Source of the DNA: Marivibrio halodurans
Lineage (GTDB): Bacteria > Pseudomonadota > Alphaproteobacteria > UBA8366 > Aestuariispiraceae
Direction: 5' to 3'
DNA length: 64,000 bases
Assembly: GCF_017963645.1 (NCBI RefSeq)
Contig: NZ_JAGMWN010000001.1
Coordinates: 806,001-870,000 of the forward strand
Position numbers and translations under genes: made by a program. Shown here piece after piece: positions 1-64,000 of the stretch (positions are counted from its first letter, which is position 1; every line of letters begins with the position of its first letter). Under the pieces are notes generated by a model, which saw only the letters and a program-made list of their open reading frames with translations, was not told where the DNA came from and did not search any database.

Positions 1-823
1 GCTCGCCATAGAAGCGCGCCGCGTTCCCGGATATCCCTTCCGGGTCGCCGGAGGTCGTCAGGTGGACGCCCGGCGCCTCCTCCGTCGCACGGGCGAAGCG
101 CTTGTGCCGGACGAGATAGTCCGCCAGCCCCTGCGCGCACAATTCGGCCTGATCGACGAACCGCACGTCATGCGGCAAATGGCGGGCGAAGATCGGCTGG
201 ACCAGCGGGAAATGGGTGCAACCCAGCAACACCAGGTCGACGCGCTTGCCCCCCGCCTTCGACATCAACGATCCGACATAGCGCGCGATGCCTCGGTCCA
301 GGTCGCTTTCGTCCCAGCCCTCCTCGATCGCCTGGGCGAGACGCGGGCAGGCCTGTTGCAAGACGTGCAGATGACGCGCGCGCCGCCGCAACTCCCGGCC
401 GAAGGCATCGCTATCGATCGTCGTTCGGGTGGCGAAGACCGCGACCGTCCTGGCCGGCCGGTCGGCGCTGTAGCGGCTCACGCCGGGCGCGGTCCAATTG
501 GTCCCGCTCAGACTCTCTATCGCGGGCACGAAGACGCCCAGGATATTGCGGTCGGGCCAATGCGCGGGCAGCCATTCCTGTTGCAGGCGGCGCAGGGCCA
601 CCGCGCTCGCCGTGTTGCAGGCCAGCACGACCAGCCCGCAGCCCGCGCGGAACAGACGATCGACGCCGCGCCGCGTCAGCATGTAGATCTCGTCCGCCGG
701 CCGCTTGCCATAGGGGGCGTAGGCGTGATCCCCGAAATAGAGGAATCGCTCCTCCGGCAGGCGCGCGACCAGCGCGCGCAGAACCGTCAGCCCCCCGATG
801 CCGGAATCGAAAACCCCGATCAT
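1..823 (-). CDS. murI: Glutamate racemase MurI (3' end cut by window edge)
   Basis: Interconverts L- and D-glutamate in the cytoplasm to supply D-Glu for peptidoglycan. Reading leftwards from the ATG at 823 the protein begins MIGVFDSGIGGL, the family start with the catalytic Asp. It contains both racemase cysteines, in LACNTAS (about residue 73) and LLGCTHFPL (about residue 185). About 274 codons are visible and the last ones read ARFYGE, so only a short C-terminal piece should be missing. The start lies 12 bases after the argC stop, so the two genes are probably one transcript. No motif is damaged. Identification is firm; only the C-terminus is unseen. Confidence 0.95.
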   Translation of the reverse strand, partial: MIGVFDSGIGGLTVLRALVARLPEERFLYFGDHAYAPYGKRPADEIYMLTRRGVDRLFRAGCGLVVLACNTASAVALRRLQQEWLPAHWPDRNILGVFVPAIESLSGTNWTAPGVSRYSADRPARTVAVFATRTTIDSDAFGRELRRRARHLHVLQQACPRLAQAIEEGWDESDLDRGIARYVGSLMSKAGGKRVDLVLLGCTHFPLVQPIFARHLPHDVRFVDQAELCAQGLADYLVRHKRFARATEEAPGVHLTTSGDPEGISGNAARFYGE

Positions 824-835
824 CGATCGGCGTCG

Positions 836-1801
836 CTAAAGCACGAGCGGCGTGTCGAGGCCGGTTTCCTCCGGCGCGCCCAGCATCAGATTAAGATTCT
901 GCAGCGCCTGCCCGGAAGCTCCCTTGCCCAGATTGTCGATCAGGCCGACGACGAGCGCCTGCCCCGCCCCCTCGTTCGCGAAAACATGGAGATGCAGGTC
1001 GTTGGTGCCATTGAGGGCCTCCGGCTCCAGCTTGGAGAGCGCGGCCGTCTCCGCGCGCGGCAGCACGCGAACATGCCGCTCACCCTCATAGCGTTCAGTC
1101 AACGCGCGGTGGATGTCGTCCGCCCCCGGCTTGCCCGGCAGGGCGTCGAGTTGAAGCGGCAGGCTGACCAGCATGCCCTGGCGATAATGCCCGACGCTGG
1201 GCACGAACAGCGGCCGATGGACGAGGCCGGAGCGATGCTGGATTTCCGGCACATGCTTGTGATCGAGGCCGAGTGCATAGAGCCGGAACGGCGCGTCGGT
1301 GTGATCCGGCGCGCTATCGTCCTCGAAGGCGCGGATCAGCCCCTTGCCCCCGCCGGAATAGCCGGAGATCGCATTGATCGTCACCGGCCAGTCGGTGGCG
1401 ATCAGGCCCGCCTCGACTAGCGGATGCAGCATCGCGACCGAGGTGATGGCGTAGCAGCCGGGATTCGTCACCCGTTTCGCCGCCGCGATCGCCGCGCGCT
1501 GACCGGGCGCATATTCCGGGAAGCCATAGATCCAGCCATCGGCCGTCCGATGCGCGCTGGAGGCGTCGATCACCCGCACCGCGTCGTTCTCGATCATGGC
1601 GACCGCTTCCCGCGCCGCATCGTCGGGCAGGCAGAGGACGACGATATCCGCCTCGTTAAGGCGCGCGCGACGGCGCTCGACATCCTTGCGCTCGGCATCG
1701 CCGAGGCTCATCAGCCGAATGTCGTCGCGGCCTTCCAGCCGCTTGCGGATTTGGAGGCCGGTCGTCCCCGCCTCCCCGTCGATGAAGATCGTCGCCGCCA
1801 T
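836..1801 (-). CDS. argC: N-acetyl-gamma-glutamyl-phosphate reductase, type 2 ArgC
   Basis: NADPH-dependent reductase of arginine biosynthesis that reduces N-acetylglutamyl phosphate to the semialdehyde. The frame stays open upstream to 1861. The start at 1801 gives 321 residues beginning MAATIFIDGEAGTTGLQI, the nucleotide-binding start of the shorter ArgC class. The active-site Cys is in NPGCYA (about residue 117) and a conserved His is in HKHVPEI. The length matches the short class rather than the roughly 345-residue type 1 enzymes. It is followed closely by murI on the same strand. Function is firm. The upstream 20 codons lack family similarity and are left out. Confidence 0.95.
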   Translation of the reverse strand: MAATIFIDGEAGTTGLQIRKRLEGRDDIRLMSLGDAERKDVERRRARLNEADIVVLCLPDDAAREAVAMIENDAVRVIDASSAHRTADGWIYGFPEYAPGQRAAIAAAKRVTNPGCYAITSVAMLHPLVEAGLIATDWPVTINAISGYSGGGKGLIRAFEDDSAPDHTDAPFRLYALGLDHKHVPEIQHRSGLVHRPLFVPSVGHYRQGMLVSLPLQLDALPGKPGADDIHRALTERYEGERHVRVLPRAETAALSKLEPEALNGTNDLHLHVFANEGAGQALVVGLIDNLGKGASGQALQNLNLMLGAPEETGLDTPLVL

Positions 1802-1907
1802 GATATCCCGTCGCGTCATCCAGAAACCAGTATGGGAAGAGGTTCTATCGAATGCCGGCACCTCGGGAAACCCGCTTCAAGCCCCCGTGCTTCACGTCCC
1901 CCATGCC

Positions 1908-2405
1908 TCACGTCCCGTTACCCGAAGCGAGGTCGTCGATCACCTTCCGCCCGCCACGCCACACCGCGCGCGACGGATCGAGGGCCAATCCGATCCGGCC
2001 ATAGAACCCCTGCCCCTGCTTGTTCCCGGTATCCACCGGACAGACAAGGGCATGGCAATTCTGCGCCCGCGCCCGCTTGGCGACCGCCCGCATCAAGGCG
2101 CCGGCCACGCCCAGTCCCCGTGCCGATGCCATCACATAGAGATCGCCGATCCAGAGACTGCGCGCGCCATCATGAGGGGTGAAGAGACGGGAAAAGGTAA
2201 CATAGCCGAGCGCCCGGTTATCCCGGTCGACGGCCAGCAACGCGTCCGCCCAGCGATCCATGCCGAACAGCAAGCCGGCGATGGCATCCTTGTCGATCCG
2301 CGTGGGGTCTTCGCCGAAACTCTCCGCCAATGCGCGGGCCATGCCGGTCAGGACCGATATGTCGCGATGCAGGGCCGCCCGGACCGCGATATCCGCCGGG
2401 GCCAT
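1908..2405 (-). CDS. GNAT-family N-acetyltransferase
   Basis: A 165-residue single-domain GNAT protein expected to move an acetyl group from acetyl-CoA to an amine. The acetyl-CoA loop is R-G-L-G-V-A (about residues 97-102), after a beta strand LWIGDLYV. The C-terminal part GQGFYGRIGL fits the usual end of the fold. The start at 2405 is preceded by a GGGGGAGG-type ribosome binding site. It lies between argC and a small membrane protein gene, all on the minus strand but with gaps over 100 bases. The substrate cannot be told from the sequence. Confidence 0.8.
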   Translation of the reverse strand: MAPADIAVRAALHRDISVLTGMARALAESFGEDPTRIDKDAIAGLLFGMDRWADALLAVDRDNRALGYVTFSRLFTPHDGARSLWIGDLYVMASARGLGVAGALMRAVAKRARAQNCHALVCPVDTGNKQGQGFYGRIGLALDPSRAVWRGGRKVIDDLASGNGT

Positions 2406-2548
2406 CTTCCGCCTCCCCCTGTTCGAAGATATCGGAGCGGTCAGGCTATTCTTCGCCCAGGCGGGGAAGCAAGATATCGCGATTCATCCCCGCCCGGCGC
2501 GGCGCCGACGAACCGCCCGGCGATGCCGCGCCAGTCGACGAAGCATGC

Positions 2549-2863
2549 TCATCCAGTGGCCGGCCGGATATCCCCGGAAAGGTCCGCGGGTAAAGGGCGG
2601 GGGGCTTCCCCCTGGCTGCCTTCATCCAATTGGCCACGCCGCGCCGCCGCGCGTTTCCATACCCGTTCATGGAGCGTGTAGGCGACCGTTTGCACCGCCG
2701 GTTCGATCAGCCCGATGCCGAGCGCGATCTTCCAACTGCCGCTCAACGCATAGGCCACGGCCATGGCCACGACCAGATGCATCACCGCGTAGGTCGCGGT
2801 CTTCAGCGCCTGCGTCCGTGCCTCGGAATCGAACCCGAATTTTTCCTCAAGCTGCTTCGCCAT
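2549..2863 (-). CDS. DUF2061-type small membrane protein
   Basis: About 104 residues. After a charged N-terminus (MAKQLEEKFGF) come two hydrophobic segments, roughly residues 24-42 and 46-62 with a short GSWK turn between them, then a polar Arg/Glu-rich tail. The pattern with IEPAVQTVAYTLHERVW in the second half matches the DUF2061 family of predicted inner-membrane proteins, whose function is not established. Two ATG codons lie back to back at 2866 and 2863. The GGAGA site upstream is better spaced (7 bases) for the second, so that start is used. No functional link to its neighbours is evident. Confidence 0.72.
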   Translation of the reverse strand: MAKQLEEKFGFDSEARTQALKTATYAVMHLVVAMAVAYALSGSWKIALGIGLIEPAVQTVAYTLHERVWKRAAARRGQLDEGSQGEAPRPLPADLSGDIRPATG

Positions 2864-2968
2864 CATCGATCTCCATCGGTTCTGTAGAAGAGATAGTGCG
2901 AACCAGTCGCAATTGCAAGTTAGAACCATTCAAATTTTAATGGCGAAGCAACCGCCCGGCACCCGATT

Positions 2969-3676
2969 CTATTCCCGGGGCGTCCAGTGCCAGGTGATCT
3001 TTCGATCCACGAGGCGCCAGCCGCACCGTTCATAAAGACGAATGGCGTCCAGATTGGTTTCCTGCGTGCCGGCCCGGCCGATCGCGCAGCGCCCACCACA
3101 GGCGGCGGAAAGCGCGGTCATCAACCGCCGCCCGACCCCCCTGCCCTGCATCCTGGGCGCGACGGCGATCAGATCGATGATCGCGACCCCGCGCCGCTCC
3201 AGCACCAGCAGGAAACCTTGCACCATGCGCGCATCGTCCGGATCGGTCGCGATCAGCACCGTATCCGCCCGGCCGCGCAGATCGTTCTCGACCCAGGCAC
3301 CCTTGAAGGCGACGGCGGCACGGTCCGGAATCTCCGGATCGGCGTGCCAACGATCATGGGTAAAGGCCGCGCCCGCGATCTCCCGGCAGGCATTGGCGTC
3401 CGCCGGATCGCCCGGCCGAATACCCGACGGCATCCCGACGGCCGGGTCGAGCGGGCCTTCATAGGTGACGAGCGTCTCGATCCGCCGAAACCCGAGACCG
3501 GAGAGATCGACCACCGGGTCGAACCGCCCATGGATCAATTGAATACCGATCGGACGGGCGGTCGCGACCGCCTCCACGGCCTGCCCGGGGTCCTCCAGGC
3601 GCCAGACCGGCCCCTTCATGAATTGGGCATCGAAGGGTTGATCGCTGACGCCGTTCGGCGGTCTAAACGCCATCAT
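2969..3676 (-). CDS. GNAT acetyltransferase at the end of the sugar island
   Basis: A 235-residue protein whose C-terminal half is a GNAT domain. The acetyl-CoA loop is Q-G-R-G-V-G (about residues 177-182) in VAPRMQGRGVGRRLM, and the ending is LYERCGWRLVDRKITWHW. The N-terminal half resembles that of WecD-like sugar N-acetyltransferases (IGIQLIHGRFDP), which acetylate amino groups of nucleotide sugars. Its start overlaps the stop of the preceding methyltransferase by four bases (ATGA), so translation is probably coupled. Context suggests it modifies an amino sugar or nonulosonate for surface or flagellin glycan, but that role is inferred. Confidence 0.75.
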   Translation of the reverse strand: MMAFRPPNGVSDQPFDAQFMKGPVWRLEDPGQAVEAVATARPIGIQLIHGRFDPVVDLSGLGFRRIETLVTYEGPLDPAVGMPSGIRPGDPADANACREIAGAAFTHDRWHADPEIPDRAAVAFKGAWVENDLRGRADTVLIATDPDDARMVQGFLLVLERRGVAIIDLIAVAPRMQGRGVGRRLMTALSAACGGRCAIGRAGTQETNLDAIRLYERCGWRLVDRKITWHWTPRE

Positions 3677-4503
3677 CCCTCGCCCGACGCACGCAGCATG
3701 CCGCGCAGCGTATATTTACCGCTGGGCTCCACCAGCCGCTCCAGCAACAGAACACGGAAGCCCGCCCGTTGCGCCAGCATCGCATAGGATATGGTGGAGA
3801 AGGCGCAATAATGCTCGATCGCGAATTCCTCCCGCGCGGGCCCTTCCGGATCGTCGAGGGCGCCTTCCGCGTCCGGCAGTTCGACATGGACGAGCCCGCC
3901 CGGCATCAGCACGTCATGGGCACGGGCCAGCATCGCCACCGGGTCGGGCACATGCTCCAGCACCTTGTTGAAGGTGACGAGGCCGAACCGCCGGTCGAAC
4001 CGGTCGGTCATGAAATCCGCCACGATCCCCTCGACCTCCGCCACATCGCGCGCATGCTCGGCCGCCCGCGCGTCCGGGTCGAGGGCCGAGGCGACCCAGC
4101 CCATCGCCCGCATCGCGGCCGGAAAGACCGCGAGGCCGGAGCCGATATCGAGCAGCGTGCGCTCCCCGTGCGGGTCGAGGCGTCGCGCGGCGATATCGAC
4201 GAAGGCGACGCGCCCACGATTGTCCGAGCGCTCCGGCGGCAATCCCATGATCTTCTCATAGATCGCCCGGACCCCACCCTCGCCATAGGTACGGTCCCAA
4301 TAATCCCCGCCATAGAGCGCGGATAGATCCATATCGTGCCGGTTCACCACATGGCCGGTGGAGGGGCTGCGCCACACTTCGCGCCGATAGGGAGTGAAGC
4401 CGAAATCGGTCTCCGACGGCGGCGGCTCCTCGAAGACGGCGACCCGCCGCCAATCGACGGCACCGGTCACCGGACAATCGATCTCCGACGTCTCGCCGGT
4501 CAT
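3673..4503 (-). CDS. Class I SAM-dependent methyltransferase
   Basis: A 276-residue methyltransferase using the start at 4503 (MTGETSEIDCPVTG); the frame is open to 4605. The SAM-binding motif I is LLDIGSGLAVFP, followed by motifs ALDPDAR and FDRRFGLVTFNKVLEHVPDP. This is the pattern of the Methyltransf_11/23-like families often found in O-antigen and flagellar glycan clusters. The N-terminal section with paired DCPVTG and TPYRREVW pieces is also typical of such sugar or lipid methyltransferases. It is coupled by ATGA overlap to the following GNAT gene and is separated from the upstream formyltransferase by 319 bases. The substrate is unknown; a sugar is likely from context. Confidence 0.8.
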   Translation of the reverse strand: MTGETSEIDCPVTGAVDWRRVAVFEEPPPSETDFGFTPYRREVWRSPSTGHVVNRHDMDLSALYGGDYWDRTYGEGGVRAIYEKIMGLPPERSDNRGRVAFVDIAARRLDPHGERTLLDIGSGLAVFPAAMRAMGWVASALDPDARAAEHARDVAEVEGIVADFMTDRFDRRFGLVTFNKVLEHVPDPVAMLARAHDVLMPGGLVHVELPDAEGALDDPEGPAREEFAIEHYCAFSTISYAMLAQRAGFRVLLLERLVEPSGKYTLRGMLRASGEG

Positions 4504-4822
4504 GCGACCACCATCCGGCGCGGCGATAGCCATTGCTTCCCTGAACGGACCCCGGCAAGGGCCGGATAGCCGATCGCCCCCCACGTCCGTCCCGGCCCAC
4601 CCCATGAGGCGCGCACGGACACGAGACGCCTCATTACACGCATCATGTGATGAATGATATCCTCCCCCTCATGCGATGCATGGCGTGTCTTCCAAGCCAT
4701 CCTGCGCGAAGCCTGCGCGTCCGTGGCCCCGCCCACCCCTCCGCGAAGGGGCGATCCACCATCGGGACGGTAAGCCAAGTCGGATCGTGGCGAAAGGCCC
4801 GGTGCCGGCATGGGCCGCCGCC
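4504..4822. other. Gene-free gap inside the sugar island
   Basis: This 319-base stretch separates the formyltransferase stop from the methyltransferase start on the minus strand. It contains an 8-base inverted repeat (ATGAGGCG at 4604-4611 with CGCCTCAT at 4627-4634, 15-base loop) without a T-tract on either side, so it is not a clear terminator. The methyltransferase frame is open across its first 102 bases (to 4605), which could shorten the gap. No convincing promoter was seen, and no protein with recognisable features is encoded. Confidence 0.4.
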
Positions 4823-5584
4823 TCACAAGGCCGCCGTAAACGCCTCGAACTGACGAACGCACCGTGATTTGAGAACCGCCGGCATGAAGGAATAATATCG
4901 CCCGATATAAAGTTGCGGTTGGCTGATGAATTGACCGTAATTCGCCAGCATCTCCAGCCCCTGGAGGCTGATATCGATGCAGACGTCGGTATTCGCCTTG
5001 CGAAGCTGATGCAGTTTCATACCCCGGTGGATCGGGATCGGCATTCGCATCACGACGCCGCCCCGGTCCAATTCCGGCGCGACGCGGTGCAGCGTCGTCA
5101 CCAATCCTCGGAAATCCCCGTGATAGACGGCCCAGAGATGAGTATCGAGACCACGATATTTCTCCGGATTGGCGCCGTGCAGATTGACGATCCGCTCCGG
5201 CGCCACGTCGATTACATTCTGGTTGAGGCGGCCGGTCCCGAACACCAGCAACGCGTCCAACCCGGCGGCCTTCATGCTAGCCACGGCTTTCGGATCGTTC
5301 AGGTCGCGGTGCGTCTCCACCTCCGCCACGTCGCTCAGGCCGGGATCGGCGCCGTCGAACCAGGTCGCGCGTTCGAAGACCGCGCGCTCATCCTCGAACG
5401 GATGATGCGTCTCGAAATCGGCCGAAATCTCCCGCCGTTCCTCGAACACCCGCACGACATCGTGCCGCGCCGCGATGGCCTGTACGAACCGCACGTGATG
5501 CGGGGTTTCCGTCGTAAGGATGCCGACCCGCAGGCGCCCCCCCTTGGCCGCCGTGCCGGCGTCGAATGTCACTGCCACCGCCAC
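4823..5584 (-). CDS. Formyltransferase-family protein (sugar N-formyltransferase-like)
   Basis: 253 residues with the formyltransferase fold shared by methionyl-tRNA formyltransferase and sugar N-formyltransferases, which use N10-formyl-tetrahydrofolate. The catalytic Asn-x-His is in VNLHGANPEKYRGLDTH (about residues 133-149) and the catalytic Asp in APELDRGG. The protein lacks the C-terminal tRNA-binding domain of Fmt. It starts at a GTG (5584) with TTGAGGG upstream and overlaps the end of the amidotransferase gene by 16 bases, so the two are cotranslated. Placement directly after amidotransferase and nonulosonate synthase genes suggests it formylates an amino group of the flagellin sugar. 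That substrate is inferred. Confidence 0.8.
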   Translation of the reverse strand: MAVAVTFDAGTAAKGGRLRVGILTTETPHHVRFVQAIAARHDVVRVFEERREISADFETHHPFEDERAVFERATWFDGADPGLSDVAEVETHRDLNDPKAVASMKAAGLDALLVFGTGRLNQNVIDVAPERIVNLHGANPEKYRGLDTHLWAVYHGDFRGLVTTLHRVAPELDRGGVVMRMPIPIHRGMKLHQLRKANTDVCIDISLQGLEMLANYGQFISQPQLYIGRYYSFMPAVLKSRCVRQFEAFTAAL

Positions 5585-6690
5585 CCCTCAATCAGGAAAC
5601 CGGGTATCTTCCAAGCACCGTTCTCCCGAACCCAAATATCGCGGTTCCTGAACCCCTCCGCGACCTCCCAGAACCATTCCACCGGCCGCCTGGCAAAGGC
5701 GCAGAAGCGTCGGATATCCTCCTCCGGCACCTGCATTCCGGTTTCGGCGAGGTGCCGGATCGCCTCGGCGCGACTCATGTCCCCGCGCCTGATCTGGACG
5801 GAAAGATTGTCGAAGCTTCGCGTTATCCCGAATTTGTACCACTTCAAAAAATGATGCAACGAGATGAAGTGGCAATCGATATCGGCGAAGGCCCAACTTC
5901 CGGTCTTCAGGTCGCCTTCGTCATGGGCGAAGCCGCGCGAGGCGGCGATCCGTGTATTCTCGAAACTGTCCCATTTGAAGAAGGCGCCAAGGAAGATGGA
6001 ACGTGGCTGAAAATCCGGGTCGCGGGGGAAGCGGTAGGGGACGAGATCGGACTCCGTCAGCCCCTCGCGCCCGACCCAGTAATCCGCGTCGGTCGATTGC
6101 AGGCAGCCGTGCCTCGCCAGCCAGTCCGCGTCGAGCGTATCGGCGAGACGCTCCACCTCGTTCCCGCCATATTCAAGTTGCGGATTCTCTCCCCATACGA
6201 TGAGCGGAATGCGCAGCCGAACCGCCAGCGTGATCGGAATCGCGAAAAGCGCCATATGCATCGGCAGGCCCGTCGCGCCCTTGTCCTCATAGGCGGCGAT
6301 CATGAACTTGCGCTCGACCTCCGGGTCGATCGTGAAGTCGATGTGATCGATGCCGAGCTTGCGGACCATGTGGTCCAGGTTGCGCTGGCCGATCTCCGTC
6401 CGCGCCGGGGTGCGCCAGGTGACGCCCAGCGGCTTCAGGCCGTATTCCTGCGCCTTGATGATCTGATACCAGCTATCCTTCCCGCCCGAGACCGGCACGA
6501 TACAGTCATAGCCACCGGCCGAGCGCGCCTTGGTCTCCGCCACCAGTTGCTCGAAGGCGGCGGCGCGGGCGGTCCAATCGATCCGTTCCTCCTTGTCGCG
6601 ATGGCCGTGACAGGCGGTGCAGACGCCCTCCGCATCGATCTCGATGCCGGGGCGGGTGTCGGGCAGGATGCAGACTTGGCAATAGCGCAT
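5569..6690 (-). CDS. N-acetyl sugar amidotransferase (WbpG/PseA/LegG-like)
   Basis: 373 residues. The N-terminus has a Cys-rich metal motif (CQVC and, about 20 residues later, CTAC), followed by the PP-loop ATPase motif SGGKDS in IVPVSGGKDSWYQI (about residues 66-72). This arrangement is that of the N-acetyl sugar amidotransferase family, which turns an N-acetyl group into an acetamidino group on nucleotide-linked sugars such as pseudaminic- or legionaminic-type precursors. Relatives such as WbpG usually receive ammonia from HisH/HisF-type partners; none is encoded in this window. It is followed by, and overlaps, the formyltransferase gene. Confidence 0.85.
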   Translation of the reverse strand: MRYCQVCILPDTRPGIEIDAEGVCTACHGHRDKEERIDWTARAAAFEQLVAETKARSAGGYDCIVPVSGGKDSWYQIIKAQEYGLKPLGVTWRTPARTEIGQRNLDHMVRKLGIDHIDFTIDPEVERKFMIAAYEDKGATGLPMHMALFAIPITLAVRLRIPLIVWGENPQLEYGGNEVERLADTLDADWLARHGCLQSTDADYWVGREGLTESDLVPYRFPRDPDFQPRSIFLGAFFKWDSFENTRIAASRGFAHDEGDLKTGSWAFADIDCHFISLHHFLKWYKFGITRSFDNLSVQIRRGDMSRAEAIRHLAETGMQVPEEDIRRFCAFARRPVEWFWEVAEGFRNRDIWVRENGAWKIPGFLIEGWRWQ

Positions 6691-6712
6691 GATCCTCGTC
6701 GCCTCTCCGCGC

Positions 6713-8551
6713 TCAGGGTGTCCAGGCGGCGTGCCGATCCAGGAACAGCTTCGCCGCCACCAGGGAGAACAGGAACTTGCTGTCGCTGTTGAGGGTCACC
6801 TCGTGATCGAGCAGTTCGGCGAAGCGATCCCGGTTCACGATATCGAACAACGGCCCCTCCTCCAGCAACCGCTCCCGCACGTCCGGCCGCGTGAAATCGA
6901 CGAAGCTCGTCACCGGGGCATTGATGCCCTGCTTACGCGGATTGTCGAGGATCGAATCATCCACCAGCCCACGTCCCGCCTCCCGCAGCAGGATCTTCGG
7001 CAGGTGCTTCTGGATCAGATGCCGGTCGGGCACGGTGAACAGGAATTCCGCCAGATCGCGGTCGAGATAGGGGGCGCGATTCTCCACCGACCAGCGCATG
7101 GACGCCAGATCATCGTCATGCAGCATGACCGGCACGGTCTCATGGAAAATCTCGTTCAGCATACGCCGCCGGATCGGGGAGCCCGGATAGGGTACTTCCC
7201 GGTGCGGCTCGTCGAACGGCTCCGTCAGAAAGGTGGAAAATCGTTCCCGGCCGAGGAAGATATGCTCCCGCCGGTCCGGCGCCTCGATGAAGGCATGGGG
7301 ATTCTGAAGCTCGGGATTGCGGACGAAGCGTCCATAGGTCTCGCGCCATCCGGCGACGCGGTCCTCGAAACCGGGCGCGTCCTTCATGCTGGCGAGCCAG
7401 AAGAGATAATGGTCGTAATAGCCGGTGAAGAGTTCGTCCGCGCCCGTGCCCCCGAGCGCGACCTTGAAGCCCGCCTCGTGTATCGCCTCGCTGACCAGCC
7501 AATGGAGATAATAGGAGATCGTCAGCGGCGGGCCGTCGAAATAGCCGATAAGATCGTCCAATCGTTCCAGGAAATTCCCGCGCGGGATCGGAATCCGCAC
7601 GTTGGGCAGGTCGAGCCGCGCGAGCGTCGCGCGGATCGCCGCCGTCTCGTCATAGCGCGGGTCGTCCTCGACGATGGAAAAACAGGTGATCGGATGATCG
7701 TGCACCGTCCGCGCGACGCCGGCGATCACGTTGGAATCGATCCCGCCCGACAGCCGCACCGCGATTGGAACGTCCGCCCGAAGACGCCGCGCGATGGCCC
7801 GGTGGACACGCTCCCGCGCGCCCTCCAGCGCCTGCTCCGCCGTCATCCCCTCGTCCGGCCGCGCCTCCAGCATCCAATAGCGGCGCGGCGCCGGGTCCTC
7901 CGGCCGGTCGAGGATGGCGAGGCTGGCGGCCGGGAAATCCGCGACATCGGTATAGAAGGTCCGGCGCTCGCTCAGCAGCGCCTTATAACCATTGACCAGA
8001 TAGCGGCGCAGTTGGTCGCGATCGACGCTCGGCTTGCGACCGGCGAGCGCCGCCAGAACCTTGATCTCGGAGGCGAACAGAAATCCTCCCTCGCCATCGC
8101 GCATCCAATAAAGCGGCTTCTCCCCGAAGCGATCGCGGGCCAGGGTCAGCCGGCCGCTCTGCGCATCGAAAAGCGCGAGCGCGAACATCCCCTCGAACCG
8201 ATCCAGGGCATCCGGGCCCCAGACCCGGAAGGCCTCCAGCACCACTTCCGTATCACCTTCGGTTCGGAAGGACCGGCCGGCCGCGCGCAGTTCCGCGCGC
8301 AGTTCGGGGTAATTGTAGATCTCGCCGTTATAGACGAGCGTCAGGCCGTCCTTCGTGAAGGGCTGGTCCGAACGCGCATCGAGATCGACGATCGAAAGAC
8401 GCGTATGAAGAAGGGTGAGGTTCCCGCCCGGCGCCGCGGCATGGAAGGCCCCCCGGCCGTCCGGTCCCCGGTTCGCCATCAGGGCGAGCGCGCGCCCCTC
8501 CCGCTCCGGGGAAAGCGGCGTGGCGGCAAGGCGTCCGGCTATTCCGCACAT
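6713..8551 (-). CDS. asnB: Asparagine synthase-type glutamine amidotransferase (AsnB family)
   Basis: 612 residues counted from the Met directly before the catalytic Cys (MCGIAGRL, ATG at 8551); the Cys must be residue 2 for an Ntn glutaminase. The N-terminal half is the class II glutaminase (RGPDGRG, VYNGEIYNY). The C-terminal half is the synthetase with PP-loop SGGIDSN (about residue 265) and LGGTGADELFTGYY. AsnB-like genes inside glycan clusters often amidate the carboxyl group of sugar acids rather than make asparagine. Between the nonulosonate synthase and the sugar amidotransferase that role is plausible here, but true asparagine synthesis cannot be excluded. Confidence 0.88.
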   Translation of the reverse strand: MCGIAGRLAATPLSPEREGRALALMANRGPDGRGAFHAAAPGGNLTLLHTRLSIVDLDARSDQPFTKDGLTLVYNGEIYNYPELRAELRAAGRSFRTEGDTEVVLEAFRVWGPDALDRFEGMFALALFDAQSGRLTLARDRFGEKPLYWMRDGEGGFLFASEIKVLAALAGRKPSVDRDQLRRYLVNGYKALLSERRTFYTDVADFPAASLAILDRPEDPAPRRYWMLEARPDEGMTAEQALEGARERVHRAIARRLRADVPIAVRLSGGIDSNVIAGVARTVHDHPITCFSIVEDDPRYDETAAIRATLARLDLPNVRIPIPRGNFLERLDDLIGYFDGPPLTISYYLHWLVSEAIHEAGFKVALGGTGADELFTGYYDHYLFWLASMKDAPGFEDRVAGWRETYGRFVRNPELQNPHAFIEAPDRREHIFLGRERFSTFLTEPFDEPHREVPYPGSPIRRRMLNEIFHETVPVMLHDDDLASMRWSVENRAPYLDRDLAEFLFTVPDRHLIQKHLPKILLREAGRGLVDDSILDNPRKQGINAPVTSFVDFTRPDVRERLLEEGPLFDIVNRDRFAELLDHEVTLNSDSKFLFSLVAAKLFLDRHAAWTP

Positions 8552-8591
8552 GGGGTCGTTCCGCGCGTCGCGCCCCTCACGTCGCGCCCCT

Positions 8592-9608
8592 TCACTCCGC
8601 CAAATCCGATCGGCGCAGGATGGCGCCCTTGGCAAGTGCCCGGTTCAGACGTTTGCCGATGACCCGGTCGATTTCCATCGCCGGAATCTCGCTGCCCGGG
8701 CGCGCGAACATCAGGTCCTCCCGCGCGAGGCGCCGGCCGTCCGGCAGATCCCGCGCCGCGACGACGCCCTTGCGGATCGCGGCGATGGCCTCGCGCTCGC
8801 AGGGCTGCGGCGTCTTCTCCCACTCTCCGCGCGCGTCGACGATGGCCGGGATCGTCCGGGCGAGATAGGCCATGTCCGCCGGATCCGCCGAGAGGGCGTG
8901 ATCGCGAAATTCCCGGCCGTGCTTCCGGTCGGTGAAATGCACCTCCACCACCCGCGCGCCCAGGGCGACGGCGGCCAGCACGGCCTCCGGCCCGATCACA
9001 TGGTTGGAATATCCCACCGTGACGGGCGCATACCGCGCCGTCATGAAGGGAATGGAAAGCAGGTTGGCCTCCTCCATCGGCGTCGGATAGGCGCTGACGC
9101 AATGCAGGACCGCCAAGCGCCCGGCCAGCGCGGCCTCCCCTACCTCCTCGCGCATCCAACCGACCGCGCGGTCCACCTCATCGATCCGGCCGCCGCCGGT
9201 TGAGAGCAAGACCGGCAAACCGGTGCGCGCCGCCGCCCGGATCGTCGCGGGCGAGGTCAGGTCCCCCGACATGATCTTGATCGCGGTGCCGAGTTCCGCC
9301 AGCAGAGGAACCCAATCTTCCGTCACCGGGGTGGACAGGAAGGCGACACCGGCCTTGTCCGCCTCCGCCTTCAGGTGGCGATGCGCCGCTTCGTCCAGGG
9401 CGAAGCGCCCCACCCGTTCCAGCCGCGCGGCATCCTCGGAAGTCACGAAACGCTCCGGCGTATAGCTCTGGAACTTGACCGCGTCGGCGCCGGCCCGCGC
9501 GGCGAGGTGAAGCAGGTCGACCGCCTTTTCCGGATCGCCCTCGTGGTTCACGCCTATTTCCGCGATGAGGACGACCTCTCGCGCCGTATCCTTGCCGAAA
9601 AGGCGCAT
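8592..9608 (-). CDS. Nonulosonic acid synthase (NeuB/PseI/LegI family)
   Basis: 338 residues. Condenses phosphoenolpyruvate with a six-carbon amino sugar to give a nine-carbon sugar acid. The NeuB barrel begins with IAEIGVNHEGD (residues 14-24) and has KFQSYTPE, AFLSTPVTEDW and the metal-binding region around VGYSNH and VEVHFTD. The C-terminal 60 residues form the SAF (antifreeze-like) domain, with EIDRVIGKRL and GAILRRSDL. Which acid is made (neuraminic, pseudaminic or legionaminic) cannot be told from sequence alone. It starts 14 bases after the Maf gene. The CMP-sugar synthetase and epimerase expected for the pathway are not in this window. Confidence 0.9.
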   Translation of the reverse strand: MRLFGKDTAREVVLIAEIGVNHEGDPEKAVDLLHLAARAGADAVKFQSYTPERFVTSEDAARLERVGRFALDEAAHRHLKAEADKAGVAFLSTPVTEDWVPLLAELGTAIKIMSGDLTSPATIRAAARTGLPVLLSTGGGRIDEVDRAVGWMREEVGEAALAGRLAVLHCVSAYPTPMEEANLLSIPFMTARYAPVTVGYSNHVIGPEAVLAAVALGARVVEVHFTDRKHGREFRDHALSADPADMAYLARTIPAIVDARGEWEKTPQPCEREAIAAIRKGVVAARDLPDGRRLAREDLMFARPGSEIPAMEIDRVIGKRLNRALAKGAILRRSDLAE

Positions 9609-9622
9609 TACGGGATGTGCTC

Positions 9623-11611
9623 CTATAATTCCGCGATCAGGGTGTCGGCAAGTTCGGCGAAAACCGTGTCCAAACGCTCGATCTCCGCCGCGCTCCGTTC
9701 CGCCGCCATATCCATGAAGGCTTCCCGCCCTTCCTCCGGCAAGCGGCGGACGGTGATATAGAGGAACTGATAGAACATCAGGGTCGTTCCCCAGAGATAG
9801 GCATAGACCGTCCGGTCGATCGGGTCCTCGCTCATCGCCCAGAACAGGTCCTTGATCGCGTCGAACAATTCGACCGGATCGCGGATATCGCGGAACAGCG
9901 CCGCGATGTCCCCGAGCATCCGGGACATCTCGCGCTTCAGGGCCTCGATCTCGCCGCTATCGAAGCCATGATAATCACCGCCATCCTCCAGCGTATTGGC
10001 GACAAGTTGCAGATCGCGGGCCTTGATGGCCGCGTCGCTCGTCAAGGTTACCGCGCGCGGCAAGCGCGGAATCGTACCATGGATGCGCGTTCCATCGCTC
10101 AGATTATAGACCGTCGTGCCGGGGAAGACCCGCAACAGGTTCGACATGTACATGGCGGCATAAAGAAAGCTCGTATTCGCGAACACGGTGCCGCCCAGAC
10201 TACCGGGGCGGCGGATGCCGTACTTGCTCGCCGCCGCGTGCTCCGGGTGCGTCTCCAGAAATTTGTCGTCGGCGATGTAGATCGACTTGCGCGAATGATG
10301 CTGGTTCTTGTCGCGGCTTCCGAGATCGACGCCGACCAGATATATCTCGCGAAAGCCGAGGGCTAGCATCGCGCGCACCGCCGCGTTCGAAACCGTCGGC
10401 GCCGCCAGGAAAAGCGGCCGGTGGTCGCGCCCGAAGAAATGCGTCGCGGAGACGGAATCCCGGAAATAGAGGTAATTCTCGCCGAACAGCGCCGGCACCC
10501 CCGGATCGACCGTGTTGCAGGCGATCAGGGTAATACCGCTCAGATCGTATTTTTCCGAAAGGCCGCTCAGAATCTCCAGCGGACCCGGCGTGTTCTCGGT
10601 GTCGACATGGAAGTCCGGCTTGATGCCGTAACCGAGGAGCGCGCCCAGCCCCGTGCCGCAGGTGATAAGGACGGCCTTCTCCTTGTTCTCGCGGATGAAG
10701 TCGATGGCGCCATCGACCGACGGACCGGAGGCCACCACGATCACCGGCGCCGTCAACATCAGCCGTCGGCGGTCCTGAAGCAGCTTGTGGCGATGGCGCC
10801 GCAGATTGCGGAAACCATTGCGCAGCATCACGATTTCATCCTCGAAGAAACCGGGATTGGCCGCGATGACCGGTAGGCGGCTCACCAATTCGTCGAGGGC
10901 GCCGCGCGTGAAGCTCGACTGATAGTGAAGCAACAGGTAGCTGCCGTCGATCAGACCGAAATGATGGTGGCGCACATAGATATAGAGATCGTTGGCCGCC
11001 TGATAGGTATCCTGGGCCAGAATGAACCGCATACTGCCGCCCCGTTCCTCGAGGATTTCCTGCCAGCGGGTCCAATCGACGGTTTCCATGGAATGGCGGA
11101 TGAATTCCGGGAACTGCTCGACAATGACGAGATTGCGGACGGGTAGATTCTCCAGCAGCCGTTCCACACCCAGGCCGAGCCCGAGGCCAAGCAGGATCAG
11201 ATAGCCACCATCCGCGTCCGGTTCCGATTCCGGTTCGCATTCCTTCTCGTCCAGCCAATCCAGCGCCTCGTTGACCACGCGTTGATTACAGAGTTGCGTG
11301 TCCGACGCGCGTTTATAGAACGGGATCTTGATCCGTCGCGGCTTGGCGAGGAAGGCTTCGACCTGCTCGTCGGTATAGGCGACCGCCCCACCTTCATAGA
11401 AGGCGGTATGGCCAAGATCGATATTGATCGTCCCATCCTCGAGCGATCCGATCATCCGGCTGATGGGGGAATCGATCGCCTCCACCTGTTCCGCGATCGC
11501 GGGCGAAACATCGCGCAGGACGCCCAGATTCCGTTCGAACAGCGTATCCGCCTCTCCGTCCGGATCATCGGGGATATCGAACAGCGACGCGCCGAAATCG
11601 AAGTCGCTCAT
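9623..11611 (-). CDS. maf: Maf-type flagellin glycosyltransferase (DUF115/MAF_flag10)
   Basis: 662 residues with the start at 11611, whose ATG overlaps the stop of the upstream TPR gene (ATGA). The frame stays open upstream through that gene, but MSDFDFGASLFDIPDD is the natural start. The central MAF/DUF115 domain contains the family motif SGPS at residues 295-298 and, about 30 residues on, TCGTGLGALLGYGIKPDFH and DTENTPGP. Maf proteins transfer pseudaminic- or legionaminic-type acids onto Ser/Thr of flagellin in the cytoplasm before export. The N-terminal 250 residues include a Rossmann-like LILLGLGLGLGVE segment. Its position between an FlmG-like gene and the nonulosonate synthase supports the role. 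Confidence 0.88.
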   Translation of the reverse strand: MSDFDFGASLFDIPDDPDGEADTLFERNLGVLRDVSPAIAEQVEAIDSPISRMIGSLEDGTINIDLGHTAFYEGGAVAYTDEQVEAFLAKPRRIKIPFYKRASDTQLCNQRVVNEALDWLDEKECEPESEPDADGGYLILLGLGLGLGVERLLENLPVRNLVIVEQFPEFIRHSMETVDWTRWQEILEERGGSMRFILAQDTYQAANDLYIYVRHHHFGLIDGSYLLLHYQSSFTRGALDELVSRLPVIAANPGFFEDEIVMLRNGFRNLRRHRHKLLQDRRRLMLTAPVIVVASGPSVDGAIDFIRENKEKAVLITCGTGLGALLGYGIKPDFHVDTENTPGPLEILSGLSEKYDLSGITLIACNTVDPGVPALFGENYLYFRDSVSATHFFGRDHRPLFLAAPTVSNAAVRAMLALGFREIYLVGVDLGSRDKNQHHSRKSIYIADDKFLETHPEHAAASKYGIRRPGSLGGTVFANTSFLYAAMYMSNLLRVFPGTTVYNLSDGTRIHGTIPRLPRAVTLTSDAAIKARDLQLVANTLEDGGDYHGFDSGEIEALKREMSRMLGDIAALFRDIRDPVELFDAIKDLFWAMSEDPIDRTVYAYLWGTTLMFYQFLYITVRRLPEEGREAFMDMAAERSAAEIERLDTVFAELADTLIAEL

Positions 11612-13569
11612 ACCGCGTCTCCTTTCTGGGCCAACGCGCGATAGGCGGACATGAGGGTCTCCGTCATGGCTTCCCCCCAACCGGACAGGAAATCGGGCGC
11701 GCGGCTGCGGGTCCCCGCCTCGGAGAGCCGCGCCCGCGCCTCGGCCGCGGCCGCCCCGTCGCCGGCCGCGCGCGCCGCCATCGCCACGGCGTCCGTCGGT
11801 GTCTCCGCGATCATGCCCGAAAGGCCGAGGGCGATCAGCAGGCTGTCCGTCATCCGCTCTCCCGGGACGCGCCCGCGCGCGGTGAAGACCGGACGTCCCG
11901 CCGTCAGCGCCTCCGCGACGCCCGCGCTCCAACAGGGGCCGAGTTGCAGGACGGCGTCCGCTTCGGCCAGGGCTTTCGCCGCCTCCGACGTCCCTTCCCC
12001 GGTAAACACAAACCGGCCTTCCGCTCCGGTGCCCGCGAAAGCCGCCTCGACGGAAGAGCAAGCATCCTTGCCGCCCACCAAATCCGCCGGCACGAGAAGC
12101 CTGAGCGCCGCGTTCTCCGCACAGGCCGCGCCGAGCGCCGCTATCAACGCATCGTCGATTTGTGCCTGATCGATGCTGAGGGCCAACAGGCCACCGGGGG
12201 AATCGCCCCCCCCGTCCCCTTCGGGCGCCGTCGTCGCCCCGTCGACTGCTTCACCTTCCGCCATCAGGATGGGCAAACGGTAAATCCCCCCATCGACACG
12301 CAGAATGGCGATATCCTCGGCGAGCGCATCCTCCGCCTCCGGATAGATCGCCGCATCACCGAGAACCGCGTCGAAGCCCTGTGACGCGGCGGATTCCGGC
12401 AAGCCGCCCAAACGAATGGCCGCGGGCGCCGGACGGCGCATGAAAAGCTGGGGTCTGCCGCCCGGCATATGGCCATCCAAATCGATCAGAAGGTGGATAC
12501 CGTCGTTCCGAATGATGGTATCCAGCGTCAGGTCGTCGATCTCCCGCGCGTCGATCCAGGAAGCGACCGTCCCCTGAACGCGTCGTGCGATAGAATCCTC
12601 GACGATATCGTTGGCATAGACATAGATCAGGATGTTGGCGAAGCCGTGCGCGCTGAGCAACGGCCAGAGGAAATCCAATCCGCCGCGCAGGCTGAAACGC
12701 GAGGTCACGAGACCAACCTTCAGCGCACCCTTCTCGATCGCGCGTGATGGCAGGTTATCGTCAGGAGCGACCGGAAATATCTCGGCATAGATACGTTCGG
12801 CCTGGGCGATATAGGCCCGGTCCGCGCCGGGGTCCCGGGCGATATCGGCGAGCATCTGAGACAAGGCCTCGGGCGTCACGCGGCCGTCGGTCAGCATCGC
12901 CTCGTGGATATCGCGCATGTCGGCAAGCCGTCCGGCGCGGCCCAGGCATCCGGCGGTGCGCGCTTCGTCTATCGGGGTCGTGGCGCCCATCTCGCTGATC
13001 TTGCGCAAGGCCATCAGGGCCGGCACCACGCGCCCCAAGTCCATCAACCGCATCGCATATGTCCGCCACGCGCCCGGGTCCTTGCCCCGCGCCTCGGCCT
13101 CCCGGCGATACATCTCCACCGCGCGATCGGCATTGCCGAGGCCGAGGAGTTCGTCGCCCACGCGCGCATATTGCGGCTCGGAGATATTGAGGAACGCCTC
13201 CTCGAAGCTTCCGAACCATTCCGGCAACAGGCTCCGGATGGTCGGATGCGGCGCGAGTGTCGCCGCGATCTTGCCGTAGAACAGACTATCGCCGAGCCGA
13301 CCGAGCTTCGCATAGGCGATCGCAAGGGCATCGGCGAATTCCTGGCAATTCGGGCTGAGGTCATGCGCGAGCTTGAGCAGTTCCAGCGTACGCGCCGGCT
13401 CGTCCATCCTCGCGGCGACGAGACCGAGGACATAGACCGCCTCGGGCACATTGCCATGCTGCTTCAGGACCGATTCCGCGATGGAAATGGCGCGATCCGT
13501 CTCTCCCTTGGAAAGCCCGTCGATCGCCTCGGCGATATCGTCCTTGTAGGATTCGGAAACAGTTGCCAT
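11608..13569 (-). CDS. TPR/OGT-like flagellin glycosyltransferase (FlmG-like)
   Basis: 653 residues from the ATG at 13569; the frame is open to 13665, but those 32 codons carry no family features. Residues 1 to about 270 are helical TPR-like repeats (EAVYVLGLVAARMDEPARTL; FADALAIAYAKLGRL). The C-terminal half follows the O-GlcNAc transferase GT-B pattern: KVGLVTSRFSLRGG, then IDLDGHMPGGR and RRPAPAAIRLGGLP, and near the end LGPCWSAGVAEALTAGRPVF and SLLIALGLSGMIAETP. TPR plus an OGT-like domain is the architecture of Caulobacter FlmG, which binds flagellin through its TPRs and glycosylates it with pseudaminic acid. It is the first gene of the island and is coupled to maf. Similarity to FlmG is by architecture, from memory. 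Confidence 0.75.
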   Translation of the reverse strand: MATVSESYKDDIAEAIDGLSKGETDRAISIAESVLKQHGNVPEAVYVLGLVAARMDEPARTLELLKLAHDLSPNCQEFADALAIAYAKLGRLGDSLFYGKIAATLAPHPTIRSLLPEWFGSFEEAFLNISEPQYARVGDELLGLGNADRAVEMYRREAEARGKDPGAWRTYAMRLMDLGRVVPALMALRKISEMGATTPIDEARTAGCLGRAGRLADMRDIHEAMLTDGRVTPEALSQMLADIARDPGADRAYIAQAERIYAEIFPVAPDDNLPSRAIEKGALKVGLVTSRFSLRGGLDFLWPLLSAHGFANILIYVYANDIVEDSIARRVQGTVASWIDAREIDDLTLDTIIRNDGIHLLIDLDGHMPGGRPQLFMRRPAPAAIRLGGLPESAASQGFDAVLGDAAIYPEAEDALAEDIAILRVDGGIYRLPILMAEGEAVDGATTAPEGDGGGDSPGGLLALSIDQAQIDDALIAALGAACAENAALRLLVPADLVGGKDACSSVEAAFAGTGAEGRFVFTGEGTSEAAKALAEADAVLQLGPCWSAGVAEALTAGRPVFTARGRVPGERMTDSLLIALGLSGMIAETPTDAVAMAARAAGDGAAAAEARARLSEAGTRSRAPDFLSGWGEAMTETLMSAYRALAQKGDAV

Positions 13570-13892
13570 GAAAATCGCCCCAACATCCCCCAACGCCGGC
13601 CCCGACTTCCGGCCCGAGTCCGGGCTCGAACCGCGTGCGCCCGGAACACGGGCGGCCGATGTCATGCCGTGCCGCTCCGTGCCGCTTACCTCTGCTCGGC
13701 CGCGAGCCTAGACGGGATTCGTCCAAGCGTCCCGGATCATTAGCCCACAACCCCGCGATACGGCATGGATATAGCCGCTTTCGCCGCCCCTTCCGAAGAC
13801 ACAGGGTGACGCCCGCCCATGAAAAGAACAAGGCCCCGGCCGAAGCCAGGGCCTTGCCCGAAAACGCTATGGCTTTACCGGCGATGTTCCAA
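13570..13892. other. Spacer between flagellin gene and FlmG-like gene
   Basis: 323 bases downstream of the flagellin stop and upstream of the FlmG-like start, both on the minus strand. It holds the flagellin terminator at 13821-13855, so the glycosylation genes should have their own promoter between about 13570 and 13820. No -35/-10 pair with good spacing and no sigma-54 element was found there. Part of it (13570-13665) is an in-frame upstream extension of the FlmG-like frame. Confidence 0.4.
13821..13855 (-). terminator. Intrinsic terminator of the flagellin gene
   Basis: Read on the minus strand, AAGGCCCTGGC-TTCG-GCCGGGGCCTT forms an 11-bp stem (one T-G wobble) closed by a TTCG tetraloop. 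It is followed by GTTCTTTTC. It begins 38 bases after the flagellin stop codon. The very stable tetraloop hairpin with a T-rich tail is a textbook rho-independent terminator and fits a highly expressed monocistronic flagellin. Confidence 0.9.
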
Positions 13893-14807
13893 TTACTGCA
13901 GGAGCGCCAGGATAGCCTGCTGCTGCTGCCCGGAGATCGCCAACGACTGAATACCGAGCTGCTGCCGGGTCTGGAGGGCCACCAGATTGGCGCCTTCCTC
14001 GTTCAGGTCGGCCAGCGTCAGCTTGTCGGAACCGATCTGCAGCTCGTTCACATAGGACTCGGTGAAGTCCAGGCGGGTCTGCAGAATGGCGACGTTGGAG
14101 CCGAGCTCGGCCGAGGTCGCGCGAAGACGGCTGATCGCGGAGTCGATGCGCGTGACCATCGTCGACGCGAACGAAACCTTCGAGTTGTTCTCGCCCATCG
14201 CGGTGAACACGCCACCGGACAGCCCGAGCGCCGACGCCTGCACCGCCGTACCGCTCGCCGAGAAGAAGGCGACCGTGAAGAGCGCACCGAGCGACAGCCC
14301 TTGGTCGGCGGCCGTGGCGATCAGGTTCTTACCGGAAATCTCGATCTCCGAAGCCGTGCGGACACCGAAGGTGATTTCCAGCTTGGAGCTCGTGTTGTTC
14401 AGGAGGTTCAGACCCTGATAGGACGCATCCTCGACCAGCTGGAAGACCTGCAGCGAGATCTCCTTGAACTGGCGGTCGGCGGCCTGACGTTCCTCGGTCG
14501 ACTGAGACTTGGCGGCCTCGACGACACCCTTGAGCTGCTTGAGCAGGGAGTCGATGGCCTGGGTCGCGCCGAGGGCCGAGTTCAGGGAGCTGACGCCCTG
14601 GTCGATGCCGTCCTTGCGCAGGGTGAAGTCCGATGCGCGATCGCTGAGCGCCTTGGCGCGGAAATAGTTCACCGCGTCGTCGACCACGCTGTTGACTTCC
14701 TTACCGGTCGACAGACGGGTCTGGGTACGCTCGGAGAGCGACTGGGTGCGCTGAAGGGAGAGGAGCGACTGCCGTTGGGCGGAAGTCAGGGAAATATCAT
14801 TCGCCAT
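13893..14807 (-). CDS. fliC: Flagellin
   Basis: 304 residues, the filament subunit exported through the flagellar type III system. The N-terminal D0/D1 region has SLLSLQRTQSLSERTQTRLS and the conserved ALSDRASDF. The C-terminal D1/D0 region has RIDSAISRLRATSAELGSN and NLVALQTRQQLGIQSL. The middle variable part (about residues 150-215) is short and Ser/Thr/Gly-rich, where O-glycosylation would be expected. No Cys is present. It lies next to flgL, flaF, flbT and the glycosylation island. It is transcribed alone, with its own terminator. FlbT and FlaF encoded nearby are known in relatives to act on flagellin mRNA and protein. No sigma-54 element was found upstream. Confidence 0.96.
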   Translation of the reverse strand: MANDISLTSAQRQSLLSLQRTQSLSERTQTRLSTGKEVNSVVDDAVNYFRAKALSDRASDFTLRKDGIDQGVSSLNSALGATQAIDSLLKQLKGVVEAAKSQSTEERQAADRQFKEISLQVFQLVEDASYQGLNLLNNTSSKLEITFGVRTASEIEISGKNLIATAADQGLSLGALFTVAFFSASGTAVQASALGLSGGVFTAMGENNSKVSFASTMVTRIDSAISRLRATSAELGSNVAILQTRLDFTESYVNELQIGSDKLTLADLNEEGANLVALQTRQQLGIQSLAISGQQQQAILALLQ

Positions 14808-14954
14808 TGGTCCATCCTTTCTGGATAGGTGAGCGGTTATGTCGGACCCGCCTTCTGCGGATCACCCTTTCTGGGCAGCCATAGAAGGACGCAACGGACA
14901 AAGAAAGTCAAGCATCATTTTGGACGCTCGTTCGCCCCGGAAGGCGAAGCGGGC

Positions 14955-14970
14955 TGGCACGACAATTGCG
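14955..14970 (+). promoter_or_regulatory. Sigma-54 promoter for flgL
   Basis: TGGCACG-ACAA-TTGCG matches the sigma-54 consensus TGGCACG-N4-TTGCW in all but the last base. The invariant GG (14956-14957) and GC (14968-14969) are in correct register. It points at flgL, whose ATG lies 125 bases downstream. An FlbD-type activator is encoded in this window. Confidence 0.85.
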
Positions 14971-15094
14971 TGACTTCGGCGCGGAATGAACCCGATGGCG
15001 CGCCCGGCCCGGCGGCCACGACAAGGCACCGCCAGGGCCGGCATGAAGCCGCAGAAGCGCGGCGCCATCACGATGGAACGAGGACGGACCCAGA

Positions 15095-16147
15095 ATGGTC
15101 GACCGTGTCAGCACCTCCGGGCGATTGCTTAACGACCTCATGGTGATGCAGAGCAGCCAGCAATCGCTGGAACTGCTGCAGTATCGCGTCTCCACGGGCA
15201 AGAAGTTCCAGCAGCTCAAGCTCTACGGCAACGACGCGCCGCGCATCGTAGACCTCCGGAACGAGATCGCGACGCGTCAGGCCTATATGCGCTCCATGGA
15301 CCTGACCGAGGGCATCACCCGGTCCTACGACGCGGTCCTGGATCGGTTGGCGGAGGCGGCAAGCGAGATCATCGATATCTCATCGCCGATCGACGCGGAG
15401 GACCCTTCCTTTCTGACCGACACCACCGTGCTGGCCGAGAATCTGATGTTGGAGATCGAGTCCAACCTGAATGTCCGAATCGGCGACCGATATATCTTCG
15501 CCGGCACGAACTACGGCACGGCCCCGGTCAACGACCTGCGCGACCTCGCCCTCTATAATGAAACCGACATCGGCACCGCCAACGCCGGCGAAACCGCCGA
15601 CACGATCCCCGAATTCACCGTCGACGCGGGCGGCGCGGCGACGGTGCAAAGTTATCACTCAAGCTGGACGGCCAGCCCAACGACCGACGCGGCGGCTTGG
15701 AGAAAGTCCACGCTGACGATCAACGACCGGCAGACCGTGAGCTATGGCATCACGGCGACGGACCCGGCGTTCCAGAAGCTGATCGACGCGGTCGTGCGCC
15801 TGAAATCGGCCGTGACCAGTCCCGGCCCCGCCGACACCAACGGCAACGGCGAGACGGTCGACGAACGCAGAAGCATGCTGGGGCAGGCGATATCCGCCGC
15901 CGAGGAGGCGCGCGTCGCGCTCCGCCAGTTGCAGAGCGAGAACGGCGCGATCATCAACCAGTTCGACAAGACCCGGGTAGAGCACGAGAACTTCATCGCC
16001 ATTTCGCAAGGCTCGCTCGAGGATATCGAAGGAGCGAGCAAGGAAGAAGCAGCGGTGCAGATATCAACGCTTCAGGCGCAACTCCAGGCATCCTACACCA
16101 CCATTGCCCGGCGCGCGCAGCTCAGCCTCGTCAACTTCCTGGGATAA
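15095..16147 (+). CDS. flgL: Hook-filament junction protein FlgL (HAP3)
   Basis: 350 residues. FlgL connects hook-associated protein FlgK to the filament. The N-terminal flagellin-like helix region is MVDRVSTSGRLLNDLMVMQS, with VSTGKKFQQLKLYGNDAPRI in place of flagellin's first conserved block. The C-terminal region has LGQAISAAEEARVALRQLQS and ends in SLVNFLG. A Gly/Asp/Thr-rich central domain (about residues 145-245) separates them. It diverges from the flagellin gene and is preceded by a strong sigma-54 promoter at 14955. flgK, its usual neighbour, is not in the window. The N-terminal sequence distinguishes it from a second flagellin. Confidence 0.9.
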   Translation: MVDRVSTSGRLLNDLMVMQSSQQSLELLQYRVSTGKKFQQLKLYGNDAPRIVDLRNEIATRQAYMRSMDLTEGITRSYDAVLDRLAEAASEIIDISSPIDAEDPSFLTDTTVLAENLMLEIESNLNVRIGDRYIFAGTNYGTAPVNDLRDLALYNETDIGTANAGETADTIPEFTVDAGGAATVQSYHSSWTASPTTDAAAWRKSTLTINDRQTVSYGITATDPAFQKLIDAVVRLKSAVTSPGPADTNGNGETVDERRSMLGQAISAAEEARVALRQLQSENGAIINQFDKTRVEHENFIAISQGSLEDIEGASKEEAAVQISTLQAQLQASYTTIARRAQLSLVNFLG

Positions 16148-16246
16148 CCGAAAGCATCCGCCGCCTCTTTGTCGTAGGTGCGGGGATTCATATCTATTTT
16201 CAATTAGATGACGGATAACTTAAGGCAATATCCGCGACATGTCGGC

Positions 16247-16286
16247 TTAACCGATACTTTACGAACCGACGGTAGACTGACACTAT
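16247..16286 (+). promoter_or_regulatory. Possible CtrA-controlled promoter before flaF
   Basis: TTAA-CCGATAC-TTTAC (16247-16262) differs by one base from the CtrA box TTAA-N7-TTAAC. Its second half-site is the -35 of a possible housekeeping promoter, TTTACG (16258-16263), N17, CACTAT (16281-16286). In Caulobacter, CtrA boxes often overlap the -35 of flagellar promoters. Found by eye; a chance match is possible. Confidence 0.38.
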
Positions 16287-16392
16287 CCGGCCCAGGGTCG
16301 AGAGTGACCGGAAGCGAGGTTCGAGTCGCGACGCGATCGCCGGTCCCTCGTCGGAGATTTCTCGATAGGGGCCTCTCGATGGGGATCATGTT

Positions 16393-16932
16393 TTGACGAC
16401 ACCTTATGCCAGCCAGCAACGCCAGGCATTGAACAATGCCCCCCCGCAGGCGGCGGAGGCCTGGGCCATGATCGAGATGGCGCGGCGTCTTGACGATGCC
16501 ACGAAGATGGAAGCCGGTCCCGAGCGGGACGAGGCGCTGCGCGACATGGTTCGGCGCAATTGGCGCATGTGGACTATCCTGCAGGCCTCCCTGGTCGACC
16601 CGGAAAACACCGCCCCGGCCGAAATTCGCCAGAACCTGCTGAGCCTGTCGAACTTCATCGACAAGCGTTCCGTCGAATGCCTGAGCGATATCGACCCCGC
16701 GAAGGTCGCGGTGCTGATCAACATCAACCGCCAAATCGGCGCGGGTTTGATGGGCAACCCTTCCGACGATCCGGAAGAGGCGAAACGCCTGCGCGAGGAT
16801 GCCGCGGCCCGCGAGGCCGCATCGCAAGCGACCGGCGACAAGACCGCCGCCGATGATCGAACCGCCGCCTCCCCGGACGGTGCGGAGGGCGCGGCCACGC
16901 GCGCCAACGCCACCACCGATACCGAGGCCTGA
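16393..16932 (+). CDS. flaF: Flagellar biosynthesis regulator FlaF
   Basis: 179 residues starting at TTG (16393), with GGGG about eight bases upstream; no ATG or GTG in frame fits better. FlaF in alphaproteobacteria promotes flagellin translation and secretion and works against FlbT. The conserved core is residues 1-115, with LDDATKMEAGPERDEALRDM, RRNWRMWTILQASL, NLLSLSNFIDK and PAKVAVLININRQIGAGLMG. The last 55 residues or so are an Ala/Asp/Thr-rich tail that the usual 115-125-residue family members lack. A tiny ATG-TTT-TGA frame (16388-16396) overlaps the start. The next gene begins nine bases after the stop. Confidence 0.9.
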   Translation: MTTPYASQQRQALNNAPPQAAEAWAMIEMARRLDDATKMEAGPERDEALRDMVRRNWRMWTILQASLVDPENTAPAEIRQNLLSLSNFIDKRSVECLSDIDPAKVAVLININRQIGAGLMGNPSDDPEEAKRLREDAAAREAASQATGDKTAADDRTAASPDGAEGAATRANATTDTEA

Positions 16933-16941
16933 TCCCCGCCC

Positions 16942-17610
16942 ATGAACGGGCGCGCCGGCCGCATCCTGCTCTTGATGAAGGAGCCGGAAGCGAATTTTTT
17001 CTCCGAAATTCTTTTACGCGCGAACCGGCATCTGGCGGCCGAGCATACCGACAATATCGGTCGCCTGCGCGCCGCCGTGGCTCGTCCCGCCGGAGGCCCC
17101 ACGCGCCTAATCGCCTTCAGCACCCAGATCATCGCACCGCCCGACGTTCTGCGTGCGATCGCTTACAACGCCTATAACTTCCATCCCGGGCCCCCGAACT
17201 ATCCCGGCAGCAAGCCGAGCGCCTTCGCCGTGCTTGGCGGGGCGTCCCAGTTCGGCGTCACGCTTCATCGGATGGCGGACCGGGTGGACAGCGGGCCGAT
17301 CGTGACGACCCGCCTTTTCCCGGTGACACCCGACGCCCATGCCCGCGATCTTGCAACCGAGGCCTATGGCACCATGGCGCGGCTGGCGCTGGAACTGGCG
17401 GCGGAACTGGCGGCGGTCGATCGCCCCCTGCCGGAAAGCGGCGCGCGCTGGGCGGGTCCCACGCGCCGGATGGCGGAATACGAAGCGTTAAGACGCATCC
17501 CGCCCGGCCTCGACCAGGAGGAAACGGCCCGGCGCTTCCGGGCCTGCGAGGGAATCTATTCGATCGTACCGTCCGTACCCTCCCCCGCGGACGACATGGA
17601 CGGCGGTTAA
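16942..17610 (+). CDS. Formyltransferase-family protein between flaF and flbT
   Basis: 222 residues with the formyltransferase fold of Fmt, PurN and sugar formyltransferases. The catalytic Asn-x-His is in YNAYNFHPGPPNYPGSKPS (about residues 76-80) and the Asp in MADRVDSGPIV. There is no tRNA-binding C-terminal domain. It starts nine bases after flaF with no good ribosome binding site, so coupled translation is likely. It ends tail-to-tail with flbT, the two stop codons overlapping at 17607-17610. Location inside the flagellin control genes suggests an action on flagellin, its sugar or its translation. No such role is established; this is a second family member besides 4823-5584. Confidence 0.78.
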   Translation: MNGRAGRILLLMKEPEANFFSEILLRANRHLAAEHTDNIGRLRAAVARPAGGPTRLIAFSTQIIAPPDVLRAIAYNAYNFHPGPPNYPGSKPSAFAVLGGASQFGVTLHRMADRVDSGPIVTTRLFPVTPDAHARDLATEAYGTMARLALELAAELAAVDRPLPESGARWAGPTRRMAEYEALRRIPPGLDQEETARRFRACEGIYSIVPSVPSPADDMDGG

Positions 17611-17619
17611 CCGTCGTCC
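17598..17619. terminator. Hairpin over the overlapping stop codons
   Basis: GGACGGCGG (17598-17606) pairs with CCGTCGTCC (17611-17619), with one G-T wobble, and leaves TTAA as the loop. That loop contains the stop codons of both convergent genes (TAA at 17608-17610 on plus, TAA at 17609-17607 on minus). No T-tract follows on either strand, so termination activity is uncertain. Confidence 0.4.
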
Positions 17620-18026
17620 GGGGTACCCGTCGAACCGGCACCGATCGAGCTCATGCGCTCCGTCTCGTGGTCGACCAGATCCTGGGTCGCCCGCAGTGCG
17701 TTATAGAGCTTGCCGGCGTCGATCATGCCCTCGATCCGCGCCGCGATCTCCGCCGCGCTGGGAGCCGCTTCGATATATTGATGCAGGAACTGGCGCGCAT
17801 GCTCGGCATAGCGGGGACGCTCCTCGTCGAACATATAGGCGCACTGAAGCGCGTAATAGACACGGCGCGCCGGCGTCGTCGCCTCCCCCTCGCTCATCAC
17901 TTCCTTGCGACGCAGGACATCCGCCCGGTTGTGCAACACGATCGTCGTCGCATCGCCGGCATTCTCGATCACCGCGCCGTTGACGATGATCCGTTCCTTC
18001 GCGGGCAGTTTAATTCGAAGCGGCAT
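17607..18026 (-). CDS. flbT: Flagellin synthesis repressor FlbT
   Basis: 139 residues. FlbT binds the 5' leader of flagellin mRNA in Caulobacter and lowers its stability until hook assembly is complete. The conserved N-terminal beta region is PLRIKLPAKERIIVNGAVIEN. The middle has RRVYYALQCAYMFDEERPRY, then FLHQYIEAAPS and LYNALRATQDLVDHE. Length and motifs match the family throughout. It is transcribed against flaF and the formyltransferase and diverges from flaG. Having flaF and flbT both beside the flagellin gene is typical of alphaproteobacteria. Confidence 0.93.
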   Translation of the reverse strand: MPLRIKLPAKERIIVNGAVIENAGDATTIVLHNRADVLRRKEVMSEGEATTPARRVYYALQCAYMFDEERPRYAEHARQFLHQYIEAAPSAAEIAARIEGMIDAGKLYNALRATQDLVDHETERMSSIGAGSTGTPDDG

Positions 18027-18346
18027 GGCGGGATACTCCGAGAAAAGTGCCGATGGGAAAGCGCGATGGGCGAGGCACTATCGCCCTATATAGGCGCCGA
18101 ACGATCCAAGCGCAAAGACCGGCACCCCTCTCATGCCATGGACCGCCACCCGCGCCGCCAGGCCGAGTCCGCCCGCGCCGCCGCCAAGCCTATCAGATGT
18201 TGCTTGAATTTTCGCGCGAAACGCGGCATATAAAGAAAAGGCACGCTAGGAAGGGTGTGCCGGGGCGCATCGCGGAACCTGAGCCCGCCACCGCACCCCC
18301 AACTCGATCGGTTCGGCAGAAGCTCAGACCGGAGAGGACCAAGACC
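18027..18346. other. Divergent control region between flbT and flaG
   Basis: 320 bases between the flbT start (minus) and the flaG start (plus). A possible flaG promoter is TTGAAT (18204-18209) with GCATAT or TATAAA about 17-19 bases on. The perfect 12-base palindrome TTTCGCGCGAAA (18210-18221) sits between these elements, where a regulator could block or help RNA polymerase. GGAGAGGA at 18331-18338 serves as the flaG ribosome binding site. No sigma-54 element in correct register was found on either strand. Confidence 0.4.
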
Positions 18347-18775
18347 ATGGAAGTCAATCTTACCACGCAGGTTCCGCTGCAACAGCAACAGCAGCAATCG
18401 CAGCAGGGACCGAACGGCACCAACGCCTCGGGCGCGACCCAGACCGTGCAGAACGTGCCGGATCAGGTCGTCACCGCCGCCACCAATGCCGAGGACACCA
18501 ATGTTCGCGACGACGACGCCCTGCGGCGTCAGGATCGCGGTGCCCGGGAAGCGGCGGTCGCCTCCATCGACGACCTCAAGATTCAGGGCCTCAAAACCCG
18601 CGTCGGCTTCGATACGGAAAACGATCTGGTTTTCCTGGAAATCCTGACGCCGAAGACGGAAGACGTGATTCAACGCATCCCGTCCGAGAGCCTCGTGGAA
18701 TTCCTGGCTGATCAGTTCGAGCAGATTTCATCCTCGAACCGGGCCGCCGCGCAATCCTTCGATCGCTCGATCTAG
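18347..18775 (+). CDS. flaG: FlaG-family flagellar protein
   Basis: 142 residues from ATG 18347, which has GGAGAGGA upstream; the frame is open further to 18047 without family features. Residues 8-30 are Gln- and Asn-rich, with six consecutive Gln. The C-terminal 65 residues hold the FlaG pattern: GLKTRVGFDTENDLVFLEIL, then a request for I-R-x-I-P in VIQRIPSESLVEFL. FlaG proteins influence filament length or flagellin secretion in other bacteria; the role in alphaproteobacteria is not settled. It is followed by an intrinsic terminator at 18840 and so is separate from fliK. Confidence 0.82.
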   Translation: MEVNLTTQVPLQQQQQQSQQGPNGTNASGATQTVQNVPDQVVTAATNAEDTNVRDDDALRRQDRGAREAAVASIDDLKIQGLKTRVGFDTENDLVFLEILTPKTEDVIQRIPSESLVEFLADQFEQISSSNRAAAQSFDRSI

Positions 18776-18839
18776 GTCACCGTCCCGAATTCGGGGCGCG
18801 TAACGTCCCGACCCGACGATTTCCGAACGCCGGCTGGTG

Positions 18840-18861
18840 ACCTCGCGCTTGGCGGGGTTTT
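18840..18861 (+). terminator. Intrinsic terminator after flaG
   Basis: ACCTCGC-GCTTG-GCGGGGT forms a short GC-rich stem (CCTCGC with GCGGGG, one T-G wobble) followed at once by TTTT (18858-18861). It lies 65 bases after the flaG stop and separates it from the sigma-54 driven fliK transcript. Confidence 0.6.
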
Positions 18862-19043
18862 CGCGTAGCCGCCTCCCGGTCCGGCCTTCGGGGCGCGACC
18901 GTGCGCCCCGGTTCGCCGCGCCGCCCTTCGGACAGCATTGCCGGGCAAAAGCTGCAAGGCACCGCCCTCACCGGACCGCCGCCTCGCCCCCGCCCCTATT
19001 CGTCACCATCGAACCGGACGAACAGGAAAAAAGTTTCTTTTAT

Positions 19044-19056
19044 AATCAATAAATTA
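19044..19056 (+). promoter_or_regulatory. IHF binding site upstream of fliK
   Basis: AATCAATAAATTA matches the IHF consensus WATCAANNNNTTR at every fixed position. It lies 18 bases before the -24 element of the sigma-54 promoter, in the only AT-rich stretch of the region. This is where IHF would bend DNA to bring an upstream activator such as FlbD to polymerase. Confidence 0.7.
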
Positions 19057-19073
19057 TTCCCCACACTCGAATC

Positions 19074-19089
19074 TGGCCCGGCTTTTGCT
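19074..19089 (+). promoter_or_regulatory. Sigma-54 promoter for fliK-flgD-flgE
   Basis: TGGCCCG-GCTT-TTGCT differs from TGGCACG-N4-TTGCW in one position. GG (19075-19076) and GC (19087-19088) are 12 bases apart, as required. The fliK start lies 36 bases downstream and an exact IHF site just upstream. Confidence 0.82.
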
Positions 19090-19125
19090 CCATGCCTCTC
19101 GAACCAATCTCGGGAGACATGGCCC

Positions 19126-20793
19126 ATGTCCGTTACAGGGCTCGACAATCGGCAGGAAGTTCTCAGCGCGGCGACCGCCGCGACGAAGGCGAGCAAGGCC
19201 GATCCCAAAGAGGAAAACGCCGTCGCGGCGTCCGGTGCGCCGGACTTCGCCGCGCTGCTGCAAGGGCGGCTCGGCCGGAACATGGCGTTGAGCCGCGCGG
19301 AATCGCAACTCTCCGTGCCGCAACGGGCCGACGCCTCCCAGGATGCCGGGGCGCTCACGGATCAGCGCCCCCGGGACGCGGGCTTCGACAGCACGGCGCG
19401 CGACGATGTCCGGGACTCGGCCGCGCGCGATTCGGCCCGTCATGACGGTCGGCAGGCCGAGGCCCGCCCACGCGCAGACCGCCCGGCGCATGATGCACCG
19501 CAAGCGCGCGCCGACCAACCGGCCCGCACCGCCGATGACGGCGTGTCCACGCAGGGCGCGCAGGGTTCCCAGAACACCCCGGCGAACACCAAGGCGACGC
19601 CGGCTGGATCGGGCGATGCGACTGCCGCCTCGCCCAAGTCCGAAGCCCGCCCGGCCGCCCCGGCCAAGGCCGATTCGACCGGGCAGGCTGCCCAGGCTCA
19701 AGCCAGTGCCGGTAAGGCGGCCGACACGGTGGCGCCGCGGCAAGCCGGCCAATCCACCGCCGATCTGCCGGGCCGCGTGCAGGTTACGCAAGCGCAAACG
19801 CAACCCGGCGGCGCGCCGCAGGGCACGCTGGATGCCGCCTCCGCGATCGCCGCGCAAAGCGCGCGCGCCAACGGCAAGGGCGCCGCCGCCAACCCGGCCG
19901 GCAACGGCTCCACACTCGCGAACGCCAACCCGGACGAGGCGCAAAATATCTTGACCGGCCTGCGTGCCCAGGGCCGGGATGGCGCCGTCGCCAGCGGCGG
20001 CGGCGAGGCAAACGCCAATGGCAAGGGTACCAGCAATGCCGCGCCCAGCGCGCAGGCCGCGAAGGCCAAGGCGGAGGCGAAGCTCGCCGCCAATCAGAAC
20101 ACTGGCGCGAAAGCGCCCGAGCAGCCGGCGGCGCAAGCGGCCCCTGGCCTCGGTGCCCAGCAGGCGCAACCGAAGTCGGGATCGTTCGGCACCCAACTCG
20201 CCGCGGAATCCGGTGCGCGCATGGGGGCGACAACCGGCAGCGGCAAACCCGCCGTCGCGACCGACGCTATGACCGGCACGACCAGCCTGACCGGCCAGAA
20301 CAATTCGGTCCAGCAACGCAGCGCGCCCCCGCCGACCGCCCAAACCGCGCGCAACACCCCGCCCCCGCCGATCGCCGATCAATTGGCGGTTCAAATTCAC
20401 AAGGCAGCCGGCACCGGCAGCGACCGGATACAGATCCAGTTGCGTCCCGCCGATCTTGGGCGCGTGGAAATCAAAATGGAAGTCAGCCACGATGGCCGGA
20501 TGACCGCCGTGATCTCGGCCGACAAGCCGGAAACCCTGGACATGCTGCGCCAGGACCAGCGCCAGCTCCTGCAAACGCTAAACGATGCCGGCTTGAAGGC
20601 CGATCAGCAAAGCCTGAGCTTCAATTTGCGCGGCCAGCAGCAGGACGGCGACGGCCGCGGCAATGGCCCGATGCAAGCCGGCAATGAATTCGACGACGCG
20701 GGCGAGAGTGACCTCCCCGCGAGAGACCCCTTCGACGATTTGGGCGAAAGCGGCGGCTATTCCGCCGACGGCCGCCTGAACATGCGCGTCTAG
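19126..20793 (+). CDS. fliK: Flagellar hook-length control protein FliK
   Basis: 555 residues from ATG 19126 (MSVTGLDNRQEVL), with GGGAGA nine bases upstream; the frame is open to 18901. FliK measures hook length and switches export from hook to filament proteins by acting on FlhB. Residues about 70-400 are a low-complexity Ala/Gln/Gly/Asp linker, usual for the ruler part. The conserved C-terminal Flg_hook domain (about 415-515) has IQLRPADLGRVEIKMEV and ETLDMLRQDQRQLLQTLNDA. It precedes flgD and flgE, whose products it controls, under the sigma-54 promoter at 19074. Confidence 0.9.
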   Translation: MSVTGLDNRQEVLSAATAATKASKADPKEENAVAASGAPDFAALLQGRLGRNMALSRAESQLSVPQRADASQDAGALTDQRPRDAGFDSTARDDVRDSAARDSARHDGRQAEARPRADRPAHDAPQARADQPARTADDGVSTQGAQGSQNTPANTKATPAGSGDATAASPKSEARPAAPAKADSTGQAAQAQASAGKAADTVAPRQAGQSTADLPGRVQVTQAQTQPGGAPQGTLDAASAIAAQSARANGKGAAANPAGNGSTLANANPDEAQNILTGLRAQGRDGAVASGGGEANANGKGTSNAAPSAQAAKAKAEAKLAANQNTGAKAPEQPAAQAAPGLGAQQAQPKSGSFGTQLAAESGARMGATTGSGKPAVATDAMTGTTSLTGQNNSVQQRSAPPPTAQTARNTPPPPIADQLAVQIHKAAGTGSDRIQIQLRPADLGRVEIKMEVSHDGRMTAVISADKPETLDMLRQDQRQLLQTLNDAGLKADQQSLSFNLRGQQQDGDGRGNGPMQAGNEFDDAGESDLPARDPFDDLGESGGYSADGRLNMRV

Positions 20794-20812
20794 AGGCTAA
20801 AGGACCAAAGAG

Positions 20813-21490
20813 ATGGAAACCTCGGCCGTTAACCCCTTCGGAACCAGCGGATCGACCGCCAAGCAGGAAGCGGCGGTCACCGGCTTGACCGACAACTTCG
20901 ACAACTTCCTGACGATTCTGACCACGCAGTTGCAGAACCAGGACCCGCTGTCGCCGATGGATACGCACGAATTCACCAACCAGCTCGTCGCGTTCGCCGG
21001 CGTCGAACAGTCGGTACGACAGAGCGGCCAGCTCGACCAGTTGATCTCCCTCAACCGGGGCAACGAGGCGATGGGCGCCGTCTCCTATATCGGCCAGACG
21101 GTGACCGCCGACTATAACGAATTCAACTTCAACGGAACCGACCCGGTCGAGCTTTCCTACACCCTGCCGAAGGACGCCAAGAGCGCCGCCATGCAGGTCT
21201 ATACCAGCGAGGGGGACCTCGTGACCGTGATCCCGGCGGATAAGACCGCCGGCAACCATAAGGTCACCTGGGACGGTAAGACGCTGTTGGGCGAGGACAT
21301 GCCGGAAGGGGTCTATAGTTTCCAGTTGGGCGCGATCGACGAAAACGAGGAAGCGGTCGAGGCCAGCTACCAGACCACCGGCAAGATCACCGGTGTCGAA
21401 TACACGCCCAACGAAACGATCCTGAAGGCCGGTGACGTACCGATCCCGCTCAGCCGCGTGCTGAGCGTCGAGGAGACCGCCGGCACCTGA
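20813..21490 (+). CDS. flgD: Hook-cap protein FlgD
   Basis: 225 residues. FlgD caps the growing hook and guides assembly of FlgE. The conserved N-terminal segment is FDNFLTILTTQLQNQDPLSP followed by MDTHEFTNQLVAFAGVEQ (about residues 28-65). The C-terminal part carries the FlgD Ig-like/tudor folds (GNHKVTWDGKTLLGEDMPEG). It starts 19 bases after fliK with AAAGGACCAAAGAG upstream. A typical length and clear motifs make the assignment secure. Confidence 0.94.
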   Translation: METSAVNPFGTSGSTAKQEAAVTGLTDNFDNFLTILTTQLQNQDPLSPMDTHEFTNQLVAFAGVEQSVRQSGQLDQLISLNRGNEAMGAVSYIGQTVTADYNEFNFNGTDPVELSYTLPKDAKSAAMQVYTSEGDLVTVIPADKTAGNHKVTWDGKTLLGEDMPEGVYSFQLGAIDENEEAVEASYQTTGKITGVEYTPNETILKAGDVPIPLSRVLSVEETAGT

Positions 21491-21630
21491 CCGGGAGCCG
21501 GAATTGATCACCCGCCCGGTCCGGCCGATTCCGCGCCGCCCGAGGCAGAGACGAGGACGATCGCGGCCCGCGCCCATGGGGCGGACCGGCGACATGACGG
21601 TGAACCCGCCGTCGAACGGAGGATGAGAGC

Positions 21631-23130
21631 ATGAGTATCTTCGGTGGCTTGCGGTCCGGCGTATCCGGCTTGTTCGTGCAAAGCCAGTCGATGGCGATGA
21701 TCTCGGACAATATCGCCAACGTGAACACGGTCGGCTATAAGGTAAACCGTCCGCAGTTCTCGACCCTGGTCACGACCAGCGGGTCGGAAACGCTGTTCTC
21801 CGCCGGCGGCGTGCAATCGACCGTTGCCCGCGACATCGATCAGCAGGGATTGCTCCAGGCCTCGACTGTCTCGACCGATATCGCGATTTCCGGCGACGGC
21901 TTCTTCGCGGTCACCGATCAGGTCACCCTGAACCCGGTGACGAACGAGTACGAGCCGACCGGCGATATCTTCTATACCCGCGCGGGCGAATTCCGCCCGG
22001 ACAAGAACGGCAACCTCGTGAACGCCGCCGGCTTCACGCTGCTGGGCTTCGCACGGAACTCCGCCGATACCGCCTTCAACACGACGAACGTGTTGAGCGC
22101 GATGGACGGTGTCAACGTCGCCTCCCAATCCGCGAAACCGCAACCGACCAGCCTCGTCGACCTGTCCGCCAACCTGCAGAACTCGACCGGCACGGGCGGC
22201 AGTTTCGATATCGCGGTCCAGGTTTTCGACCGCCAGGGTACCCAGCGCACCATGACGCTGACCTTCACGAAGGTCGACCCGGGCGTGGCGGCGGATGCCT
22301 GGGACGTCACGGCGGAACTGACGGCCGGCCAGTTCGTCAACACCGACGCCTCCAACAACGACGGCGGCACGGGCAGCGCGATCGATGCCGGCGGGGGATC
22401 CGACACGGCCGACGACAACTATCTCGGTTCCGATGAACTGGAGGCCTTCCAAGGGACGGAAACCGACTACTCCGGCTTCGCGGAGGATGTGATCGGTACC
22501 GGCGGCATCGCCAATCTTGGTCGTGTCACCTTCAATACGAACGGGACACTGTCCAGCGTCACCGACGATTTCGGCGGCGTGGCCAATAGCGGCGTGGCCC
22601 TGACCGGCAACAACTCCTTCCAGGTGCTGGTCGATTACGACGGCAACAACACGACGTCCACCGACACGGTCGCGATCGACATCAATCTCGGCTCGATCGG
22701 CGGATCGGACGGCCTCAGCCAGTTCTCCGGCAACAGCGTGATCAATGACCTGACCCAGAACGGCAAGCAGTTCGGCTCGCTCTCCAGCGTCTCGGTCAAC
22801 GAGGATGGCGTCGTTACCGCGCTCTTCGACAATGGCGAGCAGCGGCAGCTCTTCCAGGTGCCGATCGTCACCTTCAACGCCCCCAACGCCCTTCGGCCCG
22901 AGAGCGGCAACGTCTTCTCCCAGACCGATGATTCCGGCCAACCGGTGGTGAAGACGGCGGGCAATGGCGGTGCGGGCTCGATCGCTTCCTCCTCGCTCGA
23001 GCAATCGACCGTGGATCTGGCGGACGAGTTCACCAAGCTGATCGTCACCCAGCGCGCCTTCTCGGCCAACACGCGGATCATTACCACGGCCGATGAAATG
23101 CTGGAGGAATTGGTGCGAATCAAGCGATAA
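21631..23130 (+). CDS. flgE: Flagellar hook protein FlgE
   Basis: 499 residues forming the hook. The N-terminal rod/hook motif is SGVSGLFVQSQSMAMISDNI, continuing ANVNTVGYK (residues 10-38). The FlgE D1 region ISGDGFFAVTDQ follows, and the C-terminal coiled-coil motif is VDLADEFTKLIVTQRAFSAN with ITTADEMLEELVRIKR at the end. It has GGAGGATGAGAGC before the ATG. It lies 140 bases after flgD, probably in the same transcript. Two hairpins after the stop (23172-23219) may end it. Confidence 0.94.
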   Translation: MSIFGGLRSGVSGLFVQSQSMAMISDNIANVNTVGYKVNRPQFSTLVTTSGSETLFSAGGVQSTVARDIDQQGLLQASTVSTDIAISGDGFFAVTDQVTLNPVTNEYEPTGDIFYTRAGEFRPDKNGNLVNAAGFTLLGFARNSADTAFNTTNVLSAMDGVNVASQSAKPQPTSLVDLSANLQNSTGTGGSFDIAVQVFDRQGTQRTMTLTFTKVDPGVAADAWDVTAELTAGQFVNTDASNNDGGTGSAIDAGGGSDTADDNYLGSDELEAFQGTETDYSGFAEDVIGTGGIANLGRVTFNTNGTLSSVTDDFGGVANSGVALTGNNSFQVLVDYDGNNTTSTDTVAIDINLGSIGGSDGLSQFSGNSVINDLTQNGKQFGSLSSVSVNEDGVVTALFDNGEQRQLFQVPIVTFNAPNALRPESGNVFSQTDDSGQPVVKTAGNGGAGSIASSSLEQSTVDLADEFTKLIVTQRAFSANTRIITTADEMLEELVRIKR

Positions 23131-23171
23131 GCCGCTTAATCGAAATTCGCCCGGCGCGTCCGGGTGCAACA

Positions 23172-23219
23172 CGAGGGGGCCGCCCGACCATGGGATGGCC
23201 CCCTCGCCGCATTCGCGGC
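23172..23219 (+). terminator. Double hairpin after flgE
   Basis: A perfect 10-bp stem CGAGGGGGCC (23172-23181) with GGCCCCCTCG (23197-23206) encloses a 15-base loop. Directly after it comes GCCGC-ATTC-GCGGC (23206-23219). No T-tract follows immediately; the next T-rich run begins around 23238. It probably ends or stabilises the flgE transcript; efficiency is unclear. Confidence 0.55.
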
Positions 23220-23279
23220 GTGAACCGGTGTGGGAGAGTTTTAATTTATTTTTTCATAAAATTTTATTTATTTTCATCG

Positions 23280-23531
23280 ACCGTTAAGCTTTACTCGATA
23301 CCGTGAGGATCGGGGGAAGCGAGCATGGCCTACCGGGGTCCGGAGAGGGAACCGATCGGAATCGGTAAGAGTCTGAAATGACTCCATGACTCCGCCACGG
23401 AAACGAATTGGAATCTTCGCGGAGGGTCGATGAACTCTTGCCTTTATTGAAAATGCAAGGGATTCATCGCGGCGATTCCTTAACACATGGCGTAACGGCT
23501 CGAAAGGTGGGCAATTTTTGCCCAGTTTTTT
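23280..23531 (+). ncRNA. Candidate structured small RNA or leader ending in a terminator
   Basis: No convincing protein is encoded here, yet several hairpins lie in a row: ACCGAT-CGGA-ATCGGT (23351-23366), GAGTC-TGAAAT-GACTC (23369-23384), CTTGC...GCAAG (23437-23459) and finally TGGGCAA-TTT-TTGCCCA (23508-23524). The last is followed by GTTTTTT, a clear rho-independent terminator. A terminator with no gene before it implies a transcript that starts somewhere in the AT-rich stretch at about 23230-23300. It matches no riboswitch or RNA family known to me. The 5' end is a guess. Confidence 0.35.
23508..23531 (+). terminator. Orphan intrinsic terminator upstream of fliF
   Basis: A 7-bp stem TGGGCAA (23508-23514) with TTGCCCA (23518-23524), loop TTT, then G and six T (23526-23531). 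It points toward fliF but lies about 310 bases before it and 380 after flgE. It may end a small RNA, act as an attenuator, or be a backup for flgE. Confidence 0.75.
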
Positions 23532-23838
23532 CTTCACCTATACTGAATCCTAGGATATCCTCCTAAGGGATTCGGCGGATTCCGAACGATTCCCGTGGCC
23601 GTCAACCGCCACGACATCACGGAACCGCGCGCTCCCGGGCAGAAGGTCCGAATGGGGCGCTGGCTGGCAGAACGCCACGCGACCAGCACCGGTCTTGAGG
23701 GGCGACGCGCCCGGCGACGCGGCCATTGCCGCATGCCGGGAGAGCCGTCCGGGGAGGTCGGGCCTCCTTCCCAATCCCGGGTGAGCGGGAGCGGGACGGG
23801 ACCCGTCCGACGGCTTTAAGCATCGATGAGGCAGTGGC
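23532..23838 (+). promoter_or_regulatory. fliF upstream region with possible promoter and inverted repeat
   Basis: TATACT (23539-23544) resembles a -10 element; a weak -35 (TTTTGC) would lie inside the terminator stem. Directly downstream is an inverted repeat, GAATCCTAGGA (23545-23555), loop TATCC, TCCTA-AG-GGATTC (23561-23573), with a two-base bulge, which could be an operator or a leader hairpin. The remaining 265 bases to fliF show nothing recognisable. No full CtrA box and no sigma-54 element in register was seen, although fliF operons in relatives are often CtrA-controlled. Confidence 0.3.
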
Positions 23839-25494
23839 GTGAATAATTTCATGGATATGGTCAAGAACCTGGGGGCCGCCCGGCTGAGCGTGATCGCCGG
23901 CACGGCGGTCCTGGTGCTCGGCTTCTTCATCTTCCTGGCAACGCGCGTGACCACGCCGGAAATGGCGATGTTGTATGGCGAGTTGTCCGAAGCGGATTCC
24001 AACCGCATCGTCACCCAGCTCTCGCAACAGAACACTCCCTTCGAGCTACGCCAAAGCGGCCAGCAGATCTGGGTCCCGCGCGAACAGGTGGGGGAACTGC
24101 GGCTCGCGATGGCCGGTCAGGGTGTCGGTGGCTCGCTCGTCGGCTACGAGATTTTCGACCGCGACCAATCTCTCGGCCAATCCAGTTTCGTGCAGGAGGT
24201 CAATCGATTGCGTGCCTTGGAAGGCGAGTTGGCGCGCACCATCACCTCCCTCGCCTCCGTGCGGGGATCGCGCGTTCATCTGGTCCTGCCCCGGCGCGAA
24301 CTCTTCAGCCGGGATACACAGGAGCCGACGGCCTCCATCGTCTTGAAGATGGCCGGCGCCCAGCGCCTGGACAACGACCAGATCGCCGCGATCCAGCATC
24401 TCGTCGCCACCGCCGTTCCCCGTCTGCGGCCGACCAACATCTCGATCGTCGACGATCGGGGCACCCTGCTCCACGGGGGCGGGGAGGAAGAAGGCGGTCC
24501 CGGTCTGTCCGCCGACAATGCCGCTGAAATGCGTCAGCATTACGAAACCCGTCTGGCGCGGCGCGTGACGGAACTTCTGGAACGAACGGTGGGCTTCGGC
24601 AAGGTCCGGGTCGAGGTCCGCGCCGACATGGATTTCAGTCAGGTCGTCAGCAATTCCGAGACCTTCGATCCGACCGGCCAGGTGCTTCGGTCGTCCGAGA
24701 CGGTCGAGGAAAGCTCCAGTTCCCAGGAAGCCGGCGAGGATACCGTTACCGTCGGCAACAATTTGCCGGATGCGGCCGCCCTCGACGGCGGCGCGGGCGG
24801 AGGGGCGAGCGAACAGCAGTCCCGTACCGAGGAACGCAGCAATTTCGAGATTTCGAAGACCCAGACCAACCGCGTCTCCGCGCCCGGGCGGGTCGAACGC
24901 CTTTCGGTCGCGGTTCTGGTGGACGGCCTCTATCCCGAGGGAGAAGACGGCCAGACGCAATATGAACAGCGCCCGGATCAACAGATGCAGCAGTTGGAAT
25001 CCCTGGTACGCTCCGCCGTCGGCTTCGATGCCGCGCGCGGCGACGCGCTGGAATTGGTGAACATGCAGTTCGCCGAATTGCCGGTCGACGTCACCGACGA
25101 TTCCGACAGGACCTTCTTCGGTTTCACCACGTCCGACATGCGCCGGATCGTGGAGTTGCTTGTCCTCGGCGTCCTCGGCATCCTGATCGTGCTGCTGGTG
25201 GTCCGGCCGCTCTTGACCAAGGTGTTCGAGGCCGCGCCGAGCAGCGCCACGGCCGACGCCGAAAGCGACACCCATATGATCACCGATCAATCCGGCGGCG
25301 GTGGTCATGGCGAGGTCGGGCTGCCGGCCACGTTGGGCGAGGATCATGAAGGGTTCGACTCGATGATCGACATCGCCCATATCGAAGGGCGGGTAAAGGC
25401 GTCCTCGATGAAGAAGATCGGCGAGATCATCGAGAAGCATCCGGAGGAGGCGGTCGCCATCCTCCGGAACTGGATGTATCAGGACGCCAACTGA
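23839..25494 (+). CDS. fliF: Flagellar M-ring protein FliF
   Basis: 551 residues starting at GTG 23839 (MNNFMDMVKNL). FliF forms the MS ring in the inner membrane. Two membrane helices flank a large periplasmic part: about residues 16-36 (VIAGTAVLVLGFFIFLATRV) and 434-456. The periplasmic part has VVTQ-type YscJ motifs, with ELARTITSLASVRGSRVHLV and TNISIVDDRGTLLHG. The C-terminal cytoplasmic tail that binds FliG ends VEGRVKASSMKKIGEIIEKH then EAVAILRNWMYQDAN. It begins the fliF-fliG-fliH-fliN-motA-flbD-flhA-flhF-flhG gene run. Confidence 0.96.
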   Translation: MNNFMDMVKNLGAARLSVIAGTAVLVLGFFIFLATRVTTPEMAMLYGELSEADSNRIVTQLSQQNTPFELRQSGQQIWVPREQVGELRLAMAGQGVGGSLVGYEIFDRDQSLGQSSFVQEVNRLRALEGELARTITSLASVRGSRVHLVLPRRELFSRDTQEPTASIVLKMAGAQRLDNDQIAAIQHLVATAVPRLRPTNISIVDDRGTLLHGGGEEEGGPGLSADNAAEMRQHYETRLARRVTELLERTVGFGKVRVEVRADMDFSQVVSNSETFDPTGQVLRSSETVEESSSSQEAGEDTVTVGNNLPDAAALDGGAGGGASEQQSRTEERSNFEISKTQTNRVSAPGRVERLSVAVLVDGLYPEGEDGQTQYEQRPDQQMQQLESLVRSAVGFDAARGDALELVNMQFAELPVDVTDDSDRTFFGFTTSDMRRIVELLVLGVLGILIVLLVVRPLLTKVFEAAPSSATADAESDTHMITDQSGGGGHGEVGLPATLGEDHEGFDSMIDIAHIEGRVKASSMKKIGEIIEKHPEEAVAILRNWMYQDAN

Positions 25495-25714
25495 CGCCGG
25501 CCGCGATCCGATCGGCGGTGGTTAGCGACGACGGCGAATGCCGGTGGGGCGCCCGGCGGGCGGCATTGAGCTTCCCGCCGGAATCGTGGCTTGGTTGCGC
25601 GTCCCGCTCCCGGCATTGTCCGGTCGGTGAACTTTGGGAGCGTTATCCCGGATCGGTCACCGGATAGGCCGGGCCGACCGGAATCGCGCTTTGGAATGGC
25701 GCACGGATGAGATC

Positions 25715-26731
25715 ATGCGGGTACGCGACGATTTCAGAAGCCTGACCGGCCCGGAGAAGGCCTCGATCATGATTCTCGCCATCGGCGAGGATAACGCCGT
25801 GAAGCTGTTCAGCCATATGGACGACGAGGAGATCAAGGAAATCTCCCAGACCATGGCGAACCTCGGCAATGTCAGCTCTAACCTCGTCGAGCGGCTGTTC
25901 GTCGAATTCGCGGAACAGATTTCCTCGACCGGCTCCCTGGTCGGCTCCTACGAATCAACCGAACGCTTGCTGGCCAAGGCGCTCGATCCGGACAAGGTTT
26001 CCTCCATCATGGAGGAAATCCGCGGTCCCGCCGGCCGGACCATGTGGGACAAGCTGGCGAACGTGAACGAGGTGGTGCTCGCCAACTATCTGAAGAACGA
26101 ATACCCGCAAACGGTCGCGGTGGTCCTGTCCAAGATCAAGCCGGACCATGCGAGCCGGGTGCTCGGCGCGTTGCCCGAAAGCTTCGCGATGGAAGTCATC
26201 ATGCGCATGCTGCGCATGGAGGCGGTGCAGAAGGAGGTTCTCGACGATGTCGAGCGCACGTTGCGCAACGAGTTCATGACTAACCTCGCCCGCACCGCGC
26301 GCCGCGACAGCCATGAGATGATGGCGGACATCTTCAACAGCCTCGACCGCAACACCGAGAACCGCTTCATGACCCTGCTGGAGGAGCGCAACCGGGACTC
26401 GGCGGAGAAGATCAAGGCGCTGATGTTCACCTTCGAGGACTTGCAGAAACTCGACCCAGGCGGGGTGCAGACGCTGCTGCGCAACGTGGACAAGGACAAG
26501 CTCGGCATCGCGCTAAAGGGCGCGTCGGAACAGATCAAGGACCTGTTCTTCTCGAACATGTCGGAGCGCGCGGCGAAGATCCTGAAGGAGGATATGTCGG
26601 CGATGGGCGCGGTGCGCCTGCGCGACGTGGACGAAGCGCAAATGGACATGGTCAATCTCGCCAAGGACCTGGCGGCGAAGGGCGAGATCATAATTTCCGA
26701 GGGCGGCGCCGAGGACGAGCTTATCTACTAG
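25715..26731 (+). CDS. fliG: Flagellar motor switch protein FliG
   Basis: 338 residues from ATG 25715 ([20 protein letters not shown]); the frame is open to 25634. FliG binds the MS ring and generates torque with MotA. Motifs include the EHPQ-like site as EYPQ ([20 protein letters not shown]). The C-terminal charged torque helix region has [20 protein letters not shown] and [20 protein letters not shown]. It follows fliF by 220 bases. Between it and fliH is a short tandem repeat (26735-26794). Confidence 0.96.
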
Positions 26732-26734
26732 CCG

Positions 26735-26794
26735 CCCCTGGATGTAGCGCCCCGGGATGTAACGCCCCTGGGGCGTACGCCCCCTGGGTGATCA
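26735..26794 (+). repeat. Four imperfect 15-bp tandem repeats between fliG and fliH
   Basis: Units CCCCTGGATGTAGCG, CCCCGGGATGTAACG, CCCCTGGGGCGTACG and CCCCCTGGGTGATCA follow each other without gaps, starting four bases after the fliG stop. The junction of the third and fourth makes a perfect 14-base palindrome GGGGCGTACGCCCC (26770-26783). It may fold in the mRNA and affect processing or coupling between fliG and fliH. Confidence 0.75.
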
Positions 26795-26884
26795 TGGGCG
26801 GCCACGGGAGAACCCATGGCGCCCTGTTTCAGGTTTCAGGAACGCGCCCCGGAACGGCGGCGCGAGACGAGGATCGGATAAAGC

Positions 26885-27826
26885 GTGGCGACGAAGTACA
26901 AGCCCTTCCTGTTCGACCGCGACTTCGACGAGATCGATGCCGCGCGCGCGCGGCGCCCCCATCCGGCGAATACGGACGGCGGCGCGAACGCGGATGCGAC
27001 CTCGGCCGAGACCGATGCGGCCGAGACCGAGGAGCCGGAAGAGCCACCCGCCCCGACCTATAGCGAGGAGGAACTGGAGTCCGCCAAGACCTTCGCCTTC
27101 GAGGACGGTCGGCGCGAGGGGTTGGAAGCCGGCCGCAAGGAAGTTCAGGACGATGTCGAGGCCCAGGCCGTCGAGGCGCTGGAAACGCTGGCCGAAGGGC
27201 TGACTCCGCTGTTCGAGCAGCAGCGCTTGGCGCATGAACGTGCCAGCGCGCTGATGGCCCGGATCGCGCGGGACATCTTCGCGCATCTGATGCCCGCCTA
27301 TGTCGAGCGTCACGGCGAGGAGGAAGTCGTCGCCCTGGTGCGCGACGCGGTCGCGACGCTGCAGGATGTCGGCAAGCTGACCGTGCGGGTCGACGAGACC
27401 GTGCGCGACCGTCTCGCCGAACGGTTGGAGCCGCTGGTGCGGCAGGCCGGCTTCGACGGCAAGCTCGCCGTCATCGGCGACCCCGCCATGGGCCGATCCG
27501 ACGCGGCCGTCGATTGGGGCACCGGCGGAGCCGAACGGCGCTATCCCGCGATATGGGCCGATATTGAAACCGCCATCGCCCGCGCGATCGAAGGGTTGGA
27601 GCCCGACGACAGCGGGGATGAGCCGGACTCGCCCGAAGAGCGCGACGAAAGCGGTGAGAAGGATGAAGATGTCGGAACCAGCCGCGCGGCGACGCACGAC
27701 GGGCCCGAGGCCGGCGCAGCGGACGAAGGCGGCGATCGAATGACGGACACGGACACACGGGCGCCGGACGGCGCGCCCCCCACGGACGAACGCGCCGGCG
27801 ATGGGCCGGCGGACGACGAGCGCTGA
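26885..27826 (+). CDS. fliH: Flagellar assembly protein FliH (FlbE-like)
   Basis: 313 residues from GTG 26885 (MATKYKPFLFDRDFDE). FliH regulates the export ATPase FliI and tethers it to the C ring. The N-terminal sequence with FLFDRDFDE is typical of alphaproteobacterial FliH/FlbE. An acidic Ala/Glu stretch (residues 30-70) leads to the helical part AKTFAFEDGRREGLEAGRKE and the conserved region around ERHGEEEVVALVRDAVATL. The last 85 residues or so are a Glu/Asp/Gly-rich low-complexity tail. The partners fliI and fliJ are not in the window. It sits between fliG and fliN. Confidence 0.88.
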   Translation: MATKYKPFLFDRDFDEIDAARARRPHPANTDGGANADATSAETDAAETEEPEEPPAPTYSEEELESAKTFAFEDGRREGLEAGRKEVQDDVEAQAVEALETLAEGLTPLFEQQRLAHERASALMARIARDIFAHLMPAYVERHGEEEVVALVRDAVATLQDVGKLTVRVDETVRDRLAERLEPLVRQAGFDGKLAVIGDPAMGRSDAAVDWGTGGAERRYPAIWADIETAIARAIEGLEPDDSGDEPDSPEERDESGEKDEDVGTSRAATHDGPEAGAADEGGDRMTDTDTRAPDGAPPTDERAGDGPADDER

Positions 27827-27841
27827 TCAGGAGGGCGCGAC

Positions 27842-28276
27842 ATGGCCGATGAGAACGATACCGGCGAGGACGAAGCGGCACCCGAAGGGGGCGGCGACGG
27901 TAATGCCGCCGCCGGCGGCGAGCGGGAACCGCGCGGCAATGCGGGCGGCGGGTTCAATCTCCAGGAACTCGACAGCCAGGAGCAGGCCAGCGACTATCCC
28001 ACCGATTTGAGCGGACCCACGGGCGCGCGCGATTTGGAAGCGGTCTACGAGATTCCGGTTCAGGTGTCCGCCGTGCTGGGCAAGTCGAGCATGCAGGTGA
28101 GCAATCTCCTGAAACTTGGACGCGGCGCGGTGGTGGAACTCGACCGCAAGGTCGGCGAGGCGATCGACATCTATGTCAACAACCGCCTTGTCGCGCGCGG
28201 GGAAGTGGTCGTGGTGGACGACAAGCTGGGCGTCACCATGACGGAAATCATCAAGTCGGATAAGTCCCCGACCTGA
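27842..28276 (+). CDS. fliN: Flagellar motor switch protein FliN
   Basis: 144 residues. The C-terminal SpoA domain (about 70-140) reads VYEIPVQVSAVLGKSSMQVS then LLKLGRGAVVELDRKVGEAI and ends VTMTEIIKS, the FliN signature. The first 60 residues are acidic and Gly/Ala-rich, a common alphaproteobacterial extension. FliN forms the bottom of the C ring with FliM and binds FliH. It starts 15 bases after fliH with GGAGGGCGCGAC as ribosome binding site. fliM is not in this window. Confidence 0.95.
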   Translation: MADENDTGEDEAAPEGGGDGNAAAGGEREPRGNAGGGFNLQELDSQEQASDYPTDLSGPTGARDLEAVYEIPVQVSAVLGKSSMQVSNLLKLGRGAVVELDRKVGEAIDIYVNNRLVARGEVVVVDDKLGVTMTEIIKSDKSPT

Positions 28277-28325
28277 GGCGACGGCGCGGCCGAACCGGCG
28301 GCAGAGGGAAAGACGACGCGAAACG

Positions 28326-29156
28326 ATGGCGAGCGAAGCAGAGGATGGGCCGCGGCGGCCCCTGACCCAGCCGACGACCCGCACGGCGATCGATGTCGCG
28401 ACCCTGGGCGGCATGATCGCGGCCGCGGGCCTAATCGGCATGGCGATCCTGCTCGGCGGGTCGCCGACGGCCTTCCTCGACCTGCCCTCGGTCCTGATCG
28501 TGATCGGCGGGACGTTGGGCGTGACCACGGCCTGCTACTCGCTCAAGGACATGGGCGGGGCGGGCAAGACGGTGATGCGCACGATCCTGCGCGCGCACGA
28601 CAATCCAAGCGAGGCGGCGGTCCAGTTGCTCCAACTCTCCCAAATCGGGCGCCACAAGGGCACGCTCGCGCTGCAGAACTATCTGGTGGCGCTGGAGGAC
28701 AGCCCCATGCTGCATCAGGGCCTGCAGATGGCAATCGACGGCACGCCGGCCGAGGAGGTGGAACGGATCATGCGCCGGGAGGTGCAATCGATCGCCCAGC
28801 GCCAGAGCCGCAGCGTCGCGATCCTGCGCAAGGCGGCCGAGATTTCACCGGCGATGGGCTTGATCGGCACGCTGGTGGGGTTGATCCAGATGCTGGGCAA
28901 TCTGGACGACCCCAGTACCATCGGCCCCTCGATGGCGGTGGCGCTGCTGACGACCTTCTACGGCGCGCTGCTGGCGAACGTGGTCTTCACGCCGCTCGCC
29001 TCCAAGATGGAGCGCAACGCGGCCGAGGACATGCTGGTGAACCACATGCACGTCATGGCCACCGCCTCCATCGCGCGGCAGGAGAACCCACGCCGGCTGG
29101 AGATGCTACTGAATACCATCCTGCCTCCGTCGGAGCGGGTGGACTATTTCGGATAA
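28326..29156 (+). CDS. motA: MotA-type flagellar stator protein
   Basis: 276 residues of the MotA/PomA proton- or ion-channel family. Two N-terminal membrane helices lie at about 25-45 and 50-68 (VLIVIGGTLGVTT) and two C-terminal ones at about 180-200 and 212-235. A cytoplasmic loop rich in charge (EEVERIMRREVQSIAQRQSR) would touch FliG. Conserved prolines are in ISPAMGLIGTLVGLI and NVVFTPLASKM. The partner motB is not adjacent or anywhere in the window. The short PomA-like form and its location inside the fliN-flbD operon are notable. Confidence 0.9.
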   Translation: MASEAEDGPRRPLTQPTTRTAIDVATLGGMIAAAGLIGMAILLGGSPTAFLDLPSVLIVIGGTLGVTTACYSLKDMGGAGKTVMRTILRAHDNPSEAAVQLLQLSQIGRHKGTLALQNYLVALEDSPMLHQGLQMAIDGTPAEEVERIMRREVQSIAQRQSRSVAILRKAAEISPAMGLIGTLVGLIQMLGNLDDPSTIGPSMAVALLTTFYGALLANVVFTPLASKMERNAAEDMLVNHMHVMATASIARQENPRRLEMLLNTILPPSERVDYFG

Positions 29157-29179
29157 TCGGTACACGGAACCTTTAAACG

Positions 29180-30580
29180 ATGAGACTGCTGATTATCGGA
29201 ACCCTGGAAGGCCATCTGACCGAGGCCAGCCAGATCGCGCTGAAACGCGGCGCGAAGGTTCAGACGGTCGATGCCGTCGATGCGGGCCTGGATCTATTGC
29301 GCCAGGGCAAGGGCGCCGATCTCTGCCTGATCGACGTGCGCCTCAATATCGAAAGGCTGGTGAAGGCCCTGAACGCGGAGCGCATCAGCGTTCCCGTGGT
29401 CGCCTGCGGGATCGAGGGCACGGAGGCAGAGGCCGCCGTCAAGGCGATCGAGGCGGGCGCCAAGGAATATATCCCCCTGCCCCCCGACCCCGACATGATC
29501 GCCGCCGTGCTGGAGGCCGTGGCGGAGGAAAGCAGCACCGTCATCCACCGCGACCCCGCGACGATCAAGGTGCTGAAACTGGCGGAGCAGATCGCGCCCA
29601 GCGACGCTTCCGTGCTGATCACGGGCGAATCCGGCACCGGCAAGGAGGTGATGGCCCGTCATCTGCACGCGCGCAGCAAGCGCGCCTCGGCCGCCTTCGT
29701 CGCGCTGAACTGCGCCGCCATCCCGGAGAACCTGCTGGAAAGCGAACTGTTCGGCCATGAGAAGGGTGCCTTCTCCGGCGCCGTCGCGCGACGCATCGGC
29801 AAGTTCGAGGAGGCGCACGGCGGAACCCTTCTCCTCGACGAGGTGAGCGAGATGGACCCGCGCCTGCAGGCGAAGCTGCTGCGCGCGTTGCAGGAGCGCG
29901 AGATAGACCGCGTCGGCGGCTCCAAGCCGGTAAAGGTGGATGTGCGCATCCTGGCGACGTCGAACCGCAATCTCCAGAAGGCGGTGAAGGACGGCGATTT
30001 CCGGGAGGACCTCTATTTCCGCCTAAACGTCGTCAATCTCCGCCTGCCCTCCTTGCGGGAGCGGCGCCAGGACATCCCCGTCCTGGCCCGGCATTTCGCG
30101 AAGAAGTACAGTGAGAGCAACGGCCTGCCCGACCGCCCTCTCGGCGCGGAGGCGATGCGCCGGCTGGAGGCCTATGACTGGCCCGGCAATGTGCGCGAAC
30201 TGGAGAACGCCATGCACCGCGCCGTCCTGCTGGCGGGGGGCGAGGAGATCGGCGAGGAAGCGATTCTGCTGACCGAGGACGAGACGCTGGACGCCGTCAT
30301 GCCGGAGAGCGGCGGCGGGACGCGCGCGGCCGCCCCGGATGAGCATGATGGGATCGAGGACGAAGCCGGGCCGGCGGGCGAGAAGCTGGTGGGCAAGACG
30401 GTGGCGGAAGTCGAACGCGCGTTGATCATCGACACGCTCGACCATTGCCTGGGCAATCGGACGCACGCGGCGAACATCCTCGGTATCTCGATCCGCACGC
30501 TGCGCAACAAGCTGAAGCAGTACACCGAGGAAGGCTTCTCCGTGCCCTTGCCCCGCGAATCGGAGCATCGTAGCGCCTGA
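29180..30580 (+). CDS. flbD: Sigma-54 dependent activator FlbD
   Basis: 466 residues: receiver-like domain (1-115), AAA+ sigma-54 activator domain (about 120-360) and C-terminal helix-turn-helix with TRTHAANILGISIRTLRNKL. Walker A is GESGTGKE (149-156). The sigma-54 contact loop reads GAFSGA (196-201) instead of GAFTGA. The receiver keeps Asp52 (CLIDVRL) but lacks the N-terminal acidic pair (LLIIGTLEGH) and has Leu100 where the conserved Lys is expected (YIPLPPD). FlbD in Caulobacter activates hook and filament genes at sigma-54 promoters; such promoters occur here at 14955 and 19074. Gene order fliF-fliG-fliH-fliN-flbD supports the name. Confidence 0.92.
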   Translation: MRLLIIGTLEGHLTEASQIALKRGAKVQTVDAVDAGLDLLRQGKGADLCLIDVRLNIERLVKALNAERISVPVVACGIEGTEAEAAVKAIEAGAKEYIPLPPDPDMIAAVLEAVAEESSTVIHRDPATIKVLKLAEQIAPSDASVLITGESGTGKEVMARHLHARSKRASAAFVALNCAAIPENLLESELFGHEKGAFSGAVARRIGKFEEAHGGTLLLDEVSEMDPRLQAKLLRALQEREIDRVGGSKPVKVDVRILATSNRNLQKAVKDGDFREDLYFRLNVVNLRLPSLRERRQDIPVLARHFAKKYSESNGLPDRPLGAEAMRRLEAYDWPGNVRELENAMHRAVLLAGGEEIGEEAILLTEDETLDAVMPESGGGTRAAAPDEHDGIEDEAGPAGEKLVGKTVAEVERALIIDTLDHCLGNRTHAANILGISIRTLRNKLKQYTEEGFSVPLPRESEHRSA

Positions 30581-30606
30581 CCGGCGGGGGAGCGTTCGGA
30601 AACGCC

Positions 30607-32751
30607 ATGGCGAACACGGAATCCGAGGAAGGCCAAGGCGGATCGGTCCGCCAAGTGAGCGGAGGCGGCGTCAATGCCGCCTTCGGTCGTTTCCGTTCGG
30701 CCCTGACCTCGGCGGAGTTGCTGCTACCGCTCGGCATCGTCGCCATCCTGGCGATGCTGCTGATCCCGCTGCCGACATGGCTTCTCGATATGTCGCTGGC
30801 GATCTCGATCACCTTCTCGGTCGTGATCCTGCTGACGGTGATCTTCATCGCCAGCCCGCTGGAACTGACCAGTTTCCCGACCATCCTGCTGATCGCGACG
30901 ATGCTGCGCCTCGGCCTCAACGTGGCCTCGACACGTCTGATCCTGTCGGAAGGCCATACCGGTACCGACGCCGCCGGCCGGGTGATCGAGGCTTTCGGCA
31001 GTTTCGTCGCGGGCGGCAATTACGTCATCGGCATTATCGTCTTCGGTATTCTGGTGATCATCAACTTCATCGTTATCACCAAGGGCGCGGGCCGTATCGC
31101 GGAGGTCGCCGCGCGCTTCACCCTGGACGCCATGCCGGGCAAGCAGATGGCGATCGATGCCGATCTTTCCTCCGGCTTGATCGACGAGGATCAGGCGCGC
31201 ACGCGACGCAAGGAGTTGGAGACCGAAAGCTCCTTCTTCGGTGCCATGGACGGTGCCTCGAAATTCGTACGCGGCGACGCCGTCGCCGGCCTGTTGATCA
31301 CCTTCATCAACATCATCGGCGGCATGATCATCGGCGTGGCCCAGCGCGACATGAGCTTCGGCGCGGCGGCGGAGAATTATACGCTCCTGACCATCGGCGA
31401 CGGGCTGGTCAGCCAGATTCCGGCGCTCATCGTCTCGACCGGCGCCGGCATGCTGGTGACCAAGGCCGGTGTCTCCGGCCAGACCGACAAGGCGCTATTC
31501 AGTCAGCTATCCGGCTATCCGGCGGCGATGGGGATCGCGGCCTTCCTGCTGCTGATGATGGCGGCGATCCCGGGGTTGCCGGCCTGGCCGTTCCTGATCA
31601 TGGCGGTCGCGGCCGGGGCGCTGGCCATCTATGTCAGCCGCAACGCGGCGATCGAGAGCGCCGAGCGCGAGGCCCGCGCCTTGGAAGCGGAGGATCAGGA
31701 GGCCACGGCCCCTGTGGACGAGCCGATCTCCTCCGCCCTGCAGATGGACCTGATCCGGCTGGAACTCGGCTACGGCCTCCTGCCGCTGATCAACGCCAAC
31801 GCCGATCACCGCCTGACCGACCAGATCAAGGCGCTGCGCCGTCAGATCGCGGGCGACATGGGCTTCGTCATGCCGGCCGTGCGCATCCAGGACAATCTGC
31901 AACTGCCCGCCAGCACCTATGTCATCCGCATCAAGGAGATCGAGGCCGGGCGCGGCGACCTGCGCCCCAACATGCTGATGTGCATGGACCCGAGGGGGCA
32001 GAAGATATCGCTGCCCGGCGAGGCGACGACGGAGCCCACCTTCGGCCTGCCCGCCGTTTGGGTGCAGGAGAACCAGCGCGAGGAGGCGATGTTCCGCGGC
32101 TATACCGTCGTGGACAGCGCGACCGTTATCACCACCCACCTGACCGAGTTGGTGAAGGACAACATGTCCGAGCTTCTGTCCTATGCCGAGACGCAGAAGC
32201 TCTTGGACGAACTGCCGCAATCGCAGCAGAAACTGGTAAGCGACCTGATCCCCAGCCAGTTCACCCTGGGTTCCGTGCAGCGGGTGCTCCAGAACCTGCT
32301 GTCCGAGCGCATCTCGATCCGCGACCTGCCGACGATCCTGGAAGGGCTGGCGGAGGCCGTCGGCTATACCCGCAACATGACCCAGATCACCGAGCATGTC
32401 CGCGCGCGGCTGTCCCGCCAGATATCCGACGCGAACACCAACGATTCCGGAATCGTGCCGCTCGTCACCCTCTCCCCCGCCTGGGAACAGGCATTCGTCG
32501 AGAGCATCATCGGCCAGGGCGACGACAAGCAACTCGCCATGGCGCCCTCGAAGCTCCAGGACTTCATCACCAAGGTGCGCCAGACCTTCGAGCAGCAGGC
32601 GATGGCGGGCGAGACGCCCGCCCTGCTGGTCAGCCCGCAGATCCGGCCCTATGTTCGCTCCGTGATCGAGCGATTCCGGCCGGTGACCGTGGTGCTTTCG
32701 CAGAACGAGATTCACCCGAAGGCCCGGATCAAGACGGTGGCGAGCATCTGA
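30607..32751 (+). CDS. flhA: Flagellar export gate protein FlhA
   Basis: 714 residues. FlhA is the main membrane gate of the flagellar type III secretion apparatus and docks chaperone-substrate complexes. The first 330 residues or so hold about eight membrane helices, beginning LLLPLGIVAILAMLLIPLPT. The FHIPEP-family region includes TKGAGRIAEVAARFTLDAMP then GKQMAIDADLSSGLIDEDQA and KFVRGDAVAGLLIT. The cytoplasmic domain follows (LELGYGLLPLIN; PAVWVQENQREEA) to the end VLSQNEIHPKARIKTVASI. It starts 27 bases after flbD. Confidence 0.97.
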   Translation: MANTESEEGQGGSVRQVSGGGVNAAFGRFRSALTSAELLLPLGIVAILAMLLIPLPTWLLDMSLAISITFSVVILLTVIFIASPLELTSFPTILLIATMLRLGLNVASTRLILSEGHTGTDAAGRVIEAFGSFVAGGNYVIGIIVFGILVIINFIVITKGAGRIAEVAARFTLDAMPGKQMAIDADLSSGLIDEDQARTRRKELETESSFFGAMDGASKFVRGDAVAGLLITFINIIGGMIIGVAQRDMSFGAAAENYTLLTIGDGLVSQIPALIVSTGAGMLVTKAGVSGQTDKALFSQLSGYPAAMGIAAFLLLMMAAIPGLPAWPFLIMAVAAGALAIYVSRNAAIESAEREARALEAEDQEATAPVDEPISSALQMDLIRLELGYGLLPLINANADHRLTDQIKALRRQIAGDMGFVMPAVRIQDNLQLPASTYVIRIKEIEAGRGDLRPNMLMCMDPRGQKISLPGEATTEPTFGLPAVWVQENQREEAMFRGYTVVDSATVITTHLTELVKDNMSELLSYAETQKLLDELPQSQQKLVSDLIPSQFTLGSVQRVLQNLLSERISIRDLPTILEGLAEAVGYTRNMTQITEHVRARLSRQISDANTNDSGIVPLVTLSPAWEQAFVESIIGQGDDKQLAMAPSKLQDFITKVRQTFEQQAMAGETPALLVSPQIRPYVRSVIERFRPVTVVLSQNEIHPKARIKTVASI

Positions 32752-32810
32752 TGACCTTTCCGACCCCCCTTCCGCGTTCCATCACGGACCCTGTCGGGGA
32801 CCGCTGATCC

Positions 32811-33998
32811 ATGCGGCTCAAGACCTTCCATGCCGACAGCCTCAGTGCCGCCTTCGCGCTGGTGCGCGAGGCGCTGGGCGAGGACGCCATCATCGTGGCG
32901 ACCCAGGAGGACGACGAGATCGAGCGCGGCGCGCGTGTCACGGCCGCGGTGGAGGAATCGGAGGAGGACGGCCTCGACCAATGGGACGGCGCGGAGGATC
33001 AGGCGGACGCGCTGGAGCGGATCACGGCATTGCTTGAGCATCATGGTTGCCCGCGCGCCCTCACCGACCGGCTGGTCCTGGCCGCCGCCGACACGGAGGA
33101 AACCGACCCCACGCTGGCCCTGGCCGGCGCGCTCGACCAGCTATTCGCCTTCCGTCCCCTGCCGGAGGAACCTGGCGGCAAGCCCCTGCTTCTGATCGGC
33201 CCGCCCGGCGTCGGCAAGACCGTCACCTGCGCCAAGATCGCCGCCCGCGTCGCCATTAGCTATGACGAGCGGCAGGAACAGGCACCCGTCGTCCTGATCG
33301 CGGCCGACCCGATGCGCGTCGGGGCGGTGGAGCAGTTGCGCGCCTATGCCGACCGGCTGGGCGCGACATTGCGTATCGCCGAGGACGCCTCCGTCCTCTC
33401 CCATGTATTGGGCAGTTGTGGGCGCCGCGATCTGGTCATCATCGATACGCCCGGAACCAACCCCTACGACCTGCAGGAACTCGCTTTCCTGATCGAACTC
33501 GCCGAAGCGGGGGAAATGGAACCTGTCCTGCTGCTCGGCGCCGGCCGCGACGCGGAGGAGGCCATCGACCTCGCCAAGGCATTCCGTCCGGTGGAGGCGC
33601 GGCGTCTGCTGGCAACCGGCCTCGATCTCTCGCATCGGTTGGGTGCCCTGCTGGCGGCGGCGGACGCGGGTCGCCTCGCCTTCAGCGATGTCAGCCGCAG
33701 TCCCCGGATCGCGGACGGGTTGAAGCCCCTCAATCCCCTGACATTGGCCCGACTCTTGCTGCCGGACGAGGACGCGGCGAATGATTTCGCCATGAATGGT
33801 TTTTCATCCGAGGGGGAAACGCCGCGCGATATGGCGGCGGACGATACGACGGACGGGCGCGACGCGCTCGCCGAACTGGATGCCTATGCGCGCGAGGCGA
33901 TCGCCGCCGCCCGGGCGGAGAGCGGCGGCTCCCCGCGTTTCGGGCGGAACGATCCGAACCGGCATCGTGGCGATGATGGTGACGGTAACGAGTCGTGA
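32811..33998 (+). CDS. flhF: Flagellar SRP-type GTPase FlhF
   Basis: 395 residues. FlhF sets flagellar position and helps early assembly at the pole. The N-terminus MRLKTFHADSLSAAFALVRE is typical. The GTPase G domain has P-loop GPPGVGKT (about residues 131-138), IAADPMRVGAVEQLRAYADR (G2/G3 region) and LVIIDTPGTNPYD. The final 75 residues or so are a charged, Gly/Asp-rich tail absent from most homologues. It is followed 18 bases later by flhG, its usual regulator. The family's third GTP-binding element TKL is not obvious, ATGLDLS occupying that place. Confidence 0.9.
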   Translation: MRLKTFHADSLSAAFALVREALGEDAIIVATQEDDEIERGARVTAAVEESEEDGLDQWDGAEDQADALERITALLEHHGCPRALTDRLVLAAADTEETDPTLALAGALDQLFAFRPLPEEPGGKPLLLIGPPGVGKTVTCAKIAARVAISYDERQEQAPVVLIAADPMRVGAVEQLRAYADRLGATLRIAEDASVLSHVLGSCGRRDLVIIDTPGTNPYDLQELAFLIELAEAGEMEPVLLLGAGRDAEEAIDLAKAFRPVEARRLLATGLDLSHRLGALLAAADAGRLAFSDVSRSPRIADGLKPLNPLTLARLLLPDEDAANDFAMNGFSSEGETPRDMAADDTTDGRDALAELDAYAREAIAAARAESGGSPRFGRNDPNRHRGDDGDGNES

Positions 33999-34016
33999 CG
34001 GCCCGCACGAAAGGTC

Positions 34017-34823
34017 ATGCCGACGGATGATGAGACAATGAGCAACCAATCCCCTCCCCCTCCCCCCTCCCGGCCGGCCGCCGCCGATCCCCGCGCGCGG
34101 ATCATCGCCGTCGCCTCCGGGAAGGGCGGCGTCGGAAAGACATGGTTCGCGGTGACCCTGAGCCATGCACTCGCACGGGCCGGACGCAAGACGCTGCTGT
34201 TCGATGGCGATCTCGGTCTCGCCAATGTCGATATCCAATTGGGGTTGATGCCGAAGCGCGATCTTTCGACCGCGCTCGACGGCAAGGGCACGCTGAAATC
34301 CTGCATCACCCGCCATCAAGAGGCCGGGTTCGACATCATCGCCGGACGCTCCGGCTCGGGCTCGCTGGCGAGCCTGCCTGCTCCCCGGATAGAACGGTTG
34401 CAGAAGGATCTGATCGCGCTCGCCGCCGATTACGACCGGGTGGTGATCGACCTCGGTGCCGGGGTCGACCGGACGGTGCGCCAACTCGCGACGCGGACGG
34501 GGCGGGTCCTGCTCGTCGTCAACGAGGAACCGACCTCCCTTACCGACGCCTATGCCTTCATGAAGCTGCTCTGGGCCAAGCATCCGGACACCGACATCCG
34601 CATCGTCGTCAACGCGGCCGAGGGCGAGGTGAAAGGCCGCAAGACCTATGAGACGCTCGCCAAGGCGTGTCGCAATTTCCTGAAGCGGGAGCCGGAACTC
34701 GCCGGAATCGTACGCCGGGATACCCGTGTGCGCGAGGCGATCCGGAATCAAATGTCGCTTCTTTCCCGCTCACCCGGCAGCGACGCGGGCGCGGACGTCG
34801 AACGGATCGCCGGCACGCTATAA
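34017..34823 (+). CDS. flhG: Flagellar number regulator FlhG/FleN (MinD-like ATPase)
   Basis: 268 residues, a ParA/MinD ATPase that limits flagellar number together with FlhF. The deviant Walker A is GKGGVGKT (35-42), followed by LLFDGDLGLANVDIQLGL, the signature of FlhG/YlxH proteins, and VVIDLGAG. After it come VNEEPTSLTDAYAFMKLL and VRRDTRVREAIRNQMSL. The first 25 residues are Pro-rich. A second ATG at 34038 is an alternative start. It comes directly after flhF. Confidence 0.9.
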   Translation: MPTDDETMSNQSPPPPPSRPAAADPRARIIAVASGKGGVGKTWFAVTLSHALARAGRKTLLFDGDLGLANVDIQLGLMPKRDLSTALDGKGTLKSCITRHQEAGFDIIAGRSGSGSLASLPAPRIERLQKDLIALAADYDRVVIDLGAGVDRTVRQLATRTGRVLLVVNEEPTSLTDAYAFMKLLWAKHPDTDIRIVVNAAEGEVKGRKTYETLAKACRNFLKREPELAGIVRRDTRVREAIRNQMSLLSRSPGSDAGADVERIAGTL

Positions 34824-34861
34824 GGGCGCGTCGTCCCCGGCTCGCGCCCGAAACGCGACTA

Positions 34862-34877
34862 CGGTACACTCCTTGCA
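34862..34877 (+). promoter_or_regulatory. Possible sigma-54 promoter before the second FliK-like gene
   Basis: CGGTACA-CTCC-TTGCA keeps the invariant GG (34863-34864) and GC (34875-34876) at the right distance and a perfect TTGCA. It departs from TGGCACG at three other positions. The next gene begins 132 bases downstream. Confidence 0.45.
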
Positions 34878-35009
34878 ACGCGCGACCTTCGGGCGGAGTC
34901 CCCTCGGGGCCGGACAGGATGCCCGGGGACGGCAGAAAACCGTTTCCCCGCCCGGCCGGTATCGCGAAGCTATCAAGGCGGTCGGAGAACCGACCGGAAG
35001 GGCGAGCCC

Positions 35010-36680
35010 ATGAACCAACCGATCCCACCGGGCACGACAGGTGGCGCGGAGGCCGCCGCGACGCAACCATCCGGCCGCGCGATCGGCCTGACCCCGCATC
35101 TAATCCGCCAGTTCGTGGGCGGGGGTGAACTGACCGGCCGTGTCAGTGCCACGGGCGGCGAGGGACGGCTGCAGATCACCACGCCGCACGGCACACTCAC
35201 CCTCCAGACATCGTCGAACCTGCCCCCCGGCACGCCGGTCACCTTGCAAATGACGAGCCTGGGACCGCCGGCGCAACTCGCCATAACCCCGCAGGTCCGG
35301 CCCGGCGCCCAAGCCGGTGCCGCCGGCGCGCGAACCGGCCCCGCAGCGCCGTCCCCCCCATTGCCAACGCTGACCGCCACGATTTCCACCGCCACCCAAA
35401 CCACCAGTCAAGCCACGGGCCAAACCACGGGCCCGACCATGGGCCAAGCACCCGCCTCTCCCCAAGGCGCCCAGGGCAGCAATACCGCCGCCACGCCCAC
35501 CGCGTCGGGCCACACGCAAGCCACCACGGCCGGTGCCGCCGTTCGTACCACCCTGACCACCGGAACGGTCTTGCAGGCCACCGTGACCGGCGGCGCCGGA
35601 ACCACGGCCCAAGCCAATGCCGGTGGGGGAAATACGGTCGGAACCGTGACCCCCGCCGGGTTGCAAGCCACATTCGCCAATGGGCAGGCCTTGCCGGCCG
35701 GAACGGGGCTGGCCGTGCGATTGGTCGCGGTCTCGCCGCAAGGGCAGGCGGGCACCGCCCCGCCCCCACCCACGCTCAACCCGGCGAGCGGGGCCCTCCA
35801 ATTCACCGGGACGGTAACGGGCCAGAACGCGGCGGGGCAGACGATGGTCGCCACATCGGCCGGGACGCTGACCGTCGCCACCGGCGGGGCGCCGCCCCCC
35901 GGCACGCAACTTACCCTGGAACTCGCGGGCGACCTGCGCCCGCCCCTCATGGGGGCGCCGGGTAGTGCCGGCAGCACCTCCGCCACCCGCTTCGCCGGGG
36001 TCGAGGAAGCGCTGCGACTGCTTGCCGGGACCACCGGCCAGGCGGGTGGCGGGGCCCAAGCCTCGAGCCAACAGGCACTCCAGATGTTGCAGAACGTGCT
36101 GCCGCAGCAGAACGCGCAGATGGCGCCCGCAATGCTGTTCTTTCTCTCGGCCCTACGCTCCGGGGGCCTGGACCGACTTATCGGCGCGGACAGGACGAAC
36201 GCGATCGACCGCCTCCAGAAAGGGCTGGGAGAGCGGATCGAGGGCGATCTGCGCGGCGCCGCCAGCGGCCGGGCGCGCGACGGCGCGGGTGGGGAGTGGC
36301 GCGCGCTCAGCCTACCGATGCTGAATGACGGCGAATTGGAACGCATCCGTCTCTACATGCGTGACCGGCGCGGCGGCGAGGACGAAGCGGCGGGGGACGG
36401 CGAGCGCGGTCCGCGCGCCACCCGTTTCATCCTCGAGGCCAGCTTCACCCGCCTCGGCCAGATGCAATTCGACGGGCTTGTGCGCGACAAGAGCTTCGAC
36501 CTCGTCGTTCGCACGCATCAGCCCTTCCAGGAAGACCTGCGCGACGGTATCCGCGGGATTTTCACCGATCAATTGAGTGCCCATGGCTGGGCCGGTTCCG
36601 TGACCTACCAGGTGGTGCGCGCCTTCGACGTCGTGCCGATCGATTCGGACACCGACGCCGAAAACGGGGTCACGGTATGA
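35010..36680 (+). CDS. FliK-like hook-length control family protein
   Basis: 556 residues. The N-terminal 30-110 region has a compact beta domain (GRLQITTPHGTLTLQTSSNL then PPGTPVTLQMTSLGPPAQLA). A Thr/Ala/Gly/Gln-rich low-complexity section spans about 110-210, another beta-rich module follows, and then a helical part around MLFFLSALRSGGLDRLIGAD. The C-terminal 110 residues (ATRFILEASFTRLGQMQFDG, then RDKSFDLVVRTHQPFQEDLR) have the strand-strand-helix pattern of the FliK Flg_hook domain. A low-complexity linker with such a C-terminus suggests a second hook-length or export-switch protein. It is coupled by ATGA to the next gene. Function is inferred. Confidence 0.6.
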   Translation: MNQPIPPGTTGGAEAAATQPSGRAIGLTPHLIRQFVGGGELTGRVSATGGEGRLQITTPHGTLTLQTSSNLPPGTPVTLQMTSLGPPAQLAITPQVRPGAQAGAAGARTGPAAPSPPLPTLTATISTATQTTSQATGQTTGPTMGQAPASPQGAQGSNTAATPTASGHTQATTAGAAVRTTLTTGTVLQATVTGGAGTTAQANAGGGNTVGTVTPAGLQATFANGQALPAGTGLAVRLVAVSPQGQAGTAPPPPTLNPASGALQFTGTVTGQNAAGQTMVATSAGTLTVATGGAPPPGTQLTLELAGDLRPPLMGAPGSAGSTSATRFAGVEEALRLLAGTTGQAGGGAQASSQQALQMLQNVLPQQNAQMAPAMLFFLSALRSGGLDRLIGADRTNAIDRLQKGLGERIEGDLRGAASGRARDGAGGEWRALSLPMLNDGELERIRLYMRDRRGGEDEAAGDGERGPRATRFILEASFTRLGQMQFDGLVRDKSFDLVVRTHQPFQEDLRDGIRGIFTDQLSAHGWAGSVTYQVVRAFDVVPIDSDTDAENGVTV

Positions 36681-37093
36681 CGGATACGCCCGATCTCGGC
36701 GCCGCCGCGCGCGAAGCAGCCCACGCGGCGGCCGGGACCACGCGGATCGAGACACTGGCCAATCCCAACCCGCGCGCCGACTATCTCGTCCGGATCGAGG
36801 GGGGGCTGGCCAACGGCGCGATCCGATTGGTGCTGCATTATGTACCGCACCGCCTGATTCTGCGGGACAGGGCATTTCACACCTATCTGGGCACACTCGA
36901 GAAAGAGTGGACGAACGGGCCACCGGAACCGGAACGCCTCGCCCTCTCCATGTTGGCGGACCTCAATGACGAACTCGTCCCCCGCTGGCTGCAAATCGTG
37001 ATCCTTGCCGGAGACGGCCACCGGGTCCTGGTCGAGGACAAGCAGCCGAAATGGGACAAGCCGACCCTGACCGCGCGCGCCGGCGGAATCTGA
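36677..37093 (+). CDS. Small QueF-like (T-fold) protein without the catalytic Cys
   Basis: 138 residues, not a recognised flagellar protein. Residues 23-120 follow the pattern of the nitrile reductase QueF: ETLANPNPRADYLVRI, then IRLVLHYVPHRLILRDRAFH leading to TYLGTLEKEW, then LNDELVPRWLQIVIL. The QueF segment holding the catalytic Cys and Asp is deleted, and the His-Glu substrate pair is replaced by GPPEPE. A catalytic QueF role is therefore unlikely. It could be a scaffold or binding protein. The start overlaps the stop of the FliK-like gene (ATGA), so it is made with that protein. The similarity was judged by eye. Confidence 0.5.
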   Translation: MTDTPDLGAAAREAAHAAAGTTRIETLANPNPRADYLVRIEGGLANGAIRLVLHYVPHRLILRDRAFHTYLGTLEKEWTNGPPEPERLALSMLADLNDELVPRWLQIVILAGDGHRVLVEDKQPKWDKPTLTARAGGI

Positions 37094-37252
37094 TTCCCCC
37101 CGCACCCGGCAAGAATCGTCCCACCCCTTACGCTCCAACACACCTTTCATTTAATTTCAGATACTTACAGGTTGGCATGCGGTTTGATACCGAGTTTCCG
37201 CACGGATCGGAATCCTGCCCAGGCCTTGGGCGGAACCGCCAAGGAGACCGCC

Positions 37253-38053
37253 ATGACCGAAGTTCTGCCCGCCCGCCGACTGGTGGAGGAGGCGATCAGA
37301 GCCTCCTGCACCGAAACCGCGCGCACCGCCGACCGTCTGGCGGACGAACTGATGTGCCGTATCGCGATGGACGAACCGCGCGACGGCGACGAGGAAGCAA
37401 CGCAAGGCAGTGGCTATCACCGCCTGTTGCGCGAGGCGCTGGCCGCGGCGGCGGAGGCGCGCGGCGCCCTGGCCGCGCGAACCCGTGAGATCGAACGTCT
37501 GCGTAATCTCAGCATCACGGATGAAACGACGGGCGTGTTGAACCGGCGCGGTTTCGACCATGCATTGGAGCGGGCCATCGCGCGGTTGCAGCGCACGGGG
37601 GAGAGTGGGCTGCTCCTCGTCATCGACCTGAATGGTTTCAAGGCGATCAATGACCAATATGGTCATCGCGCGGGCGATCTTACGCTCACCGCGGTGGCAA
37701 CGCTTCTTTCCCGCCAAACGCGCGCGACCGACGCGGTCGCCCGGCTCGGCGGGGATGAGTTCGCGGTGATCCTGGGCGGCGCCGATCCGATCGACGGCCG
37801 GATCAAGGCGAGCCGGCTCGAGGCCCATCTGAACGCCCTGACGGTTCCCTGGCAGGGCGAAAGAATCGCCGTATCCGCTTCCGTCGGCGTGGTCGATTAC
37901 GCCGACGGGGACGAGGCGATCGATGTCGTGCACCGGGCCGACCTCGACATGTACCGCCAGAAACGTCTGGTCGCCGCCGGCACCGTGCAGCAAGCGAACG
38001 AGGGCGAGACCCAAGGCCCCCATTCCCCCATGATCGTCCTTCCCGGCCATTGA
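37253..38053 (+). CDS. Diguanylate cyclase (GGDEF)
   Basis: 266 residues from ATG 37253, which has AAGGAG six bases upstream. Makes cyclic di-GMP from two GTP. The first 85 residues are helical without membrane segments. The GGDEF domain begins at LSITDETTGVLNRRGF, with VIDLNGFKAINDQYGH and the intact GGDEF at 166-170. The inhibitory I-site RATD (157-160) lies five residues upstream, so product feedback is expected. No sensor domain is recognisable. Its position at the end of the flagellar region suggests a part in the swim-to-attach decision, which is inferred. Confidence 0.93.
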   Translation: MTEVLPARRLVEEAIRASCTETARTADRLADELMCRIAMDEPRDGDEEATQGSGYHRLLREALAAAAEARGALAARTREIERLRNLSITDETTGVLNRRGFDHALERAIARLQRTGESGLLLVIDLNGFKAINDQYGHRAGDLTLTAVATLLSRQTRATDAVARLGGDEFAVILGGADPIDGRIKASRLEAHLNALTVPWQGERIAVSASVGVVDYADGDEAIDVVHRADLDMYRQKRLVAAGTVQQANEGETQGPHSPMIVLPGH

Positions 38054-38083
38054 TACGGCCCCCGGCGCAACGGGACCGCACGA

Positions 38084-38121
38084 AAAACGGGGCGGCGCCT
38101 TACCGGCGGCCGCCCCGTTTT
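38084..38121. terminator. Bidirectional terminator between GGDEF gene and sodB
   Basis: AAAACGGGGCGGC (38084-38096) pairs perfectly with GCCGCCCCGTTTT (38109-38121) around a 12-base loop. T-runs close the stem on both strands, as expected between two convergent genes. Confidence 0.92.
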
Positions 38122-38149
38122 CTTGACCGGGTGGAACCCGTCGGCCGGA

Positions 38150-38746
38150 TCAGGCGGCCTTCAGGTTCTTGTTGGCGAAGTCCCAGTTGATCAGATGCTC
38201 CAGGAACGCGCCCATATAGTCCGGGCGGCGGTTCTGGTAATCGAGATAATAGGCGTGCTCCCACACATCCATGGTGATCAGCGGCGTCTTGCCGTGCACC
38301 AGAGGCGTGTCGGCGTTCAGCGTCTTCTCGACCGTGAGCTTGCCGCCGTCGAGGACGAGCCACGCCCAGCCCGAGCCGAACTGCGTCGCGCCCGCGTTCT
38401 TGAAGGCGTTCGCGAATTCCTCGAAGGACCCGAAATCCTCCTTGATCTTGTCGGCGATATCGCCGGTCGGCGCGCCGCCGCCGTTCGGGCTCATCGAATT
38501 CCAGTAGAAGGTATGGTTCCAGACCTGGGCGGACTGGTTGAACAGACCCTGGTCGCCCTTGTCGTGGGCCGCCTGGGCGATCTCCTCGATCGAGGCGTCC
38601 GAGAGCTCCGTGCCCGTGATCAGCTCGTTCGTCTTCGTGACATAGGCATTGTGGTGCTTGTCATGGTGAAAGGTCAGCGTATCGGCCGAGATATGCGGCG
38701 CGAGCGCGCTTTTGTCGTAAGGCAGATCGGGCAGTTCGATAGCCAT
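38150..38746 (-). CDS. sodB: Superoxide dismutase, Fe/Mn family
   Basis: 198 residues from the ATG at 38746 (MAIELPDLPYDKSALAPHIS). Converts superoxide to oxygen and peroxide in the cytoplasm. Metal ligands are visible: His in TLTFHHDKHHNAYV, His in QVWNHTFYWNSM, and Asp and His in MDVWEHAYYLDYQN. The residue pattern around GSGWAWLVL and the short length favour the iron type. Transcribed alone from the minus strand, ending at a bidirectional terminator. Confidence 0.95.
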   Translation of the reverse strand: MAIELPDLPYDKSALAPHISADTLTFHHDKHHNAYVTKTNELITGTELSDASIEEIAQAAHDKGDQGLFNQSAQVWNHTFYWNSMSPNGGGAPTGDIADKIKEDFGSFEEFANAFKNAGATQFGSGWAWLVLDGGKLTVEKTLNADTPLVHGKTPLITMDVWEHAYYLDYQNRRPDYMGAFLEHLINWDFANKNLKAA

Positions 38747-38936
38747 GGGTCCCTCGCTTTCCCTATTGCGCATGCCGGCGGCCTCGGGCCGGTCACCGGC
38801 GTTAATCGGATGAACGGCGCGATCGACCTACAGACCGTCACGTCGCCCTTCCCTCGAAATGTAAGCAATGGCGCGGATCGATCAACCCACGGGACGGAAA
38901 GGGTCATTTCGCCGCACGGAACAAGACGCGACGCGC

Positions 38937-40724
38937 TCAGTCCTTCTTCACCTCCGGCGGCAGCTGCACCTTGATATGCACGTCGCGCAATTGCTGCTCC
39001 GACACGTCGGAGGGCGCGCCCATCATCAGGTCCTGCGCCATCTGGTTCATTGGGAAGGCGATGACCTCGCGAATATTGGTGGCACCGGCCAGCAGCATGA
39101 CGATACGGTCGATGCCCGGGGCCGAACCGCCATGCGGCGGGGCGCCCAGCTTCAGCGCATTGATCATGCCGCCGAACCGGCCGTCCACGACCTCCGGCCC
39201 ATAGCCGGCGATCTCGAAGGCCTTGTACATCACCTCCGGCAGATGGTTCCGGATAGCGCCGGAGGACAGTTCGATTCCGTTGCAGACGATATCGTACTGA
39301 AAAGCCTTGATCTCCAGCGGGTCCTTGGTCTCCAACGCCTCCAGACCACCCTGCGGCATGGAAAAGGGATTGTGGGAGAAATCCACCTTGCCCTGCTGCT
39401 CGTCGAATTCGAACATCGGGAAATCCACGACCCAGCAGAACTTGAACTCCCCTTCCGGGATCAGCTCCAACTCCTCGGCGATCCTGGTGCGCGCCACGCC
39501 GGCGAAGGCGGCGGCCGCCGCCTCCTTGCCGCAGACGAAGAAGCAGGCGTCGCCCTGCTCGATCCCGGCGGCCTTGGCAATCGCCTCTATGCGGCCCTCG
39601 TCCAGGTTCTTGGCGATCGGTCCGGCGGGCCCGTCCTCCTTCCAGACGATATAGCCGAGGCCCGCCTGCCCCTCCTTCTGCGCCCAGCTATTGAGCTTGT
39701 CGAAGAAGCTGCGGGGCTTGTCGGCCACCTTCGGCGCGGGGATCGCGCGCACGACGGCACCTTCCGAGACGAGCTTGGCGAAAATCTTGAAGTCGGAACC
39801 GGCGAAGGCTTCCGACACATCCGCGATCTCGATCGGATTGCGCAGGTCCGGCTTGTCGGAGCCGTATTTCAGCATGGCCTCGTCATAGGCGATGCGCGGG
39901 AACGGCGGCGCGGTCACCGCGCGGCCGTTCGCGAATTCCTCGAAAACACCGTGCAGCACCGGCTCGATCGCGGCGAAGACGTCGTCCTGGGTAACGAAGC
40001 TCATCTCGAAATCGAGCTGATAGAACTCGCCCGGGCTGCGGTCGGCGCGCGCATCCTCGTCGCGGAAGCAGGGCGCGATCTGGAAATAGCGGTCATAGCC
40101 CGCCATCATCAGCAACTGCTTGAACTGCTGCGGCGCCTGGGGCAGCGCATAGAACTTGCCCGGATGCAGGCGGCTCGGCACCAGGAAGTCGCGCGCGCCC
40201 TCGGGGCTGGAGGCGGTCAGGATCGGCGTCTGGAACTCGCGGAACCCCTGCTCCACCATCCGCCGCCGGATGGAGGAAATGATATCCGCGCGCAGCTTGA
40301 TGTTCTCGTGCATCACCTCCCGGCGGAGATCGAGAAAACGATTCTTGAGGCGGATTTCCTCCGGATAGCCCGCGTCCTGATTGACCGGCATCGGCAATGG
40401 CGCGGCCTTGGAGAGGGTGTCCAGGCTGCGGATTTGCAATTCCACCGCGCCGGTCGGTACCTTGGCGTTCACCGTCTCCTCGGAGCGCTTCACCACCTTG
40501 CCGAAGACGGAGATGACCGATTCCAACGGCAGGCTTTCCAGGGCCGGGAACAGCTCGCTGGAGGTATCGATCACGCACTGGGTGATGCCGTAATCGTCGC
40601 GCAGGTCGACGAACAGCAGATTCCCGTGATCGCGCTTGCGGTGAATCCAGCCGGCGAGGCGGACTTCCGCGTCCGCGTCCGCCAGACGCAGTTGGCCACA
40701 GGTGTGCGTGCGATAGGGATGCAT
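38937..40724 (-). CDS. aspS: Aspartyl-tRNA synthetase
   Basis: 595 residues, class II synthetase of bacterial type. N-terminal anticodon-binding OB domain ([20 protein letters not shown]). Motif 1/2 regions are in [20 protein letters not shown] and [20 protein letters not shown]. The bacterial GAD insertion lies in the middle, and motif 3 is in [16 protein letters not shown] near the end. Whether it also charges tRNA-Asn cannot be judged here. It diverges from rnd on the plus strand. Confidence 0.97.
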
Positions 40725-40893
40725 CGATCGCTCCGATCTCGAGAAGGGCCCAAAAAAGCGGGCGCGAATCCGGCGGGAAAGGGCCTTGTCGAGGGCAACT
40801 TGTCAAGGGGCCGGAGACCACCTCGCATCCCGGCACGCCGCCGAGGCCGTTCGAATCTTCCAATAACGCGCGAAACCGGGTAAACCGCGTTTC

Positions 40894-42090
40894 ATGGAAC
40901 CTTCCGACCTCGACGATCCTATCACCGACAGCGCGACCCTCGCCGACTTCTGCGCGGAACTGGCGCGGCATCCCTATATCTGCGTCGATACGGAGTTCAT
41001 CCGGGACAAGACCTATTGGCCGCAGCTTTGCCTGATTCAGCTTTCGGCGCCGAACGGCGACGATCCGGACGCCGGCCCCGTGGCTTGCGTCGACGCGCTG
41101 GCCGAGGGGCTCGATCTACAGCCGGTCTATGACCTCCTCGCCGATCCGAAACTGCTCAAGGTCTTCCATGCCGCGCGGCAGGATTTGGAAATCTTCTACA
41201 TTCGCATGGGCAGCGTGCCCGCGCCGATATTCGATACCCAGGTCGCCGCCATGGTCTGCGGCTATGGCGATCAGGTCGGCTATGAGGCGCTGGTGCGCAA
41301 GATCTGCAAGGCGGAACTCGACAAGAGTTCCCGTTTCACCGATTGGGCGGCCCGGCCGTTGGAGCCGAAGCAACTGCGCTATGCACGTGCCGACGTGACC
41401 CATCTGCGGCGCATCTATCAAAGCTTGTCGGATCAGTTGGAACGCAACGCCCGCACCGATTGGCTGAGCGAGGAGATGGCGATCCTCTCCAGCGCGGAAA
41501 CCTACCGGAACGAGCCGGAGGAGGCCTGGCGGCGCCTGAAAGCGCGCAACGCCAAGCCACGCATGCTGGCCGTCCTGAAGGAAATCGCCGCCTGGCGGGA
41601 ACGCGAGGCCCAGAACCGCGACGTGCCGCGTAGCCGTATCCTGCGCGATGACTCCCTGATGGATATCGCCGCCAGCGCCCCCCGCGACACCAAGGCCATG
41701 CGCCGTATCCGGGGGCTCCCCAACGGCTTCGCGGAAGGCAAGTTCGGGCAGGCGCTTCTGGACGCGGTGGAACGTGGGGTGGAACTTCCCCACGAGGAAC
41801 GCCCCGTCCCGCCGAAGAGCGAACCGCTGCCGCCCGGGTTGCAACCGCTTGTCGATCTGCTCAAGGTCCTCTTGAAAGCAAACGCGGCGGAGGCTGGGGT
41901 CGCCAGCCGGCTGGTCGCCAACGCGGAGGAATTGGAACGCATCGCCGCCGATGACGGCGCCGACGTACCCGCGTTGAAAGGATGGCGGCGGAAGCTCTTC
42001 GGTGAGCAGGCCTTGGCCCTCAAGCACGGACGGATCGCGCTCACGGCCGGGCCGGAGGGTGTCGAACTGATCGAGCGCGAACAATCGTGA
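40894..42090 (+). CDS. rnd: Ribonuclease D
   Basis: 398 residues. A 3'-5' exonuclease that trims tRNA precursors. DEDD exonuclease motifs: VDTEFIRDKTYWPQLCLIQL (motif I), KVFHAARQDLEIFY (motif II) and LRYARADVTHLRRIYQ (motif III, Tyr-x3-Asp). An HRDC domain follows at about 215-290 (RMLAVLKEIAAWREREAQNR). Typical length. In related genomes rnd lies next to aspS and ppx, as here. Confidence 0.94.
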   Translation: MEPSDLDDPITDSATLADFCAELARHPYICVDTEFIRDKTYWPQLCLIQLSAPNGDDPDAGPVACVDALAEGLDLQPVYDLLADPKLLKVFHAARQDLEIFYIRMGSVPAPIFDTQVAAMVCGYGDQVGYEALVRKICKAELDKSSRFTDWAARPLEPKQLRYARADVTHLRRIYQSLSDQLERNARTDWLSEEMAILSSAETYRNEPEEAWRRLKARNAKPRMLAVLKEIAAWREREAQNRDVPRSRILRDDSLMDIAASAPRDTKAMRRIRGLPNGFAEGKFGQALLDAVERGVELPHEERPVPPKSEPLPPGLQPLVDLLKVLLKANAAEAGVASRLVANAEELERIAADDGADVPALKGWRRKLFGEQALALKHGRIALTAGPEGVELIEREQS

Positions 42091-42197
42091 CCCGCCCATC
42101 CCCGGCATATCGCGCCGAATGCGCGGGACTGGCGAGATGGCCGGGGCGTGATACTATCCCGCCAGCGTTTTTAACGGTTTAACCGACTGGGAGGGCC

Positions 42198-43574
42198 ATG
42201 ATGCGGCTGTTGGCGGCCATCGGTTTCGCGCTGTTCATCGCGGTTGCGGGCGTTGGCACCCATCTGGCTGGGGGCGGTAAGCTGGACCTCTCCGTGATTC
42301 CCGGTCTGGAGGATGTCGCGCTGGAATTCGGCTGGATCGACAGGCGCGGACCGGACGCGCGCGACGATACCCCCAGCCCGGCGATCGACCAGGACGTCGT
42401 CGCCGGGTCCGAGTCAGGTGCCGATCCCAACACGACCGCCCCAGCTTCGCCCTCCGTGTCGGACAGCGCCCCGGCGCCAGACCCCAGGGCCGATGCGCTG
42501 GCCGCGATCGAAGAGGCGCTCAACGGCGTGGAAACCGCCGCCGGTCCGGATGACGGCCAAATGGCGCAAGCCTCCACATCCGGCGCGGTGTTGAACGTCA
42601 TCGGCCGGTCGGCGGCGGCACGCGCGGGCGCGGACGGCACGCCGCCGGTCTTCGCCATGCCGGTCGCCTGCCGGCCCGGCGTGGATTGCCTCGTCTCCAG
42701 TTTCGTCGACATGACCGAGGGCGAGAGCTATCGCGACTATAGCTGCGGGGCGCTCAGCTATAACGACCACAAGGGCACCGATATCCGTCTGCCCAGCCAA
42801 GTCGAGATGATGCGCGGCTATCCCGTCGTGGCGGCCGCGCCGGGCCGTGTCGTGATCGTGCGCGACGGCATGCCGGACGCGAACTTCAATCTGTTCGGTC
42901 GCGACGCCGTCACCGACCGCGGGCTGGGCAATGTGGTCGGAATCGATCACGGAAACGGCTGGCGCACCTATTACGGTCATATGCGCCAGAACAGCCTGAA
43001 GGTGGAACAGGGCGATGAGGTGGAAGCGGGCCAGCCGCTCGGCCTCGTCGGCCTGTCCGGTCTCACCGAATTCCCGCATGTGCATTTTCAGGTGATGCAG
43101 GACAGCACGCCGATCGACCCCTTCACCGGCCTGCGCCTGGAAGGCGGCTGCGGTATCGAAGGCTCCTCGCTCTGGGCGCCGGAAACGGCGGCGGTCCTTA
43201 AATATCCGCGCACGCTATTGCTCCGCTTCGGCTTCTCGGACCGGGTGCTGAACGAACCCGCGGTGGAATACATGCTGTTCAAGGACGAGATCGATGCCAG
43301 CAAGGGTGCGATCGTCCTGCACGCGCATCTCTCCGGTCTGCAGGAACGCGACCGGGTGGAGATCCGAATCTACCGGCCGAACGGAGAGATATTCGCGGAT
43401 GCCGGAATCGATATCAACGAGTTGTCGCAGAGCCGGACCTTCCCGGTCGGCAAGAAGGATCTTGTGGAACCGCCGGAGACCGGCACCTATCGCGGCGAAC
43501 TGCGCTATTTCCGCCAAACCGAGGACGGCCCCCAGCAATTGTTCGAGGATAGCGTGACGGTCGAGGTGCGCTGA
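42198..43574 (+). CDS. M23 (LytM) family peptidase, membrane-anchored
   Basis: 458 residues. An N-terminal membrane anchor or signal (LLAAIGFALFIAVAGVGTHL) is followed by a 100-residue Asp/Ala/Pro-rich linker. The LytM zinc site is present: HKGTD (about residue 192) and HVHFQV (about 294), with YYGHM in between. It should cleave peptidoglycan cross-links in the periplasm. A C-terminal 150-residue domain follows (LLRFGFSDRVLNEPAVEYML; ARVDI-like LSQSRTFPVGKKDLVEPPE), perhaps for binding. Two ATG codons occur (42198, 42201), GGGAGG being better spaced for the second. Confidence 0.9.
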   Translation: MMRLLAAIGFALFIAVAGVGTHLAGGGKLDLSVIPGLEDVALEFGWIDRRGPDARDDTPSPAIDQDVVAGSESGADPNTTAPASPSVSDSAPAPDPRADALAAIEEALNGVETAAGPDDGQMAQASTSGAVLNVIGRSAAARAGADGTPPVFAMPVACRPGVDCLVSSFVDMTEGESYRDYSCGALSYNDHKGTDIRLPSQVEMMRGYPVVAAAPGRVVIVRDGMPDANFNLFGRDAVTDRGLGNVVGIDHGNGWRTYYGHMRQNSLKVEQGDEVEAGQPLGLVGLSGLTEFPHVHFQVMQDSTPIDPFTGLRLEGGCGIEGSSLWAPETAAVLKYPRTLLLRFGFSDRVLNEPAVEYMLFKDEIDASKGAIVLHAHLSGLQERDRVEIRIYRPNGEIFADAGIDINELSQSRTFPVGKKDLVEPPETGTYRGELRYFRQTEDGPQQLFEDSVTVEVR

Positions 43575-43623
43575 ACCACGCCGCCCGGCACGGCCACGAT
43601 ATCGGGGCTCTATAGGCGGGGCT

Positions 43624-45153
43624 CTACAAGGACGACCGGACTACCATCGGTTTCCGATTGAGTGCCTTGGCGAGCACGCCGAAGCGGCGCTCCACGACCT
43701 CCCCCACCAGGTGGTCCTGATCGGCCGGAACTTCGAGACGCACCGTCTCCGCGTCGCTCGACAAGGTGAAACGGTCCAGTAATGCCGTAATCCCGCCGGA
43801 GACCGTATAGGCAAGCCGCGTCGCCAGGCCAATCGCCCGCGCATGCTCGATCGCTTCCTCCGACAACAAACGGCGCACGATCCGGAAGATTTCCGATTCG
43901 GTGTCCGGCTGACTGTGCCGGCTGGCGACCGCCATGCCGACGAAGGCACGGCCCGGATGGTCGATCCCGACGACCGGCAGACGCATTACCCGCATCAGCG
44001 CATGCTCCGCGCGATAATCCGGATGCTCCCACCGCGCCACATCCGACAACAGGCAGGCGGCATGACGCAGGCGCTCCCCCTCCGGCGACTCATCCGGGAA
44101 CAGCGGCGTCAGCCAGCGAAACAGGTCGTGCCCGCCGACCGCGAGCGCGCGTTCGTGATGCACCACATGCCGGCAGGCGCTAAATAACGGGTCCTGCCGC
44201 CGCTGCTCCGGCGATAGCCGGTCGAACAAACAGCCCTCGCGCAGGCCGTGGGCGGAGAAGACGATCTCCTTCGGCTGCAAGGTCGCGATCACCCGGTTCA
44301 GCAGCATCGCGGCATAGGGCAGCGTGTCGATCCGCCGCTTGCTGACGCCGTGCACCTTCTGAAGCGTCCCGGGGGACAGCTTCGAGACGAAGTCCGAGAA
44401 CTCCGCCGCGCGGTCCGCGCGCATCGCGTAATGATGGATGATATGCAGCGGATAGCCGACATGGGTCATGTGCAGGCGCGCGAAGCTGCGCCACGCGCCG
44501 CCGACGACATAGAAGCTCTTGCCGCGCACGCGCGACAGCCAATCGACCCCCGCCAAGCGCTGATCGATCAGATCCTTCGCCTTGGTCGGCTTCTGGACGA
44601 GCTTGGTGTCGAGCCGCAAGGGGCCGAGCGGCAGGGTCGCCTGCGCCCCCGTCTCGCCGCCGGAAAGCTCCACCAATTCGACGCTGCCGCCGCCAAGGTC
44701 GCCCATCACGCCCTCGGCCTCCGGCGTTCCGGACAGGACGCCGAGACCGGAAAGCCGCGCCTCCTCCTCGCCGGATAGGATCTCGATGTCGTGCGCGCAC
44801 CGCGCCCGCGCGCGGTCGACGAAATCACGCCCGTTCGACGCCTCCCGCACCGCCGCCGTGGCCAGCATGTCGATCCGCGACACGCCCATGGAGCGCGCGA
44901 TATCGATGAAGCGCGGCAGGGCATGCAGCGCCTGCTCCACCCCCTCCTCCGAAAGCTTGCCGGTCGCGTCCAGGTCCCGCCCCAGGCCACAGAGAAGCTT
45001 CTCGTTGAAGACCGGCAAGGGCGCGCGGTCGGATGATTCATAAACGACGAGACGGATCGAGTTCGAGCCGATATCGACCACCGCGGACGGCGGGGTCTTC
45101 GGAACATCGAAGCGATCGCGGGAATCGCTTGCCGAGGGAGCGGTAATACTCAT
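43624..45153 (-). CDS. ppx: Exopolyphosphatase (Ppx/GppA family)
   Basis: 509 residues. Hydrolyses polyphosphate from its end (or pppGpp). The ASKHA ATPase-fold motifs are VVDIGSNSIRLVVYES (residues 24-39) and GVMGDLGGGSVELVEL. The catalytic Glu is expected in the ILSGEEEARL region, and AAVREASNG is the usual family motif. The C-terminal half is the HD-like helical domain. It follows ppk on the same strand, 52 bases after its stop, so synthesis and breakdown of polyphosphate are encoded together. Confidence 0.93.
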   Translation of the reverse strand: MSITAPSASDSRDRFDVPKTPPSAVVDIGSNSIRLVVYESSDRAPLPVFNEKLLCGLGRDLDATGKLSEEGVEQALHALPRFIDIARSMGVSRIDMLATAAVREASNGRDFVDRARARCAHDIEILSGEEEARLSGLGVLSGTPEAEGVMGDLGGGSVELVELSGGETGAQATLPLGPLRLDTKLVQKPTKAKDLIDQRLAGVDWLSRVRGKSFYVVGGAWRSFARLHMTHVGYPLHIIHHYAMRADRAAEFSDFVSKLSPGTLQKVHGVSKRRIDTLPYAAMLLNRVIATLQPKEIVFSAHGLREGCLFDRLSPEQRRQDPLFSACRHVVHHERALAVGGHDLFRWLTPLFPDESPEGERLRHAACLLSDVARWEHPDYRAEHALMRVMRLPVVGIDHPGRAFVGMAVASRHSQPDTESEIFRIVRRLLSEEAIEHARAIGLATRLAYTVSGGITALLDRFTLSSDAETVRLEVPADQDHLVGEVVERRFGVLAKALNRKPMVVRSSL

Positions 45154-45205
45154 GAGCCGGTCAGATCGCTATCGCATTTCCAGGGTCAGGCGCCGCGCCG
45201 GATCG

Positions 45206-47602
45206 CTAGCCGGACTTGGCGACGGCCCCTTTCGACTTGGCCTTGGCGGCCTTCCGGGGGTGTCCCCCCTTGGCGGTGGCGGAAGCCCCCTTCGCGCCTT
45301 TGTCGATCTTCGCCTTCCGCGTCTTGCGGATCGCCTTGCCGCGGCCCGAAAGGCTGGGGTTCGTCATGAAGAAGACATGGCAGTTGAAGCCCTCGCCGAC
45401 GGGTTGGTGACGGGTATATTCCCCGCTGGGCTCCAGGTCCCAGGTCTGCGCCTCGTCGTTCAGATTGGCGAACATCACCTGTTCCAGGATCTGACGCTTC
45501 ACCGTCTGATTCTGGATCGGCACCAGCGATTCGACGCGCCGGTCGAGATTGCGCGGCATCCAGTCGGCGGAGGATATGAAAACCTCTGCATCAAGCGACG
45601 GCAGGCCGTGTCCGCCGCCAAAACAGACGATGCGGCTATGCTCCAGGAAACGGCCGACGATGCTCTTCACCCGGATATTCTCGCTCAAGCCCTCGATACC
45701 GGCGCGCAGGCAACAGATGCCGCGCGTCACCAGATCGATCTGCACGCCGGCCCAACTCGCCTCGTAAAGCGCGTCGATCAATTCCCCGTCGACGACATTG
45801 TTGACCTTCACCCAGATCTGCGCGGGCCGGCCGGCCTTGGCATGCTCGATCTCCGCCTTGATACCGTCGATCAAGCGCTTGCGCAGGGAGATCGGGGCCA
45901 GCGAAATGCGCTCCATCTCCTCCGGCGTGGCATAGCCGGTCATGTAATTGAAGGTACGCGCCGCATCGCGGCCCAGCGCCGGATCGCAGGTGAAATAGCT
46001 GAGGTCGGTATAGATCTTCGCCGTGATCGGATGATAGTTACCGGTGCCGTAATGAACATAGGTTCGCAGGCCCGCGCCCTCGCGCCGCACCACCATGGAG
46101 ACCTTGGCATGGGTCTTCAGGTCGACGAAACCATAGACCACCTGAACGCCCGCGCGTTCCAGGTCGCGCGCCCACTGGATGTTCGCCGCCTCGTCGAAAC
46201 GGGCCTTGAGCTCGACCAGCGCGGTCACCGATTTGCCGGCGTCCGCCGCCTCGCTCAAGGCCGCGATGATCGGCGAATCCTTGGAGGTACGATAGAGCGT
46301 CTGCTTGATCGCGATCACCGCCGGGTCCTGGGCCGCCTGGCGCAGGAACTGGACCACCACGTCGAAGCTCTCATAAGGATGGTGGACGATGATGTCCTTC
46401 GCCCGGATCGCGGCGAAGCAATCGCCGCCATAATCGCGGATGCGCTCCGGGAAGCGCGCGTTGAAGGGTTCGAACAGCAGGTCGCGCCGCTCCCCCACGA
46501 TCAACTGGCTGGCATCGGAAAGACCGAGGATGCCGTCGAGGGCGAAGACGTCCTCCGCGTCGGCGTCGAGCTGATCGACGACGAAATCGCGCAGATCCTC
46601 CGGCATCGCCGCCTCTATCTTCAGGCGGATGACATGGCCCCGACGACGGCGGCGCAACATGCTTTCGAAGGTGCGGACCAGATCCTCGGCTTCCTCGTCG
46701 ATCTCGACATCGCTGTCGCGGATGACGCGGAACATGCCCTTGCCCGACACCTCGAAGCCGGGGAAGAGCCGGTCCAGATAGAGGCCGATGACACGCTCCA
46801 GCGCGATGAAGCGGATCGCGCTGCGTCCCGGAAGGCGCACGAAACGCTCGAGATTGCTCGGAATCGGCAGCAGGCCGTTCATCTGCTTATCATCGTCCGG
46901 ACGCAGCAGTTCGAGCGCCAGCACCAATCCCTTGTTCGGAATGAAGGGGAACGGATGCGCCGGATCGACGGCGAGCGGCGTCAAAGCCGGGAAAATCTGC
47001 TCCAGGAACCACCCGTCGAGCCAGGTCCGCTCCCGCGCCGTCAACTCGGCCGTATCCAGTACGTGAATGCCGGTCTTGCGCATCTCGCCGGTGACCACGC
47101 GCCAGATTTCCTGCTGTTGATTCATCAGCGTGCCCGCCTCCTCGGCGATGGCGGCAAGCTGCTGGGCGGGCGTCAGCCCGTCCTGGCTGGGCGTGGAGAT
47201 ACCGGCGGCCACCTGCCCCTTCAGGCCGGCGGCGCGAACCATGTAGAATTCGTCCAGATTGCTGGCGGAAATCGAGAGGAAACGCAGGCGCTCCAACAGC
47301 GGATGCTGCTGGTTCATCGCCTCCTCCAGCACGCGCGTATTGAAGGAGAGCCAGGAGAGTTCCCGGTTGATGAAACGCTTCGGTCCGAAATCCCGTGCCT
47401 TGCTGGCTCCCTTCGCGACCCTCCCGATCGCCTCCACCGCCTCGCCGGGCTCCGGCACGGGCCCGTCGACGATTTCGGCCGGCGTCGGGCGCAGGGCGGC
47501 CACATGCGCGCGGTTCGATGCCGTGCCGCTGGGCGCGCCGTCGGTAGCGTTGGGGGCGTTCCCCTTGGTCGGGTCGTCGGATGTCACGGTTTCGCCTTTC
47601 AT
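45206..47602 (-). CDS. ppk: Polyphosphate kinase 1
   Basis: 798 residues. Makes polyphosphate from ATP. The N-terminal domain begins after a 75-residue extension at [20 protein letters not shown]. The catalytic region has [20 protein letters not shown] and the phosphorylated-His segment [20 protein letters not shown] (about 455). A second domain has [20 protein letters not shown]. The last 45 residues are Lys/Ala-rich, unusual for the roughly 690-730-residue family. A GTG at codon 6 with AAAGGCG upstream is a possible alternative start. ppx follows. Confidence 0.96.
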
Positions 47603-47798
47603 CTGCGCTATGCTTAGAAGTCGCCTCCCCCTTCGTAAAGGGGAACTATGACAGCTTCATGAGCCGCCCGCCCGCGTCGAACCGCCCTCTCCATGGCTGT
47701 TCCCCGTGAAAGCACGGCACCATGAAAGCACGGGGCGCGGGCGGTCCGCTACCGCCGGACACCCGCCGACCCCGGGAACGACAAGGACGCGACCTCCC

Positions 47799-48347
47799 AT
47801 GTTGACCCTTTTCCTGTTGCGCCACGCCAAGTCGAGCTGGAGTGACCAGAACCTGCCCGATTTCGACCGGCCACTCGCGCCGCGCGGGCACAAGGCCGCC
47901 CCCCGGATCGGGGCCTACATGGCCGATCGCGGTTTCGCGCCGGGACGCATCCTGTGTTCCTCCGCCCAACGCACGCGGGAGACACTGGCGCTCGTCCTGC
48001 CCCATCTCGACGGGGATTGCGATGTCACGCTGACCCGATCCGTCTATGAATCGAATGACGAGCACGACCTGCTGGCCCTGATTGCCGCCCAGTCCGCACC
48101 CCCCTTCACACCGCGCCCCGTCACCGGGGCGCATCGATTGATGCTGATCGGACACAATCCGGCCATGCAGGACCTCGCGCTCGCGCTGGCCGGGAACGGC
48201 GCGCCGGACGACCGGGCGGCGCTGGCGGAAAAATTCCCGACCGCGGCGCTGGCCGTGCTGACCTTCGACGGGACGGACGGTTGGGCGGGTCTCGCCCCCG
48301 GCAGCGGCCTCCTCACCCATTTCATCCGGCCAAGGGATCTCGACTGA
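47799..48347 (+). CDS. SixA-like histidine phosphatase
   Basis: 182 residues from ATG 47799 (MLTLFLLRHAKSSWSD); upstream open codons are excluded because the catalytic LRHAK must be near the N-terminus. It belongs to the histidine phosphatase superfamily. The phospho-accepting His is in LRHAKSSW (residues 7-14), Arg in SSAQRTRETL, and the second His in LMLIGHNPAMQDLALAL. SixA-like proteins remove phosphate from phosphohistidine proteins or small phosphates; the substrate is unknown. It diverges from ppk and converges on the CYTH-CHAD gene, hinting at phosphate metabolism. Confidence 0.86.
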   Translation: MLTLFLLRHAKSSWSDQNLPDFDRPLAPRGHKAAPRIGAYMADRGFAPGRILCSSAQRTRETLALVLPHLDGDCDVTLTRSVYESNDEHDLLALIAAQSAPPFTPRPVTGAHRLMLIGHNPAMQDLALALAGNGAPDDRAALAEKFPTAALAVLTFDGTDGWAGLAPGSGLLTHFIRPRDLD

Positions 48348-48367
48348 CCCCGGTCTCGCACGCCCCC

Positions 48368-49957
48368 TCACGCTGCACCCGGGGGGGCGCCCGTCTTCCA
48401 GAAGGGGCGCTCGCCCAACAATCTTTCCCAGGCCGCCGACAACTTGGCGAGGCCCGCCTGTATCTGCTCCGACTGCACCTCGCGGATAACGGAGAGCGCC
48501 TCCTCGATACGCGCCTGCTCCTCCGTCTCGACTTCGATATCCGGGTCCGCCGCTTCGGGGACGAGTTCCGCCAGCAGCCTTTCCGCGACCACCGCGTCAT
48601 TGAGCGCGCCCAGGCAATCCTGGAGCTTCTTGGTCGCCTGCAGGAAGGACGCCACGGCCTTCGGATCGTAGAGCCCTTTGAAGAACTCCACCGCGTAACG
48701 CAGCTTCTTGATCTCGATACGCAGGGCGTGCAGCGCCTCGGTCTCCAGGTCGCGGGGATCGGCGCCGCCATCGGCGCGTACCCTGTCATAGCGCTGTTGC
48801 AGCAGTTCCCAGGCGAACCGGCCGACGGGCAGGGCCTCCGCCAAGGGATTGCGGCTGTACTCGAACCCTTCGAGACGTAGGATCATCCGCTGATAGCGCT
48901 TGGCGAACAGCGCCTTTTCCGCCTGGCGATAGGCTTTCTCGCGCTTCCTGGCGGCGTGTTTCTCGATCAGCGTCAGCCCCGGATGCGCGCCGGCGCGCGC
49001 GCGGACGGGCGCCAACGTCTCCGACAGAAAGACATCCCAATCCCGCGCCGGACCCAGCGCCTGCTGAACCCAGCGCAGGGGCTTGGCGAGATGCTTGCGG
49101 TTGGCGGTGTCGAGCACGGGCGTGAACGCGCTCAGGGCCGCGCGCATGCGGCGCACCGCGACGCGCGCCTGATGCACCCCTTCCGGATCGGTGCCTTCGA
49201 GCACCATCGCCTCGTTCGCGAGAAGCTGCGATATGCCGTCCGCCAGAATGGCGGAGAGCGCCTGCTGCGCCGACATGGCCGGGTCCAGCGCGGGCTCGCC
49301 CGCCTTGGCGATAGCGGTCGACGCCTCCAGGAACAGGGCATAGCCGCGGGCCGCCTTGCTCTCCCCACCGATGCGGAAGGGAACGCGCTCACGCAAGTCC
49401 TCGGCGAAGGCCAGCAGGGCCGTCGGCGACCCGGCCTTCAACTCCAACTCCGCCTCGCGCACGATGACGCGGCCGCCGGACTTGCCCTCGGCCCCGGCGC
49501 TCGCGATCTCCCCCTCGTCGAGGGCGAGTTCGATCGTCCCCTCCGCCTGGTCGATCATCCAGATCGTGCGCTTCACGTCGGTGGAGAACACGGGCTTCAG
49601 CGTCTTATCGCCGACCGCCGCGCGCACCCGCTCGGCGACCGACGGATCATCGATCAGGGAAAGATCCGGCTCCGTGCCGGTGATCGGGGCTTCGACTTCC
49701 AGACGTTTCTGAACACCGCCACCGGGCGCGCCGATCGGGCATTTCACCGTTTGAACCCGTCTGCGCCCCTCCTGCCGCAGGCGCAACGCGATGCCCGCGG
49801 CCTTGAGGTCGAGCGCGTCGGTATCGAAATAAACCGCGATCAGACGTTGGTTGCGCGCGCGTCCCCGCTTCACGGCATGAAGATACCGATCGCGGCGCAG
49901 CCGAAGGGCCGACGCCGCGTCGATGGTCAGCTTCAGTTCGATTTCCGCGCTCGCCAT
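48368..49957 (-). CDS. CYTH and CHAD domain protein (polyphosphate-related)
   Basis: 529 residues from ATG 49957 (MASAEIELKLTID). The N-terminal CYTH domain (1-200) has the EIELK signature of triphosphate-tunnel enzymes and YFDTDALDLKAAGIALRLRQ. The C-terminal CHAD domain (about 230-510) has conserved His and basic residues in GVHQARVAVRRMRAALSAFT and LRIEIKKLRYAVEFF. CYTH enzymes hydrolyse triphosphates such as inorganic PPPi, and CHAD helices bind polyphosphate. Its closeness to ppk and ppx supports a role in polyphosphate handling, which is inferred. Confidence 0.9.
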   Translation of the reverse strand: MASAEIELKLTIDAASALRLRRDRYLHAVKRGRARNQRLIAVYFDTDALDLKAAGIALRLRQEGRRRVQTVKCPIGAPGGGVQKRLEVEAPITGTEPDLSLIDDPSVAERVRAAVGDKTLKPVFSTDVKRTIWMIDQAEGTIELALDEGEIASAGAEGKSGGRVIVREAELELKAGSPTALLAFAEDLRERVPFRIGGESKAARGYALFLEASTAIAKAGEPALDPAMSAQQALSAILADGISQLLANEAMVLEGTDPEGVHQARVAVRRMRAALSAFTPVLDTANRKHLAKPLRWVQQALGPARDWDVFLSETLAPVRARAGAHPGLTLIEKHAARKREKAYRQAEKALFAKRYQRMILRLEGFEYSRNPLAEALPVGRFAWELLQQRYDRVRADGGADPRDLETEALHALRIEIKKLRYAVEFFKGLYDPKAVASFLQATKKLQDCLGALNDAVVAERLLAELVPEAADPDIEVETEEQARIEEALSVIREVQSEQIQAGLAKLSAAWERLLGERPFWKTGAPPGAA

Positions 49958-50044
49958 GACCTTTCTGGTAAAAGGTTGAGACAATCGCAATCAAATCGAA
50001 AAACGTTAGTCACTCAAACTTCACCATTCGGTAAAAATACACAT

Positions 50045-50824
50045 CTATAACGTGCCGGGAAAGGCGCCCCCATCAACCAAAAGGTTCTGCCCCGTCATAA
50101 ATCCGGAATGCGCGCTACATAGAAAGGCGCAGGCATGGCCGAATTCCGCCGGGGTGCCGACTCGGCCCGAGGGGTTGGAAGCACCGGCCTCGCGCAGCAC
50201 CTCCTCCACCGGCCGGCCCTCCTTCTCCGCCCGCGCGGCCATGGTGTTGCGCAGCCGATCCGTGTCGAAGGGCCCCGGCAGGAGACCGTTGATGGTCACA
50301 TTGTGGCGCACCGTCTCGCGCGCGAGGCCCGCGACGAAACCGGTCAACCCCGCCCGCGCGCCGTTGGAAAGCCCCAGAATAGGAATCGGCGCCTTGACCG
50401 CCGCCGAGGTGATATTGACCACCCGGCCGAAGCGCCGCTCAATCATGCCGTCCACCACCGATTTGATCAGCAGGATCGGGGTCAGCATGTTGGCGTCCAA
50501 CGCCGCGATCCAATCGTCCCGGTCCCAATCGCGGAAATCGCCCGGTGGCGGGCCGCCCGCGTTGTTGACAAGGATGTCAGGCTCCGGACAGGCTTCGAGC
50601 ACGCGGGCGCGCCCGGCCTCCGTCGTGATATCGCAGGCAACCGGCGTGACGGAGACGCCGCACCGCGCCGCGATCTCCTCGGCCGTGCGCACCAGTGTAT
50701 CCTCCGTGCGCGCATTGATGACGAGGTCGACCCCCTCGGCGGCGAGCGCTTCCGCGCAGCCACGCCCGAGTCCCTTCGACGCCGCGCAGACAATGGCCTT
50801 CCGTCCCCTGAGGCCCAGATCCAT
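50045..50824 (-). CDS. Short-chain dehydrogenase-like protein with altered active site
   Basis: 259 residues with the SDR Rossmann fold. The cofactor motif is ASKGLGRG (residues 14-21) and NNAGGPPPGD is in the usual NNAG place. The catalytic Ser is in ITSAAVKAP. Where YxxxK is expected the sequence is SNGAR (LGLSNGARAGL), so both Tyr and Lys are replaced. A branch of SDRs annotated as 3-oxoacyl-ACP reductase-like shares this deviation. It may be a reductase with another mechanism or a non-catalytic protein. It lies between hdaA and the CYTH-CHAD gene on the minus strand. Confidence 0.82.
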   Translation of the reverse strand: MDLGLRGRKAIVCAASKGLGRGCAEALAAEGVDLVINARTEDTLVRTAEEIAARCGVSVTPVACDITTEAGRARVLEACPEPDILVNNAGGPPPGDFRDWDRDDWIAALDANMLTPILLIKSVVDGMIERRFGRVVNITSAAVKAPIPILGLSNGARAGLTGFVAGLARETVRHNVTINGLLPGPFDTDRLRNTMAARAEKEGRPVEEVLREAGASNPSGRVGTPAEFGHACAFLCSAHSGFMTGQNLLVDGGAFPGTL

Positions 50825-50903
50825 GGCGTAAGCTCCCTTCTTCTTCCCGTGCCGATCGGCATTGGTTCCAGCGGACGTTCGAGAAACGCCTCATGGAAGC
50901 GGA

Positions 50904-51632
50904 TCACTCCGTCCGCCGGTCCTCCTCGTCCAGCACCCGCCGCGCGAGCGCCGTCGTAACCCGCCGCCGTTCCGCCAACGCCAGCCGGTCCAGATCGGCG
51001 ACGATCGTGCCGGCGGCAGCGAAGGTGCGCGGCATGCGGGCCGTCAGATAGCGGATCACCTCCGGCCCGACCGGCAATTGCCGATCGCCGAACAGCTTCG
51101 TTAGCACCGCCGCCAAAAGCGCGTCATCCGGCGCGCCCAACCCGACGGCCGGCGCGGCGGCGAGGCGAGAGCGCAGATCGGCACGCCCGAAAGCCCAGCG
51201 CGCCGGTGCCTCCCGCGCGGCGAGAAGCAGGTGACCGCCCCGCTCACGCATCATGTTGTAGAGATGGAAGAGCGCATCGCCCGCTTCCGCTCGATCTTCC
51301 GAGGCGAGCGTGTCGGCATGATCCACCGCGACCGCCATCGCCGCGCCGAGCCGCCGGTCCAGATCCTCGACGGCCAGTTCGCCCGCTTCCCAGACCGGAG
51401 CGTCGGCACGCGTCGCCCAGACATTGAGCAGATGGGTCTTGCCACATCCACCCGGCCCGTGAAGGACAAGCGCCGGCGCCGGCCAACTCGGCCACAGGTC
51501 GATCCAACGCACCGCCTCGTCGTTGCATGGCGCCAACAGGAAGTCATCGCGGCCGCGCGCGGGCCGATGCGGCAGGTCGAGAGGGAGTTGTCGCGGCGTG
51601 CGGGCCCGATCGTCCATCACGGAAACGGTCAT
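50904..51632 (-). CDS. hdaA: DnaA regulatory inactivator HdaA
   Basis: 242 residues. HdaA binds the sliding clamp and promotes ATP hydrolysis by DnaA, limiting replication starts. The N-terminal clamp-binding motif is QLPLDLP (residues 15-21). The AAA+ core has GPGGCGKTHLL (Walker A, about 59-69) and AVAVDHADTL (Walker B), and box VII is weak. As in other HdaA proteins there is no DNA-binding domain IV. The start overlaps the stop of the DUF2066 gene (ATGA). Confidence 0.88.
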   Translation of the reverse strand: MTVSVMDDRARTPRQLPLDLPHRPARGRDDFLLAPCNDEAVRWIDLWPSWPAPALVLHGPGGCGKTHLLNVWATRADAPVWEAGELAVEDLDRRLGAAMAVAVDHADTLASEDRAEAGDALFHLYNMMRERGGHLLLAAREAPARWAFGRADLRSRLAAAPAVGLGAPDDALLAAVLTKLFGDRQLPVGPEVIRYLTARMPRTFAAAGTIVADLDRLALAERRRVTTALARRVLDEEDRRTE

Positions 51633-52984
51633 TGGGTGGCGGGTGCCCGCGACGGGTCGATGGGCTGATCCACCCGGGACCCGCTTGGCGCCGCCGAGGA
51701 ATTATCCATACCCGACGCCCCCTCATCCGAAGAGGGCATTTCCCCCACATCCTCGACAAGGGGACGCACGAGCCAAGTGGTGGCATCCTCCGACAGGTCG
51801 AGCGTCAGCCCCGCCTGCACCAGCGCCGTTTGCAATTGATAGATGTCACCCACGAATTCCACGGCGAATTCGGCCTCCGTCGTCGTCAGGCGGTCCAGCG
51901 TCACGGATCTGACCGGCGCGGCCCCATCCAGGGCGCGACGCACCATCACCAGATCGCCCAGTTGGTCGAGCGGCGCGCGAACCGCGAGCACCGTCCCCGC
52001 CTGATCATATCGAATCAAATTCTCGCGGGACCATGCCTCCTCCAGCAGCGCGACGGTGCCGTCGACGGCGGCGCCCAACAGCCGCCCCTCCGTCTCGCCC
52101 GGTGCTTCCGCCTCAACGGCGTTCGCGCCCCCCGTGGCGGCGCCATCGGGGGACCCGTCGGGGGAGCCAGCCGTTGCCTCGCCCCCTTCCGGCGGCGGGG
52201 CCGTGAAGCGGGCCTCGGTCCGGTAATCCGGCCAACCGTCCGCCCGCACGCGGATCGCGACGGTGACGGAATCGTTTGCCGCGTCCGGTCTGGCATGAAC
52301 GACAACGGCGCCGCCAGCGGAATAGGCGTCCTCGATCGCCTCCAACGCCCGCGCGTCACCCGCCAGGGCCGCGCTCGCATCGATCGCGGAGATATCGTTC
52401 AAATCGCCGAGAGGCGCGATGATCGGCACCAACCCCTGCGGCGAGGGCGCCCCGAGCCAAGCATCCAGCCATGTATTGCCGCCGAGCCAGAGTACCGGCG
52501 CCTCGCCCGGGCGCTCCAGGACCGGGACGACGACGAGCGGCCGGCTCTCCGTCTCGGCATAGGCGATGCCCTCCCGTTCCAGCAACTCGCCCACGGCGTC
52601 CGCGTTGAAGCGAACCGAAAGCTCCGCCAGATACCGGCCGCCGCCGAACTTCTCCTGCTCGTAGGTGACGTCGCGGATCAGGAATTCGAGCCGATCCGGA
52701 TCCGGCACCGAGACACGCCGCGAATCACCGTCGACGGTCAGCCGCTCGATCAATGTCCGGAAGGCGCGCGCTTTCGCCTCCGCGACACCCGCGCGCTTCG
52801 CGGCCAGATCGTTCTCGCCGGTCGTGTCGACCTCGATGCCGGTAACGGCGAAGAGGTCGCCCGACTGCGCACGCGCCGTCCCGGTGGCCGAAACGATACC
52901 GATCGCGACGACCATCGTCAGGACAGACATCAGAAGCTTCGCCAGCCCATCGGACCCTGGCGTGACGCGAGCCCGCTCCGGCAT
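51629..52984 (-). CDS. DUF2066 domain protein with signal peptide
   Basis: 451 residues from ATG 52984; the frame is open to 53092 without features. A signal sequence or anchor ([20 protein letters not shown] ending ARAQS) precedes the DUF2066 domain, which begins [20 protein letters not shown], then [15 protein letters not shown] Gly/Pro/Glu-rich stretch at about 245-275 leads to a C-terminal region with [20 protein letters not shown]. The function of DUF2066 is not established. It is commonly encoded between purM and hdaA in alphaproteobacteria, as here. Its coupling to hdaA suggests co-expression. Confidence 0.85.
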
Positions 52985-53060
52985 TGCAAATCGCTCCCTT
53001 TCGACTATGGTCCCCGCGCCTCTCACCCAAGTGTGCGCACGACAGCGCGAGGTTGCCAGA

Positions 53061-54194
53061 GTGGACCCTAACGAACCAAGCTCCCAAGACAAGCCCGAAC
53101 GTGGCCCCGGTGACGCCCGCGGTCCAGCGACCGGCGGTGGAAACGACCGTCTGACCTACGCGGATGCCGGGGTCGATATCGATGCGGGCAACCGCCTTGT
53201 CGATCGCATCAAGCCCTTGGCCAAGGCAACGGCCCGGGCCGGCGCGGCCGGCGGGCTTGGCGGGTTCGGCGCGCTGTTCGACACCAAGGCGGCGGGTTTC
53301 GTCGACCCCGTTCTGGTCGCCGGGACGGACGGCGTGGGCACCAAGCTCAAATTGGCCATAGAGGCGAACAAGCACGACACGGTCGGCATCGACCTTGTCG
53401 CCATGTGCGTCAACGACCTCGTCGTGCAAGGGGCGGAACCGCTTTTCTTCCTCGACTATTTCGCGACCGGAAAGCTCGCCGTCGATACCGCCGCCGATGT
53501 GGTCGCCGGGATCGCCGAGGGCTGCAAGCAGGCGAATTGCGCGCTGATCGGCGGCGAGACGGCCGAGATGCCGGGCATGTATGCCGACGGGCACTACGAT
53601 CTCGCCGGTTTCTCCGTCGGCGCGGTGGAACGCGACCGCCTGATCGATGGCGGGCGCACGGCCGCGGGCGATATCCTGCTGGGCCTGGAATCGAGCGGCC
53701 CGCATTCCAACGGGTACAGTCTGGTTCGCCGGATCGTGGAACGTAGCCACCTGACACTCGACGACGAGGCGCCGTTCCAGCCGGGATCGAGCCTGGGCGC
53801 CGCGCTGCTGACCCCGACCCGGATCTATGTCCGCGCCTGCCTGGAGGCGATCGCCGCCAGCGGCACCGGGGTGCATGCGCTTTGCCATATCACCGGCGGG
53901 GGGTTCTACGAGAACCTGCCGCGCGTCATGGGCGACACCCTGGCCTGCCGGGTGGCGCGGCGCTGGACGCCGCCGCCCGTCTTCGACTGGCTGGCCGAAA
54001 CCGGCCGGGTCGAGGCGCACGAGATGCACCGTACCTTCAATTGCGGCATCGGCATGGTGCTGGCCGTCGCGCCGGACAGCGTGGCGCCGGTTACCGCCGC
54101 GCTGGAAGCCGCCGGGGAACGGGTGCATGCGATCGGCGAACTCGCCCCACGGGGCGACGGTCCGGCCGTCACCATCGCCGGCATCGACGATTGA
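53061..54194 (+). CDS. purM: Phosphoribosylformylglycinamidine cyclo-ligase PurM
   Basis: 377 residues from GTG 53061, with GAGG about nine bases upstream. Makes aminoimidazole ribotide in purine synthesis. The core begins after a 33-residue Pro/Gly-rich extension at [23 protein letters not shown]-binding motifs are [24 protein letters not shown] and [20 protein letters not shown]. The C-terminal part has [13 protein letters not shown]. It diverges from the DUF2066 gene with only 76 bases between and is followed 11 bases later by purN. Confidence 0.96.
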
Positions 54195-54205
54195 CGGCGG
54201 GCGGG

Positions 54206-54877
54206 GTGAGGAACGGCGGGCGCCTCAAGGTCGGCGTCCTGCTCTCGGGCGGGGGGACGAACCTTCAAGCCCTGATAGACGCCTGCGCGGCGCCGGGCTT
54301 TCCGGCCGAAATCGCGCTCGTCCTCTCCAATAAGGCCGAGGCTTATGGGCTGGAGCGCGCGCGCCGCGCCGGCATTCCGACCACCGTCGTCGACCACCGC
54401 CCCTTTCCCGACCGCCCCAGCTTCGAGCGTGAAATCGACCGCGCGCTGGCGGATGCGGGCGTGGAATGCGTGTGTCTGGCCGGCTTCCTGCGCGTACTGA
54501 CGGAGGGCTTCGTCGAGAGATGGCATGACCGGATGCTGAACATCCACCCCTCCCTGCTGCCGGCCTACAAGGGGTTGGAAACCCATGCGCGCGCATTGGC
54601 CGACGGCGTGGCGATTCATGGCTGCACGGTGCATTTCGTGCGGCCCGCGCTCGATGACGGCCCATTGATCGCGCAGGCGGAGGTGCCGGTGCATCCCGGC
54701 GACGATCCGGCCATGCTCGCCGCCCGGGTACTGACCCGCGAGCATGAAATCTATCCGCTGGCGCTCCGGCTGATGGGCGAGGGGCGGCTTTCGGTCGAAG
54801 GCGAAACGTGCCTAATCGACGGACACCCCGGTCCGATGCGTCTGCGCTGGAACGATGCGCCGCCGATCGGCGGATAA
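54206..54877 (+). CDS. purN: Phosphoribosylglycinamide formyltransferase PurN
   Basis: 223 residues from GTG 54206; an in-frame TTG at 54191 overlapping the purM stop is an alternative. Transfers formyl from N10-formyl-THF to GAR. Motifs: VLLSGGGTNLQALIDAC at the start, CLAGFLRVLT, NIHPSLLPAYKGLETHARAL (catalytic Asn and His) and DDGPLIAQAEVPV (catalytic Asp). Standard length. It shares the purM transcript. It is the housekeeping member of the formyltransferase fold, unlike the two in the flagellar region. Confidence 0.96.
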   Translation: MRNGGRLKVGVLLSGGGTNLQALIDACAAPGFPAEIALVLSNKAEAYGLERARRAGIPTTVVDHRPFPDRPSFEREIDRALADAGVECVCLAGFLRVLTEGFVERWHDRMLNIHPSLLPAYKGLETHARALADGVAIHGCTVHFVRPALDDGPLIAQAEVPVHPGDDPAMLAARVLTREHEIYPLALRLMGEGRLSVEGETCLIDGHPGPMRLRWNDAPPIGG

Positions 54878-55008
54878 CGGCGTTTCCCCTCTTGAGGCTC
54901 GGGCTCGCCTGGGTACAATCGCACCGACAAGACGAGGGGCGCCGCGCGCATGCGGGTCGCCCAGGGATTACGCGGCACTACCGCGCATCTTCGGGGGAAA
55001 GGGATACA

Positions 55009-55152
55009 ATGACCATGGCGCATGACGACTTGGAATTCACCCGCGCGCCGCGGGAGAACCTGCGAACCTATGAGCAGGTGAAGCGCACCATCGCGATGGC
55101 GGTCGTCGCCGTCGTGATCCTGCTGCTGATGATGGCCGCCTTCCTGGTGTAG
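55009..55152 (+). CDS. Small single-helix membrane protein (cytochrome aa3 subunit IV-like)
   Basis: 47 residues from ATG 55009, preceded by GGGGGAAAGGG. A charged 28-residue N-terminus (EFTRAPRENLRTYEQVKRTI) leads to one membrane helix, VAVVILLLMMAAFLV, at the very C-terminus. This resembles the short bacterial aa3-type cytochrome c oxidase subunit IV family, but the similarity is only in size and layout. A start at 55015 would also fit. It is followed by a strong terminator. Confidence 0.6.
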   Translation: MTMAHDDLEFTRAPRENLRTYEQVKRTIAMAVVAVVILLLMMAAFLV

Positions 55153-55190
55153 CCGCCGCGTGCGGGCGCGTACGTAACCGCGGACAAAGA

Positions 55191-55224
55191 AAAACGCCGC
55201 CCTCCCGATGGAAGGCGGCGTTTT
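55191..55224. terminator. Bidirectional terminator between small membrane gene and ndk
   Basis: AAAACGCCGCC (55191-55201) pairs perfectly with GGCGGCGTTTT (55214-55224) around a 12-base loop. A- and T-runs close the stem, so it works on both strands, ending the two convergent genes. Confidence 0.93.
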
Positions 55225-55272
55225 CATATCCGGGTTCTTGTCCGGCCGGGTATCCCGACGCGGCGGATGCCG

Positions 55273-55695
55273 TCAGCCGACGATCTCGGTCCCCGCGAAG
55301 AAATAGGCGATCTCGATCGCCGCGTTTTCCGGCGAATCGGAACCGTGAACCGAATTCGCCTCGACCGACTCGCCATAGAGCTTGCGGATCGTGCCCTCAT
55401 CGGCATTGGCGGGGTTCGTCGCGCCCATGACCTCGCGGTTCTTCGGCACGGCGCCCTCGCCCTCCAGCACCTGGACCACGACCGGGCCCGAGGTCATGAA
55501 GGCGACCAATTCATTGAAGAAGGAGCGCTCCTTATGGACGGCGTAGAAGGTCTCCGCCTGCTCCTTGGTGAGCCAGAGCCGCTTCTGCGCGATGATGCGC
55601 AGACCCGCGTCCTCCAGCATGGCGTTGATCTTGCCGGTCAGGTTGCGCCGCGTGGCGTCCGGCTTGATGATCGACAGGGTGCGTTCGGTGGCCAT
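55273..55695 (-). CDS. ndk: Nucleoside diphosphate kinase
   Basis: 140 residues from ATG 55695 ([20 protein letters not shown]). Transfers phosphate between nucleoside di- and triphosphates through a phospho-His. The active site His is in [12 protein letters not shown] (about 117). [20 protein letters not shown] and [14 protein letters not shown] are standard. The family length is exact. It is transcribed alone, diverging from the ABC-F gene. Confidence 0.97.
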
Positions 55696-55938
55696 CGTTC
55701 TCCGTATCCCGTCAGTCTTGCTATGATGCCGATTGGCTAGCGTTCGAAAATCGCTGAGGGATGGCGCCGGCCTAATGCCGGCCGCCCCGCCCCCCGGTTG
55801 AGCCGCGCGCCTTATAGACGCCGCGCCCCAGTGGGGCAAGCCCTGCGAGCCCGAACCGCCAACCGGCCGGGCGTGGCCGGCGGGCGCCGCGCAGGATGCT
55901 TCTCAAACCGGGGCCAAGCTGCTATCTCCCGCCGCATC

Positions 55939-57870
55939 ATGCTGATCTTGCGCGACATCACGATGCGGGTGGGCGGCCGTGTCCTTCTGGACGGCGCATC
56001 GGCCCAAATTCCGGACGGCCACCGGGTCGGTCTCGTCGGCCGGAACGGGACCGGCAAGACGACTCTGCTTCGCCTGATCCTGGGCGAGATCGCGGCCGAC
56101 GGCGGTGATATCCGCGTCGGCAACCGCGAGACCGTCGGCACCGTCGCGCAGGAAGCGCCGGCGGACGACCGCACGCCGATCGACCATGTGCTGGCTGCCG
56201 ACCGGCGGCTGGCGGAACTGACCCGGGCGGCGGAGACCGAAACCGACCCCAACCGCATCGGTGAATTGCACGCGCGCCTTGCCGATCTCGGCGCGCACCG
56301 GGCGGAAGCGCGGGCGGCACGCATCCTGGCCGGGCTCGGCTTCGACGACGCGGCGCAACGCCGCCCCGTCTCCACCTATTCCGGCGGCTGGCGCATGCGC
56401 GTCGCGCTCGCCGGCGCGCTCTTCGCGGAGCCGGACATCCTGCTGCTCGACGAACCGACCAACCATCTCGACCTGGAAAGCGCGCTGTGGCTGGAGAGCT
56501 ATCTGCTCAGCTATCCGCGCACGCTGATCCTGGTCAGCCACGATCGCGGGCTGCTCAATCGCATCCCGACGGAAATCCTGCATCTGAATGAGCAGCGGCT
56601 CGCCCTCTATACCGGCGGCTATGACGATTTCGAGGCGTTGCGGCGCGAGCAGCAGGCGCATCAGCGCGCTCTCGCCAACAAGCAGGAAGCCCAGCGCCAG
56701 CATATCATGAGTTTCGTCGATCGCTTCCGCTACAAGGCCTCCAAGGCCCGTCAGGCGCAATCGCGCCTGAAGATGCTGGAGCGCATGCAGCCGATCGCGC
56801 TGGCGGCGGAGGACCCGACCATCGCCTTCAACCTGCCGAAGCCCGACATCCTGCCGCCGCCGATCCTGACGCTGGAGGATGCGAGCGCCGGCTACGACCC
56901 CGCGAATCCGGTGCTGCGCGCGCTCAACCTGCGCATCGACATGGACGACCGCATCGCGCTGCTGGGCGCGAACGGCAACGGCAAGACGACGCTGCTCAAG
57001 CTCTTCGCCGGCAAGCTGAAGCCGCTCGACGGGCGGGTGCGGAAATCCTCGAAGCTGGAGGTTGGATACTTCGCTCAGAACGCGACGGAGGAGTTGGACA
57101 CGCATCTCTCCGCCCTGGAGCAACTTCAAGCGCTGGAGCCGATGGCGACCGAAACCAAGTTGCGGGCGCATCTGGGCCGCTTCGGCTTTCCCCAGGCGAT
57201 GGCGGATACCCGCATCGCCAAGCTGTCCGGCGGGGAGAAGGCACGTCTCGCGCTCGCCCTCATCTGCCGGCGGAGCCCGCATCTCCTGCTGATGGACGAG
57301 CCGACGAACCATCTGGACATCGACAGCCGTCAGGCGCTGATCGAGGCGCTGGCCGCCTATGAAGGCGCCGTCGTCATCGTCACCCATGACCCCTATCTGG
57401 TCGACGCGACGGCGGATCGGTTGTGGATCGTGCGCGACGGCGACTGCCGGCCCTTCGACGGCGACACCAACGACTATCGCCAGATGCTGGAGCGGGAGCG
57501 TCGCTCCGCACGCGCGGCGGAGAAATCCGCCGCCGCGAAGCCACCCTCCCCGTTGTCCGAGCCCCCCCACCCCACCCCGGAGCCTCCGAAACGGGACCGG
57601 CGCGGCCGGGCCGAGCAACGTCAGAAGGTCGCCCCGCTACGCAAGGCCGCGAAGGATCTGGAAGGCAGGCTCGAGAAGCTGTCGGCGGAAAAGGACAGGA
57701 TCGACGCCCGCCTCGCCGACCCCGCCACCTATGAGGGGGAAAGCAAGGCGATCGACGAGCTAAACCGCCTCTCCGCCGATCTGGCGCGCGCGATCGAGAA
57801 GACGGAAGAGGCATGGTTCGCCGCCCAGGAGGCGCTGGAGCAGGCGAACGGCGGCGCGGCGGCGCAATAG
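55939..57870 (+). CDS. ABC-F family ATPase (YheS/Uup-like)
   Basis: 643 residues from ATG 55939 (MLILRDITMRVGGRVLL); the frame is open to 55798. It has two fused ATPase domains and no membrane part. Domain 1 has Walker A GRNGTGKT (about 36), signature SGGW and LLLDEPTNHLD. Domain 2 has GANGNGKT, signature LSGGEKARLALAL and LLMDEPTNHLD. An inter-domain linker (FRYKASKARQAQSRLKMLER) and a C-terminal coiled coil (DLEGRLEKLSAEKDRIDARL) are typical of ABC-F proteins, which act on ribosomes. No resistance function can be assigned. Confidence 0.93.
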   Translation: MLILRDITMRVGGRVLLDGASAQIPDGHRVGLVGRNGTGKTTLLRLILGEIAADGGDIRVGNRETVGTVAQEAPADDRTPIDHVLAADRRLAELTRAAETETDPNRIGELHARLADLGAHRAEARAARILAGLGFDDAAQRRPVSTYSGGWRMRVALAGALFAEPDILLLDEPTNHLDLESALWLESYLLSYPRTLILVSHDRGLLNRIPTEILHLNEQRLALYTGGYDDFEALRREQQAHQRALANKQEAQRQHIMSFVDRFRYKASKARQAQSRLKMLERMQPIALAAEDPTIAFNLPKPDILPPPILTLEDASAGYDPANPVLRALNLRIDMDDRIALLGANGNGKTTLLKLFAGKLKPLDGRVRKSSKLEVGYFAQNATEELDTHLSALEQLQALEPMATETKLRAHLGRFGFPQAMADTRIAKLSGGEKARLALALICRRSPHLLLMDEPTNHLDIDSRQALIEALAAYEGAVVIVTHDPYLVDATADRLWIVRDGDCRPFDGDTNDYRQMLERERRSARAAEKSAAAKPPSPLSEPPHPTPEPPKRDRRGRAEQRQKVAPLRKAAKDLEGRLEKLSAEKDRIDARLADPATYEGESKAIDELNRLSADLARAIEKTEEAWFAAQEALEQANGGAAAQ

Positions 57871-57999
57871 CCACCGCCCCCCCTCACGCATCGCTCGCGG
57901 ATATTGACATCCGCGCGAGACGGCCGATTGCCGCTTGGCCCGATGCGGAAGGCGCGCGAAACTCCTTCCTTCAAGAAACCCCGCCGAAGCGAGGACCCC

Positions 58000-58470
58000 A
58001 TGACGACTGTCGCGATACCTATTCGCCTTCTGGCCGGCGTGCTGGCGCTTTCCTGCCTGATCCTCGCCCCGCCCGCCGCCCGGGCCGACAAGGTCAATCA
58101 AAGCCTGTTGGGCGGCGTTGCGATCGAGGGAACGGACCCCGTCGCCTATTTCACCGAGAGCCGCCCGGTCGAAGGGTCGAGCGATTTCAGCGTCGAATGG
58201 AACGGTGCCGAATGGCACTTCGCCAGCGCCGAGAACCGCGCCCTGTTCGAGGCCGACCCGGAGAAATACGCCCCCGCCTATGGCGGCTATTGCGCCTGGG
58301 CGGTGAGCCAGGGCAAGACGGCCGGCATCGATCCCGAGGCCTGGAAAATCGTCGATGACCGCCTCTATCTGAACTACAACGAGTCGGTTCAGAGTACTTG
58401 GGAGGAGGATATCCCCGGCAATATCCGCAAGGCGGACGAAAACTGGCCGGTGATCGAGAAGGACCTCTGA
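58000..58470 (+). CDS. YHS-domain exported protein
   Basis: 156 residues from ATG 58000, with GCGAGGA upstream. A Sec signal peptide (VLALSCLILAPPAARA, cleavage after ARA) precedes one YHS domain: VAIEGTDPVAYFTESRPVEG, then WHFASAENRALFEADPEKYA and YGGYCAWAVSQGK. YHS domains are thought to bind metals or sit near metal-handling proteins; the role here is unknown. The downstream gene converges on it with a 30-base gap. Confidence 0.87.
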   Translation: MTTVAIPIRLLAGVLALSCLILAPPAARADKVNQSLLGGVAIEGTDPVAYFTESRPVEGSSDFSVEWNGAEWHFASAENRALFEADPEKYAPAYGGYCAWAVSQGKTAGIDPEAWKIVDDRLYLNYNESVQSTWEEDIPGNIRKADENWPVIEKDL

Positions 58471-58500
58471 CCTCCGTTCCCTTGCAAGCCGTGCGGCCGA

Positions 58501-59184
58501 TCAGAAGGCCAGCAACGCATCCGCCTCGGCCGCTTCCTCCGCCGTCCATTGGCGCACCGGCGTCGGCGCGGCCGACCCGTCCAGCGGGATGAACGTTCCC
58601 TCCCCCGGCGCGTCGAGCGTGACGGAGCCGAACGTGTTCGTCACCGCGATCGCGCCCGCGCGGATCTGAAATCCGATATGCGAGGTGCCGGGCGGCATGC
58701 CGACGGTCAATTCACCGCCGACGAACTCCGTCCCCCGAATGCCGATGGTCGCCACCGGCGTATTGCCGGTGAACCCGCCCGGGTTGGACGCGCCGGATGC
58801 GCCCGATATGAACTTGTAGACGCCGGTCAGGAAATTCAGCGCCTGCCGGTTTGAGGCCGCCGCGCCATCCTCCGCCGAGTAAACGAATTCGTCGATGACG
58901 ACCGTTGCGTTCGCGCTGAGAGTCAAACGAGAGGAATCGGTGAAACGAACGAGCACGCGCCCCGCCTCCCCGGTCTCGATCCTGTCCCCCACATAGATGA
59001 CGGCGCCCCGCGCCAGGGTCTGCACCGCGCCATTGCCGCCGGCGCGGGTCACATCGCCCGCCTGACGCTCGATCACGCCGGCCACCTGCTGGGCACGCGC
59101 CGGCACCGTGCAGAGCGTCAAGACGATCGATACAAGGGCGCAAATAACCGCCGCCACCCGAACCGCACCATGCACCCGTGGCAA
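58501..59184 (-). CDS. FecR-domain exported protein
   Basis: 227 residues from a TTG at 59184, chosen because GGGAGG lies five bases upstream; the frame is open to 59250. A signal peptide (AAVICALVSIVLTLCTVPARA) precedes the FecR-like beta domain: ARGAVIYVGDRIETGEAGRV, then VRFTDSSRLTLSANATVVID. A conserved TPVATIGIRGTEF follows. This is the exported FecR-like type without the N-terminal anti-sigma part, so it is not obviously an iron-signalling protein. It lies downstream of rne on the same strand, separated by a hairpin terminator. Confidence 0.85.
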   Translation of the reverse strand: MPRVHGAVRVAAVICALVSIVLTLCTVPARAQQVAGVIERQAGDVTRAGGNGAVQTLARGAVIYVGDRIETGEAGRVLVRFTDSSRLTLSANATVVIDEFVYSAEDGAAASNRQALNFLTGVYKFISGASGASNPGGFTGNTPVATIGIRGTEFVGGELTVGMPPGTSHIGFQIRAGAIAVTNTFGSVTLDAPGEGTFIPLDGSAAPTPVRQWTAEEAAEADALLAF

Positions 59185-59288
59185 GAGCGCCTCCCATTTC
59201 CCACCGCGCGACGCTCCCAGCGCGCCGACACGGGTAAAGCAAGAATTCAACGCGGCCCAGGCTTTTCACCCGTATCCGCCCGGTACGA

Positions 59289-59320
59289 CAAACCCCTCTT
59301 CCCGGAAGAAGAGGGGTTTG
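59289..59320 (-). terminator. Hairpin terminator after rne
   Basis: CAAACCCCTCTTC (59289-59301) pairs perfectly with GAAGAGGGGTTTG (59308-59320) around CCGGAA. The 13-bp stem lies 58 bases after the rne stop and about 105 bases before the FecR gene. T residues are part of the stem end, and no long T-tract follows. Confidence 0.7.
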
Positions 59321-59377
59321 CGCACGGTAGATCGAATCCGCACGGAACGAAACCGACGTCCCCGCGAAAATACCCCT

Positions 59378-62236
59378 TTAGCCGAGCATCCGGTTCCACC
59401 AGCCCTTTCGCTTCGGCCGGTCTTCCTTCTTCTCGCTGCCGTCGGAGACGATGTACTGCTCCATCGGATCAGAAGCCGCATCCTTTTCGGAAGCGGGCTC
59501 CCGGGTGGAATCGGGGCCGGCCTCGGGAGTAGCCTCGGGAGCCGGAGCGACAGGTTCGGCCTCGGCCTCCGAAGGCGGCGTGGAGTCGGGTGATGAATCG
59601 GCGACCTGATCGTCCGTGGCGCCGACATCCCCCGCCTGTTCGGCGGCGGGCGCCGGTTCCGGCTTCGCGGCGGGCGCCTTCTTGCGCGCACGGGCTCGTT
59701 TCGCCTTCGCCTTTCCCTTCGCCTTCTTGGCGGCGGGTTCCGGTGCGTCGGCGACCGCGGCATCATCGGAGATTCCCTCGGACGCGCCGTCTCCCTCGGA
59801 ACCGTCTCCTGACGAACCGTTCTTCTCGGCAGCGGGCTCGGCAGCCGCATCGGACGGGGCCGCCTTGCGGGATCGGCGACGGCGGGGTTTCGGCGCCTCC
59901 TCGGAAGCGGCGGTGAGCGCATCCCCGTTCTCTTCGGTTCCCGCGCCAGGCGTACCCACGGCCATGCCATCAGGCGGAGCGGCCCCATCGCCCGCGGCCT
60001 GGGTATCGGCATCCGTCCCGGCCACTTCCTCGCCCTCGGGTTTCGTGGCGGCGCGGCGTCCGCGCGGCCGCTTGGCGCGCGCCTTGCGCGGCTTCGGCCT
60101 TTCCTCGGACTCGCCGGCGGACTCGCTGTCCTCGCGCGGTTCGATCGACTCCGGCGTCTTGGATTCCTCCGTCACATGACTGACGGGCTCCTCACTCGCG
60201 GAGTCATCCCGCTCCATGGCATCGTCCCGGTCCGCGGCGTCGTACCGGTCCGCGCCTTCATCACCGCCGGTTTCCGAGTCCTGACGCTGATCCCCGTCCT
60301 CCGGGCGCCGGTTGCGACGACGGCCACCGCGACGGCCGCGCTTACGGCGGCGACGGCCGCGATCGCCGCCATCCTCGTCCGAAGCGCTTTCACCCCCGCC
60401 GCCACCGGAGCCGGTGTCGTCGGAATCCTCTTCCTGCGCCGCGACGGCATTGTCGTTGGAATCGCGTTGATCGCGCTCCTCCTCCTCGCGGCCGGAGCGG
60501 CGGCGGCCACCCCGTCGGGGCCGGCGTCGCCCGCCCCCTTCGTCGCCGCCGACGGGTTGCTCCCGGCTTTCCTCGACCGGATGCTCCGGGGCGTCGTCGT
60601 CCTCGCTTGCCGTGCGGGTGAGTTCGTATTTCGGCGGCAGCAGATCGGAATCGGCCTCGATCGTGACGCGCATGCCGAACTGCTGCTCCATCTCCGTCAT
60701 GCTGGCGCGCTTGTGATTCAGGATATAGAGGGCGACATCGACCGGCACCCGCGCCTTCACGATGGCGGAGCGGCGGCGGAGCCCCTCCTCCTCGATGGCG
60801 CGTAGACAGATCAGGGCCGCCGTCTCGGTGGAGGCGATATAGCCGACACCGCCGCAGGTCGGGCAGGGCTGACTCATTGCCTCGATCAGGCTGGGCCGCA
60901 GACGCTGGCGCGACATTTCCATCAGGCCGAAGGCACTGATCCGCCCAACCTGGATGCGCGCGCGGTCCCGCCGCAGGCTTTCCTTCAACTTGCGTTCGAC
61001 CTGACCGATATTGCGACCGTCGTCCATATCGATGAAATCGATGACGATCAGGCCGGCCAGATCGCGCAGACGGAGTTGACGGGCGACCTCTTCCGCCGCC
61101 TCCAGATTGGTCTTGAGCGCCGTCTCCTCGATATGCCGCTCACGCGTGGCGCGGCCGGAGTTGACGTCGATGGCGACCAGCGCCTCCGTCTGGTGGATGA
61201 CGATCGTCCCTCCGGAACGCAACTGCACCTGGGGATCGTGGATCTGGGCCAGTTGCTGTTCCACCTGATAGCGGTGGAAGAGCGGAATGCCCTGATCGTC
61301 CTTATAACGCTGCACCTTCTTGGCGTGGCTCGGCACCAGCGCCTTCATGAAGTCCTTGGCGGTCTTGTAGGCCTCCTCGCCCGAGACCAGGACTTCCTCG
61401 ATATCCTTGGAATAGAGATCGCGAATTGACCGCTTGATCAGATTCGCTTCCTCATGGATCAGTGCCGGCGCGGTCGATTGCAGCGTCTTCTGCCGGATAT
61501 CGTCCCACAGCTTCAGGATATATTCGAAGTCGCGCTTGATCTCGGCCTTCGAGCGCTCGGCCCCCGCCGTGCGCAGGATGACGGCCATGCCCTCCGGCGT
61601 TTCCAGCTCCGACATCACGGTCTTGAGCCGCTTGCGATCCTGGGCGTTCGCGATCTTGCGGCTGACGCCACCGCCACGCGAAGTGTTCGGCATCAGCACG
61701 CAATAACGTCCGGCGAGGCTGAGATAGGTGGTGAGCGCGGCCCCCTTGTTGCCGCGCTCTTCCTTCACGACCTGCACCAGCATGACCTGCCGGCGCTTGA
61801 TCACCTCCTGGATCTTGTATTGCCGCTTCAGACGGGGGCGGCGGCGCTGGGCCTCTTCGACGGCTTCGTCCACCGCCTCGGCGCCCCCCATGTCCTCGAC
61901 CGGCTCACCGTCGGCGCCGCGCGCCTCGTCGTCACCGTGGTCCTCGTCGCCGTTATGGTGCTCCTCCACCAAATCCTCACGGTCGGAGACCGGGATCCGG
62001 TAGTAGTCCGGGTGAATTTCCCCGAAGGCGAGGAAACCGTGCCGATTGCCGCCATATTCCACGAACGCGGCCTGCAGCGAAGGTTCAACCCGCGTTACCT
62101 TCGCGAGATAGATATTCCCCTTCAGTTGCGCCTTGGTCGTGGTCTCGTAGTCGAATTCCTCAAGCTTGTTACCGTTGACGACCGTGACCCGGGTCTCCTC
62201 CGGGTGGGTCGCGTCTATCAACATTCTGCGCGTCAT
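59378..62236 (-). CDS. rne: Ribonuclease E
   Basis: 952 residues from ATG 62236 (MTRRMLIDATHPEETRVTVV). Central RNA-processing endonuclease and scaffold of the degradosome. The S1 domain holds a long acidic insertion (HHNGDEDHGDDEARGADGEP, about residues 95-130). The catalytic Asp residues are in VAIDVNSGRATRERHIEETA and LIVIDFIDMDDGRNIGQVER. The zinc-link Cys pair is in QPCPTCGGVGYI. The C-terminal 400 residues are Arg/Glu/Ala-rich and disordered, and the last residues KGWWNRMLG resemble a short binding motif. A 1.26 kb gene-free stretch lies upstream, where autoregulatory leader RNA may be. Confidence 0.96.
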   Translation of the reverse strand: MTRRMLIDATHPEETRVTVVNGNKLEEFDYETTTKAQLKGNIYLAKVTRVEPSLQAAFVEYGGNRHGFLAFGEIHPDYYRIPVSDREDLVEEHHNGDEDHGDDEARGADGEPVEDMGGAEAVDEAVEEAQRRRPRLKRQYKIQEVIKRRQVMLVQVVKEERGNKGAALTTYLSLAGRYCVLMPNTSRGGGVSRKIANAQDRKRLKTVMSELETPEGMAVILRTAGAERSKAEIKRDFEYILKLWDDIRQKTLQSTAPALIHEEANLIKRSIRDLYSKDIEEVLVSGEEAYKTAKDFMKALVPSHAKKVQRYKDDQGIPLFHRYQVEQQLAQIHDPQVQLRSGGTIVIHQTEALVAIDVNSGRATRERHIEETALKTNLEAAEEVARQLRLRDLAGLIVIDFIDMDDGRNIGQVERKLKESLRRDRARIQVGRISAFGLMEMSRQRLRPSLIEAMSQPCPTCGGVGYIASTETAALICLRAIEEEGLRRRSAIVKARVPVDVALYILNHKRASMTEMEQQFGMRVTIEADSDLLPPKYELTRTASEDDDAPEHPVEESREQPVGGDEGGGRRRPRRGGRRRSGREEEERDQRDSNDNAVAAQEEDSDDTGSGGGGGESASDEDGGDRGRRRRKRGRRGGRRRNRRPEDGDQRQDSETGGDEGADRYDAADRDDAMERDDSASEEPVSHVTEESKTPESIEPREDSESAGESEERPKPRKARAKRPRGRRAATKPEGEEVAGTDADTQAAGDGAAPPDGMAVGTPGAGTEENGDALTAASEEAPKPRRRRSRKAAPSDAAAEPAAEKNGSSGDGSEGDGASEGISDDAAVADAPEPAAKKAKGKAKAKRARARKKAPAAKPEPAPAAEQAGDVGATDDQVADSSPDSTPPSEAEAEPVAPAPEATPEAGPDSTREPASEKDAASDPMEQYIVSDGSEKKEDRPKRKGWWNRMLG

Positions 62237-63497
62237 TAACTCCGTCCTCTGGCCCCCTGCGGACACGCGCGAACGCGCCGACATGGAGGCCGTTTCTCTG
62301 CGCGAGGCCGCTCGCCGACGGCACGCGCGCCGCGCCGCGCCGGGAAGGCGCGACGGCGTTGCGGCTCGTCGTTCGGCGAAGGCGCACGTCCGGATCGACC
62401 GAATGCCCGGGGGCGTCGGTCATCGGGAACGGCATGCGGCTCGCAATTGGCATTGCTTCAATCAGCCCAATTCAGGACGGGCCGCACGGATGGCGGGGGT
62501 TCCGCGGAAAACGGTCGAACGGACCGGGACCGCGCGCGTCAACGCCCGGCGCCGGATCCAAGGGCGCCCCATGGTCCCAATGGGACCCGGACCCCCGATG
62601 GTTCGGACATCGGTCGGGCCGCCAGTGGGGCGCCCAACCCGCCGAATTCCGTGTCGATCGCAACCGCGGCCCAAACCGGCCGGACGGTCCGACTCATCGT
62701 CTTCGTCATGTCGCCTCCGAGCCCGGAACGCCCGCGCGTCCCGTACGCGCCCGGTGGCGAAAACCATGGGCATCCCGACCGGCAGCGCCGCCCGAACCAC
62801 CCTGCCCTTGCGCGCCATCCTCGAAGGCGCCGCGCGGGCCGAAATCCCCCTCGTCCGCGACACGGTCGAACGAACCCGTTCCCCCGATCCCGAACGCGCC
62901 AAGCCGGCCTTTGGCCGGCCGGCCCAGGAAACGACATAGCGCTCCCCTCGCCCTGTCGTCCCCGTTCGGCCGACCATCCGGCCGGCCCCGTCCGTCACGT
63001 CCGGACGGCAAGCATCCGGAACGGCACGCGCCACCTGCGAAGCGTCCGGACGGTTTCCCATCCGGCGGCGCCGCCGCACCGCGTCCCCACTCGATCATGC
63101 GCTCGACGACGCCGTGTGCTCGATCGACAAATCGACCAATCGCTCGGCCGGATTCAGGGGGGCGGAACGTCGCGCCATGCGCGCCAACCCGTCGCGAGCC
63201 CCATGCGCATCCGGCGACGCGGTTCCCCACAAGGATGGTGCCCTTGGGCGAATCCCCGCCGACCGGCGGGCACGGAGTCCGTGCGGTCGTACTGTAATCG
63301 TTTGCGGGCGGCCGATACAAATGATTTCATTGGCCCCCATCCGCATATCCGGTTATCGCCTCCGACGCGCTTGGGAAAGCGCCGGGGGAACCTATATCGC
63401 GCGCCACGCGCCGGATTCGCTTCGGATGCGATCGCCTTTGATCGATGCCGGCAAATCTGCCATATATCTAGTGTTTGAATTGGGAACGCGACGCAAG
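62237..63497. other. Long gene-free region upstream of rne
   Basis: About 1.26 kb between the divergent rne and amidase genes. Several long open frames exist on both strands, but they overlap each other, are Arg/Pro/Gly-rich and show no family features, as expected by chance in GC-rich DNA. The section 62250-63300 is very GC-rich with many TCCGGA-type palindromes, including two copies of CGTCCGGACGG (62998-63008, 63043-63053), each followed by ATCCGG. The section near 63290-63480 is less GC-rich and likely holds promoters. A long rne leader with regulatory structure, as known in E. coli, is the most likely content. Confidence 0.45.
63438..63466 (+). promoter_or_regulatory. Possible promoter of the AMIN amidase gene
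   Basis: TTGATC (63438-63443), 17-base spacer, CATATA (63461-63466), in one of the few AT-rich places of the region. The start of transcription would be near 63474, leaving a leader of about 25 bases before the ATG at 63498. This also argues against the in-frame GTG at 63471 as start. Confidence 0.4.
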
Positions 63498-64000
63498 ATG
63501 TTCTGGTCACGCCCCTTCCTCCTCCATCCTGGCGCCGGACGCGTCCGGTCGGTTCCGCGCGTCCGGGCGACTCTCGCCCTAATCGTGGGCGCCCTGCTCG
63601 CGGGTATGGCAGGCATGTCGACGCCGGGGCTCGCCCAGACGATCGTCGATGTGCGCACCGGCGTGCATGCCGACAAGACCCGTTTCGTCATCGAGCTAGA
63701 CCAGGCGCAGCCCTACCGCGCCTTCGTCCTGACCGATCCCGACCGGGCCGTGATCGATTTGCCGGATGTGAAATGGTCGGGCGAGCCGGCGCACGAGGTG
63801 GGCGGCGTCGGGCTCGTCGGCAATCTTCGGTACGGCCTGTTCCGGCCCGGCATCTCGCGCGTGGTCATCGACCTCGAGGGCCCGGCGACCATCGCCAATC
63901 ATTTCGCGCTCGACGCTGGCGGCGGCTCCGGTCCGCGGATCGTGGTGGATCTACGGTCGGCGACGGCCAGCGAGGTGGCGAGCGCGAAACCCGTCGAATC
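63498..64000 (+). CDS. amiC: N-acetylmuramoyl-L-alanine amidase, AMIN-domain part (cut by window edge)
   Basis: About 167 codons visible. An N-terminal signal peptide (ATLALIVGALLAGMAGMSTP ending GLAQ) is followed by an AMIN domain: IVDVRTGVHADKTRFVIELD, then ISRVVIDLEGPATI and IVVDLRSA. AMIN domains target amidases to the septum. The catalytic Amidase_3 part is beyond the window. In many alphaproteobacteria such a gene follows rne divergently and precedes a penicillin-binding protein gene, supporting the call. The name amiC is a family-level label. Confidence 0.8.
   Translation, partial: MFWSRPFLLHPGAGRVRSVPRVRATLALIVGALLAGMAGMSTPGLAQTIVDVRTGVHADKTRFVIELDQAQPYRAFVLTDPDRAVIDLPDVKWSGEPAHEVGGVGLVGNLRYGLFRPGISRVVIDLEGPATIANHFALDAGGGSGPRIVVDLRSATASEVASAKPVE

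What the first reader, a model, noticed from the sequence alone, without database searches (positions are those of the whole stretch)
2969..13569. Both flagellin nonulosonate transferase types, FlmG/OGT-like and Maf, in one operon
The FlmG-like TPR/OGT gene and the Maf gene overlap by ATGA and are followed by a nonulosonate synthase. In well-studied bacteria flagellin is usually modified by one or the other. Having the two coupled suggests that one acts as flagellin-binding adaptor for the other, or that two different sites or sugars are handled. The degenerate middle of the OGT-like domain (no clear UDP-binding Lys region) would fit an adaptor.
Basis: partly seen in the sequence, partly recalled or inferred. 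Interest (0 to 1): 0.7.

Follow-up and report, generated by a model that had tools for sequence, protein, structure and literature searches.

The report
Eroded glycosyltransferase paired with Maf
Next to its flagellin gene this bacterium carries the sugar-adding enzyme Maf together with a look-alike enzyme whose active site seems to have worn away, most likely kept as a docking part that hands flagellin to Maf.

Summary
Confirmed: a TPR/OGT-like gene (11608-13569, -) overlaps Maf (9623-11611, -) by ATGA, followed by NeuB and sugar-tailoring genes, downstream of the only flagellin found. The pair is common: 14 of 14 family genomes, 19 of 25 Maf-bearing genomes in a 387-genome class sample, 50 of 74 named Maf loci. 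But 'two transferases' is probably wrong: of four GT41 active-site residues, 50 of 60 Maf-paired proteins keep none and nine keep one, while 45 of 49 unpaired homologues keep all four. Best reading: one active Maf plus a pseudo-glycosyltransferase kept as its flagellin-binding specificity subunit. Exceptions exist: some Maf genomes lack it. A co-encoded Maf factor, GlfM, is already known, so this is a new variant of a known kind. FlmG membership was not testable. Inactivity, binding and need for the protein are inferred; no experiment was run.

The parts
11608..13569 (-). TPR / pseudo-OGT gene (653 aa)
   Evidence: conserved beside Maf
12778..13554 (-). TPR domain, residues 6-264 (proposed flagellin-binding part)
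   Evidence: AlphaFold helices; Pfam ANAPC3 28.5 bits; flagellin binding inferred by analogy with the FlmG TPR domain (PMC7591256, passages)
13270..13272 (-). Lys100 of the LFYGK motif: 97% of 59 paired proteins, not conserved in unpaired GT41
11623..12723 (-). GT-B (GT41-like) domain, residues 283-649, eroded active site
12526..12537 (-). D345-x-x-T348 in the N-lobe, conserved only in the Maf-associated family (95% and 97% of 59)
12685..12687 (-). Arg295 at the position of XcOGT His218
   Evidence: alignments
12160..12162 (-). Gln470 at the position of XcOGT Lys388
   Evidence: alignments
11920..11922 (-). Gly550 at the position of XcOGT Thr468
   Evidence: alignments
11608..11611 (-). ATGA stop/start overlap between the two genes
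9623..11611 (-). Maf flagellin glycosyltransferase (662 aa), proposed sole catalyst
   Evidence: PF20157, PF01973; 5mu5 E 5.7e-77; model Z 37.3 to 5mu5
8592..9608 (-). NeuB-family nonulosonate synthase
6713..8551 (-). AsnB-type glutamine amidotransferase (sugar tailoring, inferred)
   Evidence: matched in 13 of 14 family loci
5569..6690 (-). WbuX-type N-acetyl sugar amidotransferase
   Evidence: TIGR03573 299 bits, cut-off 203
4823..5584 (-). formyltransferase
   Evidence: PF00551
3673..4512 (-). methyltransferase (start uncertain, ORF reaches 4605)
   Evidence: PF13489
2969..3676 (-). GNAT acetyltransferase
   Evidence: PF00583
13893..14807 (-). flagellin, the only Flagellin_N match found in the genome; proposed substrate

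Best explanation
The gene pair encodes one working flagellin nonulosonic-acid transferase (Maf) and a dedicated partner that is a pseudo-glycosyltransferase: an OGT-family (GT41) TPR protein that keeps its fold but has lost its donor-binding and catalytic residues. Proposed mechanism: the TPR arm holds newly made flagellin in the cytoplasm, the eroded GT-B body (N-lobe DxxT face) docks on Maf, and the complex presents chosen Ser/Thr of flagellin to Maf, which transfers the CMP-activated nonulosonate made by NeuB and the tailoring enzymes. SHOWN here by computation: gene coupling and its conservation, TPR + GT-B fold of the model, loss of the GT41 residues in nearly all members examined, grouping of the family, co-occurrence with Maf. 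INFERRED: catalytic inactivity, flagellin binding, Maf binding, presentation, and the identity of the sugar.
For: Coupling: 14/14 family genomes; 19/25 Maf-bearing genomes of the class sample, 24 examined; 50/74 named Maf loci, 40 directly upstream on the same strand (17 of the 50 repeat class-sample genes). All 18 class-sample genomes with a listed full-length hit have Maf (G325 left out). Among 23 genomes behind the 24 named loci without an OGT within 3 kb, 16 carry a full-length member elsewhere, two of them (G748, G757) genes already counted at another Maf locus. Erosion: four GT41 residues kept 0/4 in 50, 1/4 in 9, 3/4 in 1 (L170) of 60 paired; 4/4 in 45, 3/4 in 3, 2/4 in 1 of 49 unpaired. 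Of 20 loci, 18 members (16 new) keep 0/4 and 2 ordinary GT41 keep 4/4. Six GT41 proteins near flagellin in Maf-less genomes (four of one family) keep 4/4. Columns at least 80% conserved, paired against unpaired: C-lobe 6/25, N-lobe 6/22, TPR first half 5/0, second half 3/4. New conserved sites K100 and DxxT. With the catalytic columns removed, 59 of 60 paired proteins group together. OGT-Maf distances correlate r 0.88, partial 0.70 given flagellin, while OGT-flagellin given Maf is 0.10 (37 loci). Precedents: the FlmG TPR domain binds flagellin (passages); Maf-2 needs co-encoded GlfM (passage).
Against: No interaction was tested; the complex could not be modelled. Some Maf-bearing genomes lack the partner: G327, G349 and G388 show no full-length hit; G102 and G075 have no profile match and none beside Maf; G747 and G761 have nothing and G751 and G760 only ordinary GT41. 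So not every Maf needs it. In 22 Maf-bearing genomes of the phylum outside the class no match was found (three candidates scored per genome). The branch joining the paired group is weakly supported (49). Correlated distances can come from common descent. The protein may dock the other way round, or on something else. Real FlmG could not be compared: if it lacks the same residues and works, the erosion argument weakens.
Confidence: 0.62

Rival explanations
1. Both proteins are active: the GT41-like protein uses a different donor (for example CMP-nonulosonate, as FlmG is thought to) with re-invented residues, so that two sugars or two sites are made.
For: GT-B fold kept, model confident; FlmG, a TPR-GT protein, glycosylates flagellin with pseudaminic acid; loss of UDP-binding residues alone could reflect a change of nucleotide.
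Against: Within 59 family members the donor lobe keeps only six columns at 80% or more (A487, L491, D538, L541, P560, L578), none an obvious base or phosphate ligand except D538, which unpaired GT41 share. Six GT41 proteins near flagellin without Maf keep the canonical residues, though none is proven to be FlmG. One flagellin gene, one Maf in this genome.
Confidence: 0.15
2. The protein is a flagellin chaperone or translation/export regulator (like FlaF or FlbT) that happens to sit with Maf and does not take part in transfer.
For: In 8 of 18 members a flagellin gene lies within the roughly 1.5 kb fetched beside it, in most of these without Maf there; TPR proteins are common chaperones (general knowledge).
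Against: All 18 class-sample genomes with a listed full-length hit have Maf, and Maf occurs in only 25 of 387; distances follow Maf rather than flagellin; the window has its own FlbT.
Confidence: 0.14
3. The protein is an allosteric activator or donor-handling subunit of Maf that does not touch flagellin.
For: New conserved sites lie in the N-lobe as well as the TPR arm; 4-bp overlaps suggest coupled translation.
Against: Linkage to flagellin genes (31 of 40 upstream-adjacent named loci hold a flagellin); the FlmG TPR domain is a flagellin binder.
Confidence: 0.07
4. The pair is an accident of operon shuffling with no shared function.
For: L170 suggests that an ordinary GT41 can lie beside Maf.
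Against: Recurrence in 14 of 14 family genomes and in other families of the class, and co-occurrence in trans.
Confidence: 0.02

Closest known systems
GlfM, glycosylation factor for Maf (Unay, Kint, Viollier, Curr Biol 2024; not held, known here from one passage of PMC13317340)
   Same: A protein co-encoded with a Maf, needed for a ternary complex with flagellin; the role proposed here.
   Different: By recall GlfM is a four-helix bundle with an invariant Asp; the window protein is a 653-aa TPR + GT-B protein. No GlfM sequence was at hand, so homology was not tested.
FlmG of Caulobacter (eLife 2020, PMC7591256; passages and section 10 seen)
   Same: N-terminal TPR arm plus C-terminal GT-B-type domain; works with a NeuB pathway; the TPR arm binds flagellin.
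   Different: FlmG is an active transferase in a species without Maf; its GT construct is residues 309-596 of 596, while here the GT-B part is 367 residues with an eroded site and Maf is present. FlmG sequence not obtained.
GT41 / O-GlcNAc transferases (TtOGT 5djs, XcOGT 2jlb, SPINDLY, human OGT)
   Same: TPR + GT-B fold, Z 38.1 over 499 residues to 5djs, 33.7 over 509 to 2jlb.
   Different: H218, N384, K388, T468 (XcOGT) replaced by R, I, Q, G.
Maf-1 type flagellin transferase with its own C-terminal TPR (Unay 2024, passage)
   Same: A TPR part gives flagellin recognition to Maf.
   Different: There in cis; here Pfam finds no TPR in the Maf, its model has the build of 5mu5, and the TPR lies on a separate protein.

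Membership tests
Maf flagellin glycosyltransferase (9623-11611) | PF20157 and PF01973 domains | tested here: met
   146 and 97 bits
Maf flagellin glycosyltransferase (9623-11611) | fold of the solved Maf with a sialyltransferase-like core | tested here: met
   5mu5 Z 37.3 over 603 residues, 5.5 A; then archaeal HPPK 8sbu Z 13.4 and CstII 1ro7 Z 10.9 over 197
Maf flagellin glycosyltransferase (9623-11611) | transfers nonulosonate to flagellin | not testable with these tools
   needs biochemistry
GT41 (OGT-like), 11608-13569 | TPR repeats plus GT-B fold of OGT type | tested here: met
   Pfam Glyco_transf_41 47.2 bits, cut-off 25
GT41 (OGT-like), 11608-13569 | active-site residues equivalent to XcOGT H218, N384, K388, T468 | tested here: not met
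   R295, I466, Q470, G550 in the window; 0/4 in 50 of 60 paired proteins
FlmG class of flagellin transferases | sequence relationship to Caulobacter FlmG | not tested
   no FlmG sequence obtained with the tools at hand
FlmG class of flagellin transferases | TPR + GT-B architecture | tested here: met
   architecture of FlmG
FlmG class of flagellin transferases | catalytic activity on flagellin | not testable with these tools
   active site eroded by GT41 standards, so doubtful
GlfM-type Maf factor | co-encoded with Maf | tested here: met
GlfM-type Maf factor | four-helix bundle with invariant Asp (recalled) | tested here: not met
   653-aa TPR + GT-B model
GlfM-type Maf factor | ternary complex with Maf and flagellin | not testable with these tools
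   complex modelling was not available

The most novel reading that the evidence does not exclude
A protein O-glycosyltransferase of the OGT lineage was demoted to a non-catalytic flagellin-presenting subunit and its chemistry handed to the unrelated enzyme Maf. This happened once in an ancestor of many Rhodospirillales-type bacteria, giving a third, so far undescribed way (after TPR in cis and GlfM in trans) for Maf to find its flagellin sites.
Probability: 0.48. Interest if true: 0.75.

Novelty: new variant of a known kind. Interest (0 to 1): 0.62.

Why it matters
How cytoplasmic flagellin transferases choose acceptor and site is poorly understood (PMC7591256, section 10). A recognisable pseudo-enzyme partner of Maf, found with most Mafs sampled in this class, would explain how many alphaproteobacterial Mafs, among them those of several Magnetospirillum species, find flagellin. 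It would tell people who rebuild Maf systems in E. coli to add this gene, and it would be a clear case of one glycosyltransferase family becoming the scaffold of another.

Tried and rejected
Rejected: 'unusual coexistence of two transferases' (the pair is common in this class and one partner is eroded). Rejected: plain gene decay, since the paired proteins are long ORFs with newly conserved sites; exceptions are copies cut by contig ends (such as L168, L173) and G745, split between two frames. Considered: OGT-Maf fusion genes as proof of contact; none among the ORFs of the loci scanned. Considered: a TPR domain inside these Mafs; Pfam finds none in the window Maf or 10 others. Checked whether the solved Maf 5mu5 belongs to the paired type: its best match among 98 Mafs is only 35% identical, so undecided. 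The lysine missing from 5djs is explained by its title, mutant K341M. G325 looked like a full-length member without Maf but is a multi-repeat ordinary GT41 protein. FlmG of Caulobacter was looked for through low-scoring hits; this gave canonical GT41 proteins near flagellin genes, not a proven FlmG. Plasmid search: one weak Maf match. GlfM could not be aligned for want of a sequence.

Limits of the counts. In the 49-protein unpaired set the fetched loci L017 and L018 were left out (L018 is truncated; L017 was simply not taken in) and L068 was left out because its match began in the TPR part; six of the 49 come from Maf-bearing genomes (G006 twice, G327 twice, G349, G388), the rest from genomes without a Maf match. 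Of 50 named paired proteins 17 were dropped as copies of the class-sample set. Two of the 18 members (L230, L232) are copies of proteins already. Searches scored three candidates per genome and cut their hit lists. On the Maf tree some 'unpaired' labels rest on loci with about 1.5 kb of flank, and L168 was labelled unpaired because its OGT is a fragment. pdb_via rows are a second look at Foldseek's ranking, so absent folds are not excluded. Paper searches showed no report of this pair (listings only, one search showed 20 of 32 and one search showed 8 of 16); the most relevant papers (Curr Biol 2024, Trends Microbiol 2022, the 5mu5 paper) are not held, so prior description is not excluded.
Full report
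OBSERVATION. The window lies at G000:C11:806001-870000 of a 4.18 Mb genome. On the minus strand run flagellin (13893-14807), a TPR/OGT-like gene (11608-13569), Maf (9623-11611), NeuB (8592-9608), AsnB-type amidotransferase (6713-8551), WbuX-type amidotransferase (5569-6690), formyltransferase (4823-5584), methyltransferase (3673-4512) and GNAT (2969-3676). The OGT-like stop and Maf start share ATGA. The genome shows one match each for Flagellin_N, the Maf N-domain and the TPR-OGT protein.

FOLD. Sequence alone ties the protein to GT41 weakly (47 bits, residues 278-422) and to TtOGT and XcOGT in the PDB (E 1.6e-16 and 7.1e-14). AlphaFold2 with 42 sequences gives pLDDT 88.4, pTM 0.87, a TPR arm of helices 6-264 and a GT-B body 283-649. 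Foldseek and VIA-align put TtOGT first (Z 38.1, 499 residues, 4.0 A), with SPINDLY, XcOGT and human OGT behind. The Maf model (pLDDT 90.6) matches the solved Maf 5mu5 over nearly its whole length (Z 37.3, 603 of 632 residues, 5.5 A); in its core come archaeal HPPK (Z 13.4) and the sialyltransferase CstII (Z 10.9).

HOW COMMON IS THE PAIR. In 14 of 14 genomes of the family (7 genera) a TPR-OGT gene lies just upstream of a Maf. Much of the operon recurs: flagellin is matched in 13 of 14 loci (the other ends at a contig edge), and five genomes lack one to three of the NeuB, AsnB-type, WbuX-type or formyltransferase matches in the fetched stretch. In 387 class genomes, Maf occurs in 25. I examined the surroundings of one Maf in each of 24 of these, 18 outside the family and six in it (G212, a fragment, was not examined, nor the second Mafs of G102, G188 and G263): 19 have the OGT gene nearby, five (G327, G349, G388, G102, G075) do not. 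Of the 19, 15 have it directly upstream on the same strand, two are convergent (G188, G263) and two have it about 2 kb downstream of Maf (G150, G230). The 18 genomes with a listed full-length profile hit all have Maf, G325 being left out as a multi-repeat ordinary GT41 protein; the list is cut near E 1e-40 and three candidates were scored per genome, so weaker members in Maf-less genomes could be missing. A scan of named genomes with a Maf alignment gave 74 loci; 50 have an OGT within 3 kb, 40 of these directly upstream, 12 with exactly a 4-bp overlap, and 31 of the 40 also hold a flagellin. The named set is not independent of the class sample: 17 of its 50 OGTs repeat it. It includes Aestuariispira, Hwanghaeella, Curvivirga, Pacificispira, Magnetospirillum, Paramagnetospirillum, Terasakiella, Zavarzinia and Desertibaculum. 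Of the 24 loci without an OGT within 3 kb, the 23 genomes behind them were searched: 16 carry a full-length member elsewhere (in G748 and G757 the gene already seen at another Maf locus), one has a copy split between frames, G759 has one in pieces on two contigs, G765 has an N-terminal fragment at a contig end, G751 and G760 have only ordinary GT41 proteins, and G747 and G761 have nothing. In the roughly 1.5 kb fetched beside the 18 members read, eight show a flagellin and six another Maf. Outside the class, 22 Maf-bearing genomes of a 397-genome phylum sample gave no match at 1e-20, three candidates being scored per genome.

IS THE PARTNER AN ENZYME. I aligned 60 Maf-paired proteins (27 of the class and family samples, window included, plus 33 named ones) with 49 GT41 homologues not beside Maf and with XcOGT and TtOGT. 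The four test positions were chosen from recalled OGT biochemistry (XcOGT H218, K388; the Asn before the lysine; the TT motif), with numbering read. K388 matters: the crystallised TtOGT is the mutant of its equivalent, K341M (title). Paired: 50 of 60 keep none of the four, nine keep one, one (L170, an atypical downstream gene) keeps three. Unpaired: 45 keep four, three keep three, one keeps two. The window has R, I, Q, G. The unpaired set includes six proteins near flagellin genes in Maf-less genomes of three families (four from one family); all keep 4/4. A later batch, found by profile and not by residue, repeats the split: 18 members 0/4 (16 of them new), two ordinary GT41 4/4. Conservation has also moved: columns at 80% or more are 6 against 25 in the C-lobe and 6 against 22 in the N-lobe (paired against unpaired), but 5 against 0 in the first half of the TPR arm and 3 against 4 in the second; TPR columns of the unpaired set align less surely. 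K100 (LFYGK) and D345-x-x-T348 are nearly invariant in the family and not in other GT41. This is the pattern of a pseudo-enzyme held by selection for something other than transfer.

HISTORY. With the catalytic columns left out, 59 of 60 paired proteins group apart from 51 others and only L170 falls outside (2 label changes against 37 in shuffles; FastTree, and the joining branch has support of only 49). On the Maf tree (98 Mafs, FastTree) pairing is clustered (11 changes against 30.7), and the 14 paired Mafs of the family form one branch (99) apart from seven fetched unpaired paralogues of family genomes. Pairwise distances of OGT and Maf correlate (r 0.88; 0.70 with flagellin held fixed), more than OGT with flagellin (0.74; 0.10 with Maf held fixed) over 37 loci; common descent inflates all of these.

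MECHANISM. Known: the FlmG TPR arm binds flagellins and is needed for efficient modification (PMC7591256, passages). Known: Maf proteins find flagellin either by a C-terminal TPR of their own (Maf-1) or through a co-encoded factor, GlfM, in a ternary complex (Maf-2) (Unay et al. 2024, seen only as a passage in PMC13317340; that GlfM is a four-helix bundle is recalled). Pfam finds no TPR in the window Maf. I therefore propose that the TPR/pseudo-OGT is the specificity subunit of this Maf: TPR arm on flagellin, GT-B body on Maf, one catalyst. Dead-enzyme step about 0.85, adaptor step about 0.7 given that, together about 0.62 (my estimates).

COMPARISON AND NOVELTY. It works like GlfM but is not GlfM by architecture. 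It looks like FlmG but stands beside Maf and fails the GT41 active-site test; whether real FlmG would pass that test is not known here. The idea of a Maf partner is known; this kind of partner was not seen in the listings of the paper searches, though the key subscription papers were not readable. Hence 'new variant of a known kind'. The sugar itself is unknown: amidotransferases and formyltransferase suggest an amidino- or formyl-bearing nonulosonate, by inference only. No CMP-nonulosonate synthetase was seen in the operon; of two over-cut-off CTP_transf_3 genes elsewhere one reads like KdsB and one like SpsF (the names are my reading of the sequences).

Noticed in passing
G001, G004, G005, G006 (family genomes): These genomes carry 6, 7, 9 and 8 Maf N-domain matches, of which one in each lies beside the TPR/pseudo-OGT. 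What the other Mafs modify is unknown; of the 23 named loci without any OGT, 22 show no flagellin either.
   Followed up: partly
window 16942-17610 (+): A second formyltransferase-domain gene (PF00551, 43 bits) lies among the flagellar genes, besides the one at 4823-5584.
   Followed up: no
window 15095-25494: FlgL/flagellin-like, FlbT, FliK, FlgD, FlgE-type and FliF genes: the glycosylation operon borders flagellar genes.
   Followed up: no
G000:C11:570034-570585: An SpsF-like cytidylyltransferase far from the operon is a candidate CMP-nonulosonate synthetase.
   Followed up: partly
G582, G644, G649, G704, G720, G406 (phylum sample): In these genomes outside the class Maf is a 1168-1249-residue open frame with two matches to the Maf N-domain, a different build from the about 660-residue alphaproteobacterial ones.
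   Followed up: no
L160, L168, L188: MAG records titled Mesoflavibacter, Acidobacteria and Stygiobacter hold loci of the alphaproteobacterial type; the titles are probably binning or naming errors.
   Followed up: no
L140 8819-16533, L141, L138, L143-L145: In Maf-less genomes catalytically canonical TPR-GT41 genes sit near flagellin genes, in L140 also near FlbT and FlaF: candidates for stand-alone flagellin transferases.
   Followed up: partly
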